The translations under genes and the position numbers were made by a program. The notes under the pieces were generated by a model that did not search any database, had not been told where the DNA came from, and saw only the letters and a program-made list of their open reading frames with translations. DNA of 64,000 bases from Paremcibacter congregatus (GTDB lineage: Bacteria > Pseudomonadota > Alphaproteobacteria > Sphingomonadales > Emcibacteraceae), in the NCBI RefSeq assembly GCF_006385135.1, contig NZ_CP041025.1:2015501-2079500 (forward strand), written 5' to 3'. Shown here in pieces: positions 1 through 64,000 of the stretch. Positions within the stretch are counted from its first letter, which is position 1, and each line of letters opens with the position of its first letter.

Positions 1-503
1 AGTTCAACGAATTTTTTTGTAACGGCCGCGACAAAGCCATCATCCATGGTAAAGCGGCTGCGGCTCCAGTCGCAGCTTTGACCCAGCCGGCGCATCTGGT
101 TGAAGATCATCCCGCCGGATTCCTCTTTCCACTCCCAGACTTTTTCAATGAATTTTTCCCGCCCCAGATCATGACGGGAAATGCCATTGGCGTCCAGCTG
201 ACGTTCCACCACCATCTGAGTGGCGATACCGGCATGGTCCATACCCGGCTGCCACAGCGCATCCCGGCCCCGCATACGTTCGAAACGGATCAAAATATCC
301 TGCAAGGTATGATTAAGCGCATGACCGATATGAAGGCTGCCCGTCACATTCGGGGGCGGCAACACAATGGTATAAGGATCTGCATCAACCCGGCCCGCCT
401 TGAAAGCGCCCTGCTCCTCCCATGCCTCATAAATCCGCTTTTCAGCCGACTGATAGTCAAAGGATTTATCCAGTTTTGCTTCAATTTCTTGGTCTTCAGA
501 CAT
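1..503 (-). CDS. valS: Valyl-tRNA synthetase, N-terminal part (cut by window edge)
   Basis: This is the first ~167 codons of valyl-tRNA synthetase, a cytoplasmic class Ia enzyme that charges tRNA-Val. It starts at the ATG read from 503 and runs off the left edge. The class I HIGH signature is visible in SLHIGHALN (about residues 55-63), preceded by [12 protein letters not shown] and followed by [13 protein letters not shown], all typical of ValRS. popZ lies upstream on the same strand, as in many alphaproteobacteria, but a terminator at 556-584 separates the two. Identity is certain; only the C-terminal part is missing. Confidence 0.96.
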
Positions 504-555
504 TCGGTATTCTTTCCGCTGCACTAAGTGTATATGTGATGCGACATGGCGCTTT

Positions 556-584
556 AAAAAAAAGAAGAGCCCAACAGGCCCTTC
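556..584 (-). terminator. Rho-independent terminator after popZ
   Basis: On the minus strand an 8-bp stem (577-584 with 564-571, one G-U pair) is followed by eight U residues (556-563). It sits 70 nt past the popZ stop and 50 nt before the valS start, so popZ and valS are probably separate transcription units. Confidence 0.75.
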
Positions 585-655
585 CCAAATTACATGATGT
601 TAAAATAAGCGGGAGAGGTAAAAAAATCCAGTTTCTTTAGCCGCCTGCGCTATTT

Positions 656-1249
656 TTATGGTTTTTTGGTTCGGGACAGACGGGCGATTTCCTTCGCCAC
701 CATCCGTTCCACCAGCGGCGGCAAATTCTCATCCAGCCAGCCGCGCAACATAGGTTTCAGCATTTCCCGCACCAGATCTTCCAAAGTATTACCGGATCCC
801 TGATAACCGGATGTCAGCAGATCCGACAGAATTCCGAATTGATCCATCGCCAGACCAGAAGAATTGGCAGACATCAGTACCTCGTCACCGACAGCAGGAT
901 CGACATCATCAATATCACCTTCAAAGCCCATTTCCATTACCGGTTCAGGTTCTGGTTCAGGTTCTTCTTCCGGTTCCGGTTCTGGCTCATCAGGCAGAGA
1001 ATCGAAGACATCTTCTTCTTCGGCCATTTCGGTCAGTTCAAGAACATCGTCCTCTTCGGGCTCTTCTTCAAGCTCTAGATCAACTTCGGGTTCTGGTTCA
1101 GGTTCAGGTTCAGGCTCTGGTTCGGGCACAACTTCAGGGGCAGGAGTTTCTTGTTCCCCAGCGTCCTCGTCATCCTCGGAAATAATTTTCCGAATAGATG
1201 CGAGAATTTCTTCCATCGTTGGCTCTTCTTGGCCTTCCGTTTCGCTCAT
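656..1249 (-). CDS. popZ: PopZ-type polar organizing protein (DUF2497)
   Basis: This 197-aa protein has the PopZ layout. There is an N-terminal short helix (PTMEEILASIRKIISED, about residues 10-26), then a long acidic Pro/Glu-rich disordered linker (about 30-110, with runs of EPEPEPE), then a conserved C-terminal oligomerisation region (about 155-190, containing LEDLVREMLKPMLRGWLDEN). In Caulobacter, PopZ forms a polymeric matrix at the cell pole that anchors the ParB/parS centromere and recruits polar regulators. Its position beside valS matches the usual alphaproteobacterial arrangement. Role is inferred from the family; domain layout is seen directly. Confidence 0.9.
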   Translation of the reverse strand: MSETEGQEEPTMEEILASIRKIISEDDEDAGEQETPAPEVVPEPEPEPEPEPEPEVDLELEEEPEEDDVLELTEMAEEEDVFDSLPDEPEPEPEEEPEPEPEPVMEMGFEGDIDDVDPAVGDEVLMSANSSGLAMDQFGILSDLLTSGYQGSGNTLEDLVREMLKPMLRGWLDENLPPLVERMVAKEIARLSRTKKP

Positions 1250-1375
1250 TATCCAATTACCTCGCCCTAAAAAGCGCTATCCCTTATGAATCTACTCTAT
1301 CTAAATACTACACTATCCTATGTAACATTAAAGGTTTAGTGTTTTTTGGGTGTTTATCAATATTATTCTCCTGTT

Positions 1376-1420
1376 TACAAAAAAAAACGACCTATGGGAA
1401 TAAAAAAACCCCATAAGTCG
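1376..1420 (-). terminator. Rho-independent terminator after the TolC-family gene
   Basis: A 12-bp stem (1386-1397 with 1409-1420, one mismatch) carries an A-rich loop. It is followed on the minus strand by a run of about nine U residues. It lies ~35 nt beyond the TolC-family stop codon. Confidence 0.85.
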
Positions 1421-1453
1421 TTGTGAAATGGATTAAAAAATTTGTTCAGCGGA

Positions 1454-2815
1454 TCAATCTTTATCGATTCCCCACCCAAAAAACTTATTTTCAACCTTAT
1501 CTGTATGATCTTCAGGATTATAAGTGGCAATATTCAGGTCCAGATTATCCGCCGTCAGCTTACCCATGCTGGACAGCAAAACATAAGCCGCGATGAACTG
1601 ATCGCGTCTCGCCCGCACCAGGCTCACTTGAGAATCGAGCAGCTCCTGTTCCGCATCAAGGACATTCAATGTGGTCCGTGATCCGACTTCCGCTTCCTGA
1701 CGCACACCTTCAAGGGCAATATCATTGGCGGTTACCTGGTCTTCGGACGCCGAGATCCGCGCTGTGGCCTCGCGATAACCTTCCCATGAATTCCGGATCA
1801 ACTCGGCCACAATGCGCTCCGCAGACAGAGCCTGAAGACGGCGTTGGTTTTCAATCTGGCGGGATTGGCGAATTTGGGAAGACACCGCCCCGCTTTGATA
1901 CAGCGGCATGGTCATCTGGGCGAGAACTTCTTTTGTAGTGGAAGTATCGGTGGTGCTGAAATTTTCCCAGCTTTTACTGTAACGGGCCACAATATCAACC
2001 GAAGGCCCCAAGCCGCCATATTGTTTTTTCACGTTATAACGCGCTGCTTTTTCCGTGTAACGTGCCCCCAGCAACTGTGGATTATTTTCCATGGCAAAGG
2101 CCAAGGCCGCCTCTTCAGAAGCAGGCATAGCCGGAAGCCCTTCCGGAATTCTCAGATTGGCCGGCATGCCGCCCACTGTTTTACGATAAGCTGCACGGCT
2201 GGCTGACAGCGCCGCCTCTGCGCGGATTTCTTCGGACACGGCCCGGGACAGACGCGCTTTTGACTGCGCCACATCGGTGCGGGTAATTTCCCCCACCCGG
2301 AACCGGTCTTCGCTGGCTTCCAGTTGCCGCTGCAACACGGCAACGTTGTTCTGGGTCAGCTGCAACACAGACATATCCGTCAGCACATTCATATATGCCG
2401 TAACGGAATCCAGCAACACCTGCTGTTCAACAGAGGTCAGTTGTTCCCGCGCAGCCCTGACCTGATTCCTGGCTTCACTAGTGCCATTCACCGTTTTCAT
2501 GCTACTGAAGACAGACTGACGAACTTCCAGTCCCAGACTTCTGGGGTTGGTGTCACCACTTGTCGAAAATGTCTGCTGGCTTTTCGTATTGCGATAACCA
2601 TAGTTGCCTGTGGCCGCGACCGAAGGCCGCCATCCGGCCTTGGCCTGGTTAATTGTCTCATCGACCGCTCTTAAAGAAGCTCTTTCAGCCAAAAGTGTTG
2701 GGTTGTTTAAATAAGCCTTGGCCATGGCTTCTTTCAGTGTCTCCCCTTGGGCGCCCCCCGGGAGGGCCAACGACGTAACAATAGGCAACAGTGACAAATA
2801 TAATTTAGTTTTCAT
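1454..2815 (-). CDS. TolC-family outer membrane channel protein
   Basis: This 453-aa outer membrane efflux protein should form the trimeric outer-membrane/periplasmic tunnel used by type I secretion systems or RND pumps. A Sec signal peptide covers about residues 1-24. The mature start (ETLKEAMAKAYLNNPTLLAERASL) is the typical OEP repeat start, and two long helical OEP repeats follow, with TLNVLDAEQELLDSQVSL near the C terminus as in TolC. Length agrees with TolC (~450-490 aa). A PCMT-like gene lies upstream on the same strand, an arrangement common in alphaproteobacteria. The RND permease/adaptor operon at 18.3-22.5 kb lacks its own channel and could use this one; that is inference. Confidence 0.92.
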   Translation of the reverse strand: MKTKLYLSLLPIVTSLALPGGAQGETLKEAMAKAYLNNPTLLAERASLRAVDETINQAKAGWRPSVAATGNYGYRNTKSQQTFSTSGDTNPRSLGLEVRQSVFSSMKTVNGTSEARNQVRAAREQLTSVEQQVLLDSVTAYMNVLTDMSVLQLTQNNVAVLQRQLEASEDRFRVGEITRTDVAQSKARLSRAVSEEIRAEAALSASRAAYRKTVGGMPANLRIPEGLPAMPASEEAALAFAMENNPQLLGARYTEKAARYNVKKQYGGLGPSVDIVARYSKSWENFSTTDTSTTKEVLAQMTMPLYQSGAVSSQIRQSRQIENQRRLQALSAERIVAELIRNSWEGYREATARISASEDQVTANDIALEGVRQEAEVGSRTTLNVLDAEQELLDSQVSLVRARRDQFIAAYVLLSSMGKLTADNLDLNIATYNPEDHTDKVENKFFGWGIDKD

Positions 2816-2972
2816 AGTTCCAACCCGATTGATTATAAATCCTGACGCTTCTTTGCAGCAACGTCCTTCTATACAATTTTTAAATTAACAAACCGTATGC
2901 GAGATAAAATACGCCGCCCCGCAGATATAATCCGTTATTGTTAGCACTGTCAACATTAAGCCGGGAATATTT

Positions 2973-3626
2973 CTAGAAAACAAATTTCTCCGGCTTCTTA
3001 AAGGCAGCAAGCTTCGTCACGGCAGCATCAAATAAAGTGCGTTTCGCCACGACCCCGTTTTCGCTGGTGACATAGACAGCCTTGCCAACACCATTTTGAT
3101 TCAAAACACAAATCAACCGGCCGCCATCGGCAATCTGGTCCGTCAAACTGGCCGGTATTTCATCGACCATACCGTTGATGAAGATCACATCATATGGGCC
3201 TTGCTCTGCCAGACCGTCCCGTAAGGCACCGGTCACCACGGCCACATTGTCACAGGCCTCAGTCGAAAGAACCGTGGTTGCGATTTCCGCCAGCGTTTCA
3301 TCTTCTTCCAGAGCAACAACAGCCTCCGCGAGGCGGCCCAATACAGCGCTGGAATAGCCCGTTGCGCAAGCCACATCGAGCACAACATCCGTTTTCTTTA
3401 TATGCGCCGCATCGACAAGACGGGCAAAAATCATCGGTTCCATCAAACTCCGACCAGGAGCCACCTGAATATCTTCATCCAGATACGCCACGCCGCTCAA
3501 GCTTTTTGGCACGAATTTTTCCCGGTTAACCGATTCAATGGCACCGATAATCCGTTCATCATTCACTTCATTAGGCCGCAGTTGACCATCAATCATATGT
3601 TGCCGCGCACTGTTTAAATCCGACAT
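2973..3626 (-). CDS. Protein-L-isoaspartate O-methyltransferase family protein
   Basis: This 217-aa SAM-dependent methyltransferase belongs to the PCMT family, which repairs isoaspartyl residues in damaged proteins. The N terminus (SARQHMIDGQLRPNEV) and the region EKFVP...LAYLDED (about 36-52) match the family. Motif I is VVLDVACATGYSSAVL (81-96). This differs from the classic L-E-I-G-T-G-S-G-Y form and is typical of the divergent alphaproteobacterial copy found next to tolC. Because of that divergence, isoaspartate repair as the true function is not proved. A small hairpin (3663-3678) and an inverted repeat TGTAA-cca-TTACA (3683-3695) lie just upstream and may be leader or operator elements. 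Confidence 0.85.
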   Translation of the reverse strand: MSDLNSARQHMIDGQLRPNEVNDERIIGAIESVNREKFVPKSLSGVAYLDEDIQVAPGRSLMEPMIFARLVDAAHIKKTDVVLDVACATGYSSAVLGRLAEAVVALEEDETLAEIATTVLSTEACDNVAVVTGALRDGLAEQGPYDVIFINGMVDEIPASLTDQIADGGRLICVLNQNGVGKAVYVTSENGVVAKRTLFDAAVTKLAAFKKPEKFVF

Positions 3627-3912
3627 ATAGAGACACTCCTGAAATATGTGACTTTTCGTTGCGCCCTTTTATAAGGGCTCTGTGTAACCATTACAACATA
3701 GGAAATGCCACTACTTTGAGACTATATGCCAATCTTTTGCGATGATTGGCAAATAAATTCGTTTTACGTCTAAGCTATTTGCCGCGCCCTGGCAGTAAAG
3801 CCGTTTCATCTCACTCATCAGGTTTATGAAATTCTGTTCCCAAGGCGCAAATAATTATTTGACTTCCCTCCCAATTACGCTAAAAGACGGATACTGTTTT
3901 TGGCAGTATTTA

Positions 3913-3986
3913 GGCGCGGTGGCGGAATGGCTACGCAGCGGATTGCAAATCCGTCTATACCGGTTCGATTCCGGTCCGCGCCTCCA
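3913..3986 (+). tRNA. tRNA-Cys (GCA)
   Basis: This is a 74-nt cloverleaf. The acceptor stem 3913-3919 pairs with 3976-3982, the anticodon GCA is at 3945-3947 in a seven-base loop, and the T-arm contains GGTTCGATTCC. It has U73 discriminator, as expected for tRNA-Cys, and an encoded CCA end. Confidence 0.97.
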
Positions 3987-4010
3987 CTTCCCCACCCTGA
4001 CATGCCTCAT

Positions 4011-4045
4011 AAAAAAAATGCACCGATCAAAATTTGACCGGTGCA
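4011..4045 (-). terminator. Rho-independent terminator after the thiolase gene
   Basis: A near-perfect stem (TGCACCG...CGGTGCA, 4019-4045) is followed on the minus strand by eight U residues (4011-4018). It is placed 30 nt beyond the thiolase stop and faces the tRNA-Cys gene. Confidence 0.85.
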
Positions 4046-4074
4046 CACAAAATTTATATTTCAGTCTTAGCCCT

Positions 4075-5259
4075 TTAAAGCACCTCGAACAGGCCGGCCG
4101 CCCCCATGCCGCCGCCGACACACATGGTGACCACAACATATTTCACCCCGCGTCGCTTGCCCTCGATCAGGGCATGGCCAACCATACGCGACCCGCTCAT
4201 CCCGTAGGGATGACCGATTGAAATCGCCCCACCATTCACATTCAAGCGTTCCTGGGGAATTCCAAGTTTATCGCGACAATAAATAACCTGCACCGCAAAG
4301 GCTTCATTTAATTCCCACAAGCCGATATCATCCATTTTTAATCCGGTTTGCCGCAGCAGTTTGGGAATCGCCAGAACCGGACCAATCCCCATTTCATCGG
4401 GCTCGCAGCCGCACACCGCCATACCGCGATAAGCCCCGAGGGGCGCCAGGCCGCGACGTTCGGCCTCCGCCCGCTCCATCAGAAGATTTGCCGATGCTGC
4501 ATCAGATAATTGACTTGCATTACCAGCGGTTATCGAACCACCTTCAACCACTGGATTAAGTCCAGCCAGACTTTCCGCAGACGTCGACGGACGGTTGCCT
4601 TCGTCTTTTTCCAGCACGACATCCTCATAGGAAATTTCGCCGCTTTCCCTGTCTTTGACGACTTTCGTTGAGGGCAGAGCAACAATTTCATCATCAAACA
4701 GGCCTGCAGCCTGAGCAGCGGCGGTGCGCCGTTGGCTTTCCAGCGCATATTCATCCTGCGCCTCGCGACTGATCTGATAACGATTGGCCACCACTTCCGC
4801 TGTTTGCAGCATTGGCATATATGCATCCGGCCGCAATTTAATCAGGTTCTTGTCGGCCTGCTTCATGAGAAGCTCAAAGGCGGGCGCCTGCACAATAGAA
4901 ATATTATCCACGCCGCCCCCAATGGCAATTTCAATACCATCACAGATAATCTGTTTCGCCGCCGTCGCAACCGCCATCAGACCGGAGGCGCATTGACGAT
5001 CTATGCTCATGCCGGACACCGAGACCGGAAGCCCTGCCGCCATGGCACTTGTCCGACCAATATTCCAGCCTGTGGACCCGGCTGGCAAAGCCGTACCCAT
5101 GATAACGTCTTCGATATCACTACCCTCAACACCGGCACGGCGCACCACCTCGGCAATCACATGCCCCCCCATGGTCGGGGCCATGGTGGCGTTAAATGCC
5201 CCTTTATAGGCGCGCCCTATCGGTGTTCTGGCTGTCGCGACGATAACTGCTTCTCTCAT
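4075..5259 (-). CDS. Acetyl-CoA acetyltransferase / thiolase
   Basis: This 394-aa thiolase should catalyse Claisen condensation or thiolytic cleavage of acyl-CoA (acetoacetyl-CoA synthesis or beta-oxidation). The nucleophilic Cys is C90 in SIDRQCASG. The NEAFAVQ motif, the catalytic His H350 in [14 protein letters not shown] and the second Cys C380 in [10 protein letters not shown] are all present. The ATG at 5259 ([15 protein letters not shown]) is preferred to one 33 nt upstream, because the family begins here and a GAGGGAA ribosome site lies just before it. It stands alone with its own terminator. Substrate chain length cannot be told from sequence. Confidence 0.94.
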
Positions 5260-5375
5260 GATTGTTCCCTCATCTGTTGATTTCCGGAGCATGATAGATC
5301 ATCTCCGGACAGAAACAAAGCACAAATTAAAACAGTCGTTTTAAAAAGTATTCGCCATTAAAGATCATATGATTG

Positions 5376-5420
5376 ACTAACCGCAGGCCAGCCCCGTCAG
5401 GACCTCTGCCTGCGGTTAGT
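5376..5420. repeat. Perfect 13-bp inverted repeat in intergenic region
   Basis: The arms ACTAACCGCAGGC (5376-5388) and GCCTGCGGTTAGT (5408-5420) are perfectly complementary around a 19-nt loop. It lies downstream of the unknown lipoprotein gene and upstream of the thiolase start. There is no U-run on either side, so it may be an mRNA 3'-end stabiliser or a poor terminator. Confidence 0.6.
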
Positions 5421-5453
5421 TTCTGTATCCATTGATCGTTAAAGCCCCGGCCC

Positions 5454-7133
5454 TCAGTTCTTTGATTTAACATACACAGACGACAAGTCCTGCCAAACCT
5501 TATCCGTCATTAAAATCCTGCCTTTGTGCATAATCCATCTGTCAGGTAACTTGTCAGGATCAACAAAAGTAACTGTCAGGGAAGTCATATAGCCAGCCGG
5601 CGTCCCTGCCCCCATGCGAACACCATTGTATGTTGAATATCGCGTCCGCGTGTAATTTGTAATATCGCTGATAATGAAGCCGGTTTTTTTTGACTGACGC
5701 GCCAAATCAGCCGCCCGCAACAAGCTCAGCTCCTCCACAACAGTTCGTGAGGATACGTCACCAACAAATTTAATTTCATAGCGGTCTTTCCCCAGCTCTT
5801 TCTCGCTGAATCCGCTTCCCTTGAAGAACCAGACTTTACCGGAATAGCTGTTCATCTGTGATTTCTTTTCAAGACTTGGTAATCTTTCGAACAGGCTTGT
5901 GACGAAATTTTTACCGGTCTTGTTGGAAAATGCCTTGGTGTTTCTCAGCTTAAACCAAGCTGCTTCAACATCTACCTTCATGAGCCCTAAGCGATTTTCT
6001 TCCGGAATGATGCGCTGCAGTTTCTCAAGCAAATCCAGCAAAGCCGGCCAAACCGGGAATTTTTTAGATGACGACACCAGAGTATCACGCGCGCCGACCA
6101 GATCACGGTTGTAATATTGCCCATAAGCCTTCACCAGTACGTCCTGCATGCCCACCAAGTCTTCGGCATTATCAGTACTCAGACGGCGTAGGCGGCGAAT
6201 AATGTCCTCACGATCATTTTGCTTTTCCGGGGCGCCCACAAGAGTGGTTTTAGCCTGCTCCATGAATGCCTCCGCCTGAGCCATTTGCCCGACCCGCGCA
6301 GCGGCAATCGCCGCCATTCCGATGGTTACCGGATCAGATGTAGTGATAATCTGAATATCCTTAGCAGACACAAGTCCGCTAAAGCTTTCCTGCATTTCAG
6401 CCGTTTTATAAGAGGCTTTTTTTCTGAAACCGCCCGCCACAAGGTGAGCCCAATTCTCTGCGGCCTTCACCTCCTGCCCGTCCTGAATATCCAGCAAAGT
6501 TGCGTGCAAGTATAAATAGTCCGAATCCAGTCTCACCATGCGTTCAATAACAGCCAACCGATCGTCGGTCATATATTTCAGGCCGAGGGATTGAAGATTT
6601 TTACTATACGGGCGCATATCAGAAAATGCTTTAAAGGCGCCCCGTGCCGCATCAGCATTATCGTTCATGATCAGCGCCACACCCTCCAGATATTTCACCG
6701 ACAGCCCCAAGCTGCGCTGATAAAAGATATCATCTGCATGGGAACCGGCTACTTCATCAATTTTCTGCAAATCAGCCAAGGCTGCATCGCCATTTTTGAC
6801 TTCAAGATAATGTATTGCCCGGGCCCTCAAAATATTTACATGTCGCTCCCAACTCCCGCCATCATCAAAATATCCTGATGCCAAAACAGTTGTACAGGCC
6901 GCAATGCCAGCCTCCCCAACTTCACGGTAATGGGCTTTTGAGCCGGATTCCGCGATACTGCCCAGCAGGCCCAAAGTCCCCGCCATCAAAAGCGCGTTCC
7001 CCAGATCTTTAGTATGGGACGCCCGGGACGCCAACCCGTCACACTTCACCCATTCGTCAGGCACGTATGGTGGCCGAGAACTACACCCGGCTAGAATAAT
7101 GATAAGTGAAAATGCTAGAATTTTTTTTGACAT
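5454..7133 (-). CDS. Unknown lipoprotein, 559 aa
   Basis: I do not recognise a named family. The N terminus is a lipoprotein signal with lipobox LAGC (Cys at about 17), so the protein is probably anchored in the envelope. The middle (about 90-380) is alanine-rich and helical, with degenerate TPR-like spacing (for example HYLEVKNGDAALADLQKI and AAIAAARVGQMAQAEAFMEQA). The C-terminal ~150 residues are more beta-like, with a conserved-looking segment around VRMGAGTPAGYMTSLTVTFVDPD. It may be a scaffold or peptidoglycan-associated factor, but no function is assigned. It stands alone between the thiolase gene and tRNA-Arg. Confidence 0.8.
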   Translation of the reverse strand: MSKKILAFSLIIILAGCSSRPPYVPDEWVKCDGLASRASHTKDLGNALLMAGTLGLLGSIAESGSKAHYREVGEAGIAACTTVLASGYFDDGGSWERHVNILRARAIHYLEVKNGDAALADLQKIDEVAGSHADDIFYQRSLGLSVKYLEGVALIMNDNADAARGAFKAFSDMRPYSKNLQSLGLKYMTDDRLAVIERMVRLDSDYLYLHATLLDIQDGQEVKAAENWAHLVAGGFRKKASYKTAEMQESFSGLVSAKDIQIITTSDPVTIGMAAIAAARVGQMAQAEAFMEQAKTTLVGAPEKQNDREDIIRRLRRLSTDNAEDLVGMQDVLVKAYGQYYNRDLVGARDTLVSSSKKFPVWPALLDLLEKLQRIIPEENRLGLMKVDVEAAWFKLRNTKAFSNKTGKNFVTSLFERLPSLEKKSQMNSYSGKVWFFKGSGFSEKELGKDRYEIKFVGDVSSRTVVEELSLLRAADLARQSKKTGFIISDITNYTRTRYSTYNGVRMGAGTPAGYMTSLTVTFVDPDKLPDRWIMHKGRILMTDKVWQDLSSVYVKSKN

Positions 7134-7321
7134 TTGCTATCCCCTCAAGTTGTTTATTTTTAGTTAGCCGCTAAACTCTAGCCACATAGAACTCATTCAG
7201 CAATACATAAAAATCCTGTCCCTAGGTCCAAGAAGAACCATAAGGGCACAACAGATATACACATAATAAAAGGAAAGCGCTTTTCAGGGGCCGTAATACA
7301 TTGATTTATGGAGATATTTAT

Positions 7322-7398
<77 letters not shown>

Positions 7399-7425
7399 CC
7401 TGTTATCACAAACTTGATGAAAAAC

Positions 7426-7713
7426 CTATCCACGATAGGCGAAGACATCGGCATATGCCTTGATTCTTCGTTTTGGCATCTTGGGCTCCACCACTTCATA
7501 TGCAAGCCCGTTACGCTTGGCATATGCAATGGCGTCTTCCTTGGTGGCGAACTTCAGTTTGACCTGACTTTCCATATCCGACGAACCTGTCCAGCCCATA
7601 AGAGGGTCCAGGCTTTTGCCTTCTTCTGAAATATATTCCAAAATCCACTGCCGGGTATTCTTCATACCTGACTGCATGGCATTTTTTGTCGGTTTATATA
7701 TACGGGCTGTCAT
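7426..7713 (-). CDS. NADH dehydrogenase (complex I) accessory subunit, NDUFS4-like
   Basis: This 95-aa protein belongs to the ETC complex I conserved-region family (NDUFS4 / 18-kDa AQDQ subunit), a supernumerary complex I subunit shared by alphaproteobacteria and mitochondria. The N-terminal MTARIYKPTKNAMQSG, the central WILEYISEEGKSLDPLMGWTGS and the C-terminal KFATKEDAIAYAKRNGLAYEV are characteristic. The ATG at 7713 is preferred over a GTG at 7722 because AGGTGG lies 5 nt before it. It stands alone rather than in a nuo operon, as usual in this class. Confidence 0.9.
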   Translation of the reverse strand: MTARIYKPTKNAMQSGMKNTRQWILEYISEEGKSLDPLMGWTGSSDMESQVKLKFATKEDAIAYAKRNGLAYEVVEPKMPKRRIKAYADVFAYRG

Positions 7714-7993
7714 AGGTTCCACCTAACTGTCGACGACATCATCAATCACAGTCTTGTATCCCAAAGCAGAATTAAGGGAAAGTGAAAAAACAACTCCGGG
7801 CATTTTATTTCATATCAGCAGGTCATAAACGTGCCCATCGTAATATAATATATCGCCATATATGTGCTTACCGTCAGAGCATTAACCAAGGAAGAAAAGT
7901 ATCAACTTTTCAGCAGCTGGGCTATCCGCGTCAAACAACCCTATAAGGCCTGACAGCTGAGGTATATTTACTTTCGGGACTTAAAGAGGGTAC
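7714..7993. other. Intergenic stretch without gene
   Basis: This ~280-bp AT-rich stretch should hold the promoter of the complex I subunit gene on the minus strand. No ORF, tRNA or clear repeat was seen. Confidence 0.5.
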
Positions 7994-8024
7994 AAAAAAA
8001 GCCGCCGACATTAACGTCAGCGGC
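7994..8024 (-). terminator. Rho-independent terminator after tRNA-Pro
   Basis: On the minus strand a 9-bp stem (8024-8016 with 8009-8001, one G-U pair) is followed by seven U residues (8000-7994). It lies 20 nt past the tRNA-Pro 3' end. Confidence 0.8.
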
Positions 8025-8044
8025 CTTTTTGTCTCTTAATTTAA

Positions 8045-8121
8045 TGGTCGGGGAGACAAGATTTGAACTTGCGACCCCCTGTACCCAAAACAGGTGCGCT
8101 ACCAGGCTGCGCCACTCCCCG
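8045..8121 (-). tRNA. tRNA-Pro (TGG)
   Basis: This is a 77-nt cloverleaf on the minus strand. The acceptor strand CGGGGAG starts at 8121. Anticodon TGG lies in the loop TTTGGGT closed by CCTGT/ACAGG, the T-loop is GTTCAAATC, and CCA is encoded at 8047-8045. Confidence 0.97.
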
Positions 8122-8244
8122 ACTAGGATTAAATTAAGTGTGAGGGCTTAATACAAGAAGCTCTCAGGAAGGGCAAGTGCTTTATGCACAAACTTCATCT
8201 TTTTTCTGACTTTATCATATTCCGCCGCACAAATCCGCCAAAAG

Positions 8245-8754
8245 CTATTTCAGCACCGGAAAGATTTCATGCTGTATCATGTCGCCAACGGCAATTCCCA
8301 GTCGCTGAGTCAAGCCGGCATTTACTTCCAGAGCCGAAATCACCGGTGACTGCGAAGAAACAATATCGAGTGTTTCCGGGACCGTATTGCGCGCAATATG
8401 TACAATCCTGCCGCTCCGGTCGATAAAAATAATATCCAGAGGAAGATAGGTATTCTTCATCCACATATTGACCACTCTTGATCTATCAAACAGGAACAGC
8501 ATTCCCCTCGTATCCGTCATATGACGCCGAAACATCAAGCCTTGCGCTCTCAAGTCAGGCCGGTCGGCCAGTTCCACCTCGAACTGGTGAATTTTATGCG
8601 CCTGGTTCATGATGGACAGCCGTGAAAACGCTGAAATTGGCCCCGGGGTTTCCTGTAGCTGTTTCTGTTGCGCCGCACTGGCGCCTGGTCCGAAACAGGC
8701 CAGGACAAGACCCGCGATAATAAACCGCAGTATGATGTGGCGGGAAAATTTCAT
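8245..8754 (-). CDS. DUF192 family exported protein
   Basis: This 169-aa exported protein has a signal peptide over about residues 1-27, followed by a DUF192 domain over most of the mature part. Family hallmarks seen are FEVELADRPDLRAQGLMFRR, GMLFLFDRSRVVNMWMKNTYLPLDIIFID and SALEVNAGLTQRLGIAVGD. The biochemical function of DUF192 is unknown. The ATG at 8754 is chosen over an upstream TTG because the signal peptide begins there. Its place directly downstream of the double cold-shock gene on the same strand recurs in alphaproteobacteria and suggests co-transcription. Confidence 0.9.
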   Translation of the reverse strand: MKFSRHIILRFIIAGLVLACFGPGASAAQQKQLQETPGPISAFSRLSIMNQAHKIHQFEVELADRPDLRAQGLMFRRHMTDTRGMLFLFDRSRVVNMWMKNTYLPLDIIFIDRSGRIVHIARNTVPETLDIVSSQSPVISALEVNAGLTQRLGIAVGDMIQHEIFPVLK

Positions 8755-8868
8755 AGATACAAACTCACAGTCAAAAGAAACCAAGAAGGGCGCCAGAACA
8801 TTTTGTCCCGCGCCCTGACTTTTAACATTATTTTTCTGGAAAGGACATACCCTTCTCCGGCCAGAGGA

Positions 8869-9468
8869 TCACAGCCGAATGGCTTTCACCACCAGTCCCC
8901 TTTCACCATCGCCAACGGCAACCGCAACGGTTTGACCGGGCACCAGATGATCAATGCCGAATTTTCGTAGAAGTTCCATATGAACAAAAACGTCCTGACC
9001 GCCATCCCCGCGATTGACGAATCCATATCCGCGAACCCGGTTAAACCATTTCACGGTTGCCTCGACAAATTCAAGGTCGGAGATATCCATATCCACCATT
9101 TCCGGCGTCATGGTCTCAACGTCGGTACCAACCGCCGTTGACAGGTCAAAATCAATGATCTTTACCGCCTGACGTCCTTTCGGACGATCCGCCGATAAAC
9201 AGGTCACATCGGTGCCTTCCGGCAACATGCGACGACCAATATCTTTGAGAATGGAAAAATGGACCAGTATGTCACCTTCACCATCTTCAGGTGAGATAAA
9301 ACCATACCCTTTGACAGAATCAAACCATTTGATTGAGCCACGGACTTCATCAAAATGATTTATGTTACCATCCATTGAGGTCACCTTACTTCCTCGGTCT
9401 TTGCTTTCCTCATCCCGGACTGCCATTTCCAGCCCTTCATGAGCTGTCGTTAATGAATTAGACTCCAT
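8869..9468 (-). CDS. Double cold-shock-domain protein
   Basis: This 199-aa cytoplasmic protein has two CSD/OB-fold nucleic-acid-binding domains. CSD1 is at about 43-110 ([19 protein letters not shown]...DILVHFSIL) and CSD2 at about 135-199 ([20 protein letters not shown]...DVFVHMELL). RNP1 (KGYGFI / RGYGFV) and RNP2 (ILVHF / VFVHM) are intact in both. An acidic linker separates them. Such proteins act as RNA chaperones or regulators; the double form is typical of alphaproteobacteria. A long AT-rich region precedes the start and could hold a regulatory 5' leader. Confidence 0.93.
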
Positions 9469-9880
9469 ATCACTTCACTTTTCTTAAATCTAAGTGCACC
9501 CCAAACAAGCAAACTCTACCTTTTATTGCCTTACATACTACCATAAAAACCACTATGGTCCAACCTCTTGTCAGATAATGGCATTTAAAAGTATAGCGCA
9601 GGTCTGCTTGGGGCATTGCCCCGTCTTTCCTTGTTTATTAAATTCTTCACTTGTTCAACCAGCCGTTCACTTGTCACGCGAAACATTTTCTGAACAGTTT
9701 TGTATCGATATATTCGAATCTTTTTATATATTATAGTTAACAACGCAGTATATCATTAAACCATTAGTTGCCAAGTGTAAAACATATATCCTTTTAGAAA
9801 GACGCCTCGTCTTGAAAAACATCATATCCATTAGGTTTTACAACTAGTTGATTGAAATCATAACCTCTCTTTTTTTTATG
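9469..9880. other. AT-rich intergenic region upstream of the double CSD gene
   Basis: This ~410-bp stretch has no credible ORF. It contains a short GC palindrome (GGGGCATTGCCCC, near 9610) in otherwise AT-rich sequence. It must hold the promoter and leader of the cold-shock gene read on the minus strand. No riboswitch or small RNA could be identified. Confidence 0.5.
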
Positions 9881-9916
9881 AAAAAGGCGGGGGCACCGTA
9901 AATACCTCCGCCTTTT
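9881..9916 (-). terminator. Rho-independent terminator after nhaB
   Basis: On the minus strand the stem AAAAGGCGG...CCGCCTTTTT is followed by U-rich sequence. It lies 20 nt past the nhaB stop. Confidence 0.85.
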
Positions 9917-9936
9917 AAACATCACTGTAGAATTAT

Positions 9937-11544
9937 CTAATGCGAGGATTTCTCCAGGGTCCCGTGAGACTCCTGTGGCGGGACATGATGATTAATCAAT
10001 CCCTTGTCATACATGATATCCGTCGCAGGCTCCAACAGCATTACTACGGCCAAAAACCCGGTCAAAGACATCACAATGGTGTACGGCAGCGCCATAGTCA
10101 CCATTCGCATATATGACAACCGGATCAACGGTGCAATCGCAGATGTCAGAAGGAACAGGAAGGCAGCCTGGCCATTAGGTGTTGCAACAGACGGGATGTT
10201 TGTTCCTGTGTTAATTGCCACAGCCATCAGATCAAACACATCCCGGCTAATAGTGCCGGCGACAAGTGCCTTCTGAATCTCTGAGATATAAACGGTACCG
10301 ACAAAGACATTATCACTGATCGCCGACAATATCCCGTTGGCAATATAGAAACCGGCAATCTGTTCAGAACCTTCCAGTGACAGAACATAACGAATCACGC
10401 CACCAAACAGGTCCTGTTCGGCGATAACCGCAACAATCGCGAAAAACACCACCAACAACGCGGTAAAGGGCAAAGCTTCCTCAAAAGCCTTTCCGATCTG
10501 GTGTTCTTCAGAAACACCGGTCAAGGCAGTGAGCAGTACGATCACAGACAAACCGATAATCCCGACAGGCGCCAGATGGAACATCAGGCCAATAACCAGC
10601 CAGATAGCAACAACGACCTGAGCAATCAGGGAAGCACGGTCGCGGTTGGTGCGCTGAGCTGTTTCTTTTTGGTCGAAGTCTTCCAGGATGCCCCGAACCA
10701 CATCGGGTAATTTCGCGCCATAACCGAATACACTGGTTTTTTCAAGAACAACACAGGTCGTCAGGCCAACAACCAACACAGGCATCGTGATCGGAGACAT
10801 GCGGAAGAAGAATTCAATAAAATCCCAGCCGGCGCGCTCGCCAATAATCAGATTCTGTGGTTCCCCCACCAGGGTACAAACCCCGCCAAGGGCGGTGCCA
10901 ACCAAGGCATGCATCATCAAGCTGCGCAGAAAAGCACGGAACTGATCCAGGTCCTCGCGGTGCAATTCCTGTACATCGTCATCGGCAGAATGATCGTGGT
11001 CATGGCTGGCTTGTTTGCCGGATGCCGCCTTATGATAAATCGCATAAAAACCGACAGCGACGGTAATCACCACCGCCGTAACAGTCAACGCATCCAAAAA
11101 GGCTGATAATACTGCCGCAATCAAACAAAACAGAAAAGACAACAGGGTTTTGGACCGCACATTCAGAAGAACCTTGGTGAAGACAAACAACAGCAGTTTT
11201 TGCATAAAATAAATGCCGGCCACCATAAAGACCAGAAGCAGAATAACCTCCAGTCCACTCTCAATTTCATGCTTGACCATACTCGGCGTTGTCATCTGCA
11301 TAAAGAGCGCTTCAATCGCCAGCAAGCCTCCTGGTAACAAAGGATAACACTTAAGCGCCATCGCAAGCGTGAAGATGAATTCAACAACAAGCATCCAACC
11401 CACAATATAACCACCATGTTCAGCCCCAAGCGTCAGGAGAACCAATGGATTGAGAATCAAAAAACCGATGATGGTTAGCTTGTACCATTCCGGTGAATGA
11501 CCAAGGAAATTCTTGGTCATTCCCGATGCAATAGAATTTGCCAT
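9937..11544 (-). CDS. nhaB: Na+/H+ antiporter NhaB
   Basis: This 535-aa inner-membrane sodium/proton antiporter exports Na+ and helps pH and salt homeostasis. It aligns well with E. coli NhaB from the N terminus ([22 protein letters not shown]), through the shared [20 protein letters not shown] (about 57-76) and [18 protein letters not shown], to [20 protein letters not shown]. About 12 membrane segments are visible. A His/Asp-rich cytoplasmic loop ([13 protein letters not shown], about 177-189) is a local variation and could sense metal or pH. It is a single gene with its own terminator. Presence of NhaB fits a marine or saline life. Confidence 0.96.
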
Positions 11545-11767
11545 TTGTGTGCTTTGCCTTCCTAAGAAAATTTACTGTGACGATTTTGGGGTCGTCGTTA
11601 TTTATAACCCTGTCTTTTATTACATTTTCCCGGCTTGTCAAATCAAGAAAAACCGAAAAAAACCTGTGAAAAGCCTTTTCTTCACTGTCCTGTCTTCCAG
11701 AATCCGACTGGACAGGACCGCCTGAATAGAATAATCACTAAATCCATATGTTAAACAAGAGCCGCTC

Positions 11768-12199
11768 ATGATTGATCAACTTTACCAAAAAGCCATTTTA
11801 AAACATGCCGCTGCTGCGATTGGCCATGGTGCTGTTGATCCTGCCGACAGACACTTAACGGTTCACAATCCTTTATGTGGTGACAGAATAACCGTGTCTC
11901 TGACCCTTGAGGGAGAAAAAATATCCAGCTTTGCTCATAAGACAAAGGCCTGTGTCTTATGCCAGGCCAGCGCATCGATTCTTGCAGAGAGTATTGTCAA
12001 TGAAACGCATGAAAGTCTTGAGATTGTCTATCAAAACCTGAAAAGCGGCCTGTCCGATAAACAGCTTACAGAATGGCCGGAAGATAAATGGCGGGCGCTG
12101 CATATCTTCCAGCCTGTTTCAGATCATAAAAATAGGTTTACCTGTGTCACCCTTCCCTTTGAGGCCACGCTAAAGGCTTTAAACGGGGATAAATCCTGA
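11768..12199 (+). CDS. SufU/NifU-like iron-sulfur cluster scaffold protein
   Basis: This 143-aa protein of the NifU N-terminal/SufU family should act in the cytoplasm as an Fe-S scaffold or sulfur-transfer partner. The three conserved Cys positions are in NPLCGDR (about 38), ACVLCQAS (about 60-63) and RFTCVTLP (near 127), and the partner Asp is in the first motif. The acceptor-like region CQASASILAES matches the SufU type. It is transcribed toward the bufferin operon and ends 5 bp from the DoxX stop. No other suf genes are near, so its main partner must be elsewhere. Confidence 0.85.
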   Translation: MIDQLYQKAILKHAAAAIGHGAVDPADRHLTVHNPLCGDRITVSLTLEGEKISSFAHKTKACVLCQASASILAESIVNETHESLEIVYQNLKSGLSDKQLTEWPEDKWRALHIFQPVSDHKNRFTCVTLPFEATLKALNGDKS

Positions 12200-12204
12200 T
12201 CCCT

Positions 12205-12705
12205 TTACAGGCATTTCTTACAAATCAGCCGGTCCAGGGACAGTTTCCCGCCGCCCTTGGCCATAATGACCAGCAATGCAATCGCCCATAGGCCATGAAC
12301 GGTCCAGAGATTGGGATAAACGAAAATCTGGATCACAGCCGTCATCGCCAACATCGCCAAGGCAGCATAACGAGTGAACAGGCCGAAGATCAGCGCCATT
12401 GGCAACAGGATTTCCGCTGCAAGCGCCATATGGGCCGCCAGTTCCGGGGACAACAATGGCAAATCATACTCATATTCAAACAATGTGTATGTCCCCGATG
12501 CCACAGTCCAATCCAAAGTCACCACATTCCAGATCTGGGCGAGAGAAAACTCTCCCAGTCCTGCTTCATTAAATGCAATTTTGGTCATGGCCGATTTCCA
12601 GAAAATAGCTGCCATGATAATACGACCCGCCATCGCCAGATAACAAATCTCAATTTTGCCCATCAGGCCACTCAGCCACATCACCAGCTTTTTTAATGTC
12701 ATCAT
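12205..12705 (-). CDS. DoxX family membrane protein of the bufferin locus
   Basis: This 166-aa integral membrane protein has four predicted membrane helices and a DoxX pattern (AGRIIMAAIFWKSAMTKI, LAAEILLPMALIFGLFTRYAALAM). It is the last gene of the minus-strand operon bufA1-bufB1-bufC1-doxX, 21 bp after bufC1. The same four-gene order is known from gig (gold-induced) and bufferin clusters, where DoxX (GigT) accompanies the peptide-modifying genes. A role in redox supply or metal/peptide handling at the membrane is inferred only. GGAGAAGG precedes the ATG. Confidence 0.88.
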   Translation of the reverse strand: MMTLKKLVMWLSGLMGKIEICYLAMAGRIIMAAIFWKSAMTKIAFNEAGLGEFSLAQIWNVVTLDWTVASGTYTLFEYEYDLPLLSPELAAHMALAAEILLPMALIFGLFTRYAALAMLAMTAVIQIFVYPNLWTVHGLWAIALLVIMAKGGGKLSLDRLICKKCL

Positions 12706-12726
12706 TTGCCTTCTCCTTGCCCGTTA

Positions 12727-13497
12727 TTACTTAATCATAAAACCGTCTATCAGATCAGCCTGCAGAATGGCCTGCAAAGCCACCTCCAGTGAAAAGTCCG
12801 TATAAAGATCCATAACCTGCGTACCGGCCTGCCCCAGTGTCTCGCCCGCTGCCAACCGTTTCACCAATTCATATCCCGCCTCATCCAGCCGCATCACTTC
12901 AACCTCCAGCTCCCGACGAAACACAACAAGGTATGATTCTCCCTGATCCAGATTAATTTCGACTCCCAAAGGGCTGTCTTCCTGATTTGCTAGCCAGATA
13001 TCCAGAATGGGATAGACGCTGTGGAGCATCCCCATATTAGGTAAAAAACGGAAGACCAGATCGTTAAATTTTTCTGGGGCGATCTCGTTAAGCCGGGCAA
13101 CCCCAAATCCGCTGGCGTCTGGCCCATTAAACGTAGAATTCCATTGATGTTCGAACCGGGCCACGTCAGACAAATACGGCAAGCCTTCTACCTCCGGTAC
13201 ACTGCACAGAAAATTCGCCATTTCCGCCCCATAGGTCATCAAAATCGGGCTTTTTGGTGGACAGACGCGAATGTAACGCCGGGCGAGCTGATCAAAAAAA
13301 ACCTGACCAACCAACCGATACAGGACCGGGAAATTCTGTGCCAAGGCTGCCCCGAGTGTAATAAAACTGTTATTGCAGTATATATTCAGACGATCTTCCA
13401 CCGGTAACCCGGCCGGGACAATCGCGTCACTAACAAGTCCGGTATCCCCTTCCAGAATAGACCGGGTGAAACGATGTTGAAAATTACCCACAGACAT
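12727..13497 (-). CDS. bufC: DUF2063 protein, MNIO partner (BufC-type), locus 1
   Basis: This 256-aa protein has the DUF2063 domain in the N-terminal half (QHRFTRSILEGDTG...RLNIYCNNSFITLGAALAQNFPVLYRLVG). DUF2063 proteins bind the leader of the precursor peptide and assist the DUF692 oxidase. The ATG at 13497 (MSVGNFQHRF) is chosen over the upstream start at 13530, as it fits the family start. It overlaps the bufB1 stop by 14 bp, which suggests translational coupling. The C-terminal half (about 150-256) is variable and resembles the RRE-like part of this family. It lies second to last in the operon. Confidence 0.9.
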   Translation of the reverse strand: MSVGNFQHRFTRSILEGDTGLVSDAIVPAGLPVEDRLNIYCNNSFITLGAALAQNFPVLYRLVGQVFFDQLARRYIRVCPPKSPILMTYGAEMANFLCSVPEVEGLPYLSDVARFEHQWNSTFNGPDASGFGVARLNEIAPEKFNDLVFRFLPNMGMLHSVYPILDIWLANQEDSPLGVEINLDQGESYLVVFRRELEVEVMRLDEAGYELVKRLAAGETLGQAGTQVMDLYTDFSLEVALQAILQADLIDGFMIK

Positions 13498-14389
13498 AAT
13501 CTTGCTCTTCCTGAAGGTTTTGACAGCCATGTGTTTTAAGAAAAATGTCGGCCCGATGTGCTTCCTGTTGCAAGGTCATCAGGGAAGGAATATTGCTGTC
13601 CCATTCGATCAGACTTGGTTTGGGGCCCATCAGTTTCAGAGTATAATCATATAACGCCCAGACATCCCGCGAAACATTGGTGCCATGGTCGTCAATGCGC
13701 AACGTCTTCCCCCGCCAAGTTTTAAGTGAATGACCGGCAAGGTGGATTTCCTGAACAGTATCAGGCTTCAGAGCCGCGAGGTAGGTTTGTGCATCCCAAC
13801 CATGGTTCTCGCAACTGACGTAAACATTGTTCACATCCAACAACAAGCCACAGCCGGTCCGCGCCAAAATCTGATTGAGGAACTCCGGCTCCTCCATAAC
13901 ACTGGCATGCAGCAAAAGATACGTGGACGGGTTTTCCACCAGAATCTGGCGGCCGAGAAAATCCTGCACCTGCTCAATATGATCACAGGTCAATTGCAGG
14001 GTTTCAGGTGTATAGGGCAAAGGGATCAAATCATTAAGATAAACCCCGTTGGCGACACTCCAGGAAATATGCTCCGACACCAGGGCCGGTTGATACCGGT
14101 CCACCGCTTTCTTTACGGCCTTCAGGTGATCCAGAGACACCCCGTCTGCACTGCCCAATGACAGGCCGACGCCATGCATGGACAAGGGATATTTTTCGCG
14201 GATTTTTTCCAGAAAGAAGTGTGGCGCGCCGCCGGCCCCCATATAATTCTCTGTGTGGACTTCAAACCAGCCGACATCAGGGTTTGTCTCCAGAACGTCC
14301 TGATAATGTTGCGGCTTAAGCCCGATCCCGGCACGCACCGGAATCGGGTCAGAATTCAGGGCCCGCCTATCCTTCTTGAAGGGAGACAT
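13484..14389 (-). CDS. bufB: MNIO (DUF692) peptide-modifying oxidase, locus 1
   Basis: This 301-aa TIM-barrel enzyme belongs to the multinuclear non-haem iron oxidase family (DUF692), which uses O2 to convert Cys residues of precursor peptides into heterocycles. Likely metal ligands are visible in order: MHGVGLSLG, SEHISW, ENPSTY, LLLDVNNVYVSCENHG, HLAGH, DDHG and IEWDSNIP. The start is 10 bp after the bufA1 stop, and the end overlaps bufC1 by 14 bp, so the three genes form one unit. The DUF2282 neighbour identifies the substrate. Chemistry is known for the family and inferred here. Confidence 0.93.
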   Translation of the reverse strand: MSPFKKDRRALNSDPIPVRAGIGLKPQHYQDVLETNPDVGWFEVHTENYMGAGGAPHFFLEKIREKYPLSMHGVGLSLGSADGVSLDHLKAVKKAVDRYQPALVSEHISWSVANGVYLNDLIPLPYTPETLQLTCDHIEQVQDFLGRQILVENPSTYLLLHASVMEEPEFLNQILARTGCGLLLDVNNVYVSCENHGWDAQTYLAALKPDTVQEIHLAGHSLKTWRGKTLRIDDHGTNVSRDVWALYDYTLKLMGPKPSLIEWDSNIPSLMTLQQEAHRADIFLKTHGCQNLQEEQDYVCG

Positions 14390-14399
14390 GCGCTAACGC

Positions 14400-14669
14400 C
14401 TATTTGTCAGACTTGAGGCTGCCACCGACGATTTTCTCGCATGTCCCTTTGGGAACATAGATCCAGGCGTCTTTCTGTCCATCTGTTGTCGAGGTTCCAG
14501 CACAGGAAGAATTGGCCGTCGCACAATCATTGTGTCCTGATTTTACAATGCCATAGCATTTTTCAACAGCCTTGTCTTTTGCCTGAACAACAGGTGCAGA
14601 AGCCATGGTCAAGGCCGCCGCCATTGCAGATGCGACAACGATTGATTTGGTGGGTGAAACTTTAGTCAT
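14400..14669 (-). CDS. bufA: DUF2282 bufferin precursor peptide (4-Cys type, BufA1)
   Basis: This 89-aa secreted small protein has a Sec signal peptide over about 1-30 (cleavage near VQA-KD). It is followed by a DUF2282 core with four Cys (38, 49, 56, 77) in [17 protein letters not shown] and [12 protein letters not shown]2282 peptides of bufferin/gig loci are modified on Cys by the DUF692 enzyme and help cells tolerate copper or gold. The gene is first in its operon and has its own 150-bp upstream region, so it can be expressed separately from locus 2. No confident promoter motif was found there. Confidence 0.92.
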
Positions 14670-14818
14670 TTTATAGTCCTCTCGGTTAATATTAATTATT
14701 CAAACTCATCACTACTCTACCCCGAAGAAAGTCAGATTCGATGAACAGCAACACGATCTCACAGTCGCTCTTCAAAGGAAAGTAACAGATGATCACACTA
14801 TTCGTGAACGTCCGTGAC

Positions 14819-15613
14819 CTAAAGCGGTAGTTTCGCATGATCTAGTCGGGATATTAATCCCTCAACCACCCAGCCTTTCAGGAAATTCGCGGCCTTGGCA
14901 GGTGCATCATCCCCGTAGAATTTCGCCAAGGCCTCACATACCTCTGGAAACGCTCTGTATTCGGAAACCACCTTCAAGGCGGCGGCTTCCTCCCGTGGCA
15001 GTGTCCTGAAATAACTACGCAAATCATACCGCCATTGTATCACATCGGCCGGTTCAGGCATTTTTTCTGGCAAAGTTGGTTCTTCATACTGTTCCTTCAC
15101 CGACGCCCATACCCCCGCTACATTCCATTCATAAGCCTGCATATAAAAAGAGGGATGAAACCTGAACCGTAAAGTCGTCCACACCATCGGCGATAAGGCC
15201 GCCACATCGGAAAGCGTTACATAAGGAGCATCAGGTGCGTCGAATACATCATGAAATTTCCATTCGAAATGCGCCATTTCCTGAACAACCGGATTGTCAC
15301 AATAAGGAGGCTCCTCCCCGACCAGTTTCTCAAGGTAACGCCCAAACAGCCTTAAGGAAGGATGACCGGAAGGATAGAGGTCTATATAAAGCTGACACAA
15401 TGTATAAAAAGCCTCATCCCCCAGCATGGTATGCAGAACAGGATAATCTTCCTGTAAAATATCCCGTAGCCGTGCCCGATAGGCATGTTGGTAAATCCCT
15501 AAGCGGCGTTCGGGACTGATCTTACCCCCCTTTTCAATACAAGAAAGGAAATCTGTTTTTTGACCAATCACAGCGCCATGAAACAACGCCTGCATTTTTT
15601 CAAGGTCGGACAT
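14819..15613 (-). CDS. bufC: DUF2063 protein, MNIO partner (BufC-type), locus 2
   Basis: This 264-aa paralogue of the locus 1 DUF2063 protein begins with the typical [20 protein letters not shown]...[33 protein letters not shown]. The ATG at 15613 is chosen. A longer reading frame reaching 15727 would lie wholly inside bufB2, so it is unlikely. The start overlaps the bufB2 stop by 14 bp, the same overlap as in locus 1. It ends the second operon; ~150 bp later comes bufA1 of locus 1. Function as substrate-binding partner of the MNIO is inferred from the family. Confidence 0.9.
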
Positions 15614-16469
15614 TGCGGTCTCTCCTTTCAGTATCCGTGATCCCCCATGCTTTTTCCCCGATTTCACGCGCCTGATCAAGTTCCGCCAACAAAACCGGGA
15701 GCGCCGGAATGTTGTCATCCCGTTCAATCATAGTCGATACCGGACCAAATATTTCACATGCTTTTGCATAGAGATCCCATACTTCTGAGCGTACCGGATG
15801 ATCATGGGTGTCAATCAAAACATCGCCATTATCTTCATGTCCTGCCAGGTGAAACTGCCAAACCCGGTCTTTCGGAATCGCTTGCATATAGGCTAGCGGA
15901 TCAAAGTCGTGATTAAACCCGCTCACATAGATATTATTGATGTCCAAAAGCAGCAGACAATCCGCCCCCTCGGCCACCTCAGCAATAAACTCCCATTCGG
16001 TCATGTCGGAATTGGTAAACCCCAGGTAACTGGACGCATTTTCCAGCAAAATTTGCCGACCAAGATAATCCTGAACCTGTTTCACTCTGTCAATAACATG
16101 ACGGGCCGTATCCTGATTATATGGCAGCGGCATCAGATCATGTAAATTATGTCCGCCAAGGCCTGTCCAGCACATATGGTCGGAAACCCAGGAGGGATTA
16201 ACCCTGTCGGCCAGCTTTTTAAGATCGGCCAGATATTCCATATTCAAGGGATCGGTTGCCCCGATGGAAAGCGATACCCCATGCATGACAACGGGATAAC
16301 GCTCTATAATCTGATCAAGATAGTAAAGTGGCTTGCCCCCAGGCACCATGTAGTTCTCTGAAATAATCTCAAACCAGTCAACAGACGGGTTTTCAGTCAG
16401 AACAGACTCATAATGGTCAGGACGTAGACCCAAGCCAAAACCGAGATAAGGGCGCGGTGATTGTGTCAT
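15600..16469 (-). CDS. bufB: MNIO (DUF692) peptide-modifying oxidase, locus 2
   Basis: This 289-aa DUF692 TIM-barrel enzyme is paralogous to the locus 1 enzyme. The same ligand-bearing motifs are present: [56 protein letters not shown] and IERDDNIP. The start follows the precursor gene by 73 bp that hold a terminator-like hairpin, so translation of the enzyme should be lower than that of the peptide. Sequence differs enough from the locus 1 enzyme to suggest each is dedicated to its own precursor. Confidence 0.93.
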
Positions 16470-16484
16470 AAGTTATGGTCTCAT

Positions 16485-16525
16485 AAAAAACGGCGGCACC
16501 TTCCTGTAAAAGATACCGCCGTTTT
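16485..16525 (-). terminator. Intra-operon terminator/attenuator between bufA2 and bufB2
   Basis: On the minus strand AAAACGGCGGT (16525-16515) pairs with ACCGCCGTTTT and is followed by six U residues reaching 16485. It lies 18 nt after the precursor stop and ends 16 nt before the bufB2 ATG. It has full Rho-independent form but sits inside the operon, so read-through is expected to give much precursor mRNA and little enzyme mRNA. Confidence 0.8.
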
Positions 16526-16542
16526 CGTGTGTTTTCAAAGGC

Positions 16543-16818
16543 TTATTTGTCTTTTTTAACTTTGCCGCCTTTTTTGGCGCATTCTTCAGCAGACATGCTC
16601 AAAAAGCCCTGTCCCTTACAGGACCCCTGCCCCTTACAGGCATTCGTTTCTGTTTTACAGTCATTATGTCCTTTACAGGCATTCACACCATAACAATGTA
16701 CTTTAGCTTCTTTTCCTTTAGCATGGCCGTCACCAGCAGCAGCAACACCTGAGGCAGCAAAAATGCCAGCCGCAGAAACGGCCATTGCAAGTCCGAGTGT
16801 TTTCATTGGAGTTGTCAT
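16543..16818 (-). CDS. bufA: Cys-rich bufferin precursor peptide (6-Cys type, BufA2-like)
   Basis: This 91-aa protein has a signal peptide over about 1-28 and a Lys/Gly/Cys-rich core. The six Cys (42, 48, 54, 61, 67, 80) have spacing 5-5-6-5-12. The core shows an internal repeat, [10 protein letters not shown] then [10 protein letters not shown], followed by AEECAKKGG and a basic tail. This is the second precursor class of bufferin loci. It is the likely substrate of the DUF692/DUF2063 pair just downstream. Secretion plus many Cys suggests periplasmic or outer buffering of thiophilic metals; the metal itself cannot be read from sequence. Confidence 0.9.
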
Positions 16819-17193
16819 ATCTTAAAGTCTCTCTATATTTTGAGTCAATGTTAGCGGGCTAATTGTTACATTTGAATTTCTTATTTTCCCAGTCACACCA
16901 TATCACATATTTGTGTATCCTATAGCGGTGTTGCTAAATCTCTGAATAGTATACACGAATTCATTAATAAGTAAAATTATTGCCCCTGCCTGTACGCGGT
17001 CCACCGGGATGAAACAGAAAATATCTTAAGAATATCAATCTTTTTAAATTTAATAACGATTATTACTTGCATTATTAATCCGCATCGATATAGTGATCCC
17101 TACTGACGCGATAAAGACAACAGGGTTGCTCCCTCCCTATCCACATTGGGCAACCTATCTGACAGTTGTCATTGTGCGTTATGTTGATACCCT
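16819..17193. other. Promoter-bearing intergenic region between bufA2 and mscS
   Basis: This divergent, AT-rich region has no credible ORF. It must hold the bufA2 promoter on the minus strand and at least part of the mscS promoter on the plus strand. A small inverted repeat TGACA-gt-TGTCA is near 17160. I could not assign a sigma-factor class. Confidence 0.5.
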
Positions 17194-17243
17194 GGCCTGA
17201 TATGCATCCTATCCACCCATCCACCCAAAATGCATATCAGGCC
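17194..17243. repeat. Perfect 14-bp inverted repeat upstream of mscS
   Basis: The arms GGCCTGATATGCAT (17194-17207) and ATGCATATCAGGCC (17230-17243) are exact reverse complements. They flank a 22-nt pyrimidine-rich loop with a repeated CCACCCA. No U-run follows. It lies 110 bp before the mscS start and could be an operator, an mRNA leader hairpin or a small repeat element. Confidence 0.75.
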
Positions 17244-17353
17244 CTCCTCTCCCTTGCAGATTTACCTTGATCACTATTGCTTTCATTTTTCATTAGAAAT
17301 ATATTAACCATCAGGATTAATACCTCTATTCACAAATAAAAAAGGGTAACTAG

Positions 17354-18181
17354 ATGGAAAATGAAGTCGCACACTATTCAGAACTGGCGATGAACCTTGT
17401 CATGCTGCATGGCATGAATGTGCTCGGCGCGTTGCTGACATTAATTATTGGTTGGATGATCGCAGGTTGGGCACGTAAAGCCGTTTCCAGAATGCTGGGA
17501 CGAAGCTCACGGATAGATGTAACCCTGACATCTTTCCTCTCCAGCGCCGTTCGTTACATCATTATAATATTCACTCTTATCGCCGTATTGGGAAAATTCG
17601 GCGTCGAGACAACCAGCCTGGTTGCCATTCTTGGTGCGGCTTCTCTGGCGATTGGTCTCGCATTACAGGGTACTCTCGGCAATGTGGCCGCAGGTGTTAT
17701 GCTCCTGATCTTTCGTCCTTTTAAAATCGGTGATTTCATTGATGCAGCCGGACAGTCAGGCACCGTTAAAGATCTCGGTCTTTTTGTAACCGAACTGGCA
17801 ACGCCGGATAATGTCCAGATTATAGTCCCTAATGGCATGGTCTGGGGCGCCTCAATTAAAAACTTCTCGGCCCATGCCATCCGGCGTGTCGATCTGTTAA
17901 TCGGCATCGGGTATAATGATAATATTGATCATGCGATACAGCAGATTGGCTCGGTAATTGATGCGGATGAGCGGGCATTGAAATCACCTGAGGCGTCAAT
18001 TTTCGTCGGTGAACTTGCCGACAGCTCGGTTAACATTGTGGTTCGTGTTTGGACGGAAAGCGCAAATTACTGGCCTCTCAAAGCCGCATTGACCAAAAAC
18101 ATCAAACATAAATTCGATGAAAAAAACATATCGATCCCTTACCCGCAACAGGATCTTCATGTCATCACAATGACCAAATAA
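17354..18181 (+). CDS. mscS: Small-conductance mechanosensitive channel MscS
   Basis: This 275-aa inner-membrane channel opens under membrane tension to release solutes on osmotic downshock. It has three N-terminal membrane helices, then the pore helix (about 90-120: LVAILGAASLAIGLALQGTLGNVAAGVMLLIF, shown in parts) with the Gly/Ala packing of MscS. The cytoplasmic beta domain (FKIGDFIDAAGQSGTVKDLGLFVTEL) and alpha/beta cage follow. Length is close to E. coli MscS (286). It is monocistronic, with a strong terminator at 18242-18275. Confidence 0.95.
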   Translation: MENEVAHYSELAMNLVMLHGMNVLGALLTLIIGWMIAGWARKAVSRMLGRSSRIDVTLTSFLSSAVRYIIIIFTLIAVLGKFGVETTSLVAILGAASLAIGLALQGTLGNVAAGVMLLIFRPFKIGDFIDAAGQSGTVKDLGLFVTELATPDNVQIIVPNGMVWGASIKNFSAHAIRRVDLLIGIGYNDNIDHAIQQIGSVIDADERALKSPEASIFVGELADSSVNIVVRVWTESANYWPLKAALTKNIKHKFDEKNISIPYPQQDLHVITMTK

Positions 18182-18188
18182 AACTTTC

Positions 18189-18211
18189 CAGTCTGCAATA
18201 TTTGCAGACTG
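18189..18211. repeat. Perfect 10-bp inverted repeat after mscS
   Basis: CAGTCTGCAA (18189-18198) pairs with TTGCAGACTG (18202-18211) around a 3-nt loop, 7 nt past the mscS stop. It lacks a U-run and may stabilise the mRNA 3' end upstream of the true terminator. Confidence 0.6.
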
Positions 18212-18241
18212 AAAGCCGGATTTTCCCCACTTATCCTATTG

Positions 18242-18275
18242 ATAAGCCGTTTCATCGCAAACGGCTTATTTTTTT
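18242..18275 (+). terminator. Rho-independent terminator after mscS
   Basis: A perfect 11-bp stem (18242-18252 with 18259-18269) has a 6-nt loop and a run of seven T residues. It isolates mscS from the RND operon. Confidence 0.92.
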
Positions 18276-18331
18276 GAAAACGGCCTGTTACCGTGAAACT
18301 GGAAGATATCAGAGTGTAACAGGATAAAAAA

Positions 18332-21300
18332 ATGACCTGGACCAAAAAGAGCCTAAAAAACCCGGCAGCAGTGGCGGTAATCGTCGCCGTTATATTCCTC
18401 TTCGGAGGTTATAGCGTCACACAATTGCCTGTACAGCTATTCCCCAATATTGAATATCCGCAGCTCGGCATATTCACCTCCTGGCGATCCGCGTCGCCGG
18501 TGGAAATTGAATCGGAAATTACCGAACCCCTGGAAGAAGTATTGCAAGGCATTCCCGGTCTGAAGGAAATGAGCGTCAATTCAAATCAGGGCGCGGCCTT
18601 TATCAATCTTCAGTTCACCATGGAAGCCGACATGGACAAGGTCGTGCTCGACGTTATCAGTCGACTGAACCGCCTACGGCCCCTGCCGGTGGATGCGGAC
18701 AAGCCTGTTCTTTTTCTAGGCGGCGGTGGAGGGTCCAATGACACCCTGATCTATTATTTCATGCAAAAACTGCCAGACAATCCGCGCGCCATTGATGAAT
18801 ATATGACCTTTACCCAGGATCGTATAATCCCCCTGTTCGAGGCCATTCCCGGCGTCGCCCAGGTCAATAATCAAACCAACCTTCCCGAAGAAGAACTGCA
18901 AATTACCTTCGATCCTTACCGGGCCGCGGAACTTGGGATTGATGTTGCCGACATGGCGGCGGCCGTGGGCCGGTCCCGTGATCTATCCGGGGGCTTTATC
19001 GAAAACGGCCGTCGGCGGTATACGGTGCGTTTTATGGGGCGTTATACTCCGGAGGATCTGAAAAATCTGGTCCTTGAATGGCGGGACAGCGGCCCAATCA
19101 AACTGGGCGACATCGCAGAAATCACTGTCAGCCGGGGAAAACAAACAGACATCGGCATCCAGAATGGTAATCCCGCCCTCTCGCTGCAAATCACCCGGGA
19201 AAATGGCGCCAATGTTCTGGAAACGATTCAAAAAGTTAACGCTCTTGCCGATGAACTCAACCAGGGCATTTTGAAAAATAACGGCCTGTTCATGCAGAAA
19301 TCCTTTGACCCGTCTGTGTTCATCAAACGCGCCACCGGACTCCTGTCGGGGAATCTTGTTCTGGGGGTCTTTTTTGCCATCGGCATTCTGTGGTGGTTCC
19401 TACGTCAGTCACGCGCCACCCTGATTATCGCCATTACCATTCCGGTCTGCCTGCTCGCGACCTTTATCGTTCTTTATATGGCGGGGCGTTCAGTGAATGT
19501 TATTTCCCTGGCTGGTCTGGCTTTCGCCACCGGTATGGTGCTTGACGCCGCCATTGTCGTAATGGAAAATATCTGCCGTCTGAGAGAGAACGGCACAAAG
19601 ACCGATGCGGCCTGTACGATAGGTGCAAAACAGGTCTGGGGGGCGTTGGTGGCCTCGACAGCAACAACCGTCGCCATATTTTTACCGGTCATGCTTTTAA
19701 AGGACGTTGAGGGCCAGCTATTTTCCGATCTGGCGTTAACCATCGCCATCGCGGTCAGTGTATCACTGTTTGTCGCAGTCACGGTATTGCCCGTTGCCAA
19801 TAAACATTTTATGAAAGGTAATCTTCCCAAAGATAAAAATTATAAAACCTGGCAAAAGATGTCCGGCAGGATCATGTCCCTGACCCGCACGACAAAACAC
19901 CGCATGGCCTGGATCACCAGCCTGATTGCAGTGTCCATTGTCGGAACCTATCTGATGTTTCCCAAACTGGACTATCTGCCGCCGGTCAAACGCGATGCGG
20001 TGGATGTATTTTTCAGATTTCCTGCCGGCATGTCCTCAGATGTCCTGCTGAAAGAAATTGTTCCGGTCCTGACAAAACGTATGGAACCATATGTTACAGG
20101 CGCCAAGGAACCGGCCCTGAAGAATTATTATCTGATCACCTTTACCAATTTCAATGGAGGCACCATGGGAATCCGGGCAAAGGATCAGTCTCGGGTCAAG
20201 GAACTTGAACGCATCGTACGCGAAGAAATTATCGCCGACCTGCCGGATGTACAGACTTTTGCCTCACAAGGGAATCTCTTTGGCGGCTTTGGCGGTAGCG
20301 GCAATATTGCCATACATTTACAATCCACCGACAGTGCGGCATTGGCGAATGCCTCCCTGAAAACATCTGAGTATGTCACTGATGCCCTGCCGACAGCACA
20401 GGTCAATCCGGCGCAGAATCCGGAACAGGCCCAACCCCTGCTTTCCATCGTGCCGGACGACAGACGCATTCAGGAAGCCGGATGGAGCCGCAGTCAACTT
20501 GGTCGCGTCATTCAGACCACAGGAAATGGCTTGTTTGTTGGGGAATTTTTTGATGGAGAAAAACGGATGAATATCATCCTGAAAACTCCTGAAAATACCA
20601 GTCCGGAAGAAATCGCCGCTGTCCCCCTCGCCACCCCGAACGGCGGCATTATGCAGCTGGGAGAATTGGCGCGTCTGGACCAAACCGTGGGACCGCAGCA
20701 AATCCGGCGCGTGAATGGTCGTCGCACCATGACATTCAATGTTTCTCCGCCGGAAGGTATGCCATTGCAGGAAGCCATGGAGATTATTCGTCGCGATGTT
20801 GAACCGAAGATACTGGCAGATCTTGGCGATGGGGGCAGCGTGATTTACGGGGGCAGCGCCGATTCCCTTAAAAACGCCATCGCCAGTCTTGGCAGTAATT
20901 TTCTTCTGGCCTTTGGCTTGTTGTTCATGATCCTTGCTGCGTTATTTAGATCCCTGAAGGACGCCTCTCTGGTGGTGATCAGCATTCCTCTTGCCGCTGT
21001 AGGGGGCATCGCCGCCATCCGCATTCTCGGGCTTTTCACCACCCAATCTCTGGATCTTCTGACCATGATCGGTTTTATCATCCTCCTGGGGTTGGTGGTC
21101 AACAACGCCATCTTGCTGGTCATGCAGACCCGGGCGGGCGAAGCCGAAGGACTGGGCCGTCAGGCATCCGTGCAACAGGCCCTTGAGCTGCGGTTACGCC
21201 CAATCTTCATGAGCACCCTGACCAGTATTTTCGGTATGCTGCCCCTCTTGCTGTTCCCGGGGGAAGGCAGCGCCATCTATCGTGGTCTTGCCGCCAGCAT

Positions 21301-21454
21301 TGTCGGTGGTATGGCGGTCAGTACGGTCTTTACCCTGATCCTGTTGCCGAGCCTGCTACAACTTGGCAAGGCGCAAAAGGTGCCCAAACTCATTATTGAT
21401 AACAAGACAGACAGCCCGTCTCTGGAAGACAGACTAGTCGGTGTCGGAGAATAA
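18332..21454 (+). CDS. RND efflux permease (HAE1 family)
   Basis: This 1040-aa inner-membrane RND transporter uses proton motive force to export drugs or other amphiphiles. The usual plan is visible: TM1 at about 10-30, a large periplasmic loop, a TM bundle (about 335-490) with GMVLDAAIVVMEN in TM4 carrying a single Asp in place of the common Asp-Asp pair, a second loop, and TM8-12 (about 850-1010). It is first in an operon: the adaptor gene starts 2 bp after its stop, followed by a sensor kinase and a regulator. The outer-membrane channel is not in the operon. Substrate is unknown. Confidence 0.93.
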   Translation: MTWTKKSLKNPAAVAVIVAVIFLFGGYSVTQLPVQLFPNIEYPQLGIFTSWRSASPVEIESEITEPLEEVLQGIPGLKEMSVNSNQGAAFINLQFTMEADMDKVVLDVISRLNRLRPLPVDADKPVLFLGGGGGSNDTLIYYFMQKLPDNPRAIDEYMTFTQDRIIPLFEAIPGVAQVNNQTNLPEEELQITFDPYRAAELGIDVADMAAAVGRSRDLSGGFIENGRRRYTVRFMGRYTPEDLKNLVLEWRDSGPIKLGDIAEITVSRGKQTDIGIQNGNPALSLQITRENGANVLETIQKVNALADELNQGILKNNGLFMQKSFDPSVFIKRATGLLSGNLVLGVFFAIGILWWFLRQSRATLIIAITIPVCLLATFIVLYMAGRSVNVISLAGLAFATGMVLDAAIVVMENICRLRENGTKTDAACTIGAKQVWGALVASTATTVAIFLPVMLLKDVEGQLFSDLALTIAIAVSVSLFVAVTVLPVANKHFMKGNLPKDKNYKTWQKMSGRIMSLTRTTKHRMAWITSLIAVSIVGTYLMFPKLDYLPPVKRDAVDVFFRFPAGMSSDVLLKEIVPVLTKRMEPYVTGAKEPALKNYYLITFTNFNGGTMGIRAKDQSRVKELERIVREEIIADLPDVQTFASQGNLFGGFGGSGNIAIHLQSTDSAALANASLKTSEYVTDALPTAQVNPAQNPEQAQPLLSIVPDDRRIQEAGWSRSQLGRVIQTTGNGLFVGEFFDGEKRMNIILKTPENTSPEEIAAVPLATPNGGIMQLGELARLDQTVGPQQIRRVNGRRTMTFNVSPPEGMPLQEAMEIIRRDVEPKILADLGDGGSVIYGGSADSLKNAIASLGSNFLLAFGLLFMILAALFRSLKDASLVVISIPLAAVGGIAAIRILGLFTTQSLDLLTMIGFIILLGLVVNNAILLVMQTRAGEAEGLGRQASVQQALELRLRPIFMSTLTSIFGMLPLLLFPGEGSAIYRGLAASIVGGMAVSTVFTLILLPSLLQLGKAQKVPKLIIDNKTDSPSLEDRLVGVGE

Positions 21455-21456
21455 CC

Positions 21457-22518
21457 ATGACAAGACCCCCTGTAAAATTTCTGGTTTCAGCCCTAGCTCT
21501 TGTTCTGATCACCCATAGCGCCGAGGCCCAACAGCCGCCGAACCAGCCCAAGGCGAAAGTTCGGGTCGCAACTGCGGAAATGACCGAAATCGCCCCGACC
21601 CTGAATGTGCCGGGCACCGTGGTCAGCCTGCAAAACTCGCGCCTTGCGGCTGAAACCTCCGCTGCAGTCGACTGGGTTGCAGAGGTCGGTACCCAGGTAA
21701 AAAAAGGGGCCACCGTGGCCCAGTTGAATAAACGCCTGCTGCAACTGGAACTGGTCAACAGCGCGGCAGATATCAAACGCATCAAAGCTCAACTGGATTT
21801 TCGCACGAAAGATGTCACCCGCCTTAAAAAGCTTCTGACCAACCAAACTATTGCCGAAAGTCGCTATGACGAGGCCATCTCGCAGGAAAGCGTCCTCGAA
21901 CAGGAACTGGCCCAGGCCGGCGCCCGCCACGACAGAATAAAATACCTTCTGGAAAAATCAGAAATCAAGGCGCCTGCTGATGGATGGGTTGTCGAACGTT
22001 ATATTTCTGCAGGAGAATATGTTACCGCCGGGGCACCGGTGGTTCGCTTTGTCGATACCGTAAATTCAGAGATTACCGTTCAGGCGCCTCTGGACCTGTT
22101 GCCCAACATCACGGCCGGCATGGAAATCACAGTCGCCAATGGTAACCAACTGGTCACAACCCGGATCAGAGCCATCATTCCTGTCGGGGATAATGCCAGC
22201 CGCATGGCTGAGATAAGACTGGAAAATCCGGGCAGAAAATGGGCCATCGGCACAGCCGTGCGCGTTAGTCTGCCCAATGCTGAAACGCGAAAAGTCCTTG
22301 CCGTACCAAGAGATGCCTTGATTATTCGCGCCGGACAAAGCTATATTTACAAAATTGCGCAGGACGGCAAAGCCGAACGGATTAACATTCGCTCTGGCGT
22401 GACCAGCGCAACACGTATAGAAGTAACAGGACACCTCACCCAAGGAGACCAGGTGGTCACTCGGGGTGGGGAAACATTACGGCCAGGACAGGAAGTTGAA
22501 GTCCTGCCGTTAAGTTAA
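21457..22518 (+). CDS. RND pump periplasmic adaptor (membrane fusion protein)
   Basis: This 353-aa periplasmic adaptor links the permease to an outer-membrane channel. It has a signal peptide over about 1-25. A lipoyl-like half (VPGTVVSLQNSRLAAETSAAVDWVAEVGTQVKKG, shown in part of the N-terminal region), a coiled-coil hairpin (about 95-155), the second lipoyl half (SEIKAPADGWVVERYISAGEYVTAGAPVV, in part) and beta-barrel/MP domains follow. No lipobox Cys is seen, so it is soluble or peripherally held. Tight coupling to the permease gene fixes the partner. Confidence 0.93.
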   Translation: MTRPPVKFLVSALALVLITHSAEAQQPPNQPKAKVRVATAEMTEIAPTLNVPGTVVSLQNSRLAAETSAAVDWVAEVGTQVKKGATVAQLNKRLLQLELVNSAADIKRIKAQLDFRTKDVTRLKKLLTNQTIAESRYDEAISQESVLEQELAQAGARHDRIKYLLEKSEIKAPADGWVVERYISAGEYVTAGAPVVRFVDTVNSEITVQAPLDLLPNITAGMEITVANGNQLVTTRIRAIIPVGDNASRMAEIRLENPGRKWAIGTAVRVSLPNAETRKVLAVPRDALIIRAGQSYIYKIAQDGKAERINIRSGVTSATRIEVTGHLTQGDQVVTRGGETLRPGQEVEVLPLS

Positions 22519-22535
22519 GTCCGGACAGGTGTATA

Positions 22536-23642
22536 TTGGATAAACGATTAAAAACATTGATTGAGCATAAAGAACGCCTGTTCTGGAGCTTGCAGATTCT
22601 CGGCTGGATCGCCTATTGCGCCGCCCGGACATTGAATGCCTATGCCCTCGGAGAAAAACCGGAATTTATTTATGCGGTAATGATGGGGGTTATCGGCGGG
22701 TTCTGGATTACCATCGGGCTGCGACATATCTATCAGTTCCTGCGCCAGGCCAACATGCCTCCGCTGCTGATGTTGCTGTCAATCATTGTGTGCATTCTCC
22801 TGAGCTCCATGCTTTTTTCCGTAATTGAAGTCTGGTCAAAAAACCAACTCTATGATCCCGACTGGACCATGGAAGGCATGGGATTCCTCTATCGGTCACT
22901 CTATGACACTTTTGTCCTGATGGCCTGGACAGGGCTCTATTTCGTGATCAATTACCATTTCCAGCTCCAGCAGCAGAAAGAAATGTATCTTGCCGCCTCG
23001 GCGCAGGCCCATCAGGCCCAGTTGCAGATGCTGCGCTATCAGTTAAACCCGCATTTCCTGTTTAACACCCTGAACGCCATTTCCACCCTGGTTCTGGAAA
23101 ATCAGATTAAGGAAGCCAACGGCATGTTGAACAAGCTGAGTGCGTTTCTACGCTTCAGCCTGGTCAGCCAACCAACACAAAAAACAACTCTGGAAGAAGA
23201 ACTCTACGCCCTGTCGCTCTATCTTGATATTGAACGGGTAAGATTCCAGGAACGGCTCAAGGTTGAAATCGACGTCACAGATGAGGCAAAGGCCGCACTG
23301 ATCCCCGGTCTCTTGCTTCAGCCTATTGTCGAGAACGCCATTAAATATGCGGTCAGCCCTCAGGAAGATGGCGGCACCATATCCATTACAGGAAAAATTG
23401 AGGATAAAAAACTCAAAATCACTCTGCAAGACGATGGCCCCGGTTTTTCCAAGGAGAAGCCAAAGGATTATCACCAGAAATCGAGTGGGGTAGGCATTGC
23501 CAATACGCGGGAGCGTCTCAAAAAGCTTTACCCTAATTCCAGTACGTTTGAAGTCATAAGCCAGGATAAAAAAGGTGTTACCATACACATCACACTGCCT
23601 TGTGAGTTTTCCAATGAGCCTTATGCGGAGGTTGCTCAATGA
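22536..23642 (+). CDS. LytS/YpdA-type sensor histidine kinase
   Basis: This 368-aa membrane kinase has four N-terminal helices (about 12-35, 45-65, 78-100, 122-142), a short coiled coil, and a His_kinase domain with the phospho-acceptor H173 in NPHFLFNTLNAIS. An HATPase domain follows (VENAIKYAVSPQ, DDGPGF, GVGIANTRERL). There is no large sensory loop, so the signal is probably sensed in or at the membrane. It starts with TTG at 22536 after GGACAGG. It overlaps the regulator gene by ATGA at 23639-23642. It is the third gene of the RND operon, so it most likely controls this pump. Confidence 0.93.
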   Translation: MDKRLKTLIEHKERLFWSLQILGWIAYCAARTLNAYALGEKPEFIYAVMMGVIGGFWITIGLRHIYQFLRQANMPPLLMLLSIIVCILLSSMLFSVIEVWSKNQLYDPDWTMEGMGFLYRSLYDTFVLMAWTGLYFVINYHFQLQQQKEMYLAASAQAHQAQLQMLRYQLNPHFLFNTLNAISTLVLENQIKEANGMLNKLSAFLRFSLVSQPTQKTTLEEELYALSLYLDIERVRFQERLKVEIDVTDEAKAALIPGLLLQPIVENAIKYAVSPQEDGGTISITGKIEDKKLKITLQDDGPGFSKEKPKDYHQKSSGVGIANTRERLKKLYPNSSTFEVISQDKKGVTIHITLPCEFSNEPYAEVAQ

Positions 23643-24454
23643 TGCAAAAGAAAATCAGGACACTGTTGGTTGACGACGAACCCCTCGCCTTGCGTGGGCT
23701 ACAAATTCGTTTGAAGGAATTTGAAGATGTCGAAATCATTGGGACCTGTTCCAATGGCCGCGAAGCCATCAAAAAAATTCGTGCCGAACGTCCGGCGCTT
23801 GTCTTTCTCGATATTCAGATGCCTGGCTTCGATGGCTTCGCCGTGATCAAGGCCCTGGCCAAGGAAGAAATTCCCTTGATTGTATTTGCCACGGCTTTTG
23901 ATCAATATGCCATCAAAGCCTTCGAATCACATGCTCAGGATTATCTTCTGAAACCGATTGATACAGACCGACTGCATGAAACCATGAACCGCGTCCGCGA
24001 AGCCATCAAGGAGCGGATCACGGTCGAACAGAATGCCAAGCTTATTGAATTGATCCGGTCTATGGACAATCCACCGACCCTTGAGTTGTCCGAAATCATC
24101 AATACCCAGGAACTGGTCAACGAAAATAACTATGAAACTCATCTCAATATCAAGGATCGCGGACAAATCACCCGGGTCGATATTACAACGATTGAGTGGA
24201 TTGATGCGGCCGGGGATTATATGTGTCTGCATGCCGACGGCAAGACTCATATCCTGCGGGAAACCATGAAAAATATGGAAAAGCGCCTCGATCCGGAAAT
24301 ATTCCAGCGCGTCCATCGGTCCACCATCATTAACATCAACAAGGTTAAGGAGCTGCAACCCACCACTGGCGGAAAGTATCAAATTACCCTGGAAAGCGGT
24401 GCCGACCTTCAGGTCAGCCGTAATTACCGTGATGTATTGGGGCGGTTCCTGTAA
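23639..24454 (+). CDS. LytTR-family response regulator
   Basis: This 271-aa regulator has a receiver domain (about 6-125) with the acidic pocket VDDE and phospho-acceptor D58 in FLDIQMPG. A C-terminal LytTR DNA-binding domain (about 165-271) contains EWIDAAGDYMCLHADGK and FQRVHRSTIININKVKELQ. LytTR proteins bind direct repeats upstream of target genes. It overlaps the kinase gene by 4 bp. It ends the RND operon and ends 11 bp from the convergent gene at 24466. Confidence 0.94.
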   Translation: MMQKKIRTLLVDDEPLALRGLQIRLKEFEDVEIIGTCSNGREAIKKIRAERPALVFLDIQMPGFDGFAVIKALAKEEIPLIVFATAFDQYAIKAFESHAQDYLLKPIDTDRLHETMNRVREAIKERITVEQNAKLIELIRSMDNPPTLELSEIINTQELVNENNYETHLNIKDRGQITRVDITTIEWIDAAGDYMCLHADGKTHILRETMKNMEKRLDPEIFQRVHRSTIININKVKELQPTTGGKYQITLESGADLQVSRNYRDVLGRFL

Positions 24455-24465
24455 AGGAGCCCCCC

Positions 24466-26061
24466 CTATTCCATATCAGGAAGTTCGCGGGTTCTTTCGC
24501 TGTTTGATTGACGTAAATTCAGCAAGGCGTCTTTAAGTTTATTGTTTTTGGCCGCGCCATTCCGTGAAACCGGGCCTTTTTCCTGAATGGTTCTCAGAAT
24601 AGTATCCATTTCAGTGGTCAGTTGATTGAATTTATCAAGCAATTTACCTGATGCATTCGAAATTGTCCCCAAATCGCGCGCGGTATTATGCAGGTCTGAC
24701 AATATATTATCCTTATCCTGTACTGATGCCTCAAAAGCATCCTGCTTTTCCTGCAGGGTTTTCAGATTGCTTTCAACAAATTCGGCCATATTCTGATAAG
24801 TTTTTTCCACTTCTGTGGTCAGGCCTGTGATCAGTTTTTCTGTCCCGGCATGGGTAGTCTTCTCACTGGCTTTCAAATTTTTCTGCATTTCCAGAAGGTG
24901 CTTGGCGATGGTTGCCGCCTGTTTATCCATTTGCTTGGTGAATTGCATCGCCCCGTCAAGCTGCTGCTTTTTCATTTTATCTGCGGCGAGCGTTGCATCT
25001 TTCAAGGCCTTGTTCAGATTGTCTGCGTCCACGCCGACCTGCTTCGTCATGGTTTTTGAGAAATCAGCCAGAGATTTCACCATCAATCCATCCAGTTTTT
25101 CTTCCTGCGCGCTGGACAGTTCTTTCACCGCTTTGGAAATTTCCGTCATAGGCTTATCCAGGCTCTTGTGCAAGACTGCCTCCAACTGATCGGCGATATT
25201 GACCTCTGCCAGGCTTTCCACCAATCGGTTCATATCACCCTGCCATTCATTCTGATCAAAGAGACCATCAATCGTCCGGGCGAGAAGTTTTGCGCCCTGA
25301 TCCAGGATCTGTTCGACAAAATGCGCCGCACCAAAGATAATAATCGCCGCGGTGAGACAGTAAAGCAAAGCCACCAGCCCCGGCTGCAACGCCGTCATTA
25401 CATGCATTTCAGCAGGATCAAGGCTATACGACACCAGAGAGAAACCGACACAAACCAACCCCGCACCAATCAAAAGACGGGCAAATACAGGAAAGAAACC
25501 GAGCAACAGGGTTTCCCCGACAAGGCTGTCCCTGTTGAACAGGACTTTGGCCGGCGCGGTGGCCCGCACCGGAGCGATCAAGACATCCTTACCGTCTCCT
25601 GACTTTACGGCCCTTTTAGACAGACGCACAGATTTGACCACTTCCGGATCTACTTTACGTTCAGCTTCCTGAACAAGATAGCCACTGTAAGCCTCCGCCA
25701 ATTTGCCAATAAAGCCCATTTCCTTCATTTGCGAAAGGAAGTCTTTCAATGTGGTACGACGGGCCGGTGCGCTGGCCAGCGGCAATCGCGTCATGGCGGA
25801 ATGGGCCGCGCTAATATGATACCAAACGTACGTCACGGGAAAGACAAGATACAAAAGGAAAAAGACCAGACCAAACAGACTGAGATAACCGCCAAAGGCC
25901 ACAAGGCTGCTTTGACTGACCATGCGCAGAAAGTCCCGCGGCAAAGTGGCCGTCGAGACCATTTCCACCAACACCACAAGCGCAGGATTAAAAATATATG
26001 CGACCACGGCAGCCGTAAGGCCTAAAATAAAAAATGTCAGATTTTTCGACACGTCCATCAC
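24466..26061 (-). CDS. Unknown membrane protein with long coiled-coil tail
   Basis: This 531-aa protein is not of a family I can name. Two hydrophobic segments (about 8-33 and 50-78) are followed by a basic cytosolic-looking stretch (about 80-175). Two more segments (about 185-215 and 225-252) come next, then a long Lys/Glu/Ala-rich coiled coil (about 270-500; for example TEISKAVKELSSAQEEKLDG and KQMDKQAATIAKHLLEMQ). The TM2-loop-TM2-tail layout recalls MotA/TolQ/ZorA proton channels, but no MotB/TolR-like partner lies near. Other options are a cell-shape or chemoreceptor-like scaffold. It is convergent with the RND operon. Confidence 0.75.
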   Translation of the reverse strand: MMDVSKNLTFFILGLTAAVVAYIFNPALVVLVEMVSTATLPRDFLRMVSQSSLVAFGGYLSLFGLVFFLLYLVFPVTYVWYHISAAHSAMTRLPLASAPARRTTLKDFLSQMKEMGFIGKLAEAYSGYLVQEAERKVDPEVVKSVRLSKRAVKSGDGKDVLIAPVRATAPAKVLFNRDSLVGETLLLGFFPVFARLLIGAGLVCVGFSLVSYSLDPAEMHVMTALQPGLVALLYCLTAAIIIFGAAHFVEQILDQGAKLLARTIDGLFDQNEWQGDMNRLVESLAEVNIADQLEAVLHKSLDKPMTEISKAVKELSSAQEEKLDGLMVKSLADFSKTMTKQVGVDADNLNKALKDATLAADKMKKQQLDGAMQFTKQMDKQAATIAKHLLEMQKNLKASEKTTHAGTEKLITGLTTEVEKTYQNMAEFVESNLKTLQEKQDAFEASVQDKDNILSDLHNTARDLGTISNASGKLLDKFNQLTTEMDTILRTIQEKGPVSRNGAAKNNKLKDALLNLRQSNSERTRELPDME

Positions 26062-26279
26062 CCTTGATTTTTATCTGTTTGTTCCCCGAATTTCTCTTGA
26101 GTATGGGGAGTAACCCAGTTTGGTAAAAAAAGCCTTAGTTTTAGTAAAATTAAAAACATTTGCGGAAATTTGCCAAAGACAAGGCCATTTTTTTCCCTTA
26201 GATTACCGCTTACCATATTTTAGCAAATTTTACATATTATGCCACCCGATAGCATAACTCAGACAAAAGAAAAACAACC

Positions 26280-27407
26280 TTGGTTCAGAAAAACAAAATT
26301 CCCCATATCTTTCATGTCATTCCATCCTTTGCACATGGTGGCGTTCCGATCCGGATTTCATACCTGATGAACCATTTTGGTGGCAGGGCGCGTCATAGTC
26401 TGCTGTCAACAGACCATGTCTACAGCTGCCGGTCCCGCCTGTCTGCAGACATTGACCTGACCATACCCGATATCGCGCACGCCGATCAGGGCAATATTCT
26501 TCAGCGTATTCTGGCCTACCGCAAGATTATCAAAGACCTGAAACCTGATCTGATGCTGACCTATAACTGGGGATCTACGGAATGGGCCCTGGCCAACCGC
26601 CTGCGGCCCCTTTGCCGTCACTATCACCTGGAAAGCGGTTTCGGACCGGAAGAGGCGCTATTCACCCTGCCCAAGCGCAATTATTTCCGTCGTCTGGCCC
26701 TGGGACGTATCGAGGGTATTGTTGTCCCGTCCCAGACACTCGTCAAAATTTGTCAGGACGACTGGCATATCCCGCCCGGTAAAATTCATTATATCCCCAA
26801 TGGGGTTGATTGTGAGAAATATGCCGCCGCACCAAGCCCGGATGCACTCCCCGGTTTCAAGAAAAAACCGGGCAACATCACCATTGGTACCATGACGCCA
26901 TTACGTCCGGAGAAAAATTTATCCCGCCTGATTACTGCATTTAAACACCTGAAAACCACCTGTCCGAACAAGGATCTGGATCTGGTGATCATGGGCGAAG
27001 GCAATGAAAGGGCCGCCCTTGAGCAGATGATCCGGGAATATGGTCTTGAAGCCCATGTCTATATGCCCGGACATGTGGACGACCCGGCAAAAGCACTTGG
27101 CTGGTTGGACATTTACGCGATCTCTTCCGATACGGAACAGATGCCTAATTCAGTTAATCAGGCCATGGCGGCCGGCTTGCCCATTGTCGGCATGGATGTA
27201 GGCGACGTCAAATTTATGATGAATGACCTCAACCGCCCCTTTATTGCGCCAGCCAGGAATGACCGCGCCTTCGCTGAATGCCTGATCGCACTCACAACAG
27301 ACGACTCCCTGCGCCAGGAGATTGGACAGGCCAACAAGATACACGTCAAGCAGACCTTCGACCAGCACCGCATGTATGAGTCCTATGCCAGCATATGGGG
27401 CGTTTAA
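26280..27407 (+). CDS. Glycosyltransferase family 4-type protein
   Basis: This 375-aa GT-B fold glycosyltransferase probably adds a sugar to a lipid-linked polysaccharide unit in the cytoplasm. The N-terminal domain starts IPHIFHVIPSFAHGGVPIRI, and the acceptor/donor hinge carries YIPNGVDCEKY. The donor-binding C domain has IGTMTPLRPEKNLSRLITAF, YMPGHVDDPAKALGWLDIYAISSDTEQMPNS (in part) and the glutamate of the EX7E region. The start is taken as TTG at 26280, with weak ribosome site; an ATG at 26239 is out of frame. It is oriented opposite to the XrtA-type transferases and ends 3 bp from the next gene. Confidence 0.85.
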   Translation: MVQKNKIPHIFHVIPSFAHGGVPIRISYLMNHFGGRARHSLLSTDHVYSCRSRLSADIDLTIPDIAHADQGNILQRILAYRKIIKDLKPDLMLTYNWGSTEWALANRLRPLCRHYHLESGFGPEEALFTLPKRNYFRRLALGRIEGIVVPSQTLVKICQDDWHIPPGKIHYIPNGVDCEKYAAAPSPDALPGFKKKPGNITIGTMTPLRPEKNLSRLITAFKHLKTTCPNKDLDLVIMGEGNERAALEQMIREYGLEAHVYMPGHVDDPAKALGWLDIYAISSDTEQMPNSVNQAMAAGLPIVGMDVGDVKFMMNDLNRPFIAPARNDRAFAECLIALTTDDSLRQEIGQANKIHVKQTFDQHRMYESYASIWGV

Positions 27408-27410
27408 AGG

Positions 27411-28640
27411 CTACTTTATGGTTTCTTTGGCAGGTTTATTCTGCGTGATACGGTCAAATACAGCAGGGTAATTGGCGATGCTGTTCTTCCAGTTCCGCAC
27501 TTCTTCCACATAATGCCGCCCGGCCGCAATAATATCCGGCCATTTATCTCTATTTTCCAAAGTATTGATAATGGTCTGCGCCAAATCTTTAGGACTGTCG
27601 GGGGCGAAAAGAACGCCAGTCTTACCGTCCTCAATCAGTTCATTGTGGCCACCGATATCAGAAGCGGCGACCAGTTTATGCTGGGCCATGGCTTCCAGCG
27701 GCTTTAACGGTGTCACCAAATCGGTAAGTCGCATTTTCTTACGAGGATAAACGAAGATATCCACCTGGTTATAATAATCCTGAACCTTGTCATGGGGCAC
27801 ACGCCCGGTAAACATTACATGTTTTTCAATATTATAAGCCTCAACCAGCTGTTTAAGATTATCTTCTTCCGGACCGCCCCCGACCAGAAGAATTTTCACT
27901 TCTGGAAAATTTCGCCGAATACGCGGCAAGGCCTGCAGCAGAATTTCAATCCCTTCATAATCATAAAAGGACCCAATAAAACCAAGCACAACAGCACCAT
28001 CAAGTCCAAGCCGGCTCCGTAATTCCTTATCCGGTTCATGAGAGCCGGAAAATTTAGCAATATCGACTGCGTTGGGAATAAGGGTTATTTTCTCGGCCGG
28101 AATGCCGCGAGACACCAAATCCTGTTTCAGCCCGTTACAAATAACAGTTACCGCGTCCGCTTCCCGAGCGACCTTGGTTTCCATATCCCGGGTCATGCGA
28201 TACCGTAGGTCTCCTTCTTTACAGGACCCGTGGCTCACCGCCGCGTCTTCCCAGAAAGCTCTAATTTCATAGAGCACCGGAATATTGAATTCCTTACCAA
28301 CCGCGACCGCCGCCATGCCGTTCAACATCGGGGAATGTGCCTGAATGACGTCCACTTTTTCATTCTTAAGGATTTCACGCAGGCGTTTTTTTAGGCTGCG
28401 CACTACTTCATACTGATTGATCACCGGTAATTTGGCGAAAATCTTGTTGTACCGCGTCGTTCGGAAAAAATGCAAATCCTCAACAGTTTCCTCCGCCCCC
28501 TCCGGATTGAGATGTTTGATGCTTGTCACATGACGGGTCTCATAGCCCAACGCTCTCTGTTCCCGTAAAATCTGGTAACTGCGGAAAGTATAACCGCTAT
28601 GCAGCGGAATGGAATGGTCAAAAACATGCAGAATACGCAT
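27411..28640 (-). CDS. XrtA/PEP-CTERM-associated glycosyltransferase (TIGR04063-like)
   Basis: This 409-aa GT4-type transferase matches the exosortase A-associated subfamily. The start MRILHVFDHSIPLHSGYTFR is highly typical, and YIPNAVD-type sequence (LIPNAVDIAKF), GFIGSFYDYEGIEILLQALP and the C-terminal LVTPLKPLEAMAQHKLVAASDIGG region follow. It should act in the cytoplasm in exopolysaccharide assembly. It overlaps the preceding transferase gene as TGATG at 28640, so both are translated together. It ends the long minus-strand locus. Confidence 0.9.
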   Translation of the reverse strand: MRILHVFDHSIPLHSGYTFRSYQILREQRALGYETRHVTSIKHLNPEGAEETVEDLHFFRTTRYNKIFAKLPVINQYEVVRSLKKRLREILKNEKVDVIQAHSPMLNGMAAVAVGKEFNIPVLYEIRAFWEDAAVSHGSCKEGDLRYRMTRDMETKVAREADAVTVICNGLKQDLVSRGIPAEKITLIPNAVDIAKFSGSHEPDKELRSRLGLDGAVVLGFIGSFYDYEGIEILLQALPRIRRNFPEVKILLVGGGPEEDNLKQLVEAYNIEKHVMFTGRVPHDKVQDYYNQVDIFVYPRKKMRLTDLVTPLKPLEAMAQHKLVAASDIGGHNELIEDGKTGVLFAPDSPKDLAQTIINTLENRDKWPDIIAAGRHYVEEVRNWKNSIANYPAVFDRITQNKPAKETIK

Positions 28641-29872
28641 CAGTTAAACTCTTTAGTTTTATGTTTCTCAGTAAATGCCGTCAGGGTCCGGGTAATACAG
28701 TCATCAAACAGCGTCATCGCCCGGGGCCAGTTATGATGCGACATCACCCTCTCCCGCCCGGCAATTGCCAGACGTTTTCTGGCCGTGCTGTCCTCAAACA
28801 GATGTGAAATATGGGCAACATACTCTTCCGGTGTTGTCGCCGCCAGGATATGCTCCCCCACTACCGCGTCAACACCACGGGCCGCAGTTCGGCTACTGAC
28901 CACGGGCACCCCCATGGCCATGCCTTCCAGAATTTTATTCTGGGTACCGCGGGCGATTTCCAGTGGGGTTACCATTACCGCTGATTTCCGCACATATGTT
29001 CTGATATCATCAACCGTTCCCGTAACCGTTATCCCTGGCCTGTTATTCAAGGCCAGAATGTTTGCCGGCGGTTCGGCGCCAATAACCGTAAGATTGGCCT
29101 CCGGGTATTTTTCTCTCAGTTTTGGCAATACCGTGTCACAAAAAGACAGGACGCATTCCTCATTCGGATAATAATCCATACGCCCAACAAAACTGATGCC
29201 GTAAGGATCATAATCAGCATCTCCCGCCTGACCATCCGGGGTAAAGAAATCAAAATCAACCCCGTTCGGGAAGAAACCGGATGCTACTCCGGTTTGATAA
29301 CTGTCCAGGGTGTCCACTTCAAAATCTGTAGCGCAACTGCACAGGTCAAATTCACCGCAAAGTTTTTTTTCTTCCCGTTCCAGCTTCCGCCCTTCAAGCC
29401 GATAACCAAAGCTCACCGGCCAGGGTTTAAAATTGGCGAAGGCCAGCCATTTCTGGCTGTCCATATCGCAAAAATCGAGAAGTTTGGGAATGGTCGTAAC
29501 ATGAGACACATATTGAGCCGCCGTCGAGCTAAACACCACGATGAGATCAAAGGCGGTTTTATCCAACAGACGATTAACTTCTGTCTGCAAGGCCCGCGAA
29601 TAGAAGAACCCCATGGAAGAAGGTTCCGATGTCAAAAGACGCGCCCCCATCCGCAAGGCCTGAACCGGATTTCTGACCTCACACAGGACAAATTCTTCAC
29701 AGTAATCGGCAATGCCCTGACACTCTGCTGCTTCCCCTGACGATCTGGCGAGAGAGGCAACCGTTACCTTATGACCCGCACCTTGCAGATGCTTGACCAT
29801 ATTAAAGGATCGAATTTTATCCCCCCGGGTTGGTGGATAGGGAAACCGATGACTTAAAAACAGAATATTCAC
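28640..29872 (-). CDS. XrtA/PEP-CTERM-associated sugar transferase (TIGR03087-like)
   Basis: This 410-aa transferase begins MNILFLSHRFPYPPTRGDKIRSF, the hallmark of the TIGR03087 PEP-CTERM/EpsH1-associated subfamily. Donor-domain motifs ISFVGRMDYYPNEECVLSF, GTVDDIRTYVRKSAVMVTPL and RGTQNKILEGMAMGVPVVSS follow. It probably adds a sugar to the EPS repeat unit. Its stop and the next start overlap (TGATG). A perfect hairpin (29895-29935) separates it from prsT upstream. Confidence 0.92.
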   Translation of the reverse strand: MNILFLSHRFPYPPTRGDKIRSFNMVKHLQGAGHKVTVASLARSSGEAAECQGIADYCEEFVLCEVRNPVQALRMGARLLTSEPSSMGFFYSRALQTEVNRLLDKTAFDLIVVFSSTAAQYVSHVTTIPKLLDFCDMDSQKWLAFANFKPWPVSFGYRLEGRKLEREEKKLCGEFDLCSCATDFEVDTLDSYQTGVASGFFPNGVDFDFFTPDGQAGDADYDPYGISFVGRMDYYPNEECVLSFCDTVLPKLREKYPEANLTVIGAEPPANILALNNRPGITVTGTVDDIRTYVRKSAVMVTPLEIARGTQNKILEGMAMGVPVVSSRTAARGVDAVVGEHILAATTPEEYVAHISHLFEDSTARKRLAIAGRERVMSHHNWPRAMTLFDDCITRTLTAFTEKHKTKEFN

Positions 29873-29894
29873 ACATTATACTCAATTGGGAGAG

Positions 29895-29935
29895 TGAATG
29901 ACCTGCGGTTCTTCCAGAAGAGCACAGGTCATTCA
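29895..29935. repeat. Perfect 11-bp inverted repeat between prsT and glycosyltransferase
   Basis: TGAATGACCTG (29895-29905) pairs with CAGGTCATTCA (29925-29935) around a 19-nt loop, 2 bp past the prsT stop on the minus strand. No U-run follows. It may protect the upstream mRNA from 3' decay or partly attenuate the glycosyltransferase genes. Confidence 0.7.
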
Positions 29936-29937
29936 GC

Positions 29938-32718
29938 TTAATTGGACAGTTCGTTGAGAAGTTTGCGGGCGTCTTTCACACCTGTGAAGTTCTCACCAGA
30001 AGCTACGACCACTTCGAGTTCGCGCCGAGCCGCAGATTTCCGGCCAGCCTTATTCAAGGCGAACGCATAATGATAGCGAATTTCCGCCATTTTCGGCGCC
30101 TTGCTGACCGCCTTCTGAAGTAAATTCAACCCTTTCTGATTCTGGCCCTGCTGAACCAATATCCAGGCATATGTATCAATAAAACTTGCCTCTTCAGGAT
30201 AAAGATTGAAGGCCCGCTCTGCCGCACCGAGAGCCTTCGGCCCTTGGCCAACCTGACTATAAAGCCAGGCGATATTGTTTAGCGCAACGGCATTACCGCT
30301 ATCCTGTTCCAGAATAACTTCATAATGGGAAATCGCATCGGGGTAATTCTCCTGTTGCAAATATTGGCTTGCCAAGACATGCCGAACCATCAAATCATTG
30401 CGATTTGTGGTCAGCCATTTATTCATGATGCCCACACCCTTTTCACCCTGGCCATTGCGAATATAGCTGCTGGCTATATCGACGGTAAACCGGCTACCTT
30501 TTGCCCCGAGTTCCGCCGCTTTCTCGAAACTCTCCAGAGCTTTTGCGGGTTCACCCTGCGAACCATAAAGCCGGCCTTCGACAACATATCCAAGAGGACT
30601 TTCCGGGTTCAGTTCCTTGACTTCCTTAATATAATCATGGGCCTTTTCGAATTTTCCATCTCTCGATTCCAGGCTCACCATTTCGACCAGAATCCCGTCT
30701 TTCTTGTCTGACAGAGACAATGCTTTTAACAAGGATTCCCGCGCTGCGGAAATTTCGTTATTGCGCAACTGAGAACGCCCTAATAATTGATAGGCCCCTG
30801 CACTATTCCCCAGGATCGCAGCCATGCGTTCAAAGTTCGCAACAGCGCCGGAGGTATCCTGCATCATCAAATTGATATTGCCCGTGGCTTCATAACCTGC
30901 CGCCTGATCCGGGAAATCCGTGATAATTTGCTGGGCAATGGCTTTCGCCCGTTCCAGCTTCTTCTGTCTGATGAGAAATTCGGAAAACTCAATCCGGGTT
31001 CTTAAATTATCGGGAGAGGCTGAAATAGCCTGCTGGTAGTAATTTTCCGCCTCTTCCAGATCATTGTTCTTGGCCGAATATTGCGCCATGGCTTGCAATG
31101 CACCGGCATGTTTGGCATCAGCATCCAAAATATCTTTGTAAATCTGCAGTCCAGCGGCATCATTACCTTCCTTGAACTCTAAACGCGCCAAATTCATAGA
31201 AGCAGAATGATACGTTGGCGCCACGTCCAGTGCTTTCCTGAATTGCGTCCGCGCCTTTTCCGTCTGCTTCAGCCCCACATAGGCTGCACCTTTCAGGTTG
31301 TAGCCTACTGGATTCTTGCCATCCTGCTTGATCAGACGATCTGCACCTTCAATTGCCTGGTCATATTTCTGTTCCCGTAAAGAGATCAGGGTAAGAAAAA
31401 CCGCCGCCTGTTTCGAATTCGGGTCTTCCTGAAGGATTGCCGCCAGTCCTTCCTGGGCCGCTTCTGAATCACCCGAGGCCAGGCGGCTCAACGCCAATTG
31501 CGTCTTGAGTGTATTCTCGCCCGGTTTTTTCTCGACTGATTTTTCAAAATAGGCCGTGCCTTCTTCAAATTTGCCAAGCTTCATGCTAGCGCTGCCCAAA
31601 AGCGCATAAATTACAGAATCCGCTTTGTTATCTTCCACCAAAGGCATCAGTGTCGTAATGGCCTGTTCCGCTTCCCCCTGCCGCAGCAAAGAGGCCCCCA
31701 GAAGGCGACGGGCGACAATATTATCGGGCGCAATTTTAATCAGTTTATCCAGATGATAGATCGCCTGCGCATAATTGGCTTTGGAATAATTCATCACTCC
31801 CCGCAACACTAACGCTCCGGGGAAGTTATCCAGAACCTGACCGGATGCGTTCAGATATTCTTCCGCCTTGTCCAATTGGTTCTTCCGCGCATAAATCACC
31901 GCCGCCAGATAGTTGGCCAGGGGATGTTTTGGCGCCATGGAGAAAACAACATCGAGACGCTCCAGGGCCTCATCAGAACGTTGCAGATCGAAAAGTACGG
32001 CCGCAGATTTAAACAACGCCAACAGGTTTTTCGGTTGGTATTCCAACGCCTGTTCAAAATACCCCTGAGATTTTTCCGGACCGCTGTGCAAATTGACCAT
32101 ATCCCCTTTCAGGATAAGCCCGTCCACATTTTTCGGGTTCAGAACCAGAGCTTCATCAACCTTCTCTTCAGCCTTTTTCAAATCCTTCTGCAGGTAATAA
32201 ACCTGGGCGATAGCAACACTGAGAGCATCACTCTGACCCGAAATTTCCTCGCCTTTCGTATAAAAAGACAGAGCTTCATCCAGATGTTTCAGGCCCTGAT
32301 GCGCCTTGCCAATAATCAGATAAACCTTGCCTTTTTCCTCTTCTTTGACAGCATCAACACTCAAGCGATCAAGAATTTGCTGATAGTCCTGACGCAGCAA
32401 CCGAGATTCACTCATTTTCACGATGACATCTGATTCCGGCAACCCAAGCTTGATAGCCCGGTTATATTCCTTCTCCGCCGAGATTGGATTCATGGTCTTT
32501 AAATAAAGATCCCCCAACATCACCCTGTATTGCGGATTTTTTGGATCGGCAACAATGGCGTTCTTCATTTGTATGATTGCGGCTTTCATATCCCCCTTTT
32601 TAAGGTAGGTTTCCGCATCCTGAATATATGGCGCACTCTTGTCATTGCCTACCGCAGATAAAGCCGGTGCTGTTGTTGCCATCAGCAATGCAATACTTAA
32701 TGTTGTTAGATTTCTCAT
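29938..32718 (-). CDS. prsT: PrsT-type TPR protein of the XrtA/PEP-CTERM system
   Basis: This 926-aa exported protein is built almost wholly of TPR repeats (more than 20) after a signal peptide at about 1-22. Repeats such as GDMKAAIIQMKNAIVADPKN, NAVALNNIAWLYSQVGQGPK and ASFIDTYAWILVQQGQNQKG match PrsT, the TPR protein encoded with XrtA-type EPS genes. In known members the signal has a lipobox; here it ends in ALSA with no Cys, so this copy is probably soluble in the periplasm. It may scaffold EPS export. It lies directly downstream of prsR. Confidence 0.9.
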   Translation of the reverse strand: MRNLTTLSIALLMATTAPALSAVGNDKSAPYIQDAETYLKKGDMKAAIIQMKNAIVADPKNPQYRVMLGDLYLKTMNPISAEKEYNRAIKLGLPESDVIVKMSESRLLRQDYQQILDRLSVDAVKEEEKGKVYLIIGKAHQGLKHLDEALSFYTKGEEISGQSDALSVAIAQVYYLQKDLKKAEEKVDEALVLNPKNVDGLILKGDMVNLHSGPEKSQGYFEQALEYQPKNLLALFKSAAVLFDLQRSDEALERLDVVFSMAPKHPLANYLAAVIYARKNQLDKAEEYLNASGQVLDNFPGALVLRGVMNYSKANYAQAIYHLDKLIKIAPDNIVARRLLGASLLRQGEAEQAITTLMPLVEDNKADSVIYALLGSASMKLGKFEEGTAYFEKSVEKKPGENTLKTQLALSRLASGDSEAAQEGLAAILQEDPNSKQAAVFLTLISLREQKYDQAIEGADRLIKQDGKNPVGYNLKGAAYVGLKQTEKARTQFRKALDVAPTYHSASMNLARLEFKEGNDAAGLQIYKDILDADAKHAGALQAMAQYSAKNNDLEEAENYYQQAISASPDNLRTRIEFSEFLIRQKKLERAKAIAQQIITDFPDQAAGYEATGNINLMMQDTSGAVANFERMAAILGNSAGAYQLLGRSQLRNNEISAARESLLKALSLSDKKDGILVEMVSLESRDGKFEKAHDYIKEVKELNPESPLGYVVEGRLYGSQGEPAKALESFEKAAELGAKGSRFTVDIASSYIRNGQGEKGVGIMNKWLTTNRNDLMVRHVLASQYLQQENYPDAISHYEVILEQDSGNAVALNNIAWLYSQVGQGPKALGAAERAFNLYPEEASFIDTYAWILVQQGQNQKGLNLLQKAVSKAPKMAEIRYHYAFALNKAGRKSAARRELEVVVASGENFTGVKDARKLLNELSN

Positions 32719-32786
32719 ATTTTAGTCCCCTGTCCTTATTTTTTATAGGGCCTCTTCTGCATCGTTGGACCAGAAGTAGTGCGTAT

Positions 32787-34142
32787 TTATAAAACTATAT
32801 CATATTGTTTCACCAAACCATAGAAGGTCGGGCGGCTTACCCCCAAAATCTTGGCGGCGCGGCTGACATTGCCACTGGCTTGCGCCATAGCTTTGTTGAT
32901 TGCGCGGATATCGGCATTCTCTCTTACGACTTTCAGGTTCAGGACCTCGACCTGGTCTTCCTTAATATTCAACTCAAGGTCATCTGCGGTAATTTTCTTA
33001 CCGTTACACATAATGACCGATCGTTTGATCCGGTTTTCCAGTTCCCGGACATTTCCGGGCCAGTTATAAGACGCAATCGCAACCAGAGCGTCTTGCGAAA
33101 ATCCCATAATCTGCTTTTTAAGATCATCATTGAACTTCGACAGAAAAGCTTTTGAAAGCAATATTGCATCCCCTTCCCTGTCAGCCAGGGTCGGGATATT
33201 GATGATAATCTCACTAAGCCGGTAAAAAAGATCTTCCCGGAAATTACCGTTGGCGATATCCCCTTCAAGATCCTGATGCGTGGCACATACAACACGCACA
33301 TCTACCGGAATTTCCCGGCGGCCACCAATGCGCTCAATCACCCGTTCCTGCAAGAACCGCAGCAATTTCACCTGGAGCGGGAATTGCAGGTCGCCAATCT
33401 CGTCAAGAAACAAGGTTCCCCCCTGGGCCATTTCAATTTTACCAATGGTCTGCTTGACGGCCCCGGTAAACGCCCCTTTTTCATAGCCGAACAGCTCGCT
33501 TTCCAGCAAATTTTCCGGAATGGCCGCGCAGTTGATCGCGACGAATCTCCCGTCCTTACGATCGCTCAGGTTATGCACCGCCCGGGCCAGAAGCTCTTTC
33601 CCTGTCCCGCTGGCCCCCAACAACATGACAGATACATTGGCCGGCGCAACCCGTTCGACCATATCACACACTTTATACATGCTGTCACAGCCGGTAATCA
33701 GGCCCTGAAAACGTGTTGCACCAGCGGCTTCTGCCAAACGCCGGTTTTCTGCTTCCAGGTCATAAAGACGGAATGCCCTGTCCACGATCAATCCCAATTG
33801 GTCAGGGTCAACCGGCTTTTCATAGAAATCATATGCTCCCATATTGATGGCCTTGAGCGCACTTTCATGGGCGCCGTGTCCGCTGGCTACGATGACTTTA
33901 GTATGAGGCGCCACTTTGAGAATTTCTTCCAGTGTTGCAAAGCCCTCTGTTGTGCCGTCCGGGTCGGGCGGCAGGCCCAGGTCCAAGGTCACCACAGCCG
34001 GTTTCTTCTCCGCCAGAATGGCCAGGGCTTCCGTCCGGTCGCCGGCAATCGTCGCTGAATAAGCTTCGAAATTCCATTTATACTGCCGTTGAAGACCTGG
34101 GTCATCCTCCACCACCATTAAATTTCTTTTTTCTTCCGTCAT
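32787..34142 (-). CDS. prsR: PrsR, sigma-54 response regulator of the PEP-CTERM system
   Basis: This 451-aa NtrC-type activator has a receiver domain (about 7-125, phospho-acceptor D54 in TLDLGLPPDP). A sigma-54 AAA+ domain (about 145-385) carries Walker A GASGTGKE (176-183), GAFTGA (223-228, contact with sigma-54) and LFLDEIGDL. A C-terminal Fis-type HTH ends in ISRAAKILGV-like SRAAKILGVSRPTFYGLVKQ. The PEP-CTERM-box regulator subfamily (TIGR02915) is indicated by this form and place. prsK ends 15 bp upstream. Likely target: the sigma-54 promoter at 43709-43724. Confidence 0.95.
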   Translation of the reverse strand: MTEEKRNLMVVEDDPGLQRQYKWNFEAYSATIAGDRTEALAILAEKKPAVVTLDLGLPPDPDGTTEGFATLEEILKVAPHTKVIVASGHGAHESALKAINMGAYDFYEKPVDPDQLGLIVDRAFRLYDLEAENRRLAEAAGATRFQGLITGCDSMYKVCDMVERVAPANVSVMLLGASGTGKELLARAVHNLSDRKDGRFVAINCAAIPENLLESELFGYEKGAFTGAVKQTIGKIEMAQGGTLFLDEIGDLQFPLQVKLLRFLQERVIERIGGRREIPVDVRVVCATHQDLEGDIANGNFREDLFYRLSEIIINIPTLADREGDAILLSKAFLSKFNDDLKKQIMGFSQDALVAIASYNWPGNVRELENRIKRSVIMCNGKKITADDLELNIKEDQVEVLNLKVVRENADIRAINKAMAQASGNVSRAAKILGVSRPTFYGLVKQYDIVL

Positions 34143-34157
34143 ATTCCGATTCTTACC

Positions 34158-36263
34158 CTATAATACCAATTCGTTATTATCTAAAGCCATCCGAAGATAA
34201 ACTTTCATTGTTGTTCCTTCACCAGGGGTGCTGCTAACATTCAAACGTCCCCCCAGGCTTTTAATCATTTCACGACTTTCATAAGCGCCTATGCCATATC
34301 CGTTCTTTTTGGTGGAACGGAACGGTCGGAAGAGTTCATTCTTAATAAAGTCCTGATCCATGCCATGACCATTATCGCTAACCTTGATGATCGCGAATTC
34401 CCCTTCCCGGGAAAGCTGGACACCGATTTTCATATCTTCTTCTGCGCACGCTTCCCGGGCATTTTCGATCAAATGCATCATAACCGTTTCCACAGTTTCT
34501 GCGTCCGCCAGTACATCCAGATCACAATCATAGCCATCAAAGTTAACTGCAAGCACCCCGTTATTATATCGTCCTATAATATCGCCGATCAATTGACAAA
34601 GGTCCAGACTATCGTCCGTTTTTTCTTTGGCCGGTTCCTGCACAATGGTAATGCGTGACAAAAGGCTGTTCATCTTGGCCACAGAGTCCTGTACCGTCAG
34701 CACCATGTCTTTTTGGAATTCAGGGTTGGTGGCATGCTTCTCTGCATTTTTGACCATCAGGGACAGTTGGCTGGTAAGGTTCTTGATGTCGTGCACCACA
34801 AACGCAAATTTCCGGTTAAAGGAGTCAAATTCCCGCGTTTCCGCCAACGCCATCTCCGATACCTGCTCCGCCAGATAACTCGCTACCTGACGGCCGATGG
34901 TTTTTACCAAATCCGTGCTTTCCCAATTCAGACTGCTTTTGACCCGCGGTTGCAGAAGAACCACGAAACCAATCAGTTTTCCCAGGTGCACCAGAGGCAA
35001 AACCAGCCAATAGCGAGAATTTGCCGCAATCCATTCTGGAAGAGCAATATCATGTTGCGCAACTTTACCATTTTCGGCCTGCTCATTCAGGTCAATAACC
35101 CATTCCTTACGCGCCAGAAAGTCAATAAATGTATCTTTCGAAGACAGCTCCCCCTCTTCGTCATAAGGGAAATTCCATTTGGCCGCCAATTGATAGACAT
35201 CCGGTTGATCACACAGCCATAAGGCGCCGCCCGGACTATCCATGACGTCGGCAAGAGATTTAATCGACCTTTCCCGCAGGTTATAATGCTCCCCCGTATC
35301 AGACATGGTCTTAATAAACTTCAGCCATTCTTCCCGATAGTCATAGCGGTATTTGAAAAAATGTTTGGTGAGGAACACCTGGGTGATGGCCCTGAAACGA
35401 CCGGACGTGATAAAAATCACCAACCCGACCAGCGCGATCAGTATAAACGTCGCCTGCAGGAGATTTCCCCACTTACCACCATAATTTTGTAAGAAATAGC
35501 CTGCAGATGCCATACCGATAAGATAAGCCCCCGTCCCGATCAAGGTTACGGTGTGAAACACCACCTTACGGGAAAACCCGATGTTCATTTTCCAGGTCGG
35601 ATTACGCGAAACCGACAGAGCCAGAAGAGGAACGATAATGAAATTAACCAGACCTCTGGCCTCATACAGTTTTACGCCAATTGCGCTGAACAGAAGAGTG
35701 TCTGCAAACAGCAGAAAATCATATATGTATAAGGATCCGACACTCAGCAACAGCAACCGAATGCCCCACCGGCTTCCGACAGAAGAATTGCGATACAGAT
35801 TTTCCACAAGCAGAAAGATTATGATGCATAGTATCAGAATACTGTACACCTTAAGATCATTTGGATACTCAAAGCCTAGAATGCCGAAATCGGCACCCAG
35901 TTCCACCATATTCAAGGTAAAGATGACGCCCAAACCCGTGAATAGATAGCGATACAGCTTTCGGCCCAGTTCTGGATTACCTTGCATGTGCCACATGCGT
36001 GTCAGCAACGCGGCAAAGAAAAATATCCAGGCGATCCCCCGCAAAGTTTCAAGGACAGGCAGAAAAAGTGATAAAACAAGAACCCCAGAGAAAGTCAACG
36101 CGGTCACTAACGACCATAATGCGCTTACCAGAATGGCTACATTGAGCCAGAGATTATCCCCCGTATTTTGCTTTCTCACCACCAAGTAGAGAGATAAGAG
36201 AAAATAAGCCCCCCCCGAGAGGACGAAGGTTATGAAACCTATGTCACCGAATTCTTTTTCCAT
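34158..36263 (-). CDS. prsK: PrsK, sensor histidine kinase of the PEP-CTERM system
   Basis: This 701-aa kinase has about nine N-terminal membrane helices (1-300). A GAF-like domain (about 315-470) and a dimerisation/phospho-acceptor helix (FAFVVHDIKNLTSQLSLMVK, His near 490) follow. The HATPase domain (about 575-695) carries HLIENAREACAEED, DNGHGMD, GYGIGAYESREMIKSLGG and STPGEGT. It pairs with PrsR, the gene just after it on the same strand. The signal is unknown; the many TM helices suggest sensing of envelope or EPS state. Confidence 0.93.
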   Translation of the reverse strand: MEKEFGDIGFITFVLSGGAYFLLSLYLVVRKQNTGDNLWLNVAILVSALWSLVTALTFSGVLVLSLFLPVLETLRGIAWIFFFAALLTRMWHMQGNPELGRKLYRYLFTGLGVIFTLNMVELGADFGILGFEYPNDLKVYSILILCIIIFLLVENLYRNSSVGSRWGIRLLLLSVGSLYIYDFLLFADTLLFSAIGVKLYEARGLVNFIIVPLLALSVSRNPTWKMNIGFSRKVVFHTVTLIGTGAYLIGMASAGYFLQNYGGKWGNLLQATFILIALVGLVIFITSGRFRAITQVFLTKHFFKYRYDYREEWLKFIKTMSDTGEHYNLRERSIKSLADVMDSPGGALWLCDQPDVYQLAAKWNFPYDEEGELSSKDTFIDFLARKEWVIDLNEQAENGKVAQHDIALPEWIAANSRYWLVLPLVHLGKLIGFVVLLQPRVKSSLNWESTDLVKTIGRQVASYLAEQVSEMALAETREFDSFNRKFAFVVHDIKNLTSQLSLMVKNAEKHATNPEFQKDMVLTVQDSVAKMNSLLSRITIVQEPAKEKTDDSLDLCQLIGDIIGRYNNGVLAVNFDGYDCDLDVLADAETVETVMMHLIENAREACAEEDMKIGVQLSREGEFAIIKVSDNGHGMDQDFIKNELFRPFRSTKKNGYGIGAYESREMIKSLGGRLNVSSTPGEGTTMKVYLRMALDNNELVL

Positions 36264-36272
36264 TGTGTCGTT

Positions 36273-37661
36273 TTACCTCACCCCGTCTGGCCATAATACT
36301 ACGCGCACAGTCTGAATAAGTATAAGGAAATCAAGGAACAATGAATAGTTCTTAATATAATAAAGGTCGTATTCCAGTTTACGCTTGGTATCCTCTTCGG
36401 AGGCGCCATAGGGATAATTCAACTGAGCCCACCCGGTAATACCCGGCTTGACCCAGTGCCGTTCACCGTAAAAGGGGATTTTTTCCTCTAGCTGTTCAAC
36501 AAAGAAAGGGCGTTCCGGGCGTGGCCCAACAAAGCTCATGGCCCCACCCAAGACATTAAAAATTTGTGGAATTTCATCAATTCGCGTGGCCCGTATAATC
36601 CGACCAACAGCCGTAACCCGCACATCGTTTTTCGCCGCCCATTTCGGGACACCGTCTGCTTCCGCATCAACGGTCATACTGCGGAACTTCAAAACATTAA
36701 AAGGTTTGCCGTTCAGACCTACCCTTTCCTGACGGTACAGCACGGAGCCCTTGCTAGTCGCCTTAACGGCAATCGCCGCCAAAATTAGAATAGGCATACT
36801 TGCAATCAGAAGAAGTAAACTGGCCGACACATCAAACATACGCTTCAGGACCAAATCTATTTCCCGCACACCACCAAAGCCGTCGGAAAAAATCATCCAG
36901 CTCGGGCTTAGATTATGCAGGCTCACCGTGCCCGACTGACGTTCAATGAAGGTCGTCGCATCACAAATGCTGCAGCCCTCCATTTTACAATCAAGCAACT
37001 CCCTGATCGGCAGCGCCTTGCGTCTTTCTTCAATCGCAACGACGATTTCCTGAACCGCGTGTTCCGTCACATAATCCTTAAGGGGCTGCGCATCCTTGAA
37101 AGGCACCGCATCCGAAATCACATCTTCACTTTTATTGATCCGCAGAAAATCAATAAACTCGACGGTACCACCATTATTCTGGCCACAGGTGCGGACCATT
37201 GCAGCGCGCTCTCCGGCTCCAAGAACCAGAACACGCCTTTTCAGACCTTTTAAATCAACGATATGGGTGAATATATACCGACTAAACAGCAACCCCGGAT
37301 AGGTCAGAACAAGCGCATAAACAATCACACTCCGCCAGAGGTCAATCTCTGGCAACATATACAAGACAACCGACAGAATTAAAAAGGATAAGCCCAGGCT
37401 GGTGATCAGGCGAATTCCCGTTACCTTCAGTTCACGACAGGCATCCAGTTGATACAACCCTGTGGCAAGCAATACAATATAAACTACAAATACATACGCC
37501 ATGACTTCAACGGCATAGGTGGAAATGGCCGGCATATCCAGGTCCGCTTGATAAAAACGAAAGCTAAGCCCGGCCCAGATCGCGGCAAGTAAGATAAGAC
37601 ACTCCAGAATTCCAAGATAAAACAAGGATTTAGGAATATAGTGTTTAAATATTCTGATCAT
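36273..37661 (-). CDS. XrtA-associated initiating sugar transferase (TIGR03013-like)
   Basis: This 462-aa polyprenyl-phosphate sugar-1-phosphate transferase should attach the first sugar of the EPS unit to undecaprenyl phosphate at the inner membrane. It has four N-terminal TM helices, a nucleotide-binding-like CoA_binding middle, a fifth TM helix, then the WbaP/PglC-like catalytic domain (VKATSKGSVLYRQERVGLNGK, FRSMTVDAEADGVPKW, RIDEIPQIFNVLGG, FVGPRPERP). The ATG at 37661 (MIRIFKHYIP) is chosen over 37757, as the extra 32 residues are poorly hydrophobic and unlike the family. It is 9 bp upstream of prsK. Confidence 0.92.
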   Translation of the reverse strand: MIRIFKHYIPKSLFYLGILECLILLAAIWAGLSFRFYQADLDMPAISTYAVEVMAYVFVVYIVLLATGLYQLDACRELKVTGIRLITSLGLSFLILSVVLYMLPEIDLWRSVIVYALVLTYPGLLFSRYIFTHIVDLKGLKRRVLVLGAGERAAMVRTCGQNNGGTVEFIDFLRINKSEDVISDAVPFKDAQPLKDYVTEHAVQEIVVAIEERRKALPIRELLDCKMEGCSICDATTFIERQSGTVSLHNLSPSWMIFSDGFGGVREIDLVLKRMFDVSASLLLLIASMPILILAAIAVKATSKGSVLYRQERVGLNGKPFNVLKFRSMTVDAEADGVPKWAAKNDVRVTAVGRIIRATRIDEIPQIFNVLGGAMSFVGPRPERPFFVEQLEEKIPFYGERHWVKPGITGWAQLNYPYGASEEDTKRKLEYDLYYIKNYSLFLDFLILIQTVRVVLWPDGVR

Positions 37662-37868
37662 ATTAAATAATGCAGCCTTTACGCCATTCTTTTTCGAAAT
37701 TTTATTTTGAACGGTCCCTATATACCCCGGGACCCTGCCTTGATTCATACAGACCATAGTAACAATTTATGAAGAAATGATTTCTAAAGCCTTATAAAGA
37801 CGTTAAAAAAAGTTTTTTCTTCACGAACAGGCGCTCTACCATATGTTTCAGATCAATCGCTGAAACAA

Positions 37869-40211
37869 TTAAAGACGAGGCACCTTCTTACTCGGGAACA
37901 TAACAAGTATTGCTGGCAGCAGCAACACGTCATAAATTAATGCAATGGTGATCATCACCGCAGATATAAGACCAAGCGCCCATGTGGGCTGAAATGTTGA
38001 AAAACATAATACCCCAAAGCCCAAAACCAGAATAAAGGTTGTCATCATCAATGCGCCTCCAACTTCCGAGAAAGTGCTCACCAGCGCCTTTTCACTGCCC
38101 TGCCCTGGTTCGTTAAGAGATTTCTGAAATTTAGTGATGAAGTGAATAGAATCATCCACCACAATCCCGAAGGCAATGGCCGCCACCACAGTTAACGACA
38201 AGCCGACATATTGATACGCCCAACCCCATACGCCAAACCCCATTAAAATAGGCAGGATATTGACGACAAAACTGATTATACCCAATTTGACACTGCGAAA
38301 GACGACCATAATTATGAGTGATACCAGCCCAATAGCAAACCCAATACCCGTCAGCATGGAACGAATATTTCTTTCCGACAAATTGGCGAACAACAATGGT
38401 ACTCCCGTTCCGGTCACCCCGTCGCCAACCAAGTTCATGGTTTGTAACTTTTGACTTACTTTGTGATCCAGGCGCCGCATCTGTTGAGATGTCATATCAG
38501 TTCCAGTGATGGTAACCCGGGTAGATTCTTTTGATATATCAATGCGGTCATTAAGATCCAGTCCCATCGGTAAAGACATTTCATACAACAACAAATACTG
38601 AGCATTCAGATCACGGTTTTCTGCGATCTCACTCTTCCCCGGGCTTGCGCTATTCATATGACGGTTCATTTTTTTGAAAATCGACACAATAGACGTTACG
38701 TGAACGATTTCAGATTGCTGTAACGCCCATTTTTCAAACGCATCTAGCTTCGCCAGAAAATCGGCATTCACCACACCGCCGTCATAATCAGAAACAACAT
38801 GATAATCGATCGTATCCACCCCAGTCAGGTGTCCCGCCACAAATTCCGTATCCTGACGGAAATTATTCGTTTCATCAAAATACTTCACCCAATCATCATC
38901 AAGCTCAACAAGCCAGATTCCACGACAAACAAATATTGCAACAAGCACAGTAACCACCATTACTGCACTCCGCCACTGACATATAAATCGCGCAAGATAT
39001 TCCGCATAACGGCTATTTTGGGATACTGTTTTCATGTTTTTGGGGAAAACCCGGTCAGGTTTCATTCCTAAAAGAACGGCGGGAAAAAAGGTAAATGTTA
39101 GAAAGAAACTGAGTACAATACCGACCGCCACCAGGTTGCCCATATCCTGAAAAGGCGGCGCATCATTGAAATTCAGGCTGATAAACCCGATGAATGTTGT
39201 AAAGCTGGTGAGTGTTATTGGCAGAAAATTGTGACGAATCGCCTCATACACAGCATCCTTACCTACATGACCAAGCGTTATTCTTCGCCGCAAGGAAGAC
39301 AGGATATGAATAAAGTCCGCCAAGGATATCGTCATCAAAATAATGGGGACGCCACTGGTGCCTGCGGTTAGTTCTATACCGCTATAACCGGCAATTCCCA
39401 TCGTTGCACTTACCACCAGCGCCATCAAGAGCAATATCAGTCCCGCAACCCTGAGCGATCTGAAAAAATAAAAACTTACTGCAAAAACCATCACAATAAA
39501 GAAGGGGAATACCACTTCTAGATCATGAGCATAAGACTCACTGAAAGCGGCATCAAGCGGCGCATCTCCCGTAATATAAAATTTTAACTGGTCATCGTCT
39601 TGCGCCGCTTCATTTTTCAAATTCTTCACAGCAGCCATGATTTCCGCCAAAACCGCGCTGTCCCCTCTTGGGGCCGCAACATTCAATGCAATCGCAGCCG
39701 TTTTTCCATCTTCAGAAATTATCTGCCCCAAAAGGTCCTGATCTGACAGCGCATAGACGCGGGCTTCATCAATTTGTGCAGGAGATGCCAGCATTTCTTG
39801 CGTAATCAGAGAAGTAATGACGATTTCATCCTCCTCGGAGGAAACTCTCTGAAAATTGGTTAAGGAATTCACCCGCGTCACATAGGGGATCTGCCAGGCC
39901 TGCTCGGTAAGCCGGAGAAGAATTTCCAACGCCCGAGGCTCAAACAGGTCTGCACCATCGGTGTTAACCACCAACAAAAGGCTGTTGCTTTCGGTAAAAT
40001 TTTGTTCCAGGGATAACAGTGTCTGACGTTCATCACTTTCGGGCGCAAAGAATATACGCCCATCGCTATTCTCCCGAAGGGACAGCCCCCCCCAAGCGAA
40101 GAGAAAACACAGGATAAGAGGAACTGTAAGACAAAGAAAGCGATAGCGGTTTAATAGATCAAACCACTTTTTAAAAACCGAAGAAGAAAGAGAGCTTGCT
40201 TGCGCCTGCAT
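37869..40211 (-). CDS. MMPL-type RND exporter of the XrtA region
   Basis: This 780-aa transporter has two repeats of one TM helix, a periplasmic domain and five TM helices (about 28-48 then 232-360; 425-445 then 630-770). Motifs ISLADFIHI and GIVVDDSIHFITKF mark the MMPL/SSD-like branch, which often carries lipids or hydrophobic molecules rather than drugs. No adaptor gene accompanies it, unlike the HAE1 pump at 18 kb. The acyltransferase gene is 63 bp upstream on the same strand. I infer export of an acylated product. Confidence 0.85.
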   Translation of the reverse strand: MQAQASSLSSSVFKKWFDLLNRYRFLCLTVPLILCFLFAWGGLSLRENSDGRIFFAPESDERQTLLSLEQNFTESNSLLLVVNTDGADLFEPRALEILLRLTEQAWQIPYVTRVNSLTNFQRVSSEEDEIVITSLITQEMLASPAQIDEARVYALSDQDLLGQIISEDGKTAAIALNVAAPRGDSAVLAEIMAAVKNLKNEAAQDDDQLKFYITGDAPLDAAFSESYAHDLEVVFPFFIVMVFAVSFYFFRSLRVAGLILLLMALVVSATMGIAGYSGIELTAGTSGVPIILMTISLADFIHILSSLRRRITLGHVGKDAVYEAIRHNFLPITLTSFTTFIGFISLNFNDAPPFQDMGNLVAVGIVLSFFLTFTFFPAVLLGMKPDRVFPKNMKTVSQNSRYAEYLARFICQWRSAVMVVTVLVAIFVCRGIWLVELDDDWVKYFDETNNFRQDTEFVAGHLTGVDTIDYHVVSDYDGGVVNADFLAKLDAFEKWALQQSEIVHVTSIVSIFKKMNRHMNSASPGKSEIAENRDLNAQYLLLYEMSLPMGLDLNDRIDISKESTRVTITGTDMTSQQMRRLDHKVSQKLQTMNLVGDGVTGTGVPLLFANLSERNIRSMLTGIGFAIGLVSLIIMVVFRSVKLGIISFVVNILPILMGFGVWGWAYQYVGLSLTVVAAIAFGIVVDDSIHFITKFQKSLNEPGQGSEKALVSTFSEVGGALMMTTFILVLGFGVLCFSTFQPTWALGLISAVMITIALIYDVLLLPAILVMFPSKKVPRL

Positions 40212-40274
40212 TATGTTATCCGTGTCATTTTGCTAAATACATCATGACCATAGTCCCGGAATCTTAATAAAAGA

Positions 40275-41090
40275 CTAGGAGACCGGATGACGGATGAGTT
40301 CGGGAGGCAAACCTTTAACAAAAGAGGCGTAGAAAGGTTTCGAACTTTTATAAACCTGGTCTTCAACATTATTCAAGGAAACCATATAAGGTCGCACGGG
40401 TCCATAATAATCCACCTCTGGCCCGATCGCTTCGAAATTAAAATAAAACCGTCTTAACAGTTTCAACAAACTGGGTTCCATCGCTGCTATCCAGTGGGTA
40501 ATACCGCTGCGCTTTGATTCCTGATACAAACTTTTATAGAGCCCCACGACAATATCAGGACGATGCCGCCTGCGGTTATCTTTGGGGGCTCCAAGAGGCG
40601 CATCTATCGGCGCATTGGCAACAGCCATCCCGTAATCACCGTCATCTTGCCTTTTGCGGATCATTTTGCTGACTGCTAATCTGGATATTTCACCAGCCGT
40701 TTCAGGAATGTGATCAGGGTCATCAATTTTGCAATGCCCCAACATAGGAAAACCCAGCTCTGAATTACGTACCAGCCGTAATGTGCCCAAAGCATTTCCC
40801 AGGTCGTCAAAGGCACCGAAATGCAATGAATGCCGGTCAAAATCATCTATTTCGCAATTATCAGGATAATGTTCAGGATTGAGAAAACCCTTTTGCAGGC
40901 AGTATACATCATACCGTAATTGATAAAGTTTTTGCAATTCTCGCATGTTTTCCACTAAACGACTGGGGAAAGCGACGTCTTTATCCCAGAACCTTTTTTT
41001 AACTGTGTCTGGCGTCACCCCACTCTTCATCCTCGCCTCAACACTTTCACTTTTTCTGTAACTTTCTGCTTTTGCAGCTATCTGAGGCAT
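40275..41090 (-). CDS. PEP-CTERM/exosortase-associated acyltransferase (TIGR03694-like)
   Basis: This 271-aa GNAT-fold protein is related to autoinducer synthases. Family marks are LYQLRYDVYCLQKGFLNPEHY (shown in part), DDFDRHSLHFGAFD, GTLRLVRNSELGFPML, EISRLAVSKM and a C-terminal HWIAAMEPSLLKLLRRFYFNF. These proteins occur with XrtA clusters; the acyl donor and acceptor are unknown. The ATG at 41090 is used; an ATG at 41030 with a stronger GAGGCGAGG before it is possible. It sits between the exporter and the divergent CapK-like enzyme. Confidence 0.9.
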   Translation of the reverse strand: MPQIAAKAESYRKSESVEARMKSGVTPDTVKKRFWDKDVAFPSRLVENMRELQKLYQLRYDVYCLQKGFLNPEHYPDNCEIDDFDRHSLHFGAFDDLGNALGTLRLVRNSELGFPMLGHCKIDDPDHIPETAGEISRLAVSKMIRKRQDDGDYGMAVANAPIDAPLGAPKDNRRRHRPDIVVGLYKSLYQESKRSGITHWIAAMEPSLLKLLRRFYFNFEAIGPEVDYYGPVRPYMVSLNNVEDQVYKSSKPFYASFVKGLPPELIRHPVS

Positions 41091-41289
41091 ATTATCTAAC
41101 TCAATTGGAAAGAAAATGTTTTTCTTTGGAGCTCACCCATTATTAGGTCTATAAAGTTCTGCTAAATCTAATATAAATTTACGCCATAGACATTAACAGT
41201 CTCTTAAAATATTCACTTTAATGTAAGGATGAAAAACCCTTCTTTAATCGCATATAAAAAAAAGAGAACAACTCTCGGCACATAGGATC

Positions 41290-42708
41290 ATGGCACAACA
41301 ATTCATCAAAAAAATACAGCGGAAAATACAGCTCAAAATGCTGGAAAAATCCACTCCTGAAGGCTTGAAAAAGCTGGGAGAAAAAAAACTTGTGCAACGC
41401 TTCAAATCGGCGAAAAAATCCTCTCCTGCCCTTAAAAAGTTACTCGATGAAGCCCGAATCGATTCAGAGGCTGTCTCATCTAGTGAAGACTACAGTCAGC
41501 TGTCCTTTAAAATGGCGAAAGAAAATACCTTCAATCGATTTGAACTTGAAGATTTATGTCGCCCTGGTGCGCTTGATGCGCTCAGCGGCGTTCTGACCAG
41601 TTCCGGGCATAGTGGTAACTTTGCTTATGGCCTGACCACCCGTAAACAACGTAAATCCACACCAGATATGATTGACCTTGCCTTACAAGGTGTTTTCAAC
41701 ATAGATGAGAAAAAAACATTACTCGTTAATTGTCTGCCCATGGGCGTACGGTTTCCCTCAAATGTAGTCACTCAGGCAGAAGTCAGTGTGCGGGAAGATA
41801 TGGCCCTGGCTCTTATTCGAAAATTTTCCCCCTATCATGATCAGATTATCATTACCTGCGACCCTTTGTTCCTGAAGGTCCTGCTTGATGAGGCCGAGCA
41901 TTGGCACGTCGACTGGAAGAAAATACATAAACATCTGATCATTGGCGAAGAAACCTTTGGCGAAAAATTTCGCGACTATGTTGGCTCAAAGCTTCATATA
42001 AATCCCGACAACCCGGCTACGGGTATCATCGGGTCCTCCATGGGTGTTGGTGAATTGGGCTTAAATCTTTGTTTTGAGACACTGGAAACCATTGCTCTGA
42101 GACGGGCCATCAACAACAATCCCGTTCTTTTGAGAACCTTATTCGGATGTAATAGTCCTAAAGACCCTCTTCCCATGCTGTTTGCCTATAATCCACTCGC
42201 TCATTATATGGAAACCCCAGACCGTGACAGCGACGGCTTTGGCGAGTTGCTGGTAAGCCTGTTGGATAAAGACACACCTGTTCCCTTGTTCCGCTACCAA
42301 ACCGGAGACGAGGCCCGCTTATTGGAAACGGGTGAAATAAAGGCCCCCTTTCAAGCCCTTGGTTTACCCATACCTCAGTTGCCTAACATGCCATTAATTT
42401 GTATCCGCGGGCGTCATAAGGACAGGTTAAAAACAGGACTGCATATTGGCGCTGTAAAAGACAGCCTTTATCAGAACCATGATTTTGCTGACAAGATTAC
42501 CGGTGCTTTCCGGGTTGAAGCAGACAGCCCCGGTTTAGTGCATGTTCAGCTTCGACGAAAAATTAAGAGCACCGATGTCATTTGCCCGGATCTGATCAAT
42601 CAAGATGAAACCTTGTTTGCCTCAACAGATATCAAGCTTTGGTCATATGAGGACTTCCCTTACGGTCAGACCCTAGATTATGAGCGCAAGTTCAGTTATC
42701 TTTCCTGA
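41290..42708 (+). CDS. PaaK/CapK-like adenylate-forming enzyme
   Basis: This 472-aa cytoplasmic protein looks like a divergent phenylacetate-CoA ligase/CapK-type enzyme, which activates a carboxylic acid with ATP. The P-loop analogue is LTSSGHSGNFAYG (about 112-124), where one expects S-S-G-T-S-G. KHLIIGEETFGEKFRDYV matches the next PaaK block and GIIGSSMGVGELG the A5-like region (Y/F-G-x-T-E position altered). The C terminus (about 380-472) may be the lid domain. The changed P-loop raises the chance of a different substrate or lost adenylation. It is divergent from the acyltransferase and convergent with the PEP-CTERM gene. Confidence 0.7.
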   Translation: MAQQFIKKIQRKIQLKMLEKSTPEGLKKLGEKKLVQRFKSAKKSSPALKKLLDEARIDSEAVSSSEDYSQLSFKMAKENTFNRFELEDLCRPGALDALSGVLTSSGHSGNFAYGLTTRKQRKSTPDMIDLALQGVFNIDEKKTLLVNCLPMGVRFPSNVVTQAEVSVREDMALALIRKFSPYHDQIIITCDPLFLKVLLDEAEHWHVDWKKIHKHLIIGEETFGEKFRDYVGSKLHINPDNPATGIIGSSMGVGELGLNLCFETLETIALRRAINNNPVLLRTLFGCNSPKDPLPMLFAYNPLAHYMETPDRDSDGFGELLVSLLDKDTPVPLFRYQTGDEARLLETGEIKAPFQALGLPIPQLPNMPLICIRGRHKDRLKTGLHIGAVKDSLYQNHDFADKITGAFRVEADSPGLVHVQLRRKIKSTDVICPDLINQDETLFASTDIKLWSYEDFPYGQTLDYERKFSYLS

Positions 42709-42734
42709 CACTTTTTTCAATCTTCACACAAAAA

Positions 42735-42760
42735 AAAGGGACGGTAAAAACCGTCCCTTT
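42735..42760. terminator. Bidirectional terminator
   Basis: A perfect 10-bp stem AAAGGGACGG / CCGTCCCTTT (42735-42744, 42751-42760) has a 6-nt loop. It has U-rich 3' ends in both directions and lies between the convergent CapK-like and PEP-CTERM genes. Confidence 0.88.
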
Positions 42761-42807
42761 CTTCATTCTGTGTCGTCCCGATATTTATAATATCAGGATC
42801 AGACTTA

Positions 42808-43593
42808 TTAGGCTTTCCGACGACGACCCGCCAGACCCATGCCAACCAGGCCAAGACCCAGAAGACCAAGTGCACCTGGTGCAGGAAGTGCAGTAGTTGT
42901 TGCAGAACCACTACGAACGACCAGGTTAAAGGAAGTGCCGTTACAGTTAACATTCAAACCACAAGGCTCAATTGACTGTTCGAATTCAAAGATTTCAGGG
43001 TATTTTGCCATCGCAGTACCATCGGTTGCTACTGCAGAACCACTTGATACGCCGTTCAGAGTATCGAAATCAAAGTTACCGCACAATGTTGCCGCAGGGG
43101 CTACGATGCTGCTACAACCAGGAATGAAGCTCAATTCCAGATATTTTGTCAGCGCTGCAAGGTCGGCTTCGATTGAAGCCTGGTCAGTCAGATCAATCCC
43201 GGCCAATGTCGCTGCATCGATACGGTAAATATCAACCATACCACCGACAGAATAGATGTCTGTTGAAGTCGGGCTGTTTACGAAAACTTTTTTGTCTTCA
43301 AAACCGTGGAAATATGTAAACAGGATGTCGCCATCTTCACCTTCTGTCCAGAGTGCTGGATCAAATGGTCCTGCATTCAGAGGCTCGATAGCAGAAATGG
43401 TTGTTACACCCCATGTATCGTTGGATGAATTTGAACCAGGTGCGGAAGGTGTAGTGCTCGCCAAGTCACACTCTGCAACAGTTTCACACAGAAAACCTGG
43501 TGTTGATGTATCGTAACCAGCCTGTGCAGAAGCAATACCCATTGTTGCTACAGCGGCGCCAGCCAACAGTGTTTTCAAAATCTTATTTTTCAT
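42808..43593 (-). CDS. PEP-CTERM-type secreted protein (exosortase substrate)
   Basis: This 261-aa secreted protein has a signal peptide over about 1-25 (ASAQA) and a Thr/Ser/Asp-rich globular part with no known domain, four or more Cys included. A typical tripartite sorting tail closes it: a short motif LPAPGALGLLGLG, a hydrophobic helix (GLVGMGLAG) and a basic end RRRKA. The PEP motif reads PAP here, a variant known in alphaproteobacteria. XrtA should cut the tail and release or anchor the protein at the surface. GGAGAG precedes the ATG. The sigma-54 promoter at 43709-43724 drives it. Confidence 0.88.
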   Translation of the reverse strand: MKNKILKTLLAGAAVATMGIASAQAGYDTSTPGFLCETVAECDLASTTPSAPGSNSSNDTWGVTTISAIEPLNAGPFDPALWTEGEDGDILFTYFHGFEDKKVFVNSPTSTDIYSVGGMVDIYRIDAATLAGIDLTDQASIEADLAALTKYLELSFIPGCSSIVAPAATLCGNFDFDTLNGVSSGSAVATDGTAMAKYPEIFEFEQSIEPCGLNVNCNGTSFNLVVRSGSATTTALPAPGALGLLGLGLVGMGLAGRRRKA

Positions 43594-43708
43594 TTTATTC
43601 TCTCCATTTAACTCTAATTAAAGAATACTTTAAAATTAGTTTTAATCCAAAACAGTTCGTTCTCAATGTTACAACGAGAACCCTGTTTCTAATTCTCATC
43701 CCAACCTA

Positions 43709-43724
43709 TGCAACCCCCGTGCCA
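43709..43724 (-). promoter_or_regulatory. Sigma-54 (-24/-12) promoter of the PEP-CTERM gene
   Basis: On the minus strand the sequence reads TTGGCACGGGGGTTGCAT. It matches the sigma-54 consensus YTGGCACG-N4-TTGCW at every fixed base. The expected start point is near 43698, giving a ~105-nt leader. The region's PrsR is the likely activator. Confidence 0.88.
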
Positions 43725-43808
43725 AAAAACATAAGTCATTGTATTAAAATAATTATTACAAAAAAAAACCTTATTTAAAATTCTTGGACACAGGTTTTAA
43801 CTCAAATA

Positions 43809-43825
43809 TGTAAAGAATTCCGACA
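43809..43825. promoter_or_regulatory. Candidate PrsR-binding box 1
   Basis: The 17-bp TGTAAAGAATTCCGACA lies 85 bp upstream of the sigma-54 -24 element, a normal distance for an enhancer-binding protein. It resembles box 2 (43920-43936) at 13 of 17 positions. Assignment to PrsR is inference. Confidence 0.5.
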
Positions 43826-43919
43826 CTTTTAGCCCGCTCGTCCTTTCAAATACCTATCCGATGACCAAAATACAACCTAAGTATTTGTTATAAATACAAT
43901 ATTATCAAAAAATAAAAAC

Positions 43920-43936
43920 TGTAAAAAAATCTGACA
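43920..43936. promoter_or_regulatory. Candidate PrsR-binding box 2
   Basis: The 17-bp TGTAAAAAAATCTGACA, in the same orientation as box 1, lies 111 bp from it start to start and within 160 bp of the second prsT-like gene. It could serve both divergent genes. No sigma-54 promoter was found on the plus strand for that gene. Confidence 0.45.
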
Positions 43937-44088
43937 CCCTGTTTTCCCCCTACTCTTGATTTTCAGACCATAATCTGTCCTAATGATAAACAGTTTAGCT
44001 GTTTCTTCATATTTTAAGACTAGAACCAAGAAAACGGATTAGATTAATCCAGAGTTTGCACATAAATATATTGGGTAGAATAGATACT

Positions 44089-47013
44089 ATGGGACAACAT
44101 ATAATTTTCCTGGCGCGTAATAAAATCGCTTCACATACAATAAAGGCCGCACTGTACAGTGGGTGGCGTACCATTAAGGCATCACATAAGATACTGGCAC
44201 TCATTGTTGCTTTGTGTCTGACCGCCTGTTCTGAGGAAGAAATTAAAACAGAAAATGCCTATCTGGATGGCGCCTATGAAGCCCATACCACAGGAAACAG
44301 TCGCCGGGCGCTCTTCGAATTGGCGACCGCGATCCGATACTATCCCAAGAATGCAGAACTTCAGGTCACCCGGGGAAACATCTTCCTTGATCTGGAAGAC
44401 GGCGCCGCAGCGGAGATTGCCTACAACAAGGCCGTGTCTCTGGGCTATAATAAAGAGTTCCTAAAACATAAGCTGGCTGAATCTTGGCTCTATCAGAGAA
44501 AACCCGGCAAGGTTATTTCTGAATTTGAAAGCGAACTCCTCCAGGGCTCAGAAAATGCCCTCATGTTTGAAGTTGTGGGTCGGGCCTATATTGCCACTCG
44601 TGATCGCACTAACCCTGCACTGTTTATCAAAAACATGGATAACGCGGAGAACTACATTAATGAAGCCCTCCGTCTCAGCCCGCAAAACACACGCGTCCTT
44701 ATCACCAAAGCCTGGCTTACGGCCCTTTCAGGAAAACTGGAAGTGGCACTTGATTGGCTTTCTCAGGCAGATGAAATCGTTAAGGACCAACGCCAGAACT
44801 TATCCGTAAAAGGTGAACTGCTTATCCGCCAGGATAAACTGGACGAGGCCAATAAAGTCTATAGCCGTCTTGTCGAGAAGTTTCCGCAATACCCACAATA
44901 TAAGATGGAACTCGGCTATACGCATCTTTTAAAGGGAGAGCTAGAAATAGCCCGCAAATGGATTTCACCAATTACCCAACAATATCCAGACCATCTCCGG
45001 GCCAAGACTTTGCTGGCAAATATTTCCCTGATGGAAAAAAAATATGATGAGGCAAAAACATTAAGCGACGCCGTACTGGCCAAATCTTCTGAAAATCTGG
45101 ACGCTATCCTTGTGAATGGCGCCAGCTCCTATTTCCTCGATGATCTGGAAAACGCTCACCAGAAACTTAGTAACTTCTATAGCAAAACCGGATCTATACC
45201 GTCTCTTAAATTATTGGCTGCAACAAAATTAAAACTTGGGGAAGCTGAAAGCGCCGCCCAATTACTTGCTGATGCCGGACAGACCAGCACTTCACAAACC
45301 GATAGTGAAATGCTTAACCTCGTCGCACTTGCATCGGCAAAAATTGGTAAAGTTGATGTCGCTTTGGAAGCTTACCAAAAACTGGCTGCAGAACGGCCAA
45401 ACAGTTCATCTTTCCTGAAAAACACCGCTCTTCTGCAAATTGCCCAGGGAAATTACGAGGAAGGGTTCAAAAACCTGGAAGAAGCCCTTAGTAAGGAAAC
45501 AGAAGAAAAAGAACCGGGACAAGACTTATATTATCTGGTCAGCAAAGCGTTGCAAGTGCGGCAACTTGATCGCGCCGCATCATATATAGAACAATATAAA
45601 GCGACCACACCTGATAGTTACAAGCCATGGACCATGTCTGCAGTATTAAATAGCATATTGAAAAAAACTGACGCAGTGCATGCTGACTTTGCTCGCGCGA
45701 TCGAAGTCGCGCCCAATGTGGCAGAAGTCCGGGCGCGCTATGCGATTTTCCAGAAAATGCGTGGAAATAATGAAAAAGCAGAGGCACTGGCGCGTCAGGC
45801 CCTGGAACTTGATCCAAGTGATATTGGGGCCGGAAAACTTATTTTGGAAGACCTGATTAAAGAAAAGAAATATAGCGAGGTCAAAACAATCGTCGACAAT
45901 GCCATTAACGCACCAGACGCCGCACCGGAGAACAAACTCCTGTTTTCAGATTATTACAATACTCTTGGCAGACCTCAGGACACCTTGAAAGTTCTTGATG
46001 ACATGCCAAGAAACCTGAAGTCCACAGGTATCTATCAACTGATCGCCAGCAAGGCATACCTGCGGAGTGGTCAAGCCCAGAGGGCTGTTGAAACTCTTGA
46101 GCGCGTTACGATAAAAGCACCAAACAACATCCCTGCGATGAAATATTTGCTGCGAGGCTATCTGCTCACCAAGGACCAGGTTAAATACCAGGCGACACTA
46201 GAAAAACTGGACCGCCTGCTGCCAAATGATTATGAAAACCAACTTGAACTGGCCAAATTATATATTTCTACTGGGCGGTACAAACAAGCTGAAAAAACAC
46301 TCAATATTATTCGCCCCGGATCCGAAGAAGATGCGGTCAAGGTCAGTATTCTGAAAGCCGGTTTAAAAACCAATTTGGGCGACCCCAAATCCGCTATTGA
46401 TATTCTGAAGCCTATTTATCGGCAATATCCGGATAATGGCATGATTAATATGCTGTATGCCCGTAATCTGGCCCAGAATAATCAGGTAGACCTGGCCATA
46501 TCTGTCACCAAAAACTGGGCGGACCAGCACGAAGACAATGCGGAATCCAAACAGTTCCTCGGCGATCTTTATCTTCATAAAAAAGATATGGCCAATGCCA
46601 AGGCACAGTATGACTTGCTGATCACCGTGACAGAAAAACCGAAACTTTTACTGCATGCCCATAACAACCTTGCCAATATCTATCTCGGTGAAGGTGAAAA
46701 TGATCAGGCATTGACACATGCTCAAAAAGCTTTTGATATGGCTCCCAACATACCGGAGGTCGTGGATACGTTCGCTCAGGTCCTGATGAAACAGGGACAA
46801 GCGGCCAGAGCGATTGATCATTTCAATCAGGCCTTGGCCCTGTTGCCGACAAATGACCAGAAGAACAGATCCCTCTTCACTATCGGAAAAGCCAAAGCCT
46901 TGCTGGAAACCGGCCAGGATGAAGAGGCCCGTAAAATTCTGACCCGCTTGCTGAAAGAAGACCCTGACTTCGAAAAAATCGACGAAGCCAAAGAAATGCT
47001 TTCCAAGCTATAG
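44089..47013 (+). CDS. Second PrsT-like TPR lipoprotein
   Basis: This 974-aa TPR protein is paralogous to the PrsT at 29938-32718. It has a lipoprotein signal whose lipobox LTAC ends at Cys 47, after an unusually long N region; it is therefore probably an outer- or inner-membrane lipoprotein. More than 20 TPR units fill the rest (DAVHADFARAIEVAPNVAEV, LLHAHNNLANIYLGEGENDQ). The ATG at 44089 is chosen over a TTG at 44056. It is divergent from the PEP-CTERM gene and is the likely true lipoprotein member of the pair. Function in EPS export is inferred from PrsT. Confidence 0.85.
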   Translation: MGQHIIFLARNKIASHTIKAALYSGWRTIKASHKILALIVALCLTACSEEEIKTENAYLDGAYEAHTTGNSRRALFELATAIRYYPKNAELQVTRGNIFLDLEDGAAAEIAYNKAVSLGYNKEFLKHKLAESWLYQRKPGKVISEFESELLQGSENALMFEVVGRAYIATRDRTNPALFIKNMDNAENYINEALRLSPQNTRVLITKAWLTALSGKLEVALDWLSQADEIVKDQRQNLSVKGELLIRQDKLDEANKVYSRLVEKFPQYPQYKMELGYTHLLKGELEIARKWISPITQQYPDHLRAKTLLANISLMEKKYDEAKTLSDAVLAKSSENLDAILVNGASSYFLDDLENAHQKLSNFYSKTGSIPSLKLLAATKLKLGEAESAAQLLADAGQTSTSQTDSEMLNLVALASAKIGKVDVALEAYQKLAAERPNSSSFLKNTALLQIAQGNYEEGFKNLEEALSKETEEKEPGQDLYYLVSKALQVRQLDRAASYIEQYKATTPDSYKPWTMSAVLNSILKKTDAVHADFARAIEVAPNVAEVRARYAIFQKMRGNNEKAEALARQALELDPSDIGAGKLILEDLIKEKKYSEVKTIVDNAINAPDAAPENKLLFSDYYNTLGRPQDTLKVLDDMPRNLKSTGIYQLIASKAYLRSGQAQRAVETLERVTIKAPNNIPAMKYLLRGYLLTKDQVKYQATLEKLDRLLPNDYENQLELAKLYISTGRYKQAEKTLNIIRPGSEEDAVKVSILKAGLKTNLGDPKSAIDILKPIYRQYPDNGMINMLYARNLAQNNQVDLAISVTKNWADQHEDNAESKQFLGDLYLHKKDMANAKAQYDLLITVTEKPKLLLHAHNNLANIYLGEGENDQALTHAQKAFDMAPNIPEVVDTFAQVLMKQGQAARAIDHFNQALALLPTNDQKNRSLFTIGKAKALLETGQDEEARKILTRLLKEDPDFEKIDEAKEMLSKL

Positions 47014-47038
47014 ACAGTCAAATGCCGTGAACAGCGCA

Positions 47039-47926
47039 ATGCGCATCGTCATCATCTATAACCCCCAGGCGGGTCAGAAAAAGACCCGCCTATTGGATCA
47101 GGTAAAAAATGCACTGGAAACAGCCGGCCACGTAATAGATATTATAACCACGACAGCGCCGGGTCACGCCACTGCACTTGCCCGACACTATAAAGAAGGC
47201 GCATATGATGTCATATGTGCCGCCGGTGGAGATGGCACCATACGCGAAGTCCTTGCCGGCCTGTACCCCTCTCCCATTCCTTTTGGCATTATACCACTGG
47301 GCACTGCAAATGTACTGGCCAAAGAAATATTACCGAATGAAAAACCGGCCACCATCGCCCGGCCCATCCTGCAGAATCATTATAAGCGTAGCCATCTTGG
47401 AATTGTTCAGAGAAAGGATGGCGCCGACGATGCTTACTTTGGCCTGATGGCCAGCGTCGGACCAGATGCAGAAAGCGTTCATAACGTCAATCTGCGCCTC
47501 AAAAACCATCTCGGCAAAGCCGCTTATGCAGTGTCATTCCTCAAACAAGTCCTGTGTCGCTCCCCTGTGACCTATCGCCTTACGATAGAGGGAGTGACCT
47601 ATAAGGTCGGCGCAGCGATCCTGTCCAAGGGAAAATATTATGGCGGTCGTTTTCTCTGCGCCCCCCAAGCAGACCTGTCACACCCCGAATTTCAAGTGGT
47701 CATGATGCCCGAAATCGGTCGTCGCGCCGCCCTTGTTTATGCCTGGAAAATGTTGCGTAATCAAATTCCGTCCACCCCCTCGGTCACGACAGTTACCGCA
47801 ACCGCAGTATATATAGAATCCGACCGTCCCGCGTGTCTCCAGATTGACGGCGACCCCGGCGGCCCCCTTCCCGCCAGCTTCTGCTTAAGTGAGGACAGCC
47901 TGACTTTGTTACACGGCATGTCATGA
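47039..47926 (+). CDS. Diacylglycerol kinase-family lipid kinase
   Basis: This ~295-aa protein of the DAGK catalytic/YegS-BmrU family phosphorylates a lipid in the cytoplasm or at the membrane. The N terminus MRIVIIYNPQAGQKKT, GGDGT (CAAGGDGTIREVLAGLYPS), PLGTANVLAKEI and the C-terminal LQIDGDPGGPLPASF are typical. The ATG at 47039 is used; a GTG at 47027 in the same frame is possible. It starts 25 bp after the TPR lipoprotein gene, so the two may be co-transcribed and linked to lipid or EPS handling. Confidence 0.9.
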   Translation: MRIVIIYNPQAGQKKTRLLDQVKNALETAGHVIDIITTTAPGHATALARHYKEGAYDVICAAGGDGTIREVLAGLYPSPIPFGIIPLGTANVLAKEILPNEKPATIARPILQNHYKRSHLGIVQRKDGADDAYFGLMASVGPDAESVHNVNLRLKNHLGKAAYAVSFLKQVLCRSPVTYRLTIEGVTYKVGAAILSKGKYYGGRFLCAPQADLSHPEFQVVMMPEIGRRAALVYAWKMLRNQIPSTPSVTTVTATAVYIESDRPACLQIDGDPGGPLPASFCLSEDSLTLLHGMS

Positions 47927-48012
47927 AATTACACCAGAAAATAACCTTGCAAATAAGCCTTAAAGATCTACATTGTCCTCCCGTAGTGCAATATCAAACG
48001 ACAGGATAAAAA

Positions 48013-48996
48013 GTGGAATATTTTTCAGTCATAGGAGGCCTTATCCTCTTGGTGATAGCGGGAGATAAGCTGGTTGACGGCGCCGTCGCTATCGCGGAGC
48101 GCCTGCATGTCAGTAAACTTGTGATTGGAATCACCGTGGTTTCCTTTGGTACATCCGCCCCGGAGCTCGTTGTTGGTGTCGATGCCGCTCTGTCCGGTGC
48201 AGCCGATCTGGCCCTTGGTAATGTCGTCGGCAGTAACATTGCCAATGTTCTTATGGTCCTTGGGGTACCGGCACTGCTCTATCCTTTCGTCTGTGATGAC
48301 GATGAAATACGGCATAATCTGATTTTCATGCTCCTGGCGACAGTCTTGCTGATTGGCTTGAGCTTTTTTGCCCCGCTGCACATTTGGCAAGGTCTCCTCA
48401 TGGTCAGTTTGCTGGCCGCCTTTTTGCTGTATGCTGTACGCCGGGCCAAAAGCAACGCCGCCATTATGAGGAAAGAAACTCAATTCGCCGCCCATGCATT
48501 ACAGGACCTGGAACAAACCCCGATCAAGAAAGCACCTTTGTTTTATTCCATTTTCACCATTATTCTTGGTCTGGCGGGGTTAATTTTTGGCGCCCATATT
48601 CTGGTGAACGGCGCAATCACTATTGCCCGGACAGTCGGTGTGTCAGAAGCGGTCATCGGCCTGACGATCGTCGCCATTGGTACATCTCTGCCTGAACTTG
48701 TCACTTCGATTTCGGCAGCCCGCAACAAACATGGCGATGTCGCCATGGGAAATATTATTGGCAGCAACCTGTTTAATATACTCGCCATCATGGGGATTAC
48801 GTCCCTGGTCGCCCCGATTAATATTCCAGACGAGTTCATGCAGGTTGATTTCTGGATATTCCTTGCCTCTTCCCTGCTTCTCGTGCCCTATGCCATGGGA
48901 AAATGGAAAATAAACCGTATGACGGGCGTATTATTTATAGGGCTTTATGTCGGTTATTTGCTTTATCTGGCATCACAAACAAACCTTGTCAGCTAA
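48013..48996 (+). CDS. CaCA-family calcium/sodium antiporter (YrbG-like)
   Basis: This 327-aa inner-membrane exchanger has about ten TM helices in two inverted halves. The paired alpha repeats are GTSAPELVVGVDAAL...GNVVGSNIANVLMVLG and GTSLPELVTSISAA...GNIIGSNLFNILAIMG. A charged loop joins the halves (about 145-175). It starts with GTG at 48013 after an AGGA box. It should exchange Ca2+ (or another cation) for Na+ or H+; the direction is not told by sequence. Confidence 0.94.
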   Translation: MEYFSVIGGLILLVIAGDKLVDGAVAIAERLHVSKLVIGITVVSFGTSAPELVVGVDAALSGAADLALGNVVGSNIANVLMVLGVPALLYPFVCDDDEIRHNLIFMLLATVLLIGLSFFAPLHIWQGLLMVSLLAAFLLYAVRRAKSNAAIMRKETQFAAHALQDLEQTPIKKAPLFYSIFTIILGLAGLIFGAHILVNGAITIARTVGVSEAVIGLTIVAIGTSLPELVTSISAARNKHGDVAMGNIIGSNLFNILAIMGITSLVAPINIPDEFMQVDFWIFLASSLLLVPYAMGKWKINRMTGVLFIGLYVGYLLYLASQTNLVS

Positions 48997-49112
48997 GAAA
49001 TCCGTAAAAGGTAATTGCGCATTTGAGCCATTCATACTAACTAAGGGATGCGCAGCCAGAAAAGTGGCCGTTGTTCTTAAGCATTGATTGACCGGTGATC
49101 GGATAAAAACAC

Positions 49113-49523
49113 ATGACAGTAAGTAACCTGGCCCCACTTCCCCGCTACGCGGATGCTGCTCGTGCGACCCGGCACGTTTTTATTCGTGACCTTATGCTGG
49201 ACAGCTATATCGGTATCTATGATCATGAAAAACAATCCCCCCAAAAAATACGCGTCAATATCGACTTGTCCGTCATAGAGGGCCCCACAGGTTTACAGGA
49301 TAATATTGACAATGTGGTTTGCTATGAAAAGATCGCCAAGGATATTGAAGCGATTGTCGCCGCAGGACATGTCCATCTCGTGGAAACCCTGGCCGAAAAT
49401 ATTGCTTCGATGAGTTTACAAGATGATCGTATTTCTTGTGTTCGGGTGCGCGTTGAAAAACTCGAAGCCATTAAAAACACCACCAGTGTAGGGATTGAAA
49501 TCGAGCGTTCACGGGCCCAATAA
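49113..49523 (+). CDS. folB: Dihydroneopterin aldolase (FolB family)
   Basis: This 136-aa cytoplasmic enzyme of folate synthesis cleaves dihydroneopterin to 6-hydroxymethyl-dihydropterin. FIRDLMLDSYIGIYDHEKQSPQ, the catalytic region VVCYEKIAKDIEAIV and HLVETLAENIA match FolB, and VRVEKLEAIKNTTSVGIEIER ends it. The N-terminal ~20 residues are an extension. It is alone; no folK or folP is near. Confidence 0.92.
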   Translation: MTVSNLAPLPRYADAARATRHVFIRDLMLDSYIGIYDHEKQSPQKIRVNIDLSVIEGPTGLQDNIDNVVCYEKIAKDIEAIVAAGHVHLVETLAENIASMSLQDDRISCVRVRVEKLEAIKNTTSVGIEIERSRAQ

Positions 49524-49540
49524 ACATTAATATATTCTTA

Positions 49541-49564
49541 TATTATGTATTATGTATTATGTAT
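49541..49564. repeat. Short tandem repeat (TATTATG)3
   Basis: Three exact 7-bp copies TATTATG plus a partial TAT. It lies 17 nt after the folB stop. Copy number may vary between strains. Confidence 0.7.
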
Positions 49565-49820
49565 CAGCTTTTGTAATACATTGTTATATCAGTATTAAAG
49601 CGCAATACCGCCTATACTTGTGCACAGCAGCAAAACATTAATAAATGCAATCTTTTCGTTCCGAAACATTCCTCGGTTTTTTCTTTCCAAATGCCTGTTG
49701 ACTTTATTTTTGTCTATATAAATCAATAACTTGTAAATTTTGCACAAAAATTAGGCAATAAGGTCTAACCCCAATGTTCCTGCCCTCATCACTGTGTAAC
49801 ACCAATGTTATACACGGACT

Positions 49821-49850
49821 TATCCACAGCTTTCGTGGATAGTTTTTTTT
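49821..49850 (+). terminator. Terminator-like hairpin holding a DnaA-box match
   Basis: TATCCAC (49821-49827) pairs with GTGGATA (49835-49841), followed by G and eight T residues. TTATCCACA (49820-49828) equals the DnaA-box consensus but overlaps the stem. It is 300 nt after folB, so a terminator role is likely but not certain. Confidence 0.55.
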
Positions 49851-50021
49851 GCGCCAGAAGCGAAAAAGATTAGTCTTTGATTCTGAAGGATATTTACCAT
49901 TTGTTTACTATACCGTTACGGCAGCGTGACATATGCAAAGATAAATAGTTTGCGTCGCGGTGGTGATGTTCGCTATTTATACAAGAAGCAGTTTCACAAC
50001 CCATTACCTGATATTACATCT

Positions 50022-51866
50022 ATGAACGACGGCGTTGAAATCATCAAAACATATGTCAAGAACCTCCCGGGGAAACCGGGAGTTTACAGGATGATGGATG
50101 ACGCTGGTAATGTCCTGTATGTCGGCAAGGCAAAGAGCCTGAAAAACCGGGTTGCCAATTACACCAATCTCAGCGGCCTGTCATACCGTATCGCCCGTAT
50201 GGTTCACCTGACCCGCAGTATGGAATTCATTACAACACATACGGAAGTAGAAGCTCTGCTTCTTGAAGCCAACATGATCAAACGGCTGAAACCGCCGTAT
50301 AATATCCTGCTGCGCGACGACAAAAGCTTTCCCTATATTATGATCGATACGTCCCATCCGGCGCCACAGGTCAAGAAACATCGCGGCGCGAAGACAAAGG
50401 AAGGTCTTTATTATGGCCCCTTTGCCTCGGCTCAGGCGGTAAACCACAGCCTGCACATTTTACAACGGGCATTCCTGTTGCGCACCTGCTCTGACAGTGT
50501 CTATAAAAGCCGCACGCGGCCTTGTATGCTGTATCAGATCAAACGGTGCGCCGGGCCTTGTGTTGACAAGATATCACTCCCTGAATATGGCAATCTGGTC
50601 CACTCCGCCGACGATTTCCTCAGCGGACGCAGTCAGGCCATCAAAGATGACCTCACTCACAAAATGGAACAGGCCAGCGCCGAACAGTCCTATGAACTGG
50701 CGGCGTTGCTTCGGGACCGCCTGAAAGCTCTGGCCGCGGTACAATCCCGACAGGATGGCAATCAGGGGCATGTGGACGAAGCGGATATAATCGCCGGCGT
50801 TCAACAGGGCGGACAGACCTGTATTCAAGTATTTTTCTTCCGCGCCGGACAGAACTGGGGCAACAAGGCCTATTTCCCCCGCCATCATAAAGACCAAAGC
50901 ATTTCTGATGTGCTGCCGGCTTTCATATCGCAGTTTTATGACAACAAACCCCCGCCCCGGCTTATCCTGATCAACAGCCACATATCACAGCGCTCCCTGT
51001 TGGAAGAAGCCCTGAGCCTCAAAGCCGAGCGCAAAGTTAAAATATCTTTTCCCCAGCGTGGCGATAAACTGAGCCTGCTCCATATGGTGGAAAAGAACGC
51101 CAAGGAGGCTCTGCAACGACGGTTGGCGGAGACATCCTCTCAGAAGAAGCTTCTCGCTGGCGTTGCAGAATTGTTTGACCTTGATGGCATTCCCAACCGG
51201 ATTGAAATCTACGATAACAGTCATATATCCGGCACCAATGCCCTCGGCGCCATGGTGGTTGCGGGTCCGGAAGGTTTTGACAAGAACAGCTACCGCAAAT
51301 TCAATATCAAATCTACGGACCTTACGCCCGGAGATGATTTCGCCATGATGCGCGAAGTCATGACCCGGCGCTTTAAACGCCAGCTTAAAGAAGACCCGGA
51401 TCGCAACAGCCCCACATGGCCGGACCTGCTGCTCATTGACGGCGGTAAAGGGCAGCTCTCCGCCGTGCAGGAAATCATGGCAGAACTGGGCCTGGAAGGT
51501 ATTCCTCTCGTCGCAATCGCCAAGGGGCCGGACCGCAATGCCGGGCGCGAAGATTTTTATCTGCCGGGCAAGGCCCCGTTCAAACTTCCCCCAACGGACC
51601 CAACCTTGTATTTCCTGCAAAGATTACGGGATGAGTCCCACCGTTTTGTCATTGGCAGTCATCGTCAGCAACGGGGCAAAAATATGCAAAAATCCATTCT
51701 TGACGGCCTGCCTGGCATTGGCCCCAGCCGTAAGAAAGCCCTGTTGCTGCATTTCGGTTCCGCCAAGGCCGTCGAAGGAGCTGCCCTGGAGGATTTGCAA
51801 AAAGTAACCGGCATCAGCCGGTCCCTGGCCCAAACCATTTACAACTATTTCCATGAAGATGCGTAA
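50022..51866 (+). CDS. uvrC: UvrABC excinuclease subunit C
   Basis: This ~614-aa nucleotide excision repair nuclease makes both incisions beside a lesion. The GIY-YIG domain (LPGKPGVYRMMDDAGNVLYVGKAKSLKNRV, in part) is N-terminal. The Cys-rich and UVR regions, the RNase H-like endonuclease (IEIYDNSHISGTNALGAMVV; LLIDGGKGQLSAVQ) and C-terminal HhH motifs (LPGIGPSRKKALLLHFGS) follow. The ATG at 50022 fits the family start; a GTG at 49926 would add 32 residues. It heads the operon uvrC-pgsA-moaD-moaE. Confidence 0.96.
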   Translation: MNDGVEIIKTYVKNLPGKPGVYRMMDDAGNVLYVGKAKSLKNRVANYTNLSGLSYRIARMVHLTRSMEFITTHTEVEALLLEANMIKRLKPPYNILLRDDKSFPYIMIDTSHPAPQVKKHRGAKTKEGLYYGPFASAQAVNHSLHILQRAFLLRTCSDSVYKSRTRPCMLYQIKRCAGPCVDKISLPEYGNLVHSADDFLSGRSQAIKDDLTHKMEQASAEQSYELAALLRDRLKALAAVQSRQDGNQGHVDEADIIAGVQQGGQTCIQVFFFRAGQNWGNKAYFPRHHKDQSISDVLPAFISQFYDNKPPPRLILINSHISQRSLLEEALSLKAERKVKISFPQRGDKLSLLHMVEKNAKEALQRRLAETSSQKKLLAGVAELFDLDGIPNRIEIYDNSHISGTNALGAMVVAGPEGFDKNSYRKFNIKSTDLTPGDDFAMMREVMTRRFKRQLKEDPDRNSPTWPDLLLIDGGKGQLSAVQEIMAELGLEGIPLVAIAKGPDRNAGREDFYLPGKAPFKLPPTDPTLYFLQRLRDESHRFVIGSHRQQRGKNMQKSILDGLPGIGPSRKKALLLHFGSAKAVEGAALEDLQKVTGISRSLAQTIYNYFHEDA

Positions 51867-51961
51867 ATACCCCGGCTGGTCTGACTTCTCTATTGTTCGA
51901 GCCGCCCTGATCCCGTATAAGTGTTTTCAGGTTTTCTTTGCCAAACATATATTGGGTACTC

Positions 51962-52513
51962 ATGTATAATTTCGCCAACCTGCTGACCTTTTCCCGTATC
52001 CTGATGATCCCTTTGATCGTCGGTTCTTTTTATCTGGACGGCACTAAATCCAACTGGATCGGCTTTGCCATTTTCACCATTGCCGGCGTCACCGATTTTT
52101 TTGATGGATATCTGGCGCGAAAATATGAAATGTCGTCCGCACTGGGTAAATTTATGGACCCGATCGCTGACAAGCTGCTGATCGCGGCAGCTCTTCTGAT
52201 GATGGTTGCCTTCAAGCGGATCGAAGACCTTGCCGTGATTGCCGCTGTGATCATCCTGTGTCGCGAATTCGCCGTCTCAGGCCTGCGGGAATTCCTCGCC
52301 GATCTGAAGGTCAGCGTTCCTGTATCCTATCTTGCCAAATGGAAAACCACCCTGCAAATGCTGGCGCTCGGCTTCCTGCTGGTCGGCGAAGCCTCTCCAG
52401 ACATTATTCCTTCTGTTATGATTGGCAATATTTGTCTATGGGTGGCGGCCTTGATAACACTTTACACCGGATATGATTACCTCAGAACCGGCTTGCGGCA
52501 TATGATGGAGTAA
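51962..52513 (+). CDS. pgsA: CDP-diacylglycerol-glycerol-3-phosphate 3-phosphatidyltransferase
   Basis: This 183-aa inner-membrane enzyme makes phosphatidylglycerol phosphate, the committed step to PG and cardiolipin. The CDP-alcohol phosphatidyltransferase motif is complete: TDFFDGYLARKYEMSSALGK-FMDPIADK carries the D-x2-D-G-x2-A-R-x8-G-x3-D-x3-D pattern. About five TM helices are seen. The ATG at 51962 is chosen over 51938, as MYNFANLLTFSRI is the family start. It is 95 bp after uvrC and 4 bp before moaD. Confidence 0.95.
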   Translation: MYNFANLLTFSRILMIPLIVGSFYLDGTKSNWIGFAIFTIAGVTDFFDGYLARKYEMSSALGKFMDPIADKLLIAAALLMMVAFKRIEDLAVIAAVIILCREFAVSGLREFLADLKVSVPVSYLAKWKTTLQMLALGFLLVGEASPDIIPSVMIGNICLWVAALITLYTGYDYLRTGLRHMME

Positions 52514-52517
52514 GAAC

Positions 52518-52769
52518 ATGGAAATTCTTTATTTCGCGCGTCTTCGGGAAACCATCGGACACAGTTGTGAAACCCGTGACCTGCCCGCGGATATCATCAG
52601 CGTCGCTGACCTGATCGACCACCTGACGACACAGGGTCCCCAGTATGTTGCTGCGTTTGAGAATATGGACGTTATCCGCGTCGCCGTTGATCAGGCTTAT
52701 GTCGGGCTGGACCATTCCCTTGAAGGATGCCGGGAAGTCGCCTTCTTTCCGCCCATGACCGGAGGATAA
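52518..52769 (+). CDS. moaD: Molybdopterin synthase sulfur carrier subunit
   Basis: This 83-aa ubiquitin-like small subunit carries sulfur as a thiocarboxylate on its C-terminal Gly-Gly (PPMTGG), as MoaD must. The start MEILYFARLRETIG and end FFPPMTGG are typical. It pairs with MoaE, whose ATG is 2 bp after the stop; the AGGAG site for moaE lies inside the moaD end. Confidence 0.93.
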   Translation: MEILYFARLRETIGHSCETRDLPADIISVADLIDHLTTQGPQYVAAFENMDVIRVAVDQAYVGLDHSLEGCREVAFFPPMTGG

Positions 52770-52771
52770 CC

Positions 52772-53224
52772 ATGAAAGTCCTCGTGCAATCAGATGATTT
52801 TGATATTGCAGCAGAAATCAATGAGTTGACGCAAGGCCGCACCGATGTCGGGGCCGTTGTCAGCTTTACCGGACTGGTGCGTGATTTTCATGGTGACCAG
52901 AAAATCAACCAAATGACCCTGGAACATTTCCCCGGCATGGCGGAGAAACAACTTAAGACAATTTGCGTCCAGGCCGGGAAACGATGGCCATTGCAGGGCG
53001 GCACGGTCATTCACCGCTATGGCCCGCTGTATCCCGGCGACCAGATTGTATTGGTGGTCATTCTTTCCGCTCATCGGGAAGCCGCGTTTGAGGCTGCCGA
53101 ATTTATCATGGACTGGCTCAAAACAGACGCCCCTTTCTGGAAAAAAGAACAGACTTCGACAGGCGCGAGATGGGTAAATGCCAAAGAAAGCGACACGGAA
53201 AAGTCTGAAAAATGGCTTAAATAG
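52772..53224 (+). CDS. moaE: Molybdopterin synthase catalytic subunit
   Basis: This 150-aa large subunit converts precursor Z to molybdopterin together with MoaD. GAVVSFTGLVRD, LEHFPGMAEKQL, VIHRYGPLYPGDQIVLVV and the catalytic Lys region APFWKKEQ are present. The ATG at 52772 is chosen over 52727 because GGAGG precedes it and the family begins here. It is the last gene of the uvrC-pgsA-moaD-moaE unit. Confidence 0.95.
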   Translation: MKVLVQSDDFDIAAEINELTQGRTDVGAVVSFTGLVRDFHGDQKINQMTLEHFPGMAEKQLKTICVQAGKRWPLQGGTVIHRYGPLYPGDQIVLVVILSAHREAAFEAAEFIMDWLKTDAPFWKKEQTSTGARWVNAKESDTEKSEKWLK

Positions 53225-53388
53225 CCTAAATAGTGCCAAATGTAATAAACCACCAGTCTTTTCTGGCTGGTTGCCTTGGCCTTTATCCGAAAAAATACCT
53301 CCGTACAACCATGACTTTTCCCTTTGAACTACAGCTGTTTTTCTGCAACACTCTGATTTCAAAAATAATCAAAAAATCGGGATCAAAA

Positions 53389-55062
53389 ATGACATTAAAA
53401 CTCAAAACTCTTCTCACCGCTGTATCAGCAACCGCCCTGATGGCGCTCTCCGGCTGCGGCGACAGCGGCACAGACAAGCCCGTGGCAACCTCGGAGAACC
53501 CTTGGATATCAGAAGCCGCCGAAAAACGCGCAGATATTTACACCGACTTTACCCTGACCAGTGACCTGAGCCATTTAAGTGACAATCAACGCCAAATGGT
53601 CAGCCTGCTCATAGACGCGGCAAAAATCATGGATGAGCTGTTCTGGCAACAAACTTACGGCGATAAGGAAGCCCTGCTCAATAGTATTTCTGATCCAAAA
53701 GCCAAGGCCTTTGTTTTGAAAAATTACGGCCCATGGGACCGCCTTGATGGCGACAAGCCGTTTTTAAAAGGGGTTGGTGAAAAGCCACTTGGAGCCAATT
53801 TCTACCCTGCCGACATCACCAAAGAGGAATTCGAAGCCTTCGATCACCCAGATAAAGTTGGACTCTATAGTGTACTGCGCCGAGATGAGGCGGGCAAACT
53901 CACTGTTGTTCCTTATCACGTGATTTATAAAGCCCAGCTCACCAAAGCCGCAGACATCTTGCGCCAGGCCGCCACCCTCGCTGATAATCCAGAATTCAAG
54001 AATTATCTGATGCTGCGCGCCGACGCCATTGAGACGGACAATTATCAACCCAGCGACTTTGCCTGGATGGATATGAAGACCAACCCGGTCGAACTGGTGA
54101 TCGGCGCCATTGAAACCTACGAAGACATGCTCTATGGCTATCGCGCCGCATATGAAACTTACATCCTGATCAAGGACCCGGTATGGAGCGAGAAACTGGC
54201 GAAATTCACCGCCGTTTTGCCGGAATTGCAGAAAGGTCTACCGGTATCAGACGCATACAAGGCGGAAACGCCGGGGACCGACTCCGACCTCAATGCCTAT
54301 GATGCGGTTTATTACAGCGGCCTTACCAATGCCGGGTCGAAAACCATCGCCATCAATTTGCCCAATGATGAAGAAGTTCAACTCAAGAAAGGCACCCGGC
54401 GACTGCAACTCAAAAACGCCATGCGGGCAAAATTTGACAAAATCCTGCTGCCAATTTCAGAACAGCTGATCGCGCCGGAACAGCGCAAACACGTAACCTT
54501 TAACGCTTTCTTCTCCAACACCATGTTTCATGAGGTTTCTCACGGACTGGGCATCAAACAGACCCTGACCGGAAAAGGACCGGTACGTCTGGCCCTGAAG
54601 GACGCGGCCTCCTCTTATGAAGAAGGCAAGGCTGATCTGCTCGGTCTTTATATGATCAAAAAACTGTATGAAAAAGGCGAGATTACGGAAGGAGTGATGA
54701 TGGATTATTACGTCACCTTTGTCGCCAGCATCTTCCGCTCCAGCCGCTTCGGCGCCTCTTCTGCCCACGGCAAGGCCAATATGATCCGGTTTAACTATTT
54801 CCTCGAGAAAGGTGCCTTTGCCAAAAATGCAGACGGTTACTATGTTGTTGATCAGGAAAAATTCGTCGAGGCAATGAACAGCCTTGGCAATATCCTGCTG
54901 ACCATTCAAGGCGACGGCGATTATGACCGGGCTATGGAACTTCTCCACACCAAAGGCATCATGAGCCCGACTCTGAAAGCCGACCTGGGTCGCCTGAAAG
55001 CCGCCGATATTCCAGTGGACGTGAATTTCATTCAGGGTAAAGAAGTCCTGGGCCTGAAATAA
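53389..55062 (+). CDS. M49-like (dipeptidyl-peptidase III family) zinc lipoprotein
   Basis: This 557-aa protein has a lipoprotein signal (LSGC lipobox, Cys near 24), so it is held in the envelope. The zinc site is H381-E382-V-S-H385 in TMFHEVSHGLG with a second helix YEEGKADLLGL (E411/E412). This resembles M49, but uses HExxH in place of the classic M49 HExxGH hexapeptide. NAFFSNTMFHEVSHG with EEGKAD is a form seen in bacterial relatives annotated as DPP III-like. The ATG at 53389 is used, as a frame start at 53233 would precede the signal. Substrate is unknown. It has its own terminator. Confidence 0.85.
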   Translation: MTLKLKTLLTAVSATALMALSGCGDSGTDKPVATSENPWISEAAEKRADIYTDFTLTSDLSHLSDNQRQMVSLLIDAAKIMDELFWQQTYGDKEALLNSISDPKAKAFVLKNYGPWDRLDGDKPFLKGVGEKPLGANFYPADITKEEFEAFDHPDKVGLYSVLRRDEAGKLTVVPYHVIYKAQLTKAADILRQAATLADNPEFKNYLMLRADAIETDNYQPSDFAWMDMKTNPVELVIGAIETYEDMLYGYRAAYETYILIKDPVWSEKLAKFTAVLPELQKGLPVSDAYKAETPGTDSDLNAYDAVYYSGLTNAGSKTIAINLPNDEEVQLKKGTRRLQLKNAMRAKFDKILLPISEQLIAPEQRKHVTFNAFFSNTMFHEVSHGLGIKQTLTGKGPVRLALKDAASSYEEGKADLLGLYMIKKLYEKGEITEGVMMDYYVTFVASIFRSSRFGASSAHGKANMIRFNYFLEKGAFAKNADGYYVVDQEKFVEAMNSLGNILLTIQGDGDYDRAMELLHTKGIMSPTLKADLGRLKAADIPVDVNFIQGKEVLGLK

Positions 55063-55095
55063 GGTAAACCAAAAAAGATACACTCCAGCCAATAA

Positions 55096-55121
55096 AAAAG
55101 GGAGCCTGTAGGCTCCCTTTT
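55096..55121. terminator. Bidirectional terminator
   Basis: A perfect 11-bp stem AAAAGGGAGCC / GGCTCCCTTTT (55096-55106, 55111-55121) has a 4-nt loop. It serves the convergent M49-like and prfB genes. Confidence 0.9.
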
Positions 55122-55144
55122 CTCACATTCAATAGAGGCCTGGC

Positions 55145-56273
55145 CTAGTCAATATCATCGACCTCATCGGAACTGCCATGCACCCGGGCGGCAAGCGCCG
55201 CATTAAGAAACTCATCCAGATCGCCATCCAGAACCTTGTCTGGCTGACCGGATTCAACGCCGGTGCGCAAGTCCTTGACCATCTGATAAGGCTGCAATAC
55301 GTAAGAACGAATCTGGTGACCCCAGCCAATATCCGACTTGCTGCTATGGGTCGCGTTGGCCTCATCTTCCCGCCGTTGCAACTCAGCCTCATAAAGCCGC
55401 GCTTTCAGCATGTTCATCGCGGTTGCGCGGTTTTTATGCTGAGACCGATCATTCTGACACTGTACAACGATGTTGGTCGGGACGTGAGTGATCCGCACCG
55501 CACTGTCGGTGGTGTTGACATGTTGCCCCCCGGCCCCCGATGCGCGATAAGTATCAATACGCAGGTCACTCTCGTTGACTTCCACCTCGAAGTTATCGTC
55601 GATCACAGGGTAGACCCAGACACTGGCGAAGCTGGTGTGGCGACGGGCGGCGGAATCATAAGGTGAAATCCGCACCAATCTGTGAACACCACTTTCCGTT
55701 TTTAACCAGCCATAGGCATTGTCGCCTTTGATCTGAATGGTCGCCGATTTAATCCCGGCTTCTTCGCCGTTATGCTGCTCCATCAGTTCAACTTTACAGC
55801 CATGCGCGCCCGCCCAGCGCGTATACATACGCAGCAGGATATTGGCCCAGTCCTGACTTTCCGTGCCGCCAGCGCCGGAATGTATCTCAAGATAGGTGTC
55901 ATTCGGGTCCGCTTCCCCGGACAACAGGGTCTGGAATTCCATTTCTCCGGCCCGTGCCGTCAGGGCTTCAATGGCGGCTTCTGCTTCGGCAACCACCTCG
56001 TCGTCACCTTCCATCTCACCCATCTCGATCAGCTCAAGATTATCCTTAAGCTCCTGATTAACCGACTTGCACAGATTAATCGACTGTTCCAGCCGGTTCT
56101 TTTCCTGCATCAGTTTCTGGGCGTTGGTGGGGTTGGACCAAAGATCGGGGTCTTCGGAAAGGGCGGTCAGTTCGTCTAGTCTATCAAGGGCGATATCCCA
56201 GTCAAAGATGCCTCCTCAGCAGTTCGAGCGACTGCTTGATTTTATCGACAAATGTCTGCGTTTCAGCTTTCAT
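55145..56273 (-). CDS. prfB: Peptide chain release factor 2, with programmed +1 frameshift
   Basis: The product is ~375 aa and releases peptides at UGA and UAA codons. Codons 1-23 run from ATG at 56273 to CTT, then an in-frame TGA (56204-56202). Reading continues at +1 from GAC (56203-56201) as [22 protein letters not shown] (in part), exactly the RF2 N terminus. The GGQ loop is in [20 protein letters not shown]. The codon-recognition tripeptide is SPY rather than SPF ([16 protein letters not shown]). The order amidase-PBP1A-prfB is usual for alphaproteobacteria. Confidence 0.95.
56201..56215 (-). promoter_or_regulatory. RF2 autoregulatory +1 frameshift site
   Basis: On the minus strand the mRNA reads AGGAGG-CAT-CTT-TGA-C: an anti-Shine-Dalgarno-pairing AGGAGG, 3 nt of spacer, slippery CTT-T, stop TGA and a following C. 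Low RF2 favours +1 slip and thus more RF2. Confidence 0.93.
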
Positions 56274-56296
56274 AAAATACGTCCAAATATATCAGA

Positions 56297-58837
56297 TTAA
56301 TAAATGCCACCGGTACCGGTGCGAAGTTTGGTCTTTGTTTGCACCAGAGAATTAATCCCGTCAAGAACTTCACCATTTTTTGTCGGGAAAGTTCCTTGAC
56401 GGAAGGCTTCGAGAATGGTGTTTTTCTCGCCAACGGCCGCCAGTTGTCCGGTTTTCGGATTGACCCGCACCAGGCGGACCCCTTCAGGAATCCGGAAGGG
56501 AATAACTGGCGCGCCTTTTGTTGCATATTTCATAAAGTCCCGGAAAATTGGTACTGCAACTGACGAGCCTTCCTCATATTTTCCCAAAGAACGTGGCTTG
56601 TCGAAGCCGACAAACACCCCCACCACCAGATCCGGTGAAAAGCCGATAAACCAAGTATCGAAGCTGTCATCCGACGTCCCGGTTTTTCCCGCCAAAGGTT
56701 TCTTCAGGGCGCGAATGCGTATCCCTGTGCCGCGTTGTACAACGCCTTCCATCATGGACACCATCTGATATGCCGTTACCGGGTCCATGACTTCCTTGCG
56801 CGGATCAGGAATTTGGGGTTCGCTCTGATCGTTCCAGGCTTCAACCTGACAGGACGGACAGTCGCGCCTGTCATTTCGGAAGATGGTTTTGCCATAGCGG
56901 TCCTGAATACGATCAACGAAAGTTGGTGTGATTTCCTTGCCACCATTCACCACCATACCGTAGGCCGTGGTCATTTTTAGCAGAGTAGATTCCCCCGCCC
57001 CCAATGACATGGACAAAAGTTTAGGCATATCATCCATGATATTCATGCGTTCCGCCATCTCGACAATGCTGTCCATCTTAAGATATTGCGCCAGGCGTAC
57101 GGTCATCAGGTTACGGGATTTTTCAATACCCAGCCGCAGCGTACTGGCGCCGTAAAACTTATTGCTTGAATTCTGCGGTTTCCATTTCCCCATACCATAG
57201 CCTTGTTCAATAACGAAAGGCGCATCAAGGATCAGGCTTGACGGGGTAAACCCCTGTTCCAGGGCCGCCGCATACACAAACGGCTTAAAGGCCGATCCCG
57301 GTTGACGTTCGGCCTGGGTTGCCCGGTTATATTCGCTGCGTTGGTAATCAAACCCTCCAACCATGGCAAGGACCCGACCTGTATGTGGGTCCATGGCGAC
57401 CAAGGAACCGTTGATTTCCGGTATTTGCCGCAATCCAAAATGACGTGCAGGCGCCTGTAGATCAAGATCAATGGTTTCAAGACCATCCACGCCAGAGGTT
57501 TCATCCGCCGCAGTGGCTTCGGGTTTTGCCGGATCATCAGCACGCTCTATTTCCTCAACCACCACCACATCACCGACATTAAGGACGTCACTGACTTTTT
57601 CAACCTTGGGACCAAGGTATTCTTTCGGTAACCAGGGCCGTGCCCAGGTCATTTCGTCGAGCGGGATTACAGCCCCCGCCCCTTCCGACAACATAATCGT
57701 CGCCTGATCATCGGCAACATCCGTAACCAGCGCCAGTTGCCAGCTTTTGATGCCCAGAGGAATATCCTGGTCTATGATGGCCTGCAATTTTTCGCGTTTA
57801 CTCTCTTCAGACATCATATTCGCCAAGGGAATTTGACTTACAGGACCACGCCAGCCATGACGTCGATCATACACGATCAGGCCCTTCTTCAATTCCCGCT
57901 CGGCAATCACCTGATAGTCCGGTTGCAATGACGTCCGGACAAAAAGCCCTCCTTCGTAAAGCTCTTCATCACCAAACATACGTTTCAGGTCCCGACGCAC
58001 TTCTTCGGTGAAATATTCCGCCTTGAAGGTGCGGGTACGATCCCGGCTGGCCGTCACCAAAGGCTTGTTCTGGGCTGTGACCATTTCCTGTTCGGTAATA
58101 TAGCCTTCTTCAGCCATGCGCTTCAGCACCCAGTTCCTACGCCCAACAGCCTTGTCGTATTTGCGGATCGGGTGGTAATTATTCGGGGCCTTCGGCACAG
58201 CTGCCAGATAGGCCATTTCTTCCAGTTCCAGCTCATCAATCGGTTTGTTGAAATAACTCAAGGCCGCCGCCGCAACACCGTAAGAGCCGTAGCCGAGGTA
58301 ATTCTCATTAAGATATAATTCGAGGATCTGGTCTTTGGTGAATGCCTTTTCAATCCGGTAGGCCAGGATGGCCTCCTTGATTTTACGCTCATAGGTCTGA
58401 ATGCCCGTCAGCAGGAAATTTTTCGCCACCTGCTGGGTGATGGTCGAGGCCCCGACCTTCCGTCGCCCGGTAAAAACATTCTTGATATTAACGAATACAG
58501 CCCGCATCAGCCCCATATAGGAAATGCCGCCGTGTTCGTAAAAATTCTTGTCTTCCGCCGATAAATAGGCCTGAATCAATTTCGGGGGCACGGCAGAAAT
58601 GGGAATGAACAATCTTTTCTGCTTGGCATATTCCGACAACAGGCTGCCGTCCCCGGCGTAAATCCGACTAACGATCGGGGGCTCATAATTTTCCAGCTGT
58701 GAATAATCCGGCAGATCCTTGCCATAATGATTCAATACATAGACAATACCGACGCCGAGCGTGACAGCGCCAATCAGCAGCAATGCGATCCCGCCACCCA
58801 ACAGGTTTACCCATAATTTGCGTCGTTTCATTACCAT
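56297..58837 (-). CDS. mrcA: Penicillin-binding protein 1A
   Basis: This 846-aa bifunctional class A PBP polymerises and crosslinks peptidoglycan in the periplasm. One N-terminal TM helix (about 10-33) is followed by the transglycosylase domain (SAEDKNFYEHGGIS, ITQQVAKNFLLTG), an OB-like insert (about 320-450), and the transpeptidase domain with SxxK (PGSAFKPFVYAAALEQG), SRN (KSRNLMTVRLA) and KTG (AGKTGTSDDSFDTW). ATG at 58837 is used; a second at 58831 is possible. It lies just upstream of prfB on the same strand. Confidence 0.95.
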   Translation of the reverse strand: MVMKRRKLWVNLLGGGIALLLIGAVTLGVGIVYVLNHYGKDLPDYSQLENYEPPIVSRIYAGDGSLLSEYAKQKRLFIPISAVPPKLIQAYLSAEDKNFYEHGGISYMGLMRAVFVNIKNVFTGRRKVGASTITQQVAKNFLLTGIQTYERKIKEAILAYRIEKAFTKDQILELYLNENYLGYGSYGVAAAALSYFNKPIDELELEEMAYLAAVPKAPNNYHPIRKYDKAVGRRNWVLKRMAEEGYITEQEMVTAQNKPLVTASRDRTRTFKAEYFTEEVRRDLKRMFGDEELYEGGLFVRTSLQPDYQVIAERELKKGLIVYDRRHGWRGPVSQIPLANMMSEESKREKLQAIIDQDIPLGIKSWQLALVTDVADDQATIMLSEGAGAVIPLDEMTWARPWLPKEYLGPKVEKVSDVLNVGDVVVVEEIERADDPAKPEATAADETSGVDGLETIDLDLQAPARHFGLRQIPEINGSLVAMDPHTGRVLAMVGGFDYQRSEYNRATQAERQPGSAFKPFVYAAALEQGFTPSSLILDAPFVIEQGYGMGKWKPQNSSNKFYGASTLRLGIEKSRNLMTVRLAQYLKMDSIVEMAERMNIMDDMPKLLSMSLGAGESTLLKMTTAYGMVVNGGKEITPTFVDRIQDRYGKTIFRNDRRDCPSCQVEAWNDQSEPQIPDPRKEVMDPVTAYQMVSMMEGVVQRGTGIRIRALKKPLAGKTGTSDDSFDTWFIGFSPDLVVGVFVGFDKPRSLGKYEEGSSVAVPIFRDFMKYATKGAPVIPFRIPEGVRLVRVNPKTGQLAAVGEKNTILEAFRQGTFPTKNGEVLDGINSLVQTKTKLRTGTGGIY

Positions 58838-58966
58838 AATTCGATGAACTTTATCCCAGCCAACTTGTCATACTTTCCTTTTGATAACGCATAAATATGG
58901 CAGTCCCATGTCCTAAGCAAGCAAAACCCGCCATATTCCAATCACGCGGCGTATCGGGTTTGATCT

Positions 58967-60199
58967 TCATTCTGCATAGGTGGCATATTGTCTGGCGAAG
59001 AAGCGATCCGCCGCCTTGACTATAGAGCGGCCGATATTGCGTTGAGTTTCTTTCTGCATCAGCATTTTCGCGTCCTGGCTGTTGGTCAGATACCCCAGTT
59101 CCAGTAAAACAGACGGCACATCCAGCCCCTTCAAAACTATCAGGTTAGCGGTTCGATGCGGGTTTGTGCGCACCAACACCACCTTCTTTAATTGTGGCAC
59201 CAGTTCATTGGCGAACGAGCTGGACAAATTCATGGTTTCCCGTTTTACCAGATCAATCAGGATTGACTGAACTATGTCGATCTCTTCCTCAAGATCCATC
59301 CCGGCGATAATATCGGATTTATTTTCACGCCGCGCCAGCGCCGCCGCTTCACGGTCAGAGGCACGCTCCGATAGGGTATAAACCGTCGCCCCCCTTACTT
59401 TCGCGCTTTTGAAACTGTCTGCATGGACAGAGATAAACAGATCGGCCTGCAGATTATGGGCAATCCGGGTACGGTTGTGGAATTTGACATAGACATCTGT
59501 ATCGCGGGTCATGACAACCTGATAACGCCCTGTCTTCTCAAGTTCCTCTTTTATGGTATGAGCTGCGGACAGAACCACTGTTTTTTCCGGGAACCCCCGG
59601 TATTTCGTACTGCCAAGGTTCCCTGGGTCATGCCCCCCATGTCCCGGATCAAGTACAATCAGCTTTTTCGTACGCAGGCTTCTGATGTCAGCCGGTTGTG
59701 GTTTTTTCGGGGCGGACGCCACCCGGCGTTTGACCGGTCGCTTCGAGGCTTCCTGAAACGCTTTGTTACTTACTTCTTTAAGATCAAGAACAAAACGATA
59801 GGGTTTGCCTTTCCGGGCCTTGATCATGAAAGAATTCGCCACATTCACCGGTTTATTTACATCCAGAACAATACGAGACGTCCCGGGTTTAAACAACCCG
59901 TACCGATATTGGTCGATAAAGCCGCGCCCCTTAGCCCCGCCTGTGTTATTTTTCCAGGTCACTTCGGTAATATCAATCACCACCCGGTTAGGGTTTGCGA
60001 GCGTGAAGACGTTATACTTAATGTTTTGATTAATATCGAGGACAAATCGGGTTTTGTTTTTACTTTGACCGATACGAATATCGGCCACTTGCGGGGCGGC
60101 TACAGCATGTGTGGCGATCACATCAACAGACAGGCAACCCGCCAAAGTCAAAAGTGCACATATAATCCCGATGCAGCTGCTTTTAAATTTCCTCGCCAT
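58967..60199 (-). CDS. N-acetylmuramoyl-L-alanine amidase (AmiC type)
   Basis: This 410-aa exported amidase cleaves the peptide from peptidoglycan for cell separation. It has a signal peptide over about 1-35, an AMIN localisation domain (about 40-145), a basic Pro-rich linker and an Amidase_3 zinc domain (about 180-400). Zinc-site marks are VLDPGHGGHDPG, SVHADSF and LLELGYLTN; a regulatory helix probably lies in EIDIVQSILIDLVKRE. It is usually activated by an EnvC/NlpD-like LytM factor, not present here. It is followed by PBP1A. Confidence 0.94.
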   Translation of the reverse strand: MARKFKSSCIGIICALLTLAGCLSVDVIATHAVAAPQVADIRIGQSKNKTRFVLDINQNIKYNVFTLANPNRVVIDITEVTWKNNTGGAKGRGFIDQYRYGLFKPGTSRIVLDVNKPVNVANSFMIKARKGKPYRFVLDLKEVSNKAFQEASKRPVKRRVASAPKKPQPADIRSLRTKKLIVLDPGHGGHDPGNLGSTKYRGFPEKTVVLSAAHTIKEELEKTGRYQVVMTRDTDVYVKFHNRTRIAHNLQADLFISVHADSFKSAKVRGATVYTLSERASDREAAALARRENKSDIIAGMDLEEEIDIVQSILIDLVKRETMNLSSSFANELVPQLKKVVLVRTNPHRTANLIVLKGLDVPSVLLELGYLTNSQDAKMLMQKETQRNIGRSIVKAADRFFARQYATYAE

Positions 60200-60733
60200 A
60201 AAATTCTATCTATCTTAATTAACCTTGCCCGTGGATCATTTTTCGCATGACCGAACATAATTTTTACCTGAAAGTCGTCACTTTAGCAATTTTCCATTAA
60301 TCAAATATAAAAATAAATGCTTTAGCTATTGTAGATAGCCACCACTATGGTTATGTTATAAACGTTATCAAAAAAAGAGATAATAAAGAAACGACCCCGG
60401 GTTTAGAACACCCTGCGTGTCAAAAATGTGCTTTTTAATGCTGATTTTTGAGACCAAAAAAACGGGTCAAAATAATAACTTGAGAATCCCGTATACGGGT
60501 TCCACACAAATTGATTAAGAAAATGAATTCTTGCGCCCATAGCATGAAAGCACCTCAACAGTTTATACAGGTCGACCTTCTGTCACACCTATTTGGACTG
60601 ATTTTTGCTTTCCATAAGTCTCGGGACGCAGCTGAAATAACCCCCACCCTATTAAACAGCCAGAAACCAGCTCGCCATCAAAATGCATTCCGCATTAGAG
60701 GTTTGAGCGGTCACGGTTGTGGAGAAAACTTAA
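60200..60733. other. Long leader/intergenic region of rne
   Basis: This 534-bp region between the divergent amidase and rne genes has no credible gene. It is AT-rich at 60250-60380 and holds the palindrome CCCGTATACGGG (60488-60499). A long 5' leader is expected here, as rne mRNAs in other bacteria are autoregulated through the leader. Confidence 0.55.
60488..60499. repeat. 12-bp perfect palindrome in rne leader
   Basis: CCCGTATACGGG is fully palindromic and lies 234 bp before the rne ATG. It may be an operator for rne or for the divergent amidase gene. Confidence 0.5.
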
Positions 60734-63601
60734 ATGACATTAAAAATGTTAATCGATGCGACACACGAGGAAGAAACTCGTGTCGCGATCGTCGACGGCA
60801 ACAGAGTCGAGGAATTTGATTACGAATCTTCTGCAAAGAAACAAATCAAAGGCAATATCTATCTCGCCAAAATCACCCGCGTAGAGCCTTCACTTCAGGC
60901 GGCCTTCGTGGAATATGGAGGTAACCGTCATGGCTTCCTCGCCTTTAGCGAAATCCATCCCGATTATTATCAGATTCCGGTTTCCGACCGGGAAGCACTG
61001 ATCGCGGAAGAAACAGCAGCTTATGAATCTCTTCTGGAAAAAGAAGAGATCGAAGAAGAAGAAATTGTCGAGAAGAAACCGAAAAAACGTGCCCCACGAC
61101 GCGCCAGAAAACCCGCCCGGGCAAAAACAGACGACACAGAAGTGACGCCAAAAACCCCTGCTGAAGAGGCCGCTGAAACTGAGGACCCGTCTGCCAACAC
61201 AGAAACTCCCGAAGGGATTGTTCCTGCGGAATCAGTAGCTGAAACTGCATCTGCAGCAGAAGCCCCAGAAGCTGATCACGCAGGAGCGTCTGAAAATGAC
61301 GCCGCTGGGTCCGATGACAAACCGACGACAAAGGCGGAAAGCGTATCTGATCCGGACACCATCACGGAAGAGGTCACCTCTGACGATCATGACAGTGATG
61401 ATGAGCCAATTATAGTGGCAGACACGGCCCCATCCAACGTCAAGGAAGTCAACGGCGACGATGACCATGACGAAGACGATGACGATGATACCGAAATCGC
61501 CGGCTCTCAAGTTCTTGACGACGAAGAAGCCGAAGAAAAACTGCGTATTAAAATCGCCAAAGGCCTGCGTCGTAAATATAAAATTCAGGAAGTCATCAAG
61601 AAAAACCAGATCGTTCTGGTTCAGGTGGTAAAAGAAGAACGCGGCAACAAAGGCGCGGCCTTGACCACTTATCTATCTCTGCCAGGACGCTACTGTGTTC
61701 TGATGCCAAATACCCTGCATGGCGGTGGCGTCAGCCGCAAGATCGCCAGCGCCAGCGAACGCAAATCCCTGAAAAAAATCTTGTCCGATCTGGATATGCC
61801 AACCGGCATCGCCTGTATTATCAGGACGGCTGGCCACAACCGGACCAAGACGGAAATCAAGCGTGACTTCGATTATCTGATCCGCACATGGGAAGGAATT
61901 CGGGAACGCACGTTGAAATCCGTTGCCCCTGTCCTTATCAATGAGGAAGGCGACCTGATCAAACGCAGCATCCGCGACCTTTATACCAGGGACATCGAGG
62001 AAATCCTGGTCGAAGGTGAAGGAGGGTATAAAACCGCCCGAAATTTCATGAAATTGCTGATGCCAAGCCATGCCCGCAAGATCAAACATTACACGGACCC
62101 GATCCCGCTGCTGCATCGTTATCAGGTGGAAAGCCAGCTCGATTCCATGTATTCCCCGATCGTACAGCTGAAATCCGGGGGCTATATCGTCATCAACCCG
62201 ACGGAAGCCCTGGTCTCGATCGATGTCAACTCTGGCAAGGCGACCAAAGAACATAATATCGAAGAAACCGCCCGCAAAACCAACCTGGAAGCCGCAGAAG
62301 AAGTCGCCCGTCAGCTACGTCTTCGCGACATGGCCGGACTGATTGTGATTGATTTCATCGATATGGAAGTCCGCGGCAACAACAGGGCCGTTGAACAGAA
62401 GATGAAAGATTGCCTGAAATCCGACCGGGCCCGTATTCAGGTTGGCCGGATCAGCAGCTTTGGACTGATGGAAATGTCCCGCCAGCGTCTACGCGCCGGG
62501 GTTCTGGAATCCAGCACAACCGCTTGCCCTCATTGTGAAGGCGCGGGTGTCATTCGTTCTGTTGAATCACAGGTCCTGCATATCCTGCGGGCACTGGAAG
62601 AAGAAGGTATTAAAGGCCGTAATAAAAACGCCACCATCTATCTACCGGAAAAAACGGCAATCTATCTGTTGAATAACAAAAAAGCCAAGCTGGTCAGCCT
62701 GGAAGAACAATATGATTTCGCCATCGAGGTCGCCATTGACAGCAGCCTGACCGAAGCCGGTTACCGGCTTGAGCTTCCCGTATCCGACAGCAAGAAAAAT
62801 GATCGTCGGCCTGTGGCACAGCCGAAGAAATCTTCCGGTCGCGATCATCGCGAACCCCACCAGGGACGGCAGGATCGCGAACAATCCGCCAATGAACGGC
62901 GTAACCGTCAACGCAATGAGAACCGCAAAAATCGTGACCGTGGTCCACAAGGTGAAACCGATCAGGAAGATAATGAGTCACCCGACACTGCATCTGACAA
63001 CCGCCCGGAAAATGCCGCTCCTGAAAAACAGGAAAACAAACCACGTCGCCGGCGTCGCCGTTCCCGTCGCGGCGGGAATTCGGATGCACAGGATACGACC
63101 ACCGAAACACCAGAGAACGTAGCTGCAGAGGCGACCGTCACTCCTGACAGCGGTTCCGACAACGAGCCGACTAGCGAAGCCAAACCTGCGGATGCAACGA
63201 CAGAGGAAAAACCCAAACGGCGCAGACGCACCCGCAGCCGTCGCAAGCCGGACTCCGAAGGCGCGACGGAAACGGATTCAGCAGATGCTGGTGCGAAATC
63301 TTCTGATGAAAAAACAGAGCCTGATAGCAAGGTAGACACAGACGCGGCGGAGAAAAAACCCGTTCGACGCCCTTATCCGCCACAGGCCCGCAGCCGTAGA
63401 AAAGCCGCGGAACCTGCTGAAAAGTCAGCTGAAAAACCTTCTGACAAGGCGCCTGAAAAGGAACCAAAGAAAGCGGTCGAAAAACCTGTCCCTGCCCCCG
63501 CGGCTAAGGAAGCGGCACCGAAGCCAGCTCCTGCCAAGGATGTCAGCGACAAACCCGCAGAGCCCAAGAAAAGCGGCTGGTGGCAGCGTACTTTCGGCTG
63601 A
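60734..63601 (+). CDS. rne: Ribonuclease E
   Basis: This 955-aa endoribonuclease acts in mRNA decay and rRNA/tRNA processing. The S1 domain (KGNIYLAKITRVEPSLQAAFVEYGGNRHGFL, in part) is split by a ~165-aa acidic insert (about 95-265), typical of alphaproteobacteria. The RNase H/DNase I-like core has catalytic Asp residues in VSIDVNSGKAT and LIVIDFIDM, and a Zn-link in TTACPHCEGAG. The C-terminal ~250 residues are disordered, with Arg-rich (RRRRRRSRRGG, KPKRRRRTRSRRK) and acidic blocks for degradosome binding, ending in WWQRTFG. It has its own terminator at 63626-63655. Confidence 0.96.
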   Translation: MTLKMLIDATHEEETRVAIVDGNRVEEFDYESSAKKQIKGNIYLAKITRVEPSLQAAFVEYGGNRHGFLAFSEIHPDYYQIPVSDREALIAEETAAYESLLEKEEIEEEEIVEKKPKKRAPRRARKPARAKTDDTEVTPKTPAEEAAETEDPSANTETPEGIVPAESVAETASAAEAPEADHAGASENDAAGSDDKPTTKAESVSDPDTITEEVTSDDHDSDDEPIIVADTAPSNVKEVNGDDDHDEDDDDDTEIAGSQVLDDEEAEEKLRIKIAKGLRRKYKIQEVIKKNQIVLVQVVKEERGNKGAALTTYLSLPGRYCVLMPNTLHGGGVSRKIASASERKSLKKILSDLDMPTGIACIIRTAGHNRTKTEIKRDFDYLIRTWEGIRERTLKSVAPVLINEEGDLIKRSIRDLYTRDIEEILVEGEGGYKTARNFMKLLMPSHARKIKHYTDPIPLLHRYQVESQLDSMYSPIVQLKSGGYIVINPTEALVSIDVNSGKATKEHNIEETARKTNLEAAEEVARQLRLRDMAGLIVIDFIDMEVRGNNRAVEQKMKDCLKSDRARIQVGRISSFGLMEMSRQRLRAGVLESSTTACPHCEGAGVIRSVESQVLHILRALEEEGIKGRNKNATIYLPEKTAIYLLNNKKAKLVSLEEQYDFAIEVAIDSSLTEAGYRLELPVSDSKKNDRRPVAQPKKSSGRDHREPHQGRQDREQSANERRNRQRNENRKNRDRGPQGETDQEDNESPDTASDNRPENAAPEKQENKPRRRRRRSRRGGNSDAQDTTTETPENVAAEATVTPDSGSDNEPTSEAKPADATTEEKPKRRRRTRSRRKPDSEGATETDSADAGAKSSDEKTEPDSKVDTDAAEKKPVRRPYPPQARSRRKAAEPAEKSAEKPSDKAPEKEPKKAVEKPVPAPAAKEAAPKPAPAKDVSDKPAEPKKSGWWQRTFG

Positions 63602-63625
63602 GCTCAGCGACACCTGCTAAATTAG

Positions 63626-63655
63626 AAAAGGCCCGGCTAACGTCGGGCCTTTTTT
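63626..63655 (+). terminator. Rho-independent terminator after rne
   Basis: The stem AAAAGGCCCG / CGGGCCTTTT (63626-63635, 63644-63653) has an 8-nt loop and a T6 tail, 24 nt past the rne stop. Confidence 0.9.
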
Positions 63656-63759
63656 GATGATAACCACGTCTCGTTTCCGGCCTTAACTTCACCACAATGT
63701 GACAGCATGCTGTCCTTATTGAATTGACGGAACCTGCAACACAATTTAACGTAGACGCT

Positions 63760-64000
63760 ATGTATATAAATTTGAGAAAATCATTTGCCCATCGGCTGTT
63801 ATGCCTCACCACCATTGTGACATTAGGCTTCAGCAATTTCAGCTATGCCCGCAGCGGCGGCGGCCTTTCAATTCTGCGTGATGCCGAGATCGAGCATACC
63901 ATCCGCATGATGTCCGAACCAATTTTCGATGCGGCAGAGCTCGACAAAAACGCGGTCAGCACTTACCTGATCAATGACGACAGCCTGAATGCTTTTGTCG
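63760..64000 (+). CDS. M48-family metallopeptidase, N-terminal part (cut by window edge)
   Basis: The first 80 codons of a secreted protein: a signal peptide over about 1-31 (ending in SYA), then LSILRDAEIEHTIRMMSEPIFDAAELD...AVSTYLINDDSLNAFV. This is the start of the M48/BepA-like peptidase that follows rne in many alphaproteobacteria. The HExxH site would lie past the window edge and is not seen. Confidence 0.85.
   Translation, partial: MYINLRKSFAHRLLCLTTIVTLGFSNFSYARSGGGLSILRDAEIEHTIRMMSEPIFDAAELDKNAVSTYLINDDSLNAFV

Follow-up and report, generated by a model that had tools for sequence, protein, structure and literature searches.

Two adjacent bufferin-type gene sets preceded by a common upstream element in Paremcibacter congregatus

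A locus of P. congregatus was found to carry two complete bufferin-type RiPP gene sets of different precursor classes, each precursor gene being preceded by the same upstream element, within the window (the whole stretch of 64,000 nucleotides that was analyzed). Our data, together with published work on related loci, make it probable that the locus produces two copper-buffering RiPPs (bufferins) that are jointly controlled and act together. Both precursor classes have already been published as bufferins; the locus itself is ordinary and adds a variation on a known system.

Organization of the Locus

The ORF listing gave seven ORFs within positions 12205-16818, all on the minus strand and transcribed in the order bufA2, bufB2, bufC2, bufA1, bufB1, bufC1, and doxX. 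The Buf2 set (14.8-16.8 kb) consists of a 6-Cys BufA2 precursor, an MNIO (DUF692), and a DUF2063 partner, and lies directly upstream of the Buf1 set (12.2-14.7 kb), which consists of a 4-Cys DUF2282 precursor, an MNIO, a DUF2063 partner, and a DoxX protein; 149 bases separate the two. The sequence-only reading had described two sets of a Cys-rich peptide, a DUF692 enzyme, and a DUF2063 partner, in the same order on the same strand with DoxX closing one of them, and this arrangement was confirmed.

Its assignment of the sets to bufferin/gig-type RiPP loci with two precursor classes was likewise upheld by family matches. The bufA2 gene (16543-16818) encodes a 91-aa Buf2 bufferin precursor with six Cys (NF050166, 94.3 bits against a cut-off of 60), bufB2 (15600-16469) an MNIO maturase of the Buf2 clade carrying IERDDN (NF050167, 386.9 bits against a cut-off of 310), and bufC2 (14819-15613) a 264-aa DUF2063 partner with an RRE-type domain (PF09836, 60.0 bits). 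In the Buf1 set, bufA1 (14400-14669) encodes an 89-aa Buf1 (DUF2282) precursor with four Cys (PF10048, 90.8 bits), bufB1 (13484-14389) an MNIO maturase of the Buf1 clade carrying IEWDSN (NF050167, 389.6 bits against the same cut-off), bufC1 (12727-13530) a DUF2063 partner (PF09836, 79.6 bits), and doxX (12205-12705) a DoxX-family membrane protein that ends the set (PF07681, 46.9 bits). Since curated families were matched over their cut-offs, chance is not an issue for the gene identities. For bufC2, a longer TTG-started ORF was taken as an over-call and the ATG at 15613 was preferred; the bufC1 start, listed as the ATG at 13530, is possibly the second ATG at 13497, which would give a 14-base overlap with bufB1 as in the Buf2 set. 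A profile search at E 0.001 detected no third MNIO in the 4.19 Mb genome.

The same Buf2-then-Buf1 order occurs in genomes G015 and G051, which represent two further genera of the family of P. congregatus, and adjacent Buf1 and Buf2 sets are also seen elsewhere among alpha- and gammaproteobacteria.

MNIO Enzymes and Class Specificity

Among 169 aligned MNIOs, H63, H98, D111, E143, D176, and H207 (BufB2 numbering) were conserved in 169 sequences and D220, H222, E249, and D251 in 168; BufB1 and BufB2 possess all ten residues. The residue following the catalytic Asp, which is D in BufB2 and S in BufB1, was Asp in 89 of 101 Buf2-linked but only 1 of 50 Buf1-linked MNIOs; a second MNIO set gave 60 of 68 for Buf2-linked and 2 of 60 for Buf1-linked enzymes. 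This position separates Cys-Lys from DUF2282 MNIOs in the same pattern in the published account of PMC13097082. In trees, BufB2 fell in the Buf2 clade and BufB1 in the Buf1 clade, and the nearest MNIO was of the same class for 128 of 128 class-labelled enzymes sampled. The first tree contained 115 of the 169 non-redundant MNIOs, the Buf2-linked ones having been reduced to 20 in addition to named loci, and the nearest-class count and the topology-test tree (92 rows) started from this same thinned set; some rows of the MNIO sets are near-copies, and rows of a related family (f6) were labelled by hand from gene layouts. One locus, L061, was left out of the class counts, as its Buf1-like ORF encodes a 3-Cys, 76-aa peptide about 700 bases away; the first tree showed two label changes with this locus and one without it. 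Relatives of the MNIOs among solved chains were 3bww, TglH (8hci_D), and MbnB.

The f6 family provides evidence that the two sets might instead be interchangeable paralogues, with each maturase pair able to process both precursors and the second set adding dosage only. Eleven of 22 f6 genomes examined have both precursor classes but just one MNIO, which belongs to the Buf2 clade, and three genomes (G012, G091, and G130) have DUF2282 precursors only, again with one Buf2-clade MNIO. The MNIOs of these three genomes shared 66-73% identity with the best Buf2-linked enzyme, compared with 48-49% for the best Buf1-linked one, and a quick tree placed them inside the Buf2 side with an SH-aLRT of 100; forcing them together with the Buf1 clade lowered the log-likelihood by 24, a topology that was not rejected (p-AU 0.284). 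Because these genomes pair Buf1 precursors with a Buf2-clade MNIO, the specificity of MNIOs seems to have changed in evolution. Against general interchangeability stand the complete agreement of nearest enzyme with class, the differences between classes in the specificity residue and Cys context, and the signal peptides described below; moreover, BufA1s that lack a Buf1 MNIO at their locus may stay unmodified. We therefore consider this explanation unlikely. The earlier suggestion that the pairs may be non-interchangeable is partly supported, by the class-bound clades and the specificity position, but the three genomes with Buf1 precursors and a Buf2-clade enzyme speak against it.

Precursor Peptides and Partner Proteins

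BufA1 and BufA2 each begin with what was judged by eye to be a Sec-type signal peptide. The middle four of the six Cys of BufA2 are followed by Lys, and among 90 six-Cys precursors Lys follows Cys 2, 3, 4, and 5 in 87, 73, 80, and 89 sequences, respectively. BufA2 signal peptides have a near-invariant Ala pattern (A-x2-A-A) in the hydrophobic core, which is weak in BufA1. BufA1s without a Buf1 MNIO at their locus did not show this pattern significantly more strongly than those with one in cis (medians 0.94 for 19 and 0.31 for 57, respectively; p = 0.20), and the idea that such precursors carry the BufA2 pattern was dropped. Also, when the N-termini of BufA1 and BufA2 were compared, pairs from the same genome scored no differently from cross pairs, both among the genomes with two sets (7 of 14 parsed) and in the other group of 15 loci. 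The structure model of BufA2 was too poor (pLDDT 63.3) to be informative.

The model of BufC2 had a pLDDT of 94.1 and matched 3DEE (E 9.8e-07) and chain A of TglHI (8hi7_A, E 1.2e-06), while a sequence search for BufC1 at E 0.1 returned no solved relative. DoxX, present in the Buf1 set only, may serve as an accessory membrane protein of that set.

Upstream Elements and Regulation

An element of the form CACA-N4-TGTGAT-N4-TGTGAC precedes bufA2 on the minus strand (16892-16919), and a similar element, TTCAC-N6-TGTGAT-N4-TGTTAC, precedes bufA1 on the same strand (14782-14809), within the 149-base gap between the sets. The distance from core to ATG is about 89 bases for bufA2 and about 128 bases for bufA1. 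With a 28-base motif, the bufA2 and bufA1 sites ranked first and second window-wide, and with a 24-base motif the bufA1 site ranked first and the bufA2 site third; both motifs were derived without the window sequence or a preset consensus.

We also considered control of the SigF/NrsF type, with a GTAACC-N16-CGAA promoter, as in Caulobacter. No match to PF06532 (NrsF) was detected in the genome at E 0.001, the control search being positive in C. vibrioides, and GTAA[CA]-N14-18-CG had no match within 300 bases upstream of bufA1 or bufA2. Caulobacter-type regulation is therefore unsupported here. As a separate observation, there were 15 sigma-70-like sites, where shuffles gave 8.3 (sd 2.9), and 4 terminator-like sites, where shuffles gave 6.1 (sd 2.5), none of the latter being located in the gap between the sets.

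The shared element bears directly on the earlier proposal of different metals or stresses for the 4-Cys and 6-Cys peptides, a reading in which Cys spacing would set the metal preference and different signals would switch the sets on. The Cys number and motifs of BufA1 and BufA2 do differ, distinct MNIO clades are maintained side by side, some bufferins are fused to MerC, which hints at other metals (PMC12452194), and the Legionella gig promoter is reported to answer to both copper and gold (PMC5413113). Nevertheless, both precursor genes are preceded by the same element, both DUF692 clusters of Caulobacter are reported to be copper-induced within one SigF regulon (PMC8224329; PMC3511200), and the Caulobacter Buf2 has been described, in a preliminary way, as similar in function (PMC12452194). 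The Caulobacter reports tie both classes to copper, which upholds the copper link given for such loci in the earlier reading, and these observations together make a division of labor between metals improbable. Decay of one set into a functionless duplicate, to which the presence of DoxX in one set only and the reported lack of metal phenotypes in some mutants (C. metallidurans gig, with no effect on copper resistance, PMC8224329; CC2906 and CC3255 of Caulobacter, under chromate or cadmium, PMC3511200) might point, is very improbable, as every reading frame is intact with active-site residues conserved, the two-set order is kept in the two other genera, and the upstream element is retained.

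Proposed Function

In the joint copper buffer that we favor, the chemistry, export, copper binding, and induction by copper would follow those known for the families, bufferins being copper-chelating thiooxazole peptides (PMC12452194). Each precursor would be synthesized with its Sec signal peptide, and its own MNIO-partner pair would convert the inner Cys to thiooxazoles in the cytoplasm, after which the modified product would be exported to the periplasm and chelate excess copper. The report that gig of C. metallidurans leaves copper resistance unaffected (PMC8224329) speaks against such a role. In BufA1, Cys 2 and 3 are predicted to be modified and Cys1 and Cys4 to form a disulfide, whereas in BufA2 four Cys (the Cys-Lys positions 2-5) are predicted to be modified, with a Cys1-Cys6 disulfide; each thiooxazole formed takes four hydrogens from its Cys. 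Both sets may respond to one signal via the shared element, and this common signal suggests that they act together to give more, or differently tuned, copper binding rather than to serve different metals.

A fuller version of this proposal, which we put forward tentatively as a whole, joins the two classes into a single copper buffer of two parts under common regulation, in which substrate recognition is specific to each class, uses a BufA2 signal-peptide code, and can be rewired. Here the A-x2-A-A of the BufA2 hydrophobic core might be the recognition code for BufB2-BufC2, the Buf1 pair might read a different leader, and the related family might, at least twice, have been left with one Buf2-clade maturase serving Buf1 precursors. 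The locus is useful as a test bed, as a single genome offers two cognate triples of precursor, enzyme, and partner behind the same element, and the related family supplies natural counter-examples with a Buf2-clade enzyme beside Buf1 precursors only. PMC12452194 leaves two questions open, namely how a precursor with a signal peptide is recognized prior to export and whether several precursors can share one MNIO; with defined pairs and counter-examples, both become directly testable by swaps.

Comparison with Known Systems

The second set, judged from its sequence, is a Buf1 locus, having a 4-Cys DUF2282 precursor, a Buf1-clade MNIO, and a DUF2063 partner with DoxX. The first is a Buf2 locus, having a 6-Cys BufA2 precursor, a Buf2-clade MNIO with Asp next to its catalytic Asp, and a PME type 1 partner (DUF2063 plus RRE-type domain), where a Buf2 precursor is defined by the BufA2 family, 6 (or 12) conserved Cys, and a signal peptide. 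Identity with HvfABCX (oxazolin) was rejected, as all NCBIfam Hvf equivalogs scored below cut-off: HvfB 273.3 and 242.2 bits (cut-off 360), HvfC 44.0 and 41.2 bits for the BufC partners (cut-off 142), HvfX (NF050144) 39.0 bits for DoxX (cut-off 80), and HvfA 13.9 bits for BufA1 with no match for BufA2 (cut-off 95).

The order DUF2282-MNIO-DUF2063-DoxX is the same as that reported for C. vibrioides CC3254-CC3257 (CCNA_03363-03366) and for gig operons (PMC3511200; PMC8224329). The former is probably the Caulobacter Buf1 locus, from which the present one differs in that no NrsF was found, the Buf2 set lies directly upstream, and the upstream element is different. C. vibrioides CC2907-CC2905 (CCNA_03001-02999) is likewise reported to comprise a small precursor, an MNIO, and a DUF2063 partner, with no DoxX (PMC3511200; PMC8224329), and by locus numbers it is unlinked to the first locus, whereas the sets adjoin here. 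Following PMC12452194, it is presumably the Caulobacter Buf2 locus, although the listing in PMC3511200 gives CC2907 as DUF2282. The profile by which BufA2 is identified here, NF050166, had no match in the C. vibrioides control genome, so the link between this BufA2 and the Caulobacter Buf2 rests on the papers.

Methanobactin (MbnABC) and TglHI (pearlin) share MNIO relatives, MbnB and TglH, with the present sets, and BufC2 has a fold akin to that of TglHI chain A. Unlike the window precursors, those of methanobactin and TglHI have no signal peptides, and methanobactin serves copper acquisition (PMC12452194). A further parallel is with the captophorins, the Cu-associated thiooxazole peptides described in PMC13097082 (fontiphorin, oxazolin, gonophorin, and bufferins), in which an MNIO and a PME1 partner are reported to install thiooxazoles. 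Lys-Cys (EGKCG) repeats are absent from both window precursors, and the DUF2282 and Cys-Lys groups delineated in that account are the counterparts of the two sets found here.

Two Bufferin Sets in the Window and Their Arrangement Elsewhere

The seven genes that the sequence-only reading had assigned to two tandem bufferin/gig-type loci were confirmed as open reading frames, correctly placed and all on the minus strand. Transcription runs first through BufA2-BufB2-BufC2 (16818 to 14819) and then, after a gap of 149 bases, through BufA1-BufB1-BufC1-DoxX (14669 to 12205), BufA being the precursor, BufB the MNIO (DUF692) maturase, and BufC the DUF2063 partner. BufA2, with six Cys, reached 94.3 bits against NCBIfam NF050166 (cut-off 60), and BufA1, with four Cys, matched Pfam DUF2282 at 90.8 bits. 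The BufB enzymes scored 386.9 and 389.6 bits against the NCBIfam bufferin maturase model NF050167 (cut-off 310), BufC1 and BufC2 gave DUF2063 matches, and the final gene of the Buf1 set gave a DoxX match. A genome search found no third MNIO in P. congregatus. The window holds two known bufferin classes side by side.

A SufU/NifU-like gene on the plus strand (11768-12199; 82.2 bits, under the SufU cut-off of 92.5) and the DoxX gene have their ends 5 bases apart. The stretch 18332-24454, which diverges from the bufferin sets, encodes an RND efflux permease and periplasmic adaptor, and after them a protein resembling sensor kinases together with a response regulator of the BtsR/LytR type. A 531-aa protein (24466-26061) matched ZorA weakly (29.5 bits, cut-off 250), perhaps only as a distant relation, and two glycosyltransferases (26280-28640) are akin to those of PEP-CTERM/XrtA-type polysaccharide systems, with 27411-28640 over the TIGR04063 cut-off and 26280-27407 under the TIGR03088 cut-off.

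Among 337 alphaproteobacterial genomes, BufA2 was over the cut-off in 18 and DUF2282 was found in 119, and 16 of the 18 BufA2-bearing genomes had both precursor classes. The two precursor genes lay within 5 kb on one contig in five of these 16 (G000, G465, G474, G588, and G668), a count from which contig breaks may conceal more. The order A2-B-C then A1-B-C-DoxX on one strand is shared by the window and two loci of the same family (L032 of G015 and L033 of G051), and recurs in L241 (G226) and in the gammaproteobacterial L090, whose predicted A1 ORF has 402 aa and 19 Cys. In two further genomes of the window's family with both classes (G027 and G086), the two sets are split between contigs. The set order was reversed in L194 and L195, permuted in L192, and convergent in L115 and L193. 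Another gammaproteobacterial locus (L070:5676-7913) reads A2-B2-C2-A1, with the Buf1 precursor fourth and without a second MNIO within the fetched stretch.

Probable Class Specificity of Enzymes and Precursors

In an alignment of 169 non-redundant MNIO sequences from the fetched loci, His63, His98, Asp111, Glu143, Asp176, and His207 (BufB2 numbering) were invariant, and Asp220, His222, Glu249, and Asp251 were present in 168; both window enzymes carry all ten. The residue after the catalytic Asp, described as a specificity site (PMC13097082), was Asp in 89 of 101 Buf2-linked MNIOs (Ala in 10, Gly in 2) but in only 1 of 50 Buf1-linked ones, the enzymes being labelled by the precursor class beside them. 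A second, partly overlapping set gave Asp in 60/68 and 2/60, respectively. In the window, this residue is Asp in BufB2 and Ser in BufB1. The MNIO trees divided by precursor class, with two class changes among the labelled rows of a 115-row tree and all 37 Buf1-linked rows of a 92-row tree on one side of a branch with an SH-aLRT of 100. The nearest MNIO by BLAST was of the same class for 60/60 Buf1-linked and 68/68 Buf2-linked enzymes, in a thinned set that included near-copies and excluded L061. Because MNIOs divide by class in this way, BufB1 and BufB2, which are 45% identical, are, as judged from these comparisons, an old pair and not a recent local duplication.

A structure model of BufC2, built with 31 sequences (pLDDT 94.1), matched three PDB entries at E below 0.001. 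These were the DUF2063 protein NGO1945 (3dee, E 9.8e-07) and, in the TglHI entries 8hi7 and 8hci, chain A. Since chain D of 8hci is the DUF692 protein, chain A was taken to be the partner, TglI. Among 90 six-Cys BufA2-type precursors, Lys followed Cys 2, 3, 4, and 5 in 87, 73, 80, and 89, respectively; among 68 four-Cys BufA1-type precursors, Ala followed Cys 2 and Cys 3 in 42 and 61. As the published Buf1 pattern has the central Cys modified and the outer Cys in a disulfide, two modified Cys are predicted in the window BufA1 and, by analogy, four in BufA2.

Preliminary published results favour a recognition sequence that includes the signal peptide (PMC12452194). In BufA2 signal peptides, two Ala at fixed positions of the hydrophobic core were conserved at 98% and one at 90% (n = 89); in the BufA1 core, conservation of Ala peaked at 73% (n = 67). 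A matrix built from 52 sequences, with columns from one joint alignment, gave a median score of 10.0 for 38 held-out BufA2s versus 0.75 for 87 BufA1s, with an area under the curve of 0.90. Of these BufA1s, 15 scored above the lowest quarter of BufA2s; A-x2-A-A was kept in 32 of the 38. The Ala pattern is a candidate recognition code. A published RRE survey reported no specific motif for the DUF2063 group, described there as often paired with DUF2282 precursors (PMC12710340).

Buf1 Precursors Beside Buf2-Clade Enzymes

The sequence-only reading also held that the enzyme-precursor pairs may be non-interchangeable. This is probably so by class within the window, but not strictly across the order, as seen in another of its families, f6. 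In 11 of 20 f6 loci, mostly one per genus, BufA1-DoxX and BufA2-BufB2-BufC2 are divergently arranged and the locus lacks a Buf1-type MNIO, which looks as though a single enzyme acted on both precursors. L050, L051, and L203 show the same. In all, this recurrent layout was recorded at L050, L051, L203, L210, L211, L212, L218, L220, L221, L222, L224, L225, L226, and L229. When 27 genomes, 22 of them f6, were checked with both precursor models, 11 of the 22 (G044, G050, G122, G144, G148, G176, G178, G243, G261, G336, and G342) had both precursors and just one MNIO, which the tree places on the Buf2 side. Three other f6 genomes (G012, G091, and G130) each had a pair of DUF2282 genes and one MNIO, with no BufA2 reaching the cut-off; this MNIO shares 66-73% identity with its best Buf2-linked match and 48-49% with its best Buf1-linked one. 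Buf1 substrates would have been taken over by Buf2-clade enzymes, apparently in two lineages, unless those BufA1s stay unmodified. This reading rests on identity and branch support, since an AU test did not reject placement of the three enzymes with the Buf1 clade (p 0.284). The BufA2 Ala pattern was not seen in the BufA1 signal peptides from these f6 cases, and therefore recognition would have to differ.

Family f6 also has a separate MNIO clade after ORFs of 231-235 aa and 12 Cys (L196:3993-4688 and L223:3523-4230), a possible distinct MNIO substrate class. Both end in the tail NMTACGSSGxSGAGGC(S/A), with a similar one in a longer ORF of L202 (part of 2928-4499); at these three loci, a signal peptide was not evident by eye and the adjoining gene looked ferritin-like. 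At L197, a 756-aa, 19-Cys ORF (part of 5477-7747) takes their place.

A Shared Upstream Element

An element precedes both precursor genes on the minus strand, at 16892-16919 before bufA2 and 14782-14809 before bufA1. TCACA/TGTGA words occurred in 8/9 bufA1 upstream regions of the family (three near-copies), versus at most 6 in three shuffles, and in 5/8 bufA2 regions, not above shuffles. A consensus-free motif search covered 12 upstream regions from other genomes, six belonging to bufA1 and six to bufA2, with the window excluded. At width 28, the search converged on this element, with a site in nine or ten of these regions, and the motif ranked the bufA2 site first (27.0) and the bufA1 site second (15.0) on both strands of the window, with third place at 13.7. 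At width 24, the bufA1 site came first (19.4) and the bufA2 site third (13.0), with an unrelated place (14.6) between them. Each site is clear at one motif width and modest at the other. An earlier matrix, from sites picked with the window in view, placed bufA2 first (26.3) and bufA1 second (16.4), the top score among six single-strand shuffles being 15.3.

The core TGTGAT-N4-TGTKAY occurs at four places in the genome (reversed control, 0), and a longer form, in which at most two mismatches were allowed, at 27 (control, 6), counts that illustrate rather than test, the patterns being derived from the sites themselves. Two core places precede buf genes, one lies inside a 265-aa ORF, and one spans the end of a 373-aa ORF; the longer form has no mismatch at bufA2 and one each at bufA1 and one further place. 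The shared element suggests that the two sets are probably co-regulated.

Probable Copper Buffering and Comparison with Published Bufferins

Published bufferins comprise Buf1 (DUF2282, 4 Cys) and Buf2 (6 or 12 Cys), in clusters with a core of MNIO, DUF2063, and DoxX genes, and sequester periplasmic copper via Cys-derived thiooxazoles; the Buf2 evidence is termed preliminary by its own authors (PMC12452194). Copper buffering is the likeliest function of both sets, and the earlier suggestion that they handle different metals or stresses is unlikely. We are fairly confident that two co-acting copper-buffering bufferin sets best explain the window. This confidence is tempered because the link to the Caulobacter Buf2 comes from the literature and found no confirmation in the control genome. 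The two DUF692 loci of Caulobacter both belong to one SigF regulon (PMC3511200). Copper induces the two whatever the cell type or medium, and the sigF mutant grows poorly in copper (PMC8224329). We infer that the second is its Buf2 locus; against this, its precursor is listed as DUF2282 (PMC3511200), and NF050166 had no match in the C. vibrioides control genome. NrsF was not found in the P. congregatus genome. No account of a Buf1 set beside a Buf2 set was seen in the passages covered by the literature search, but several bufferin loci in one genome and tandem precursor genes in one cluster have already been published.
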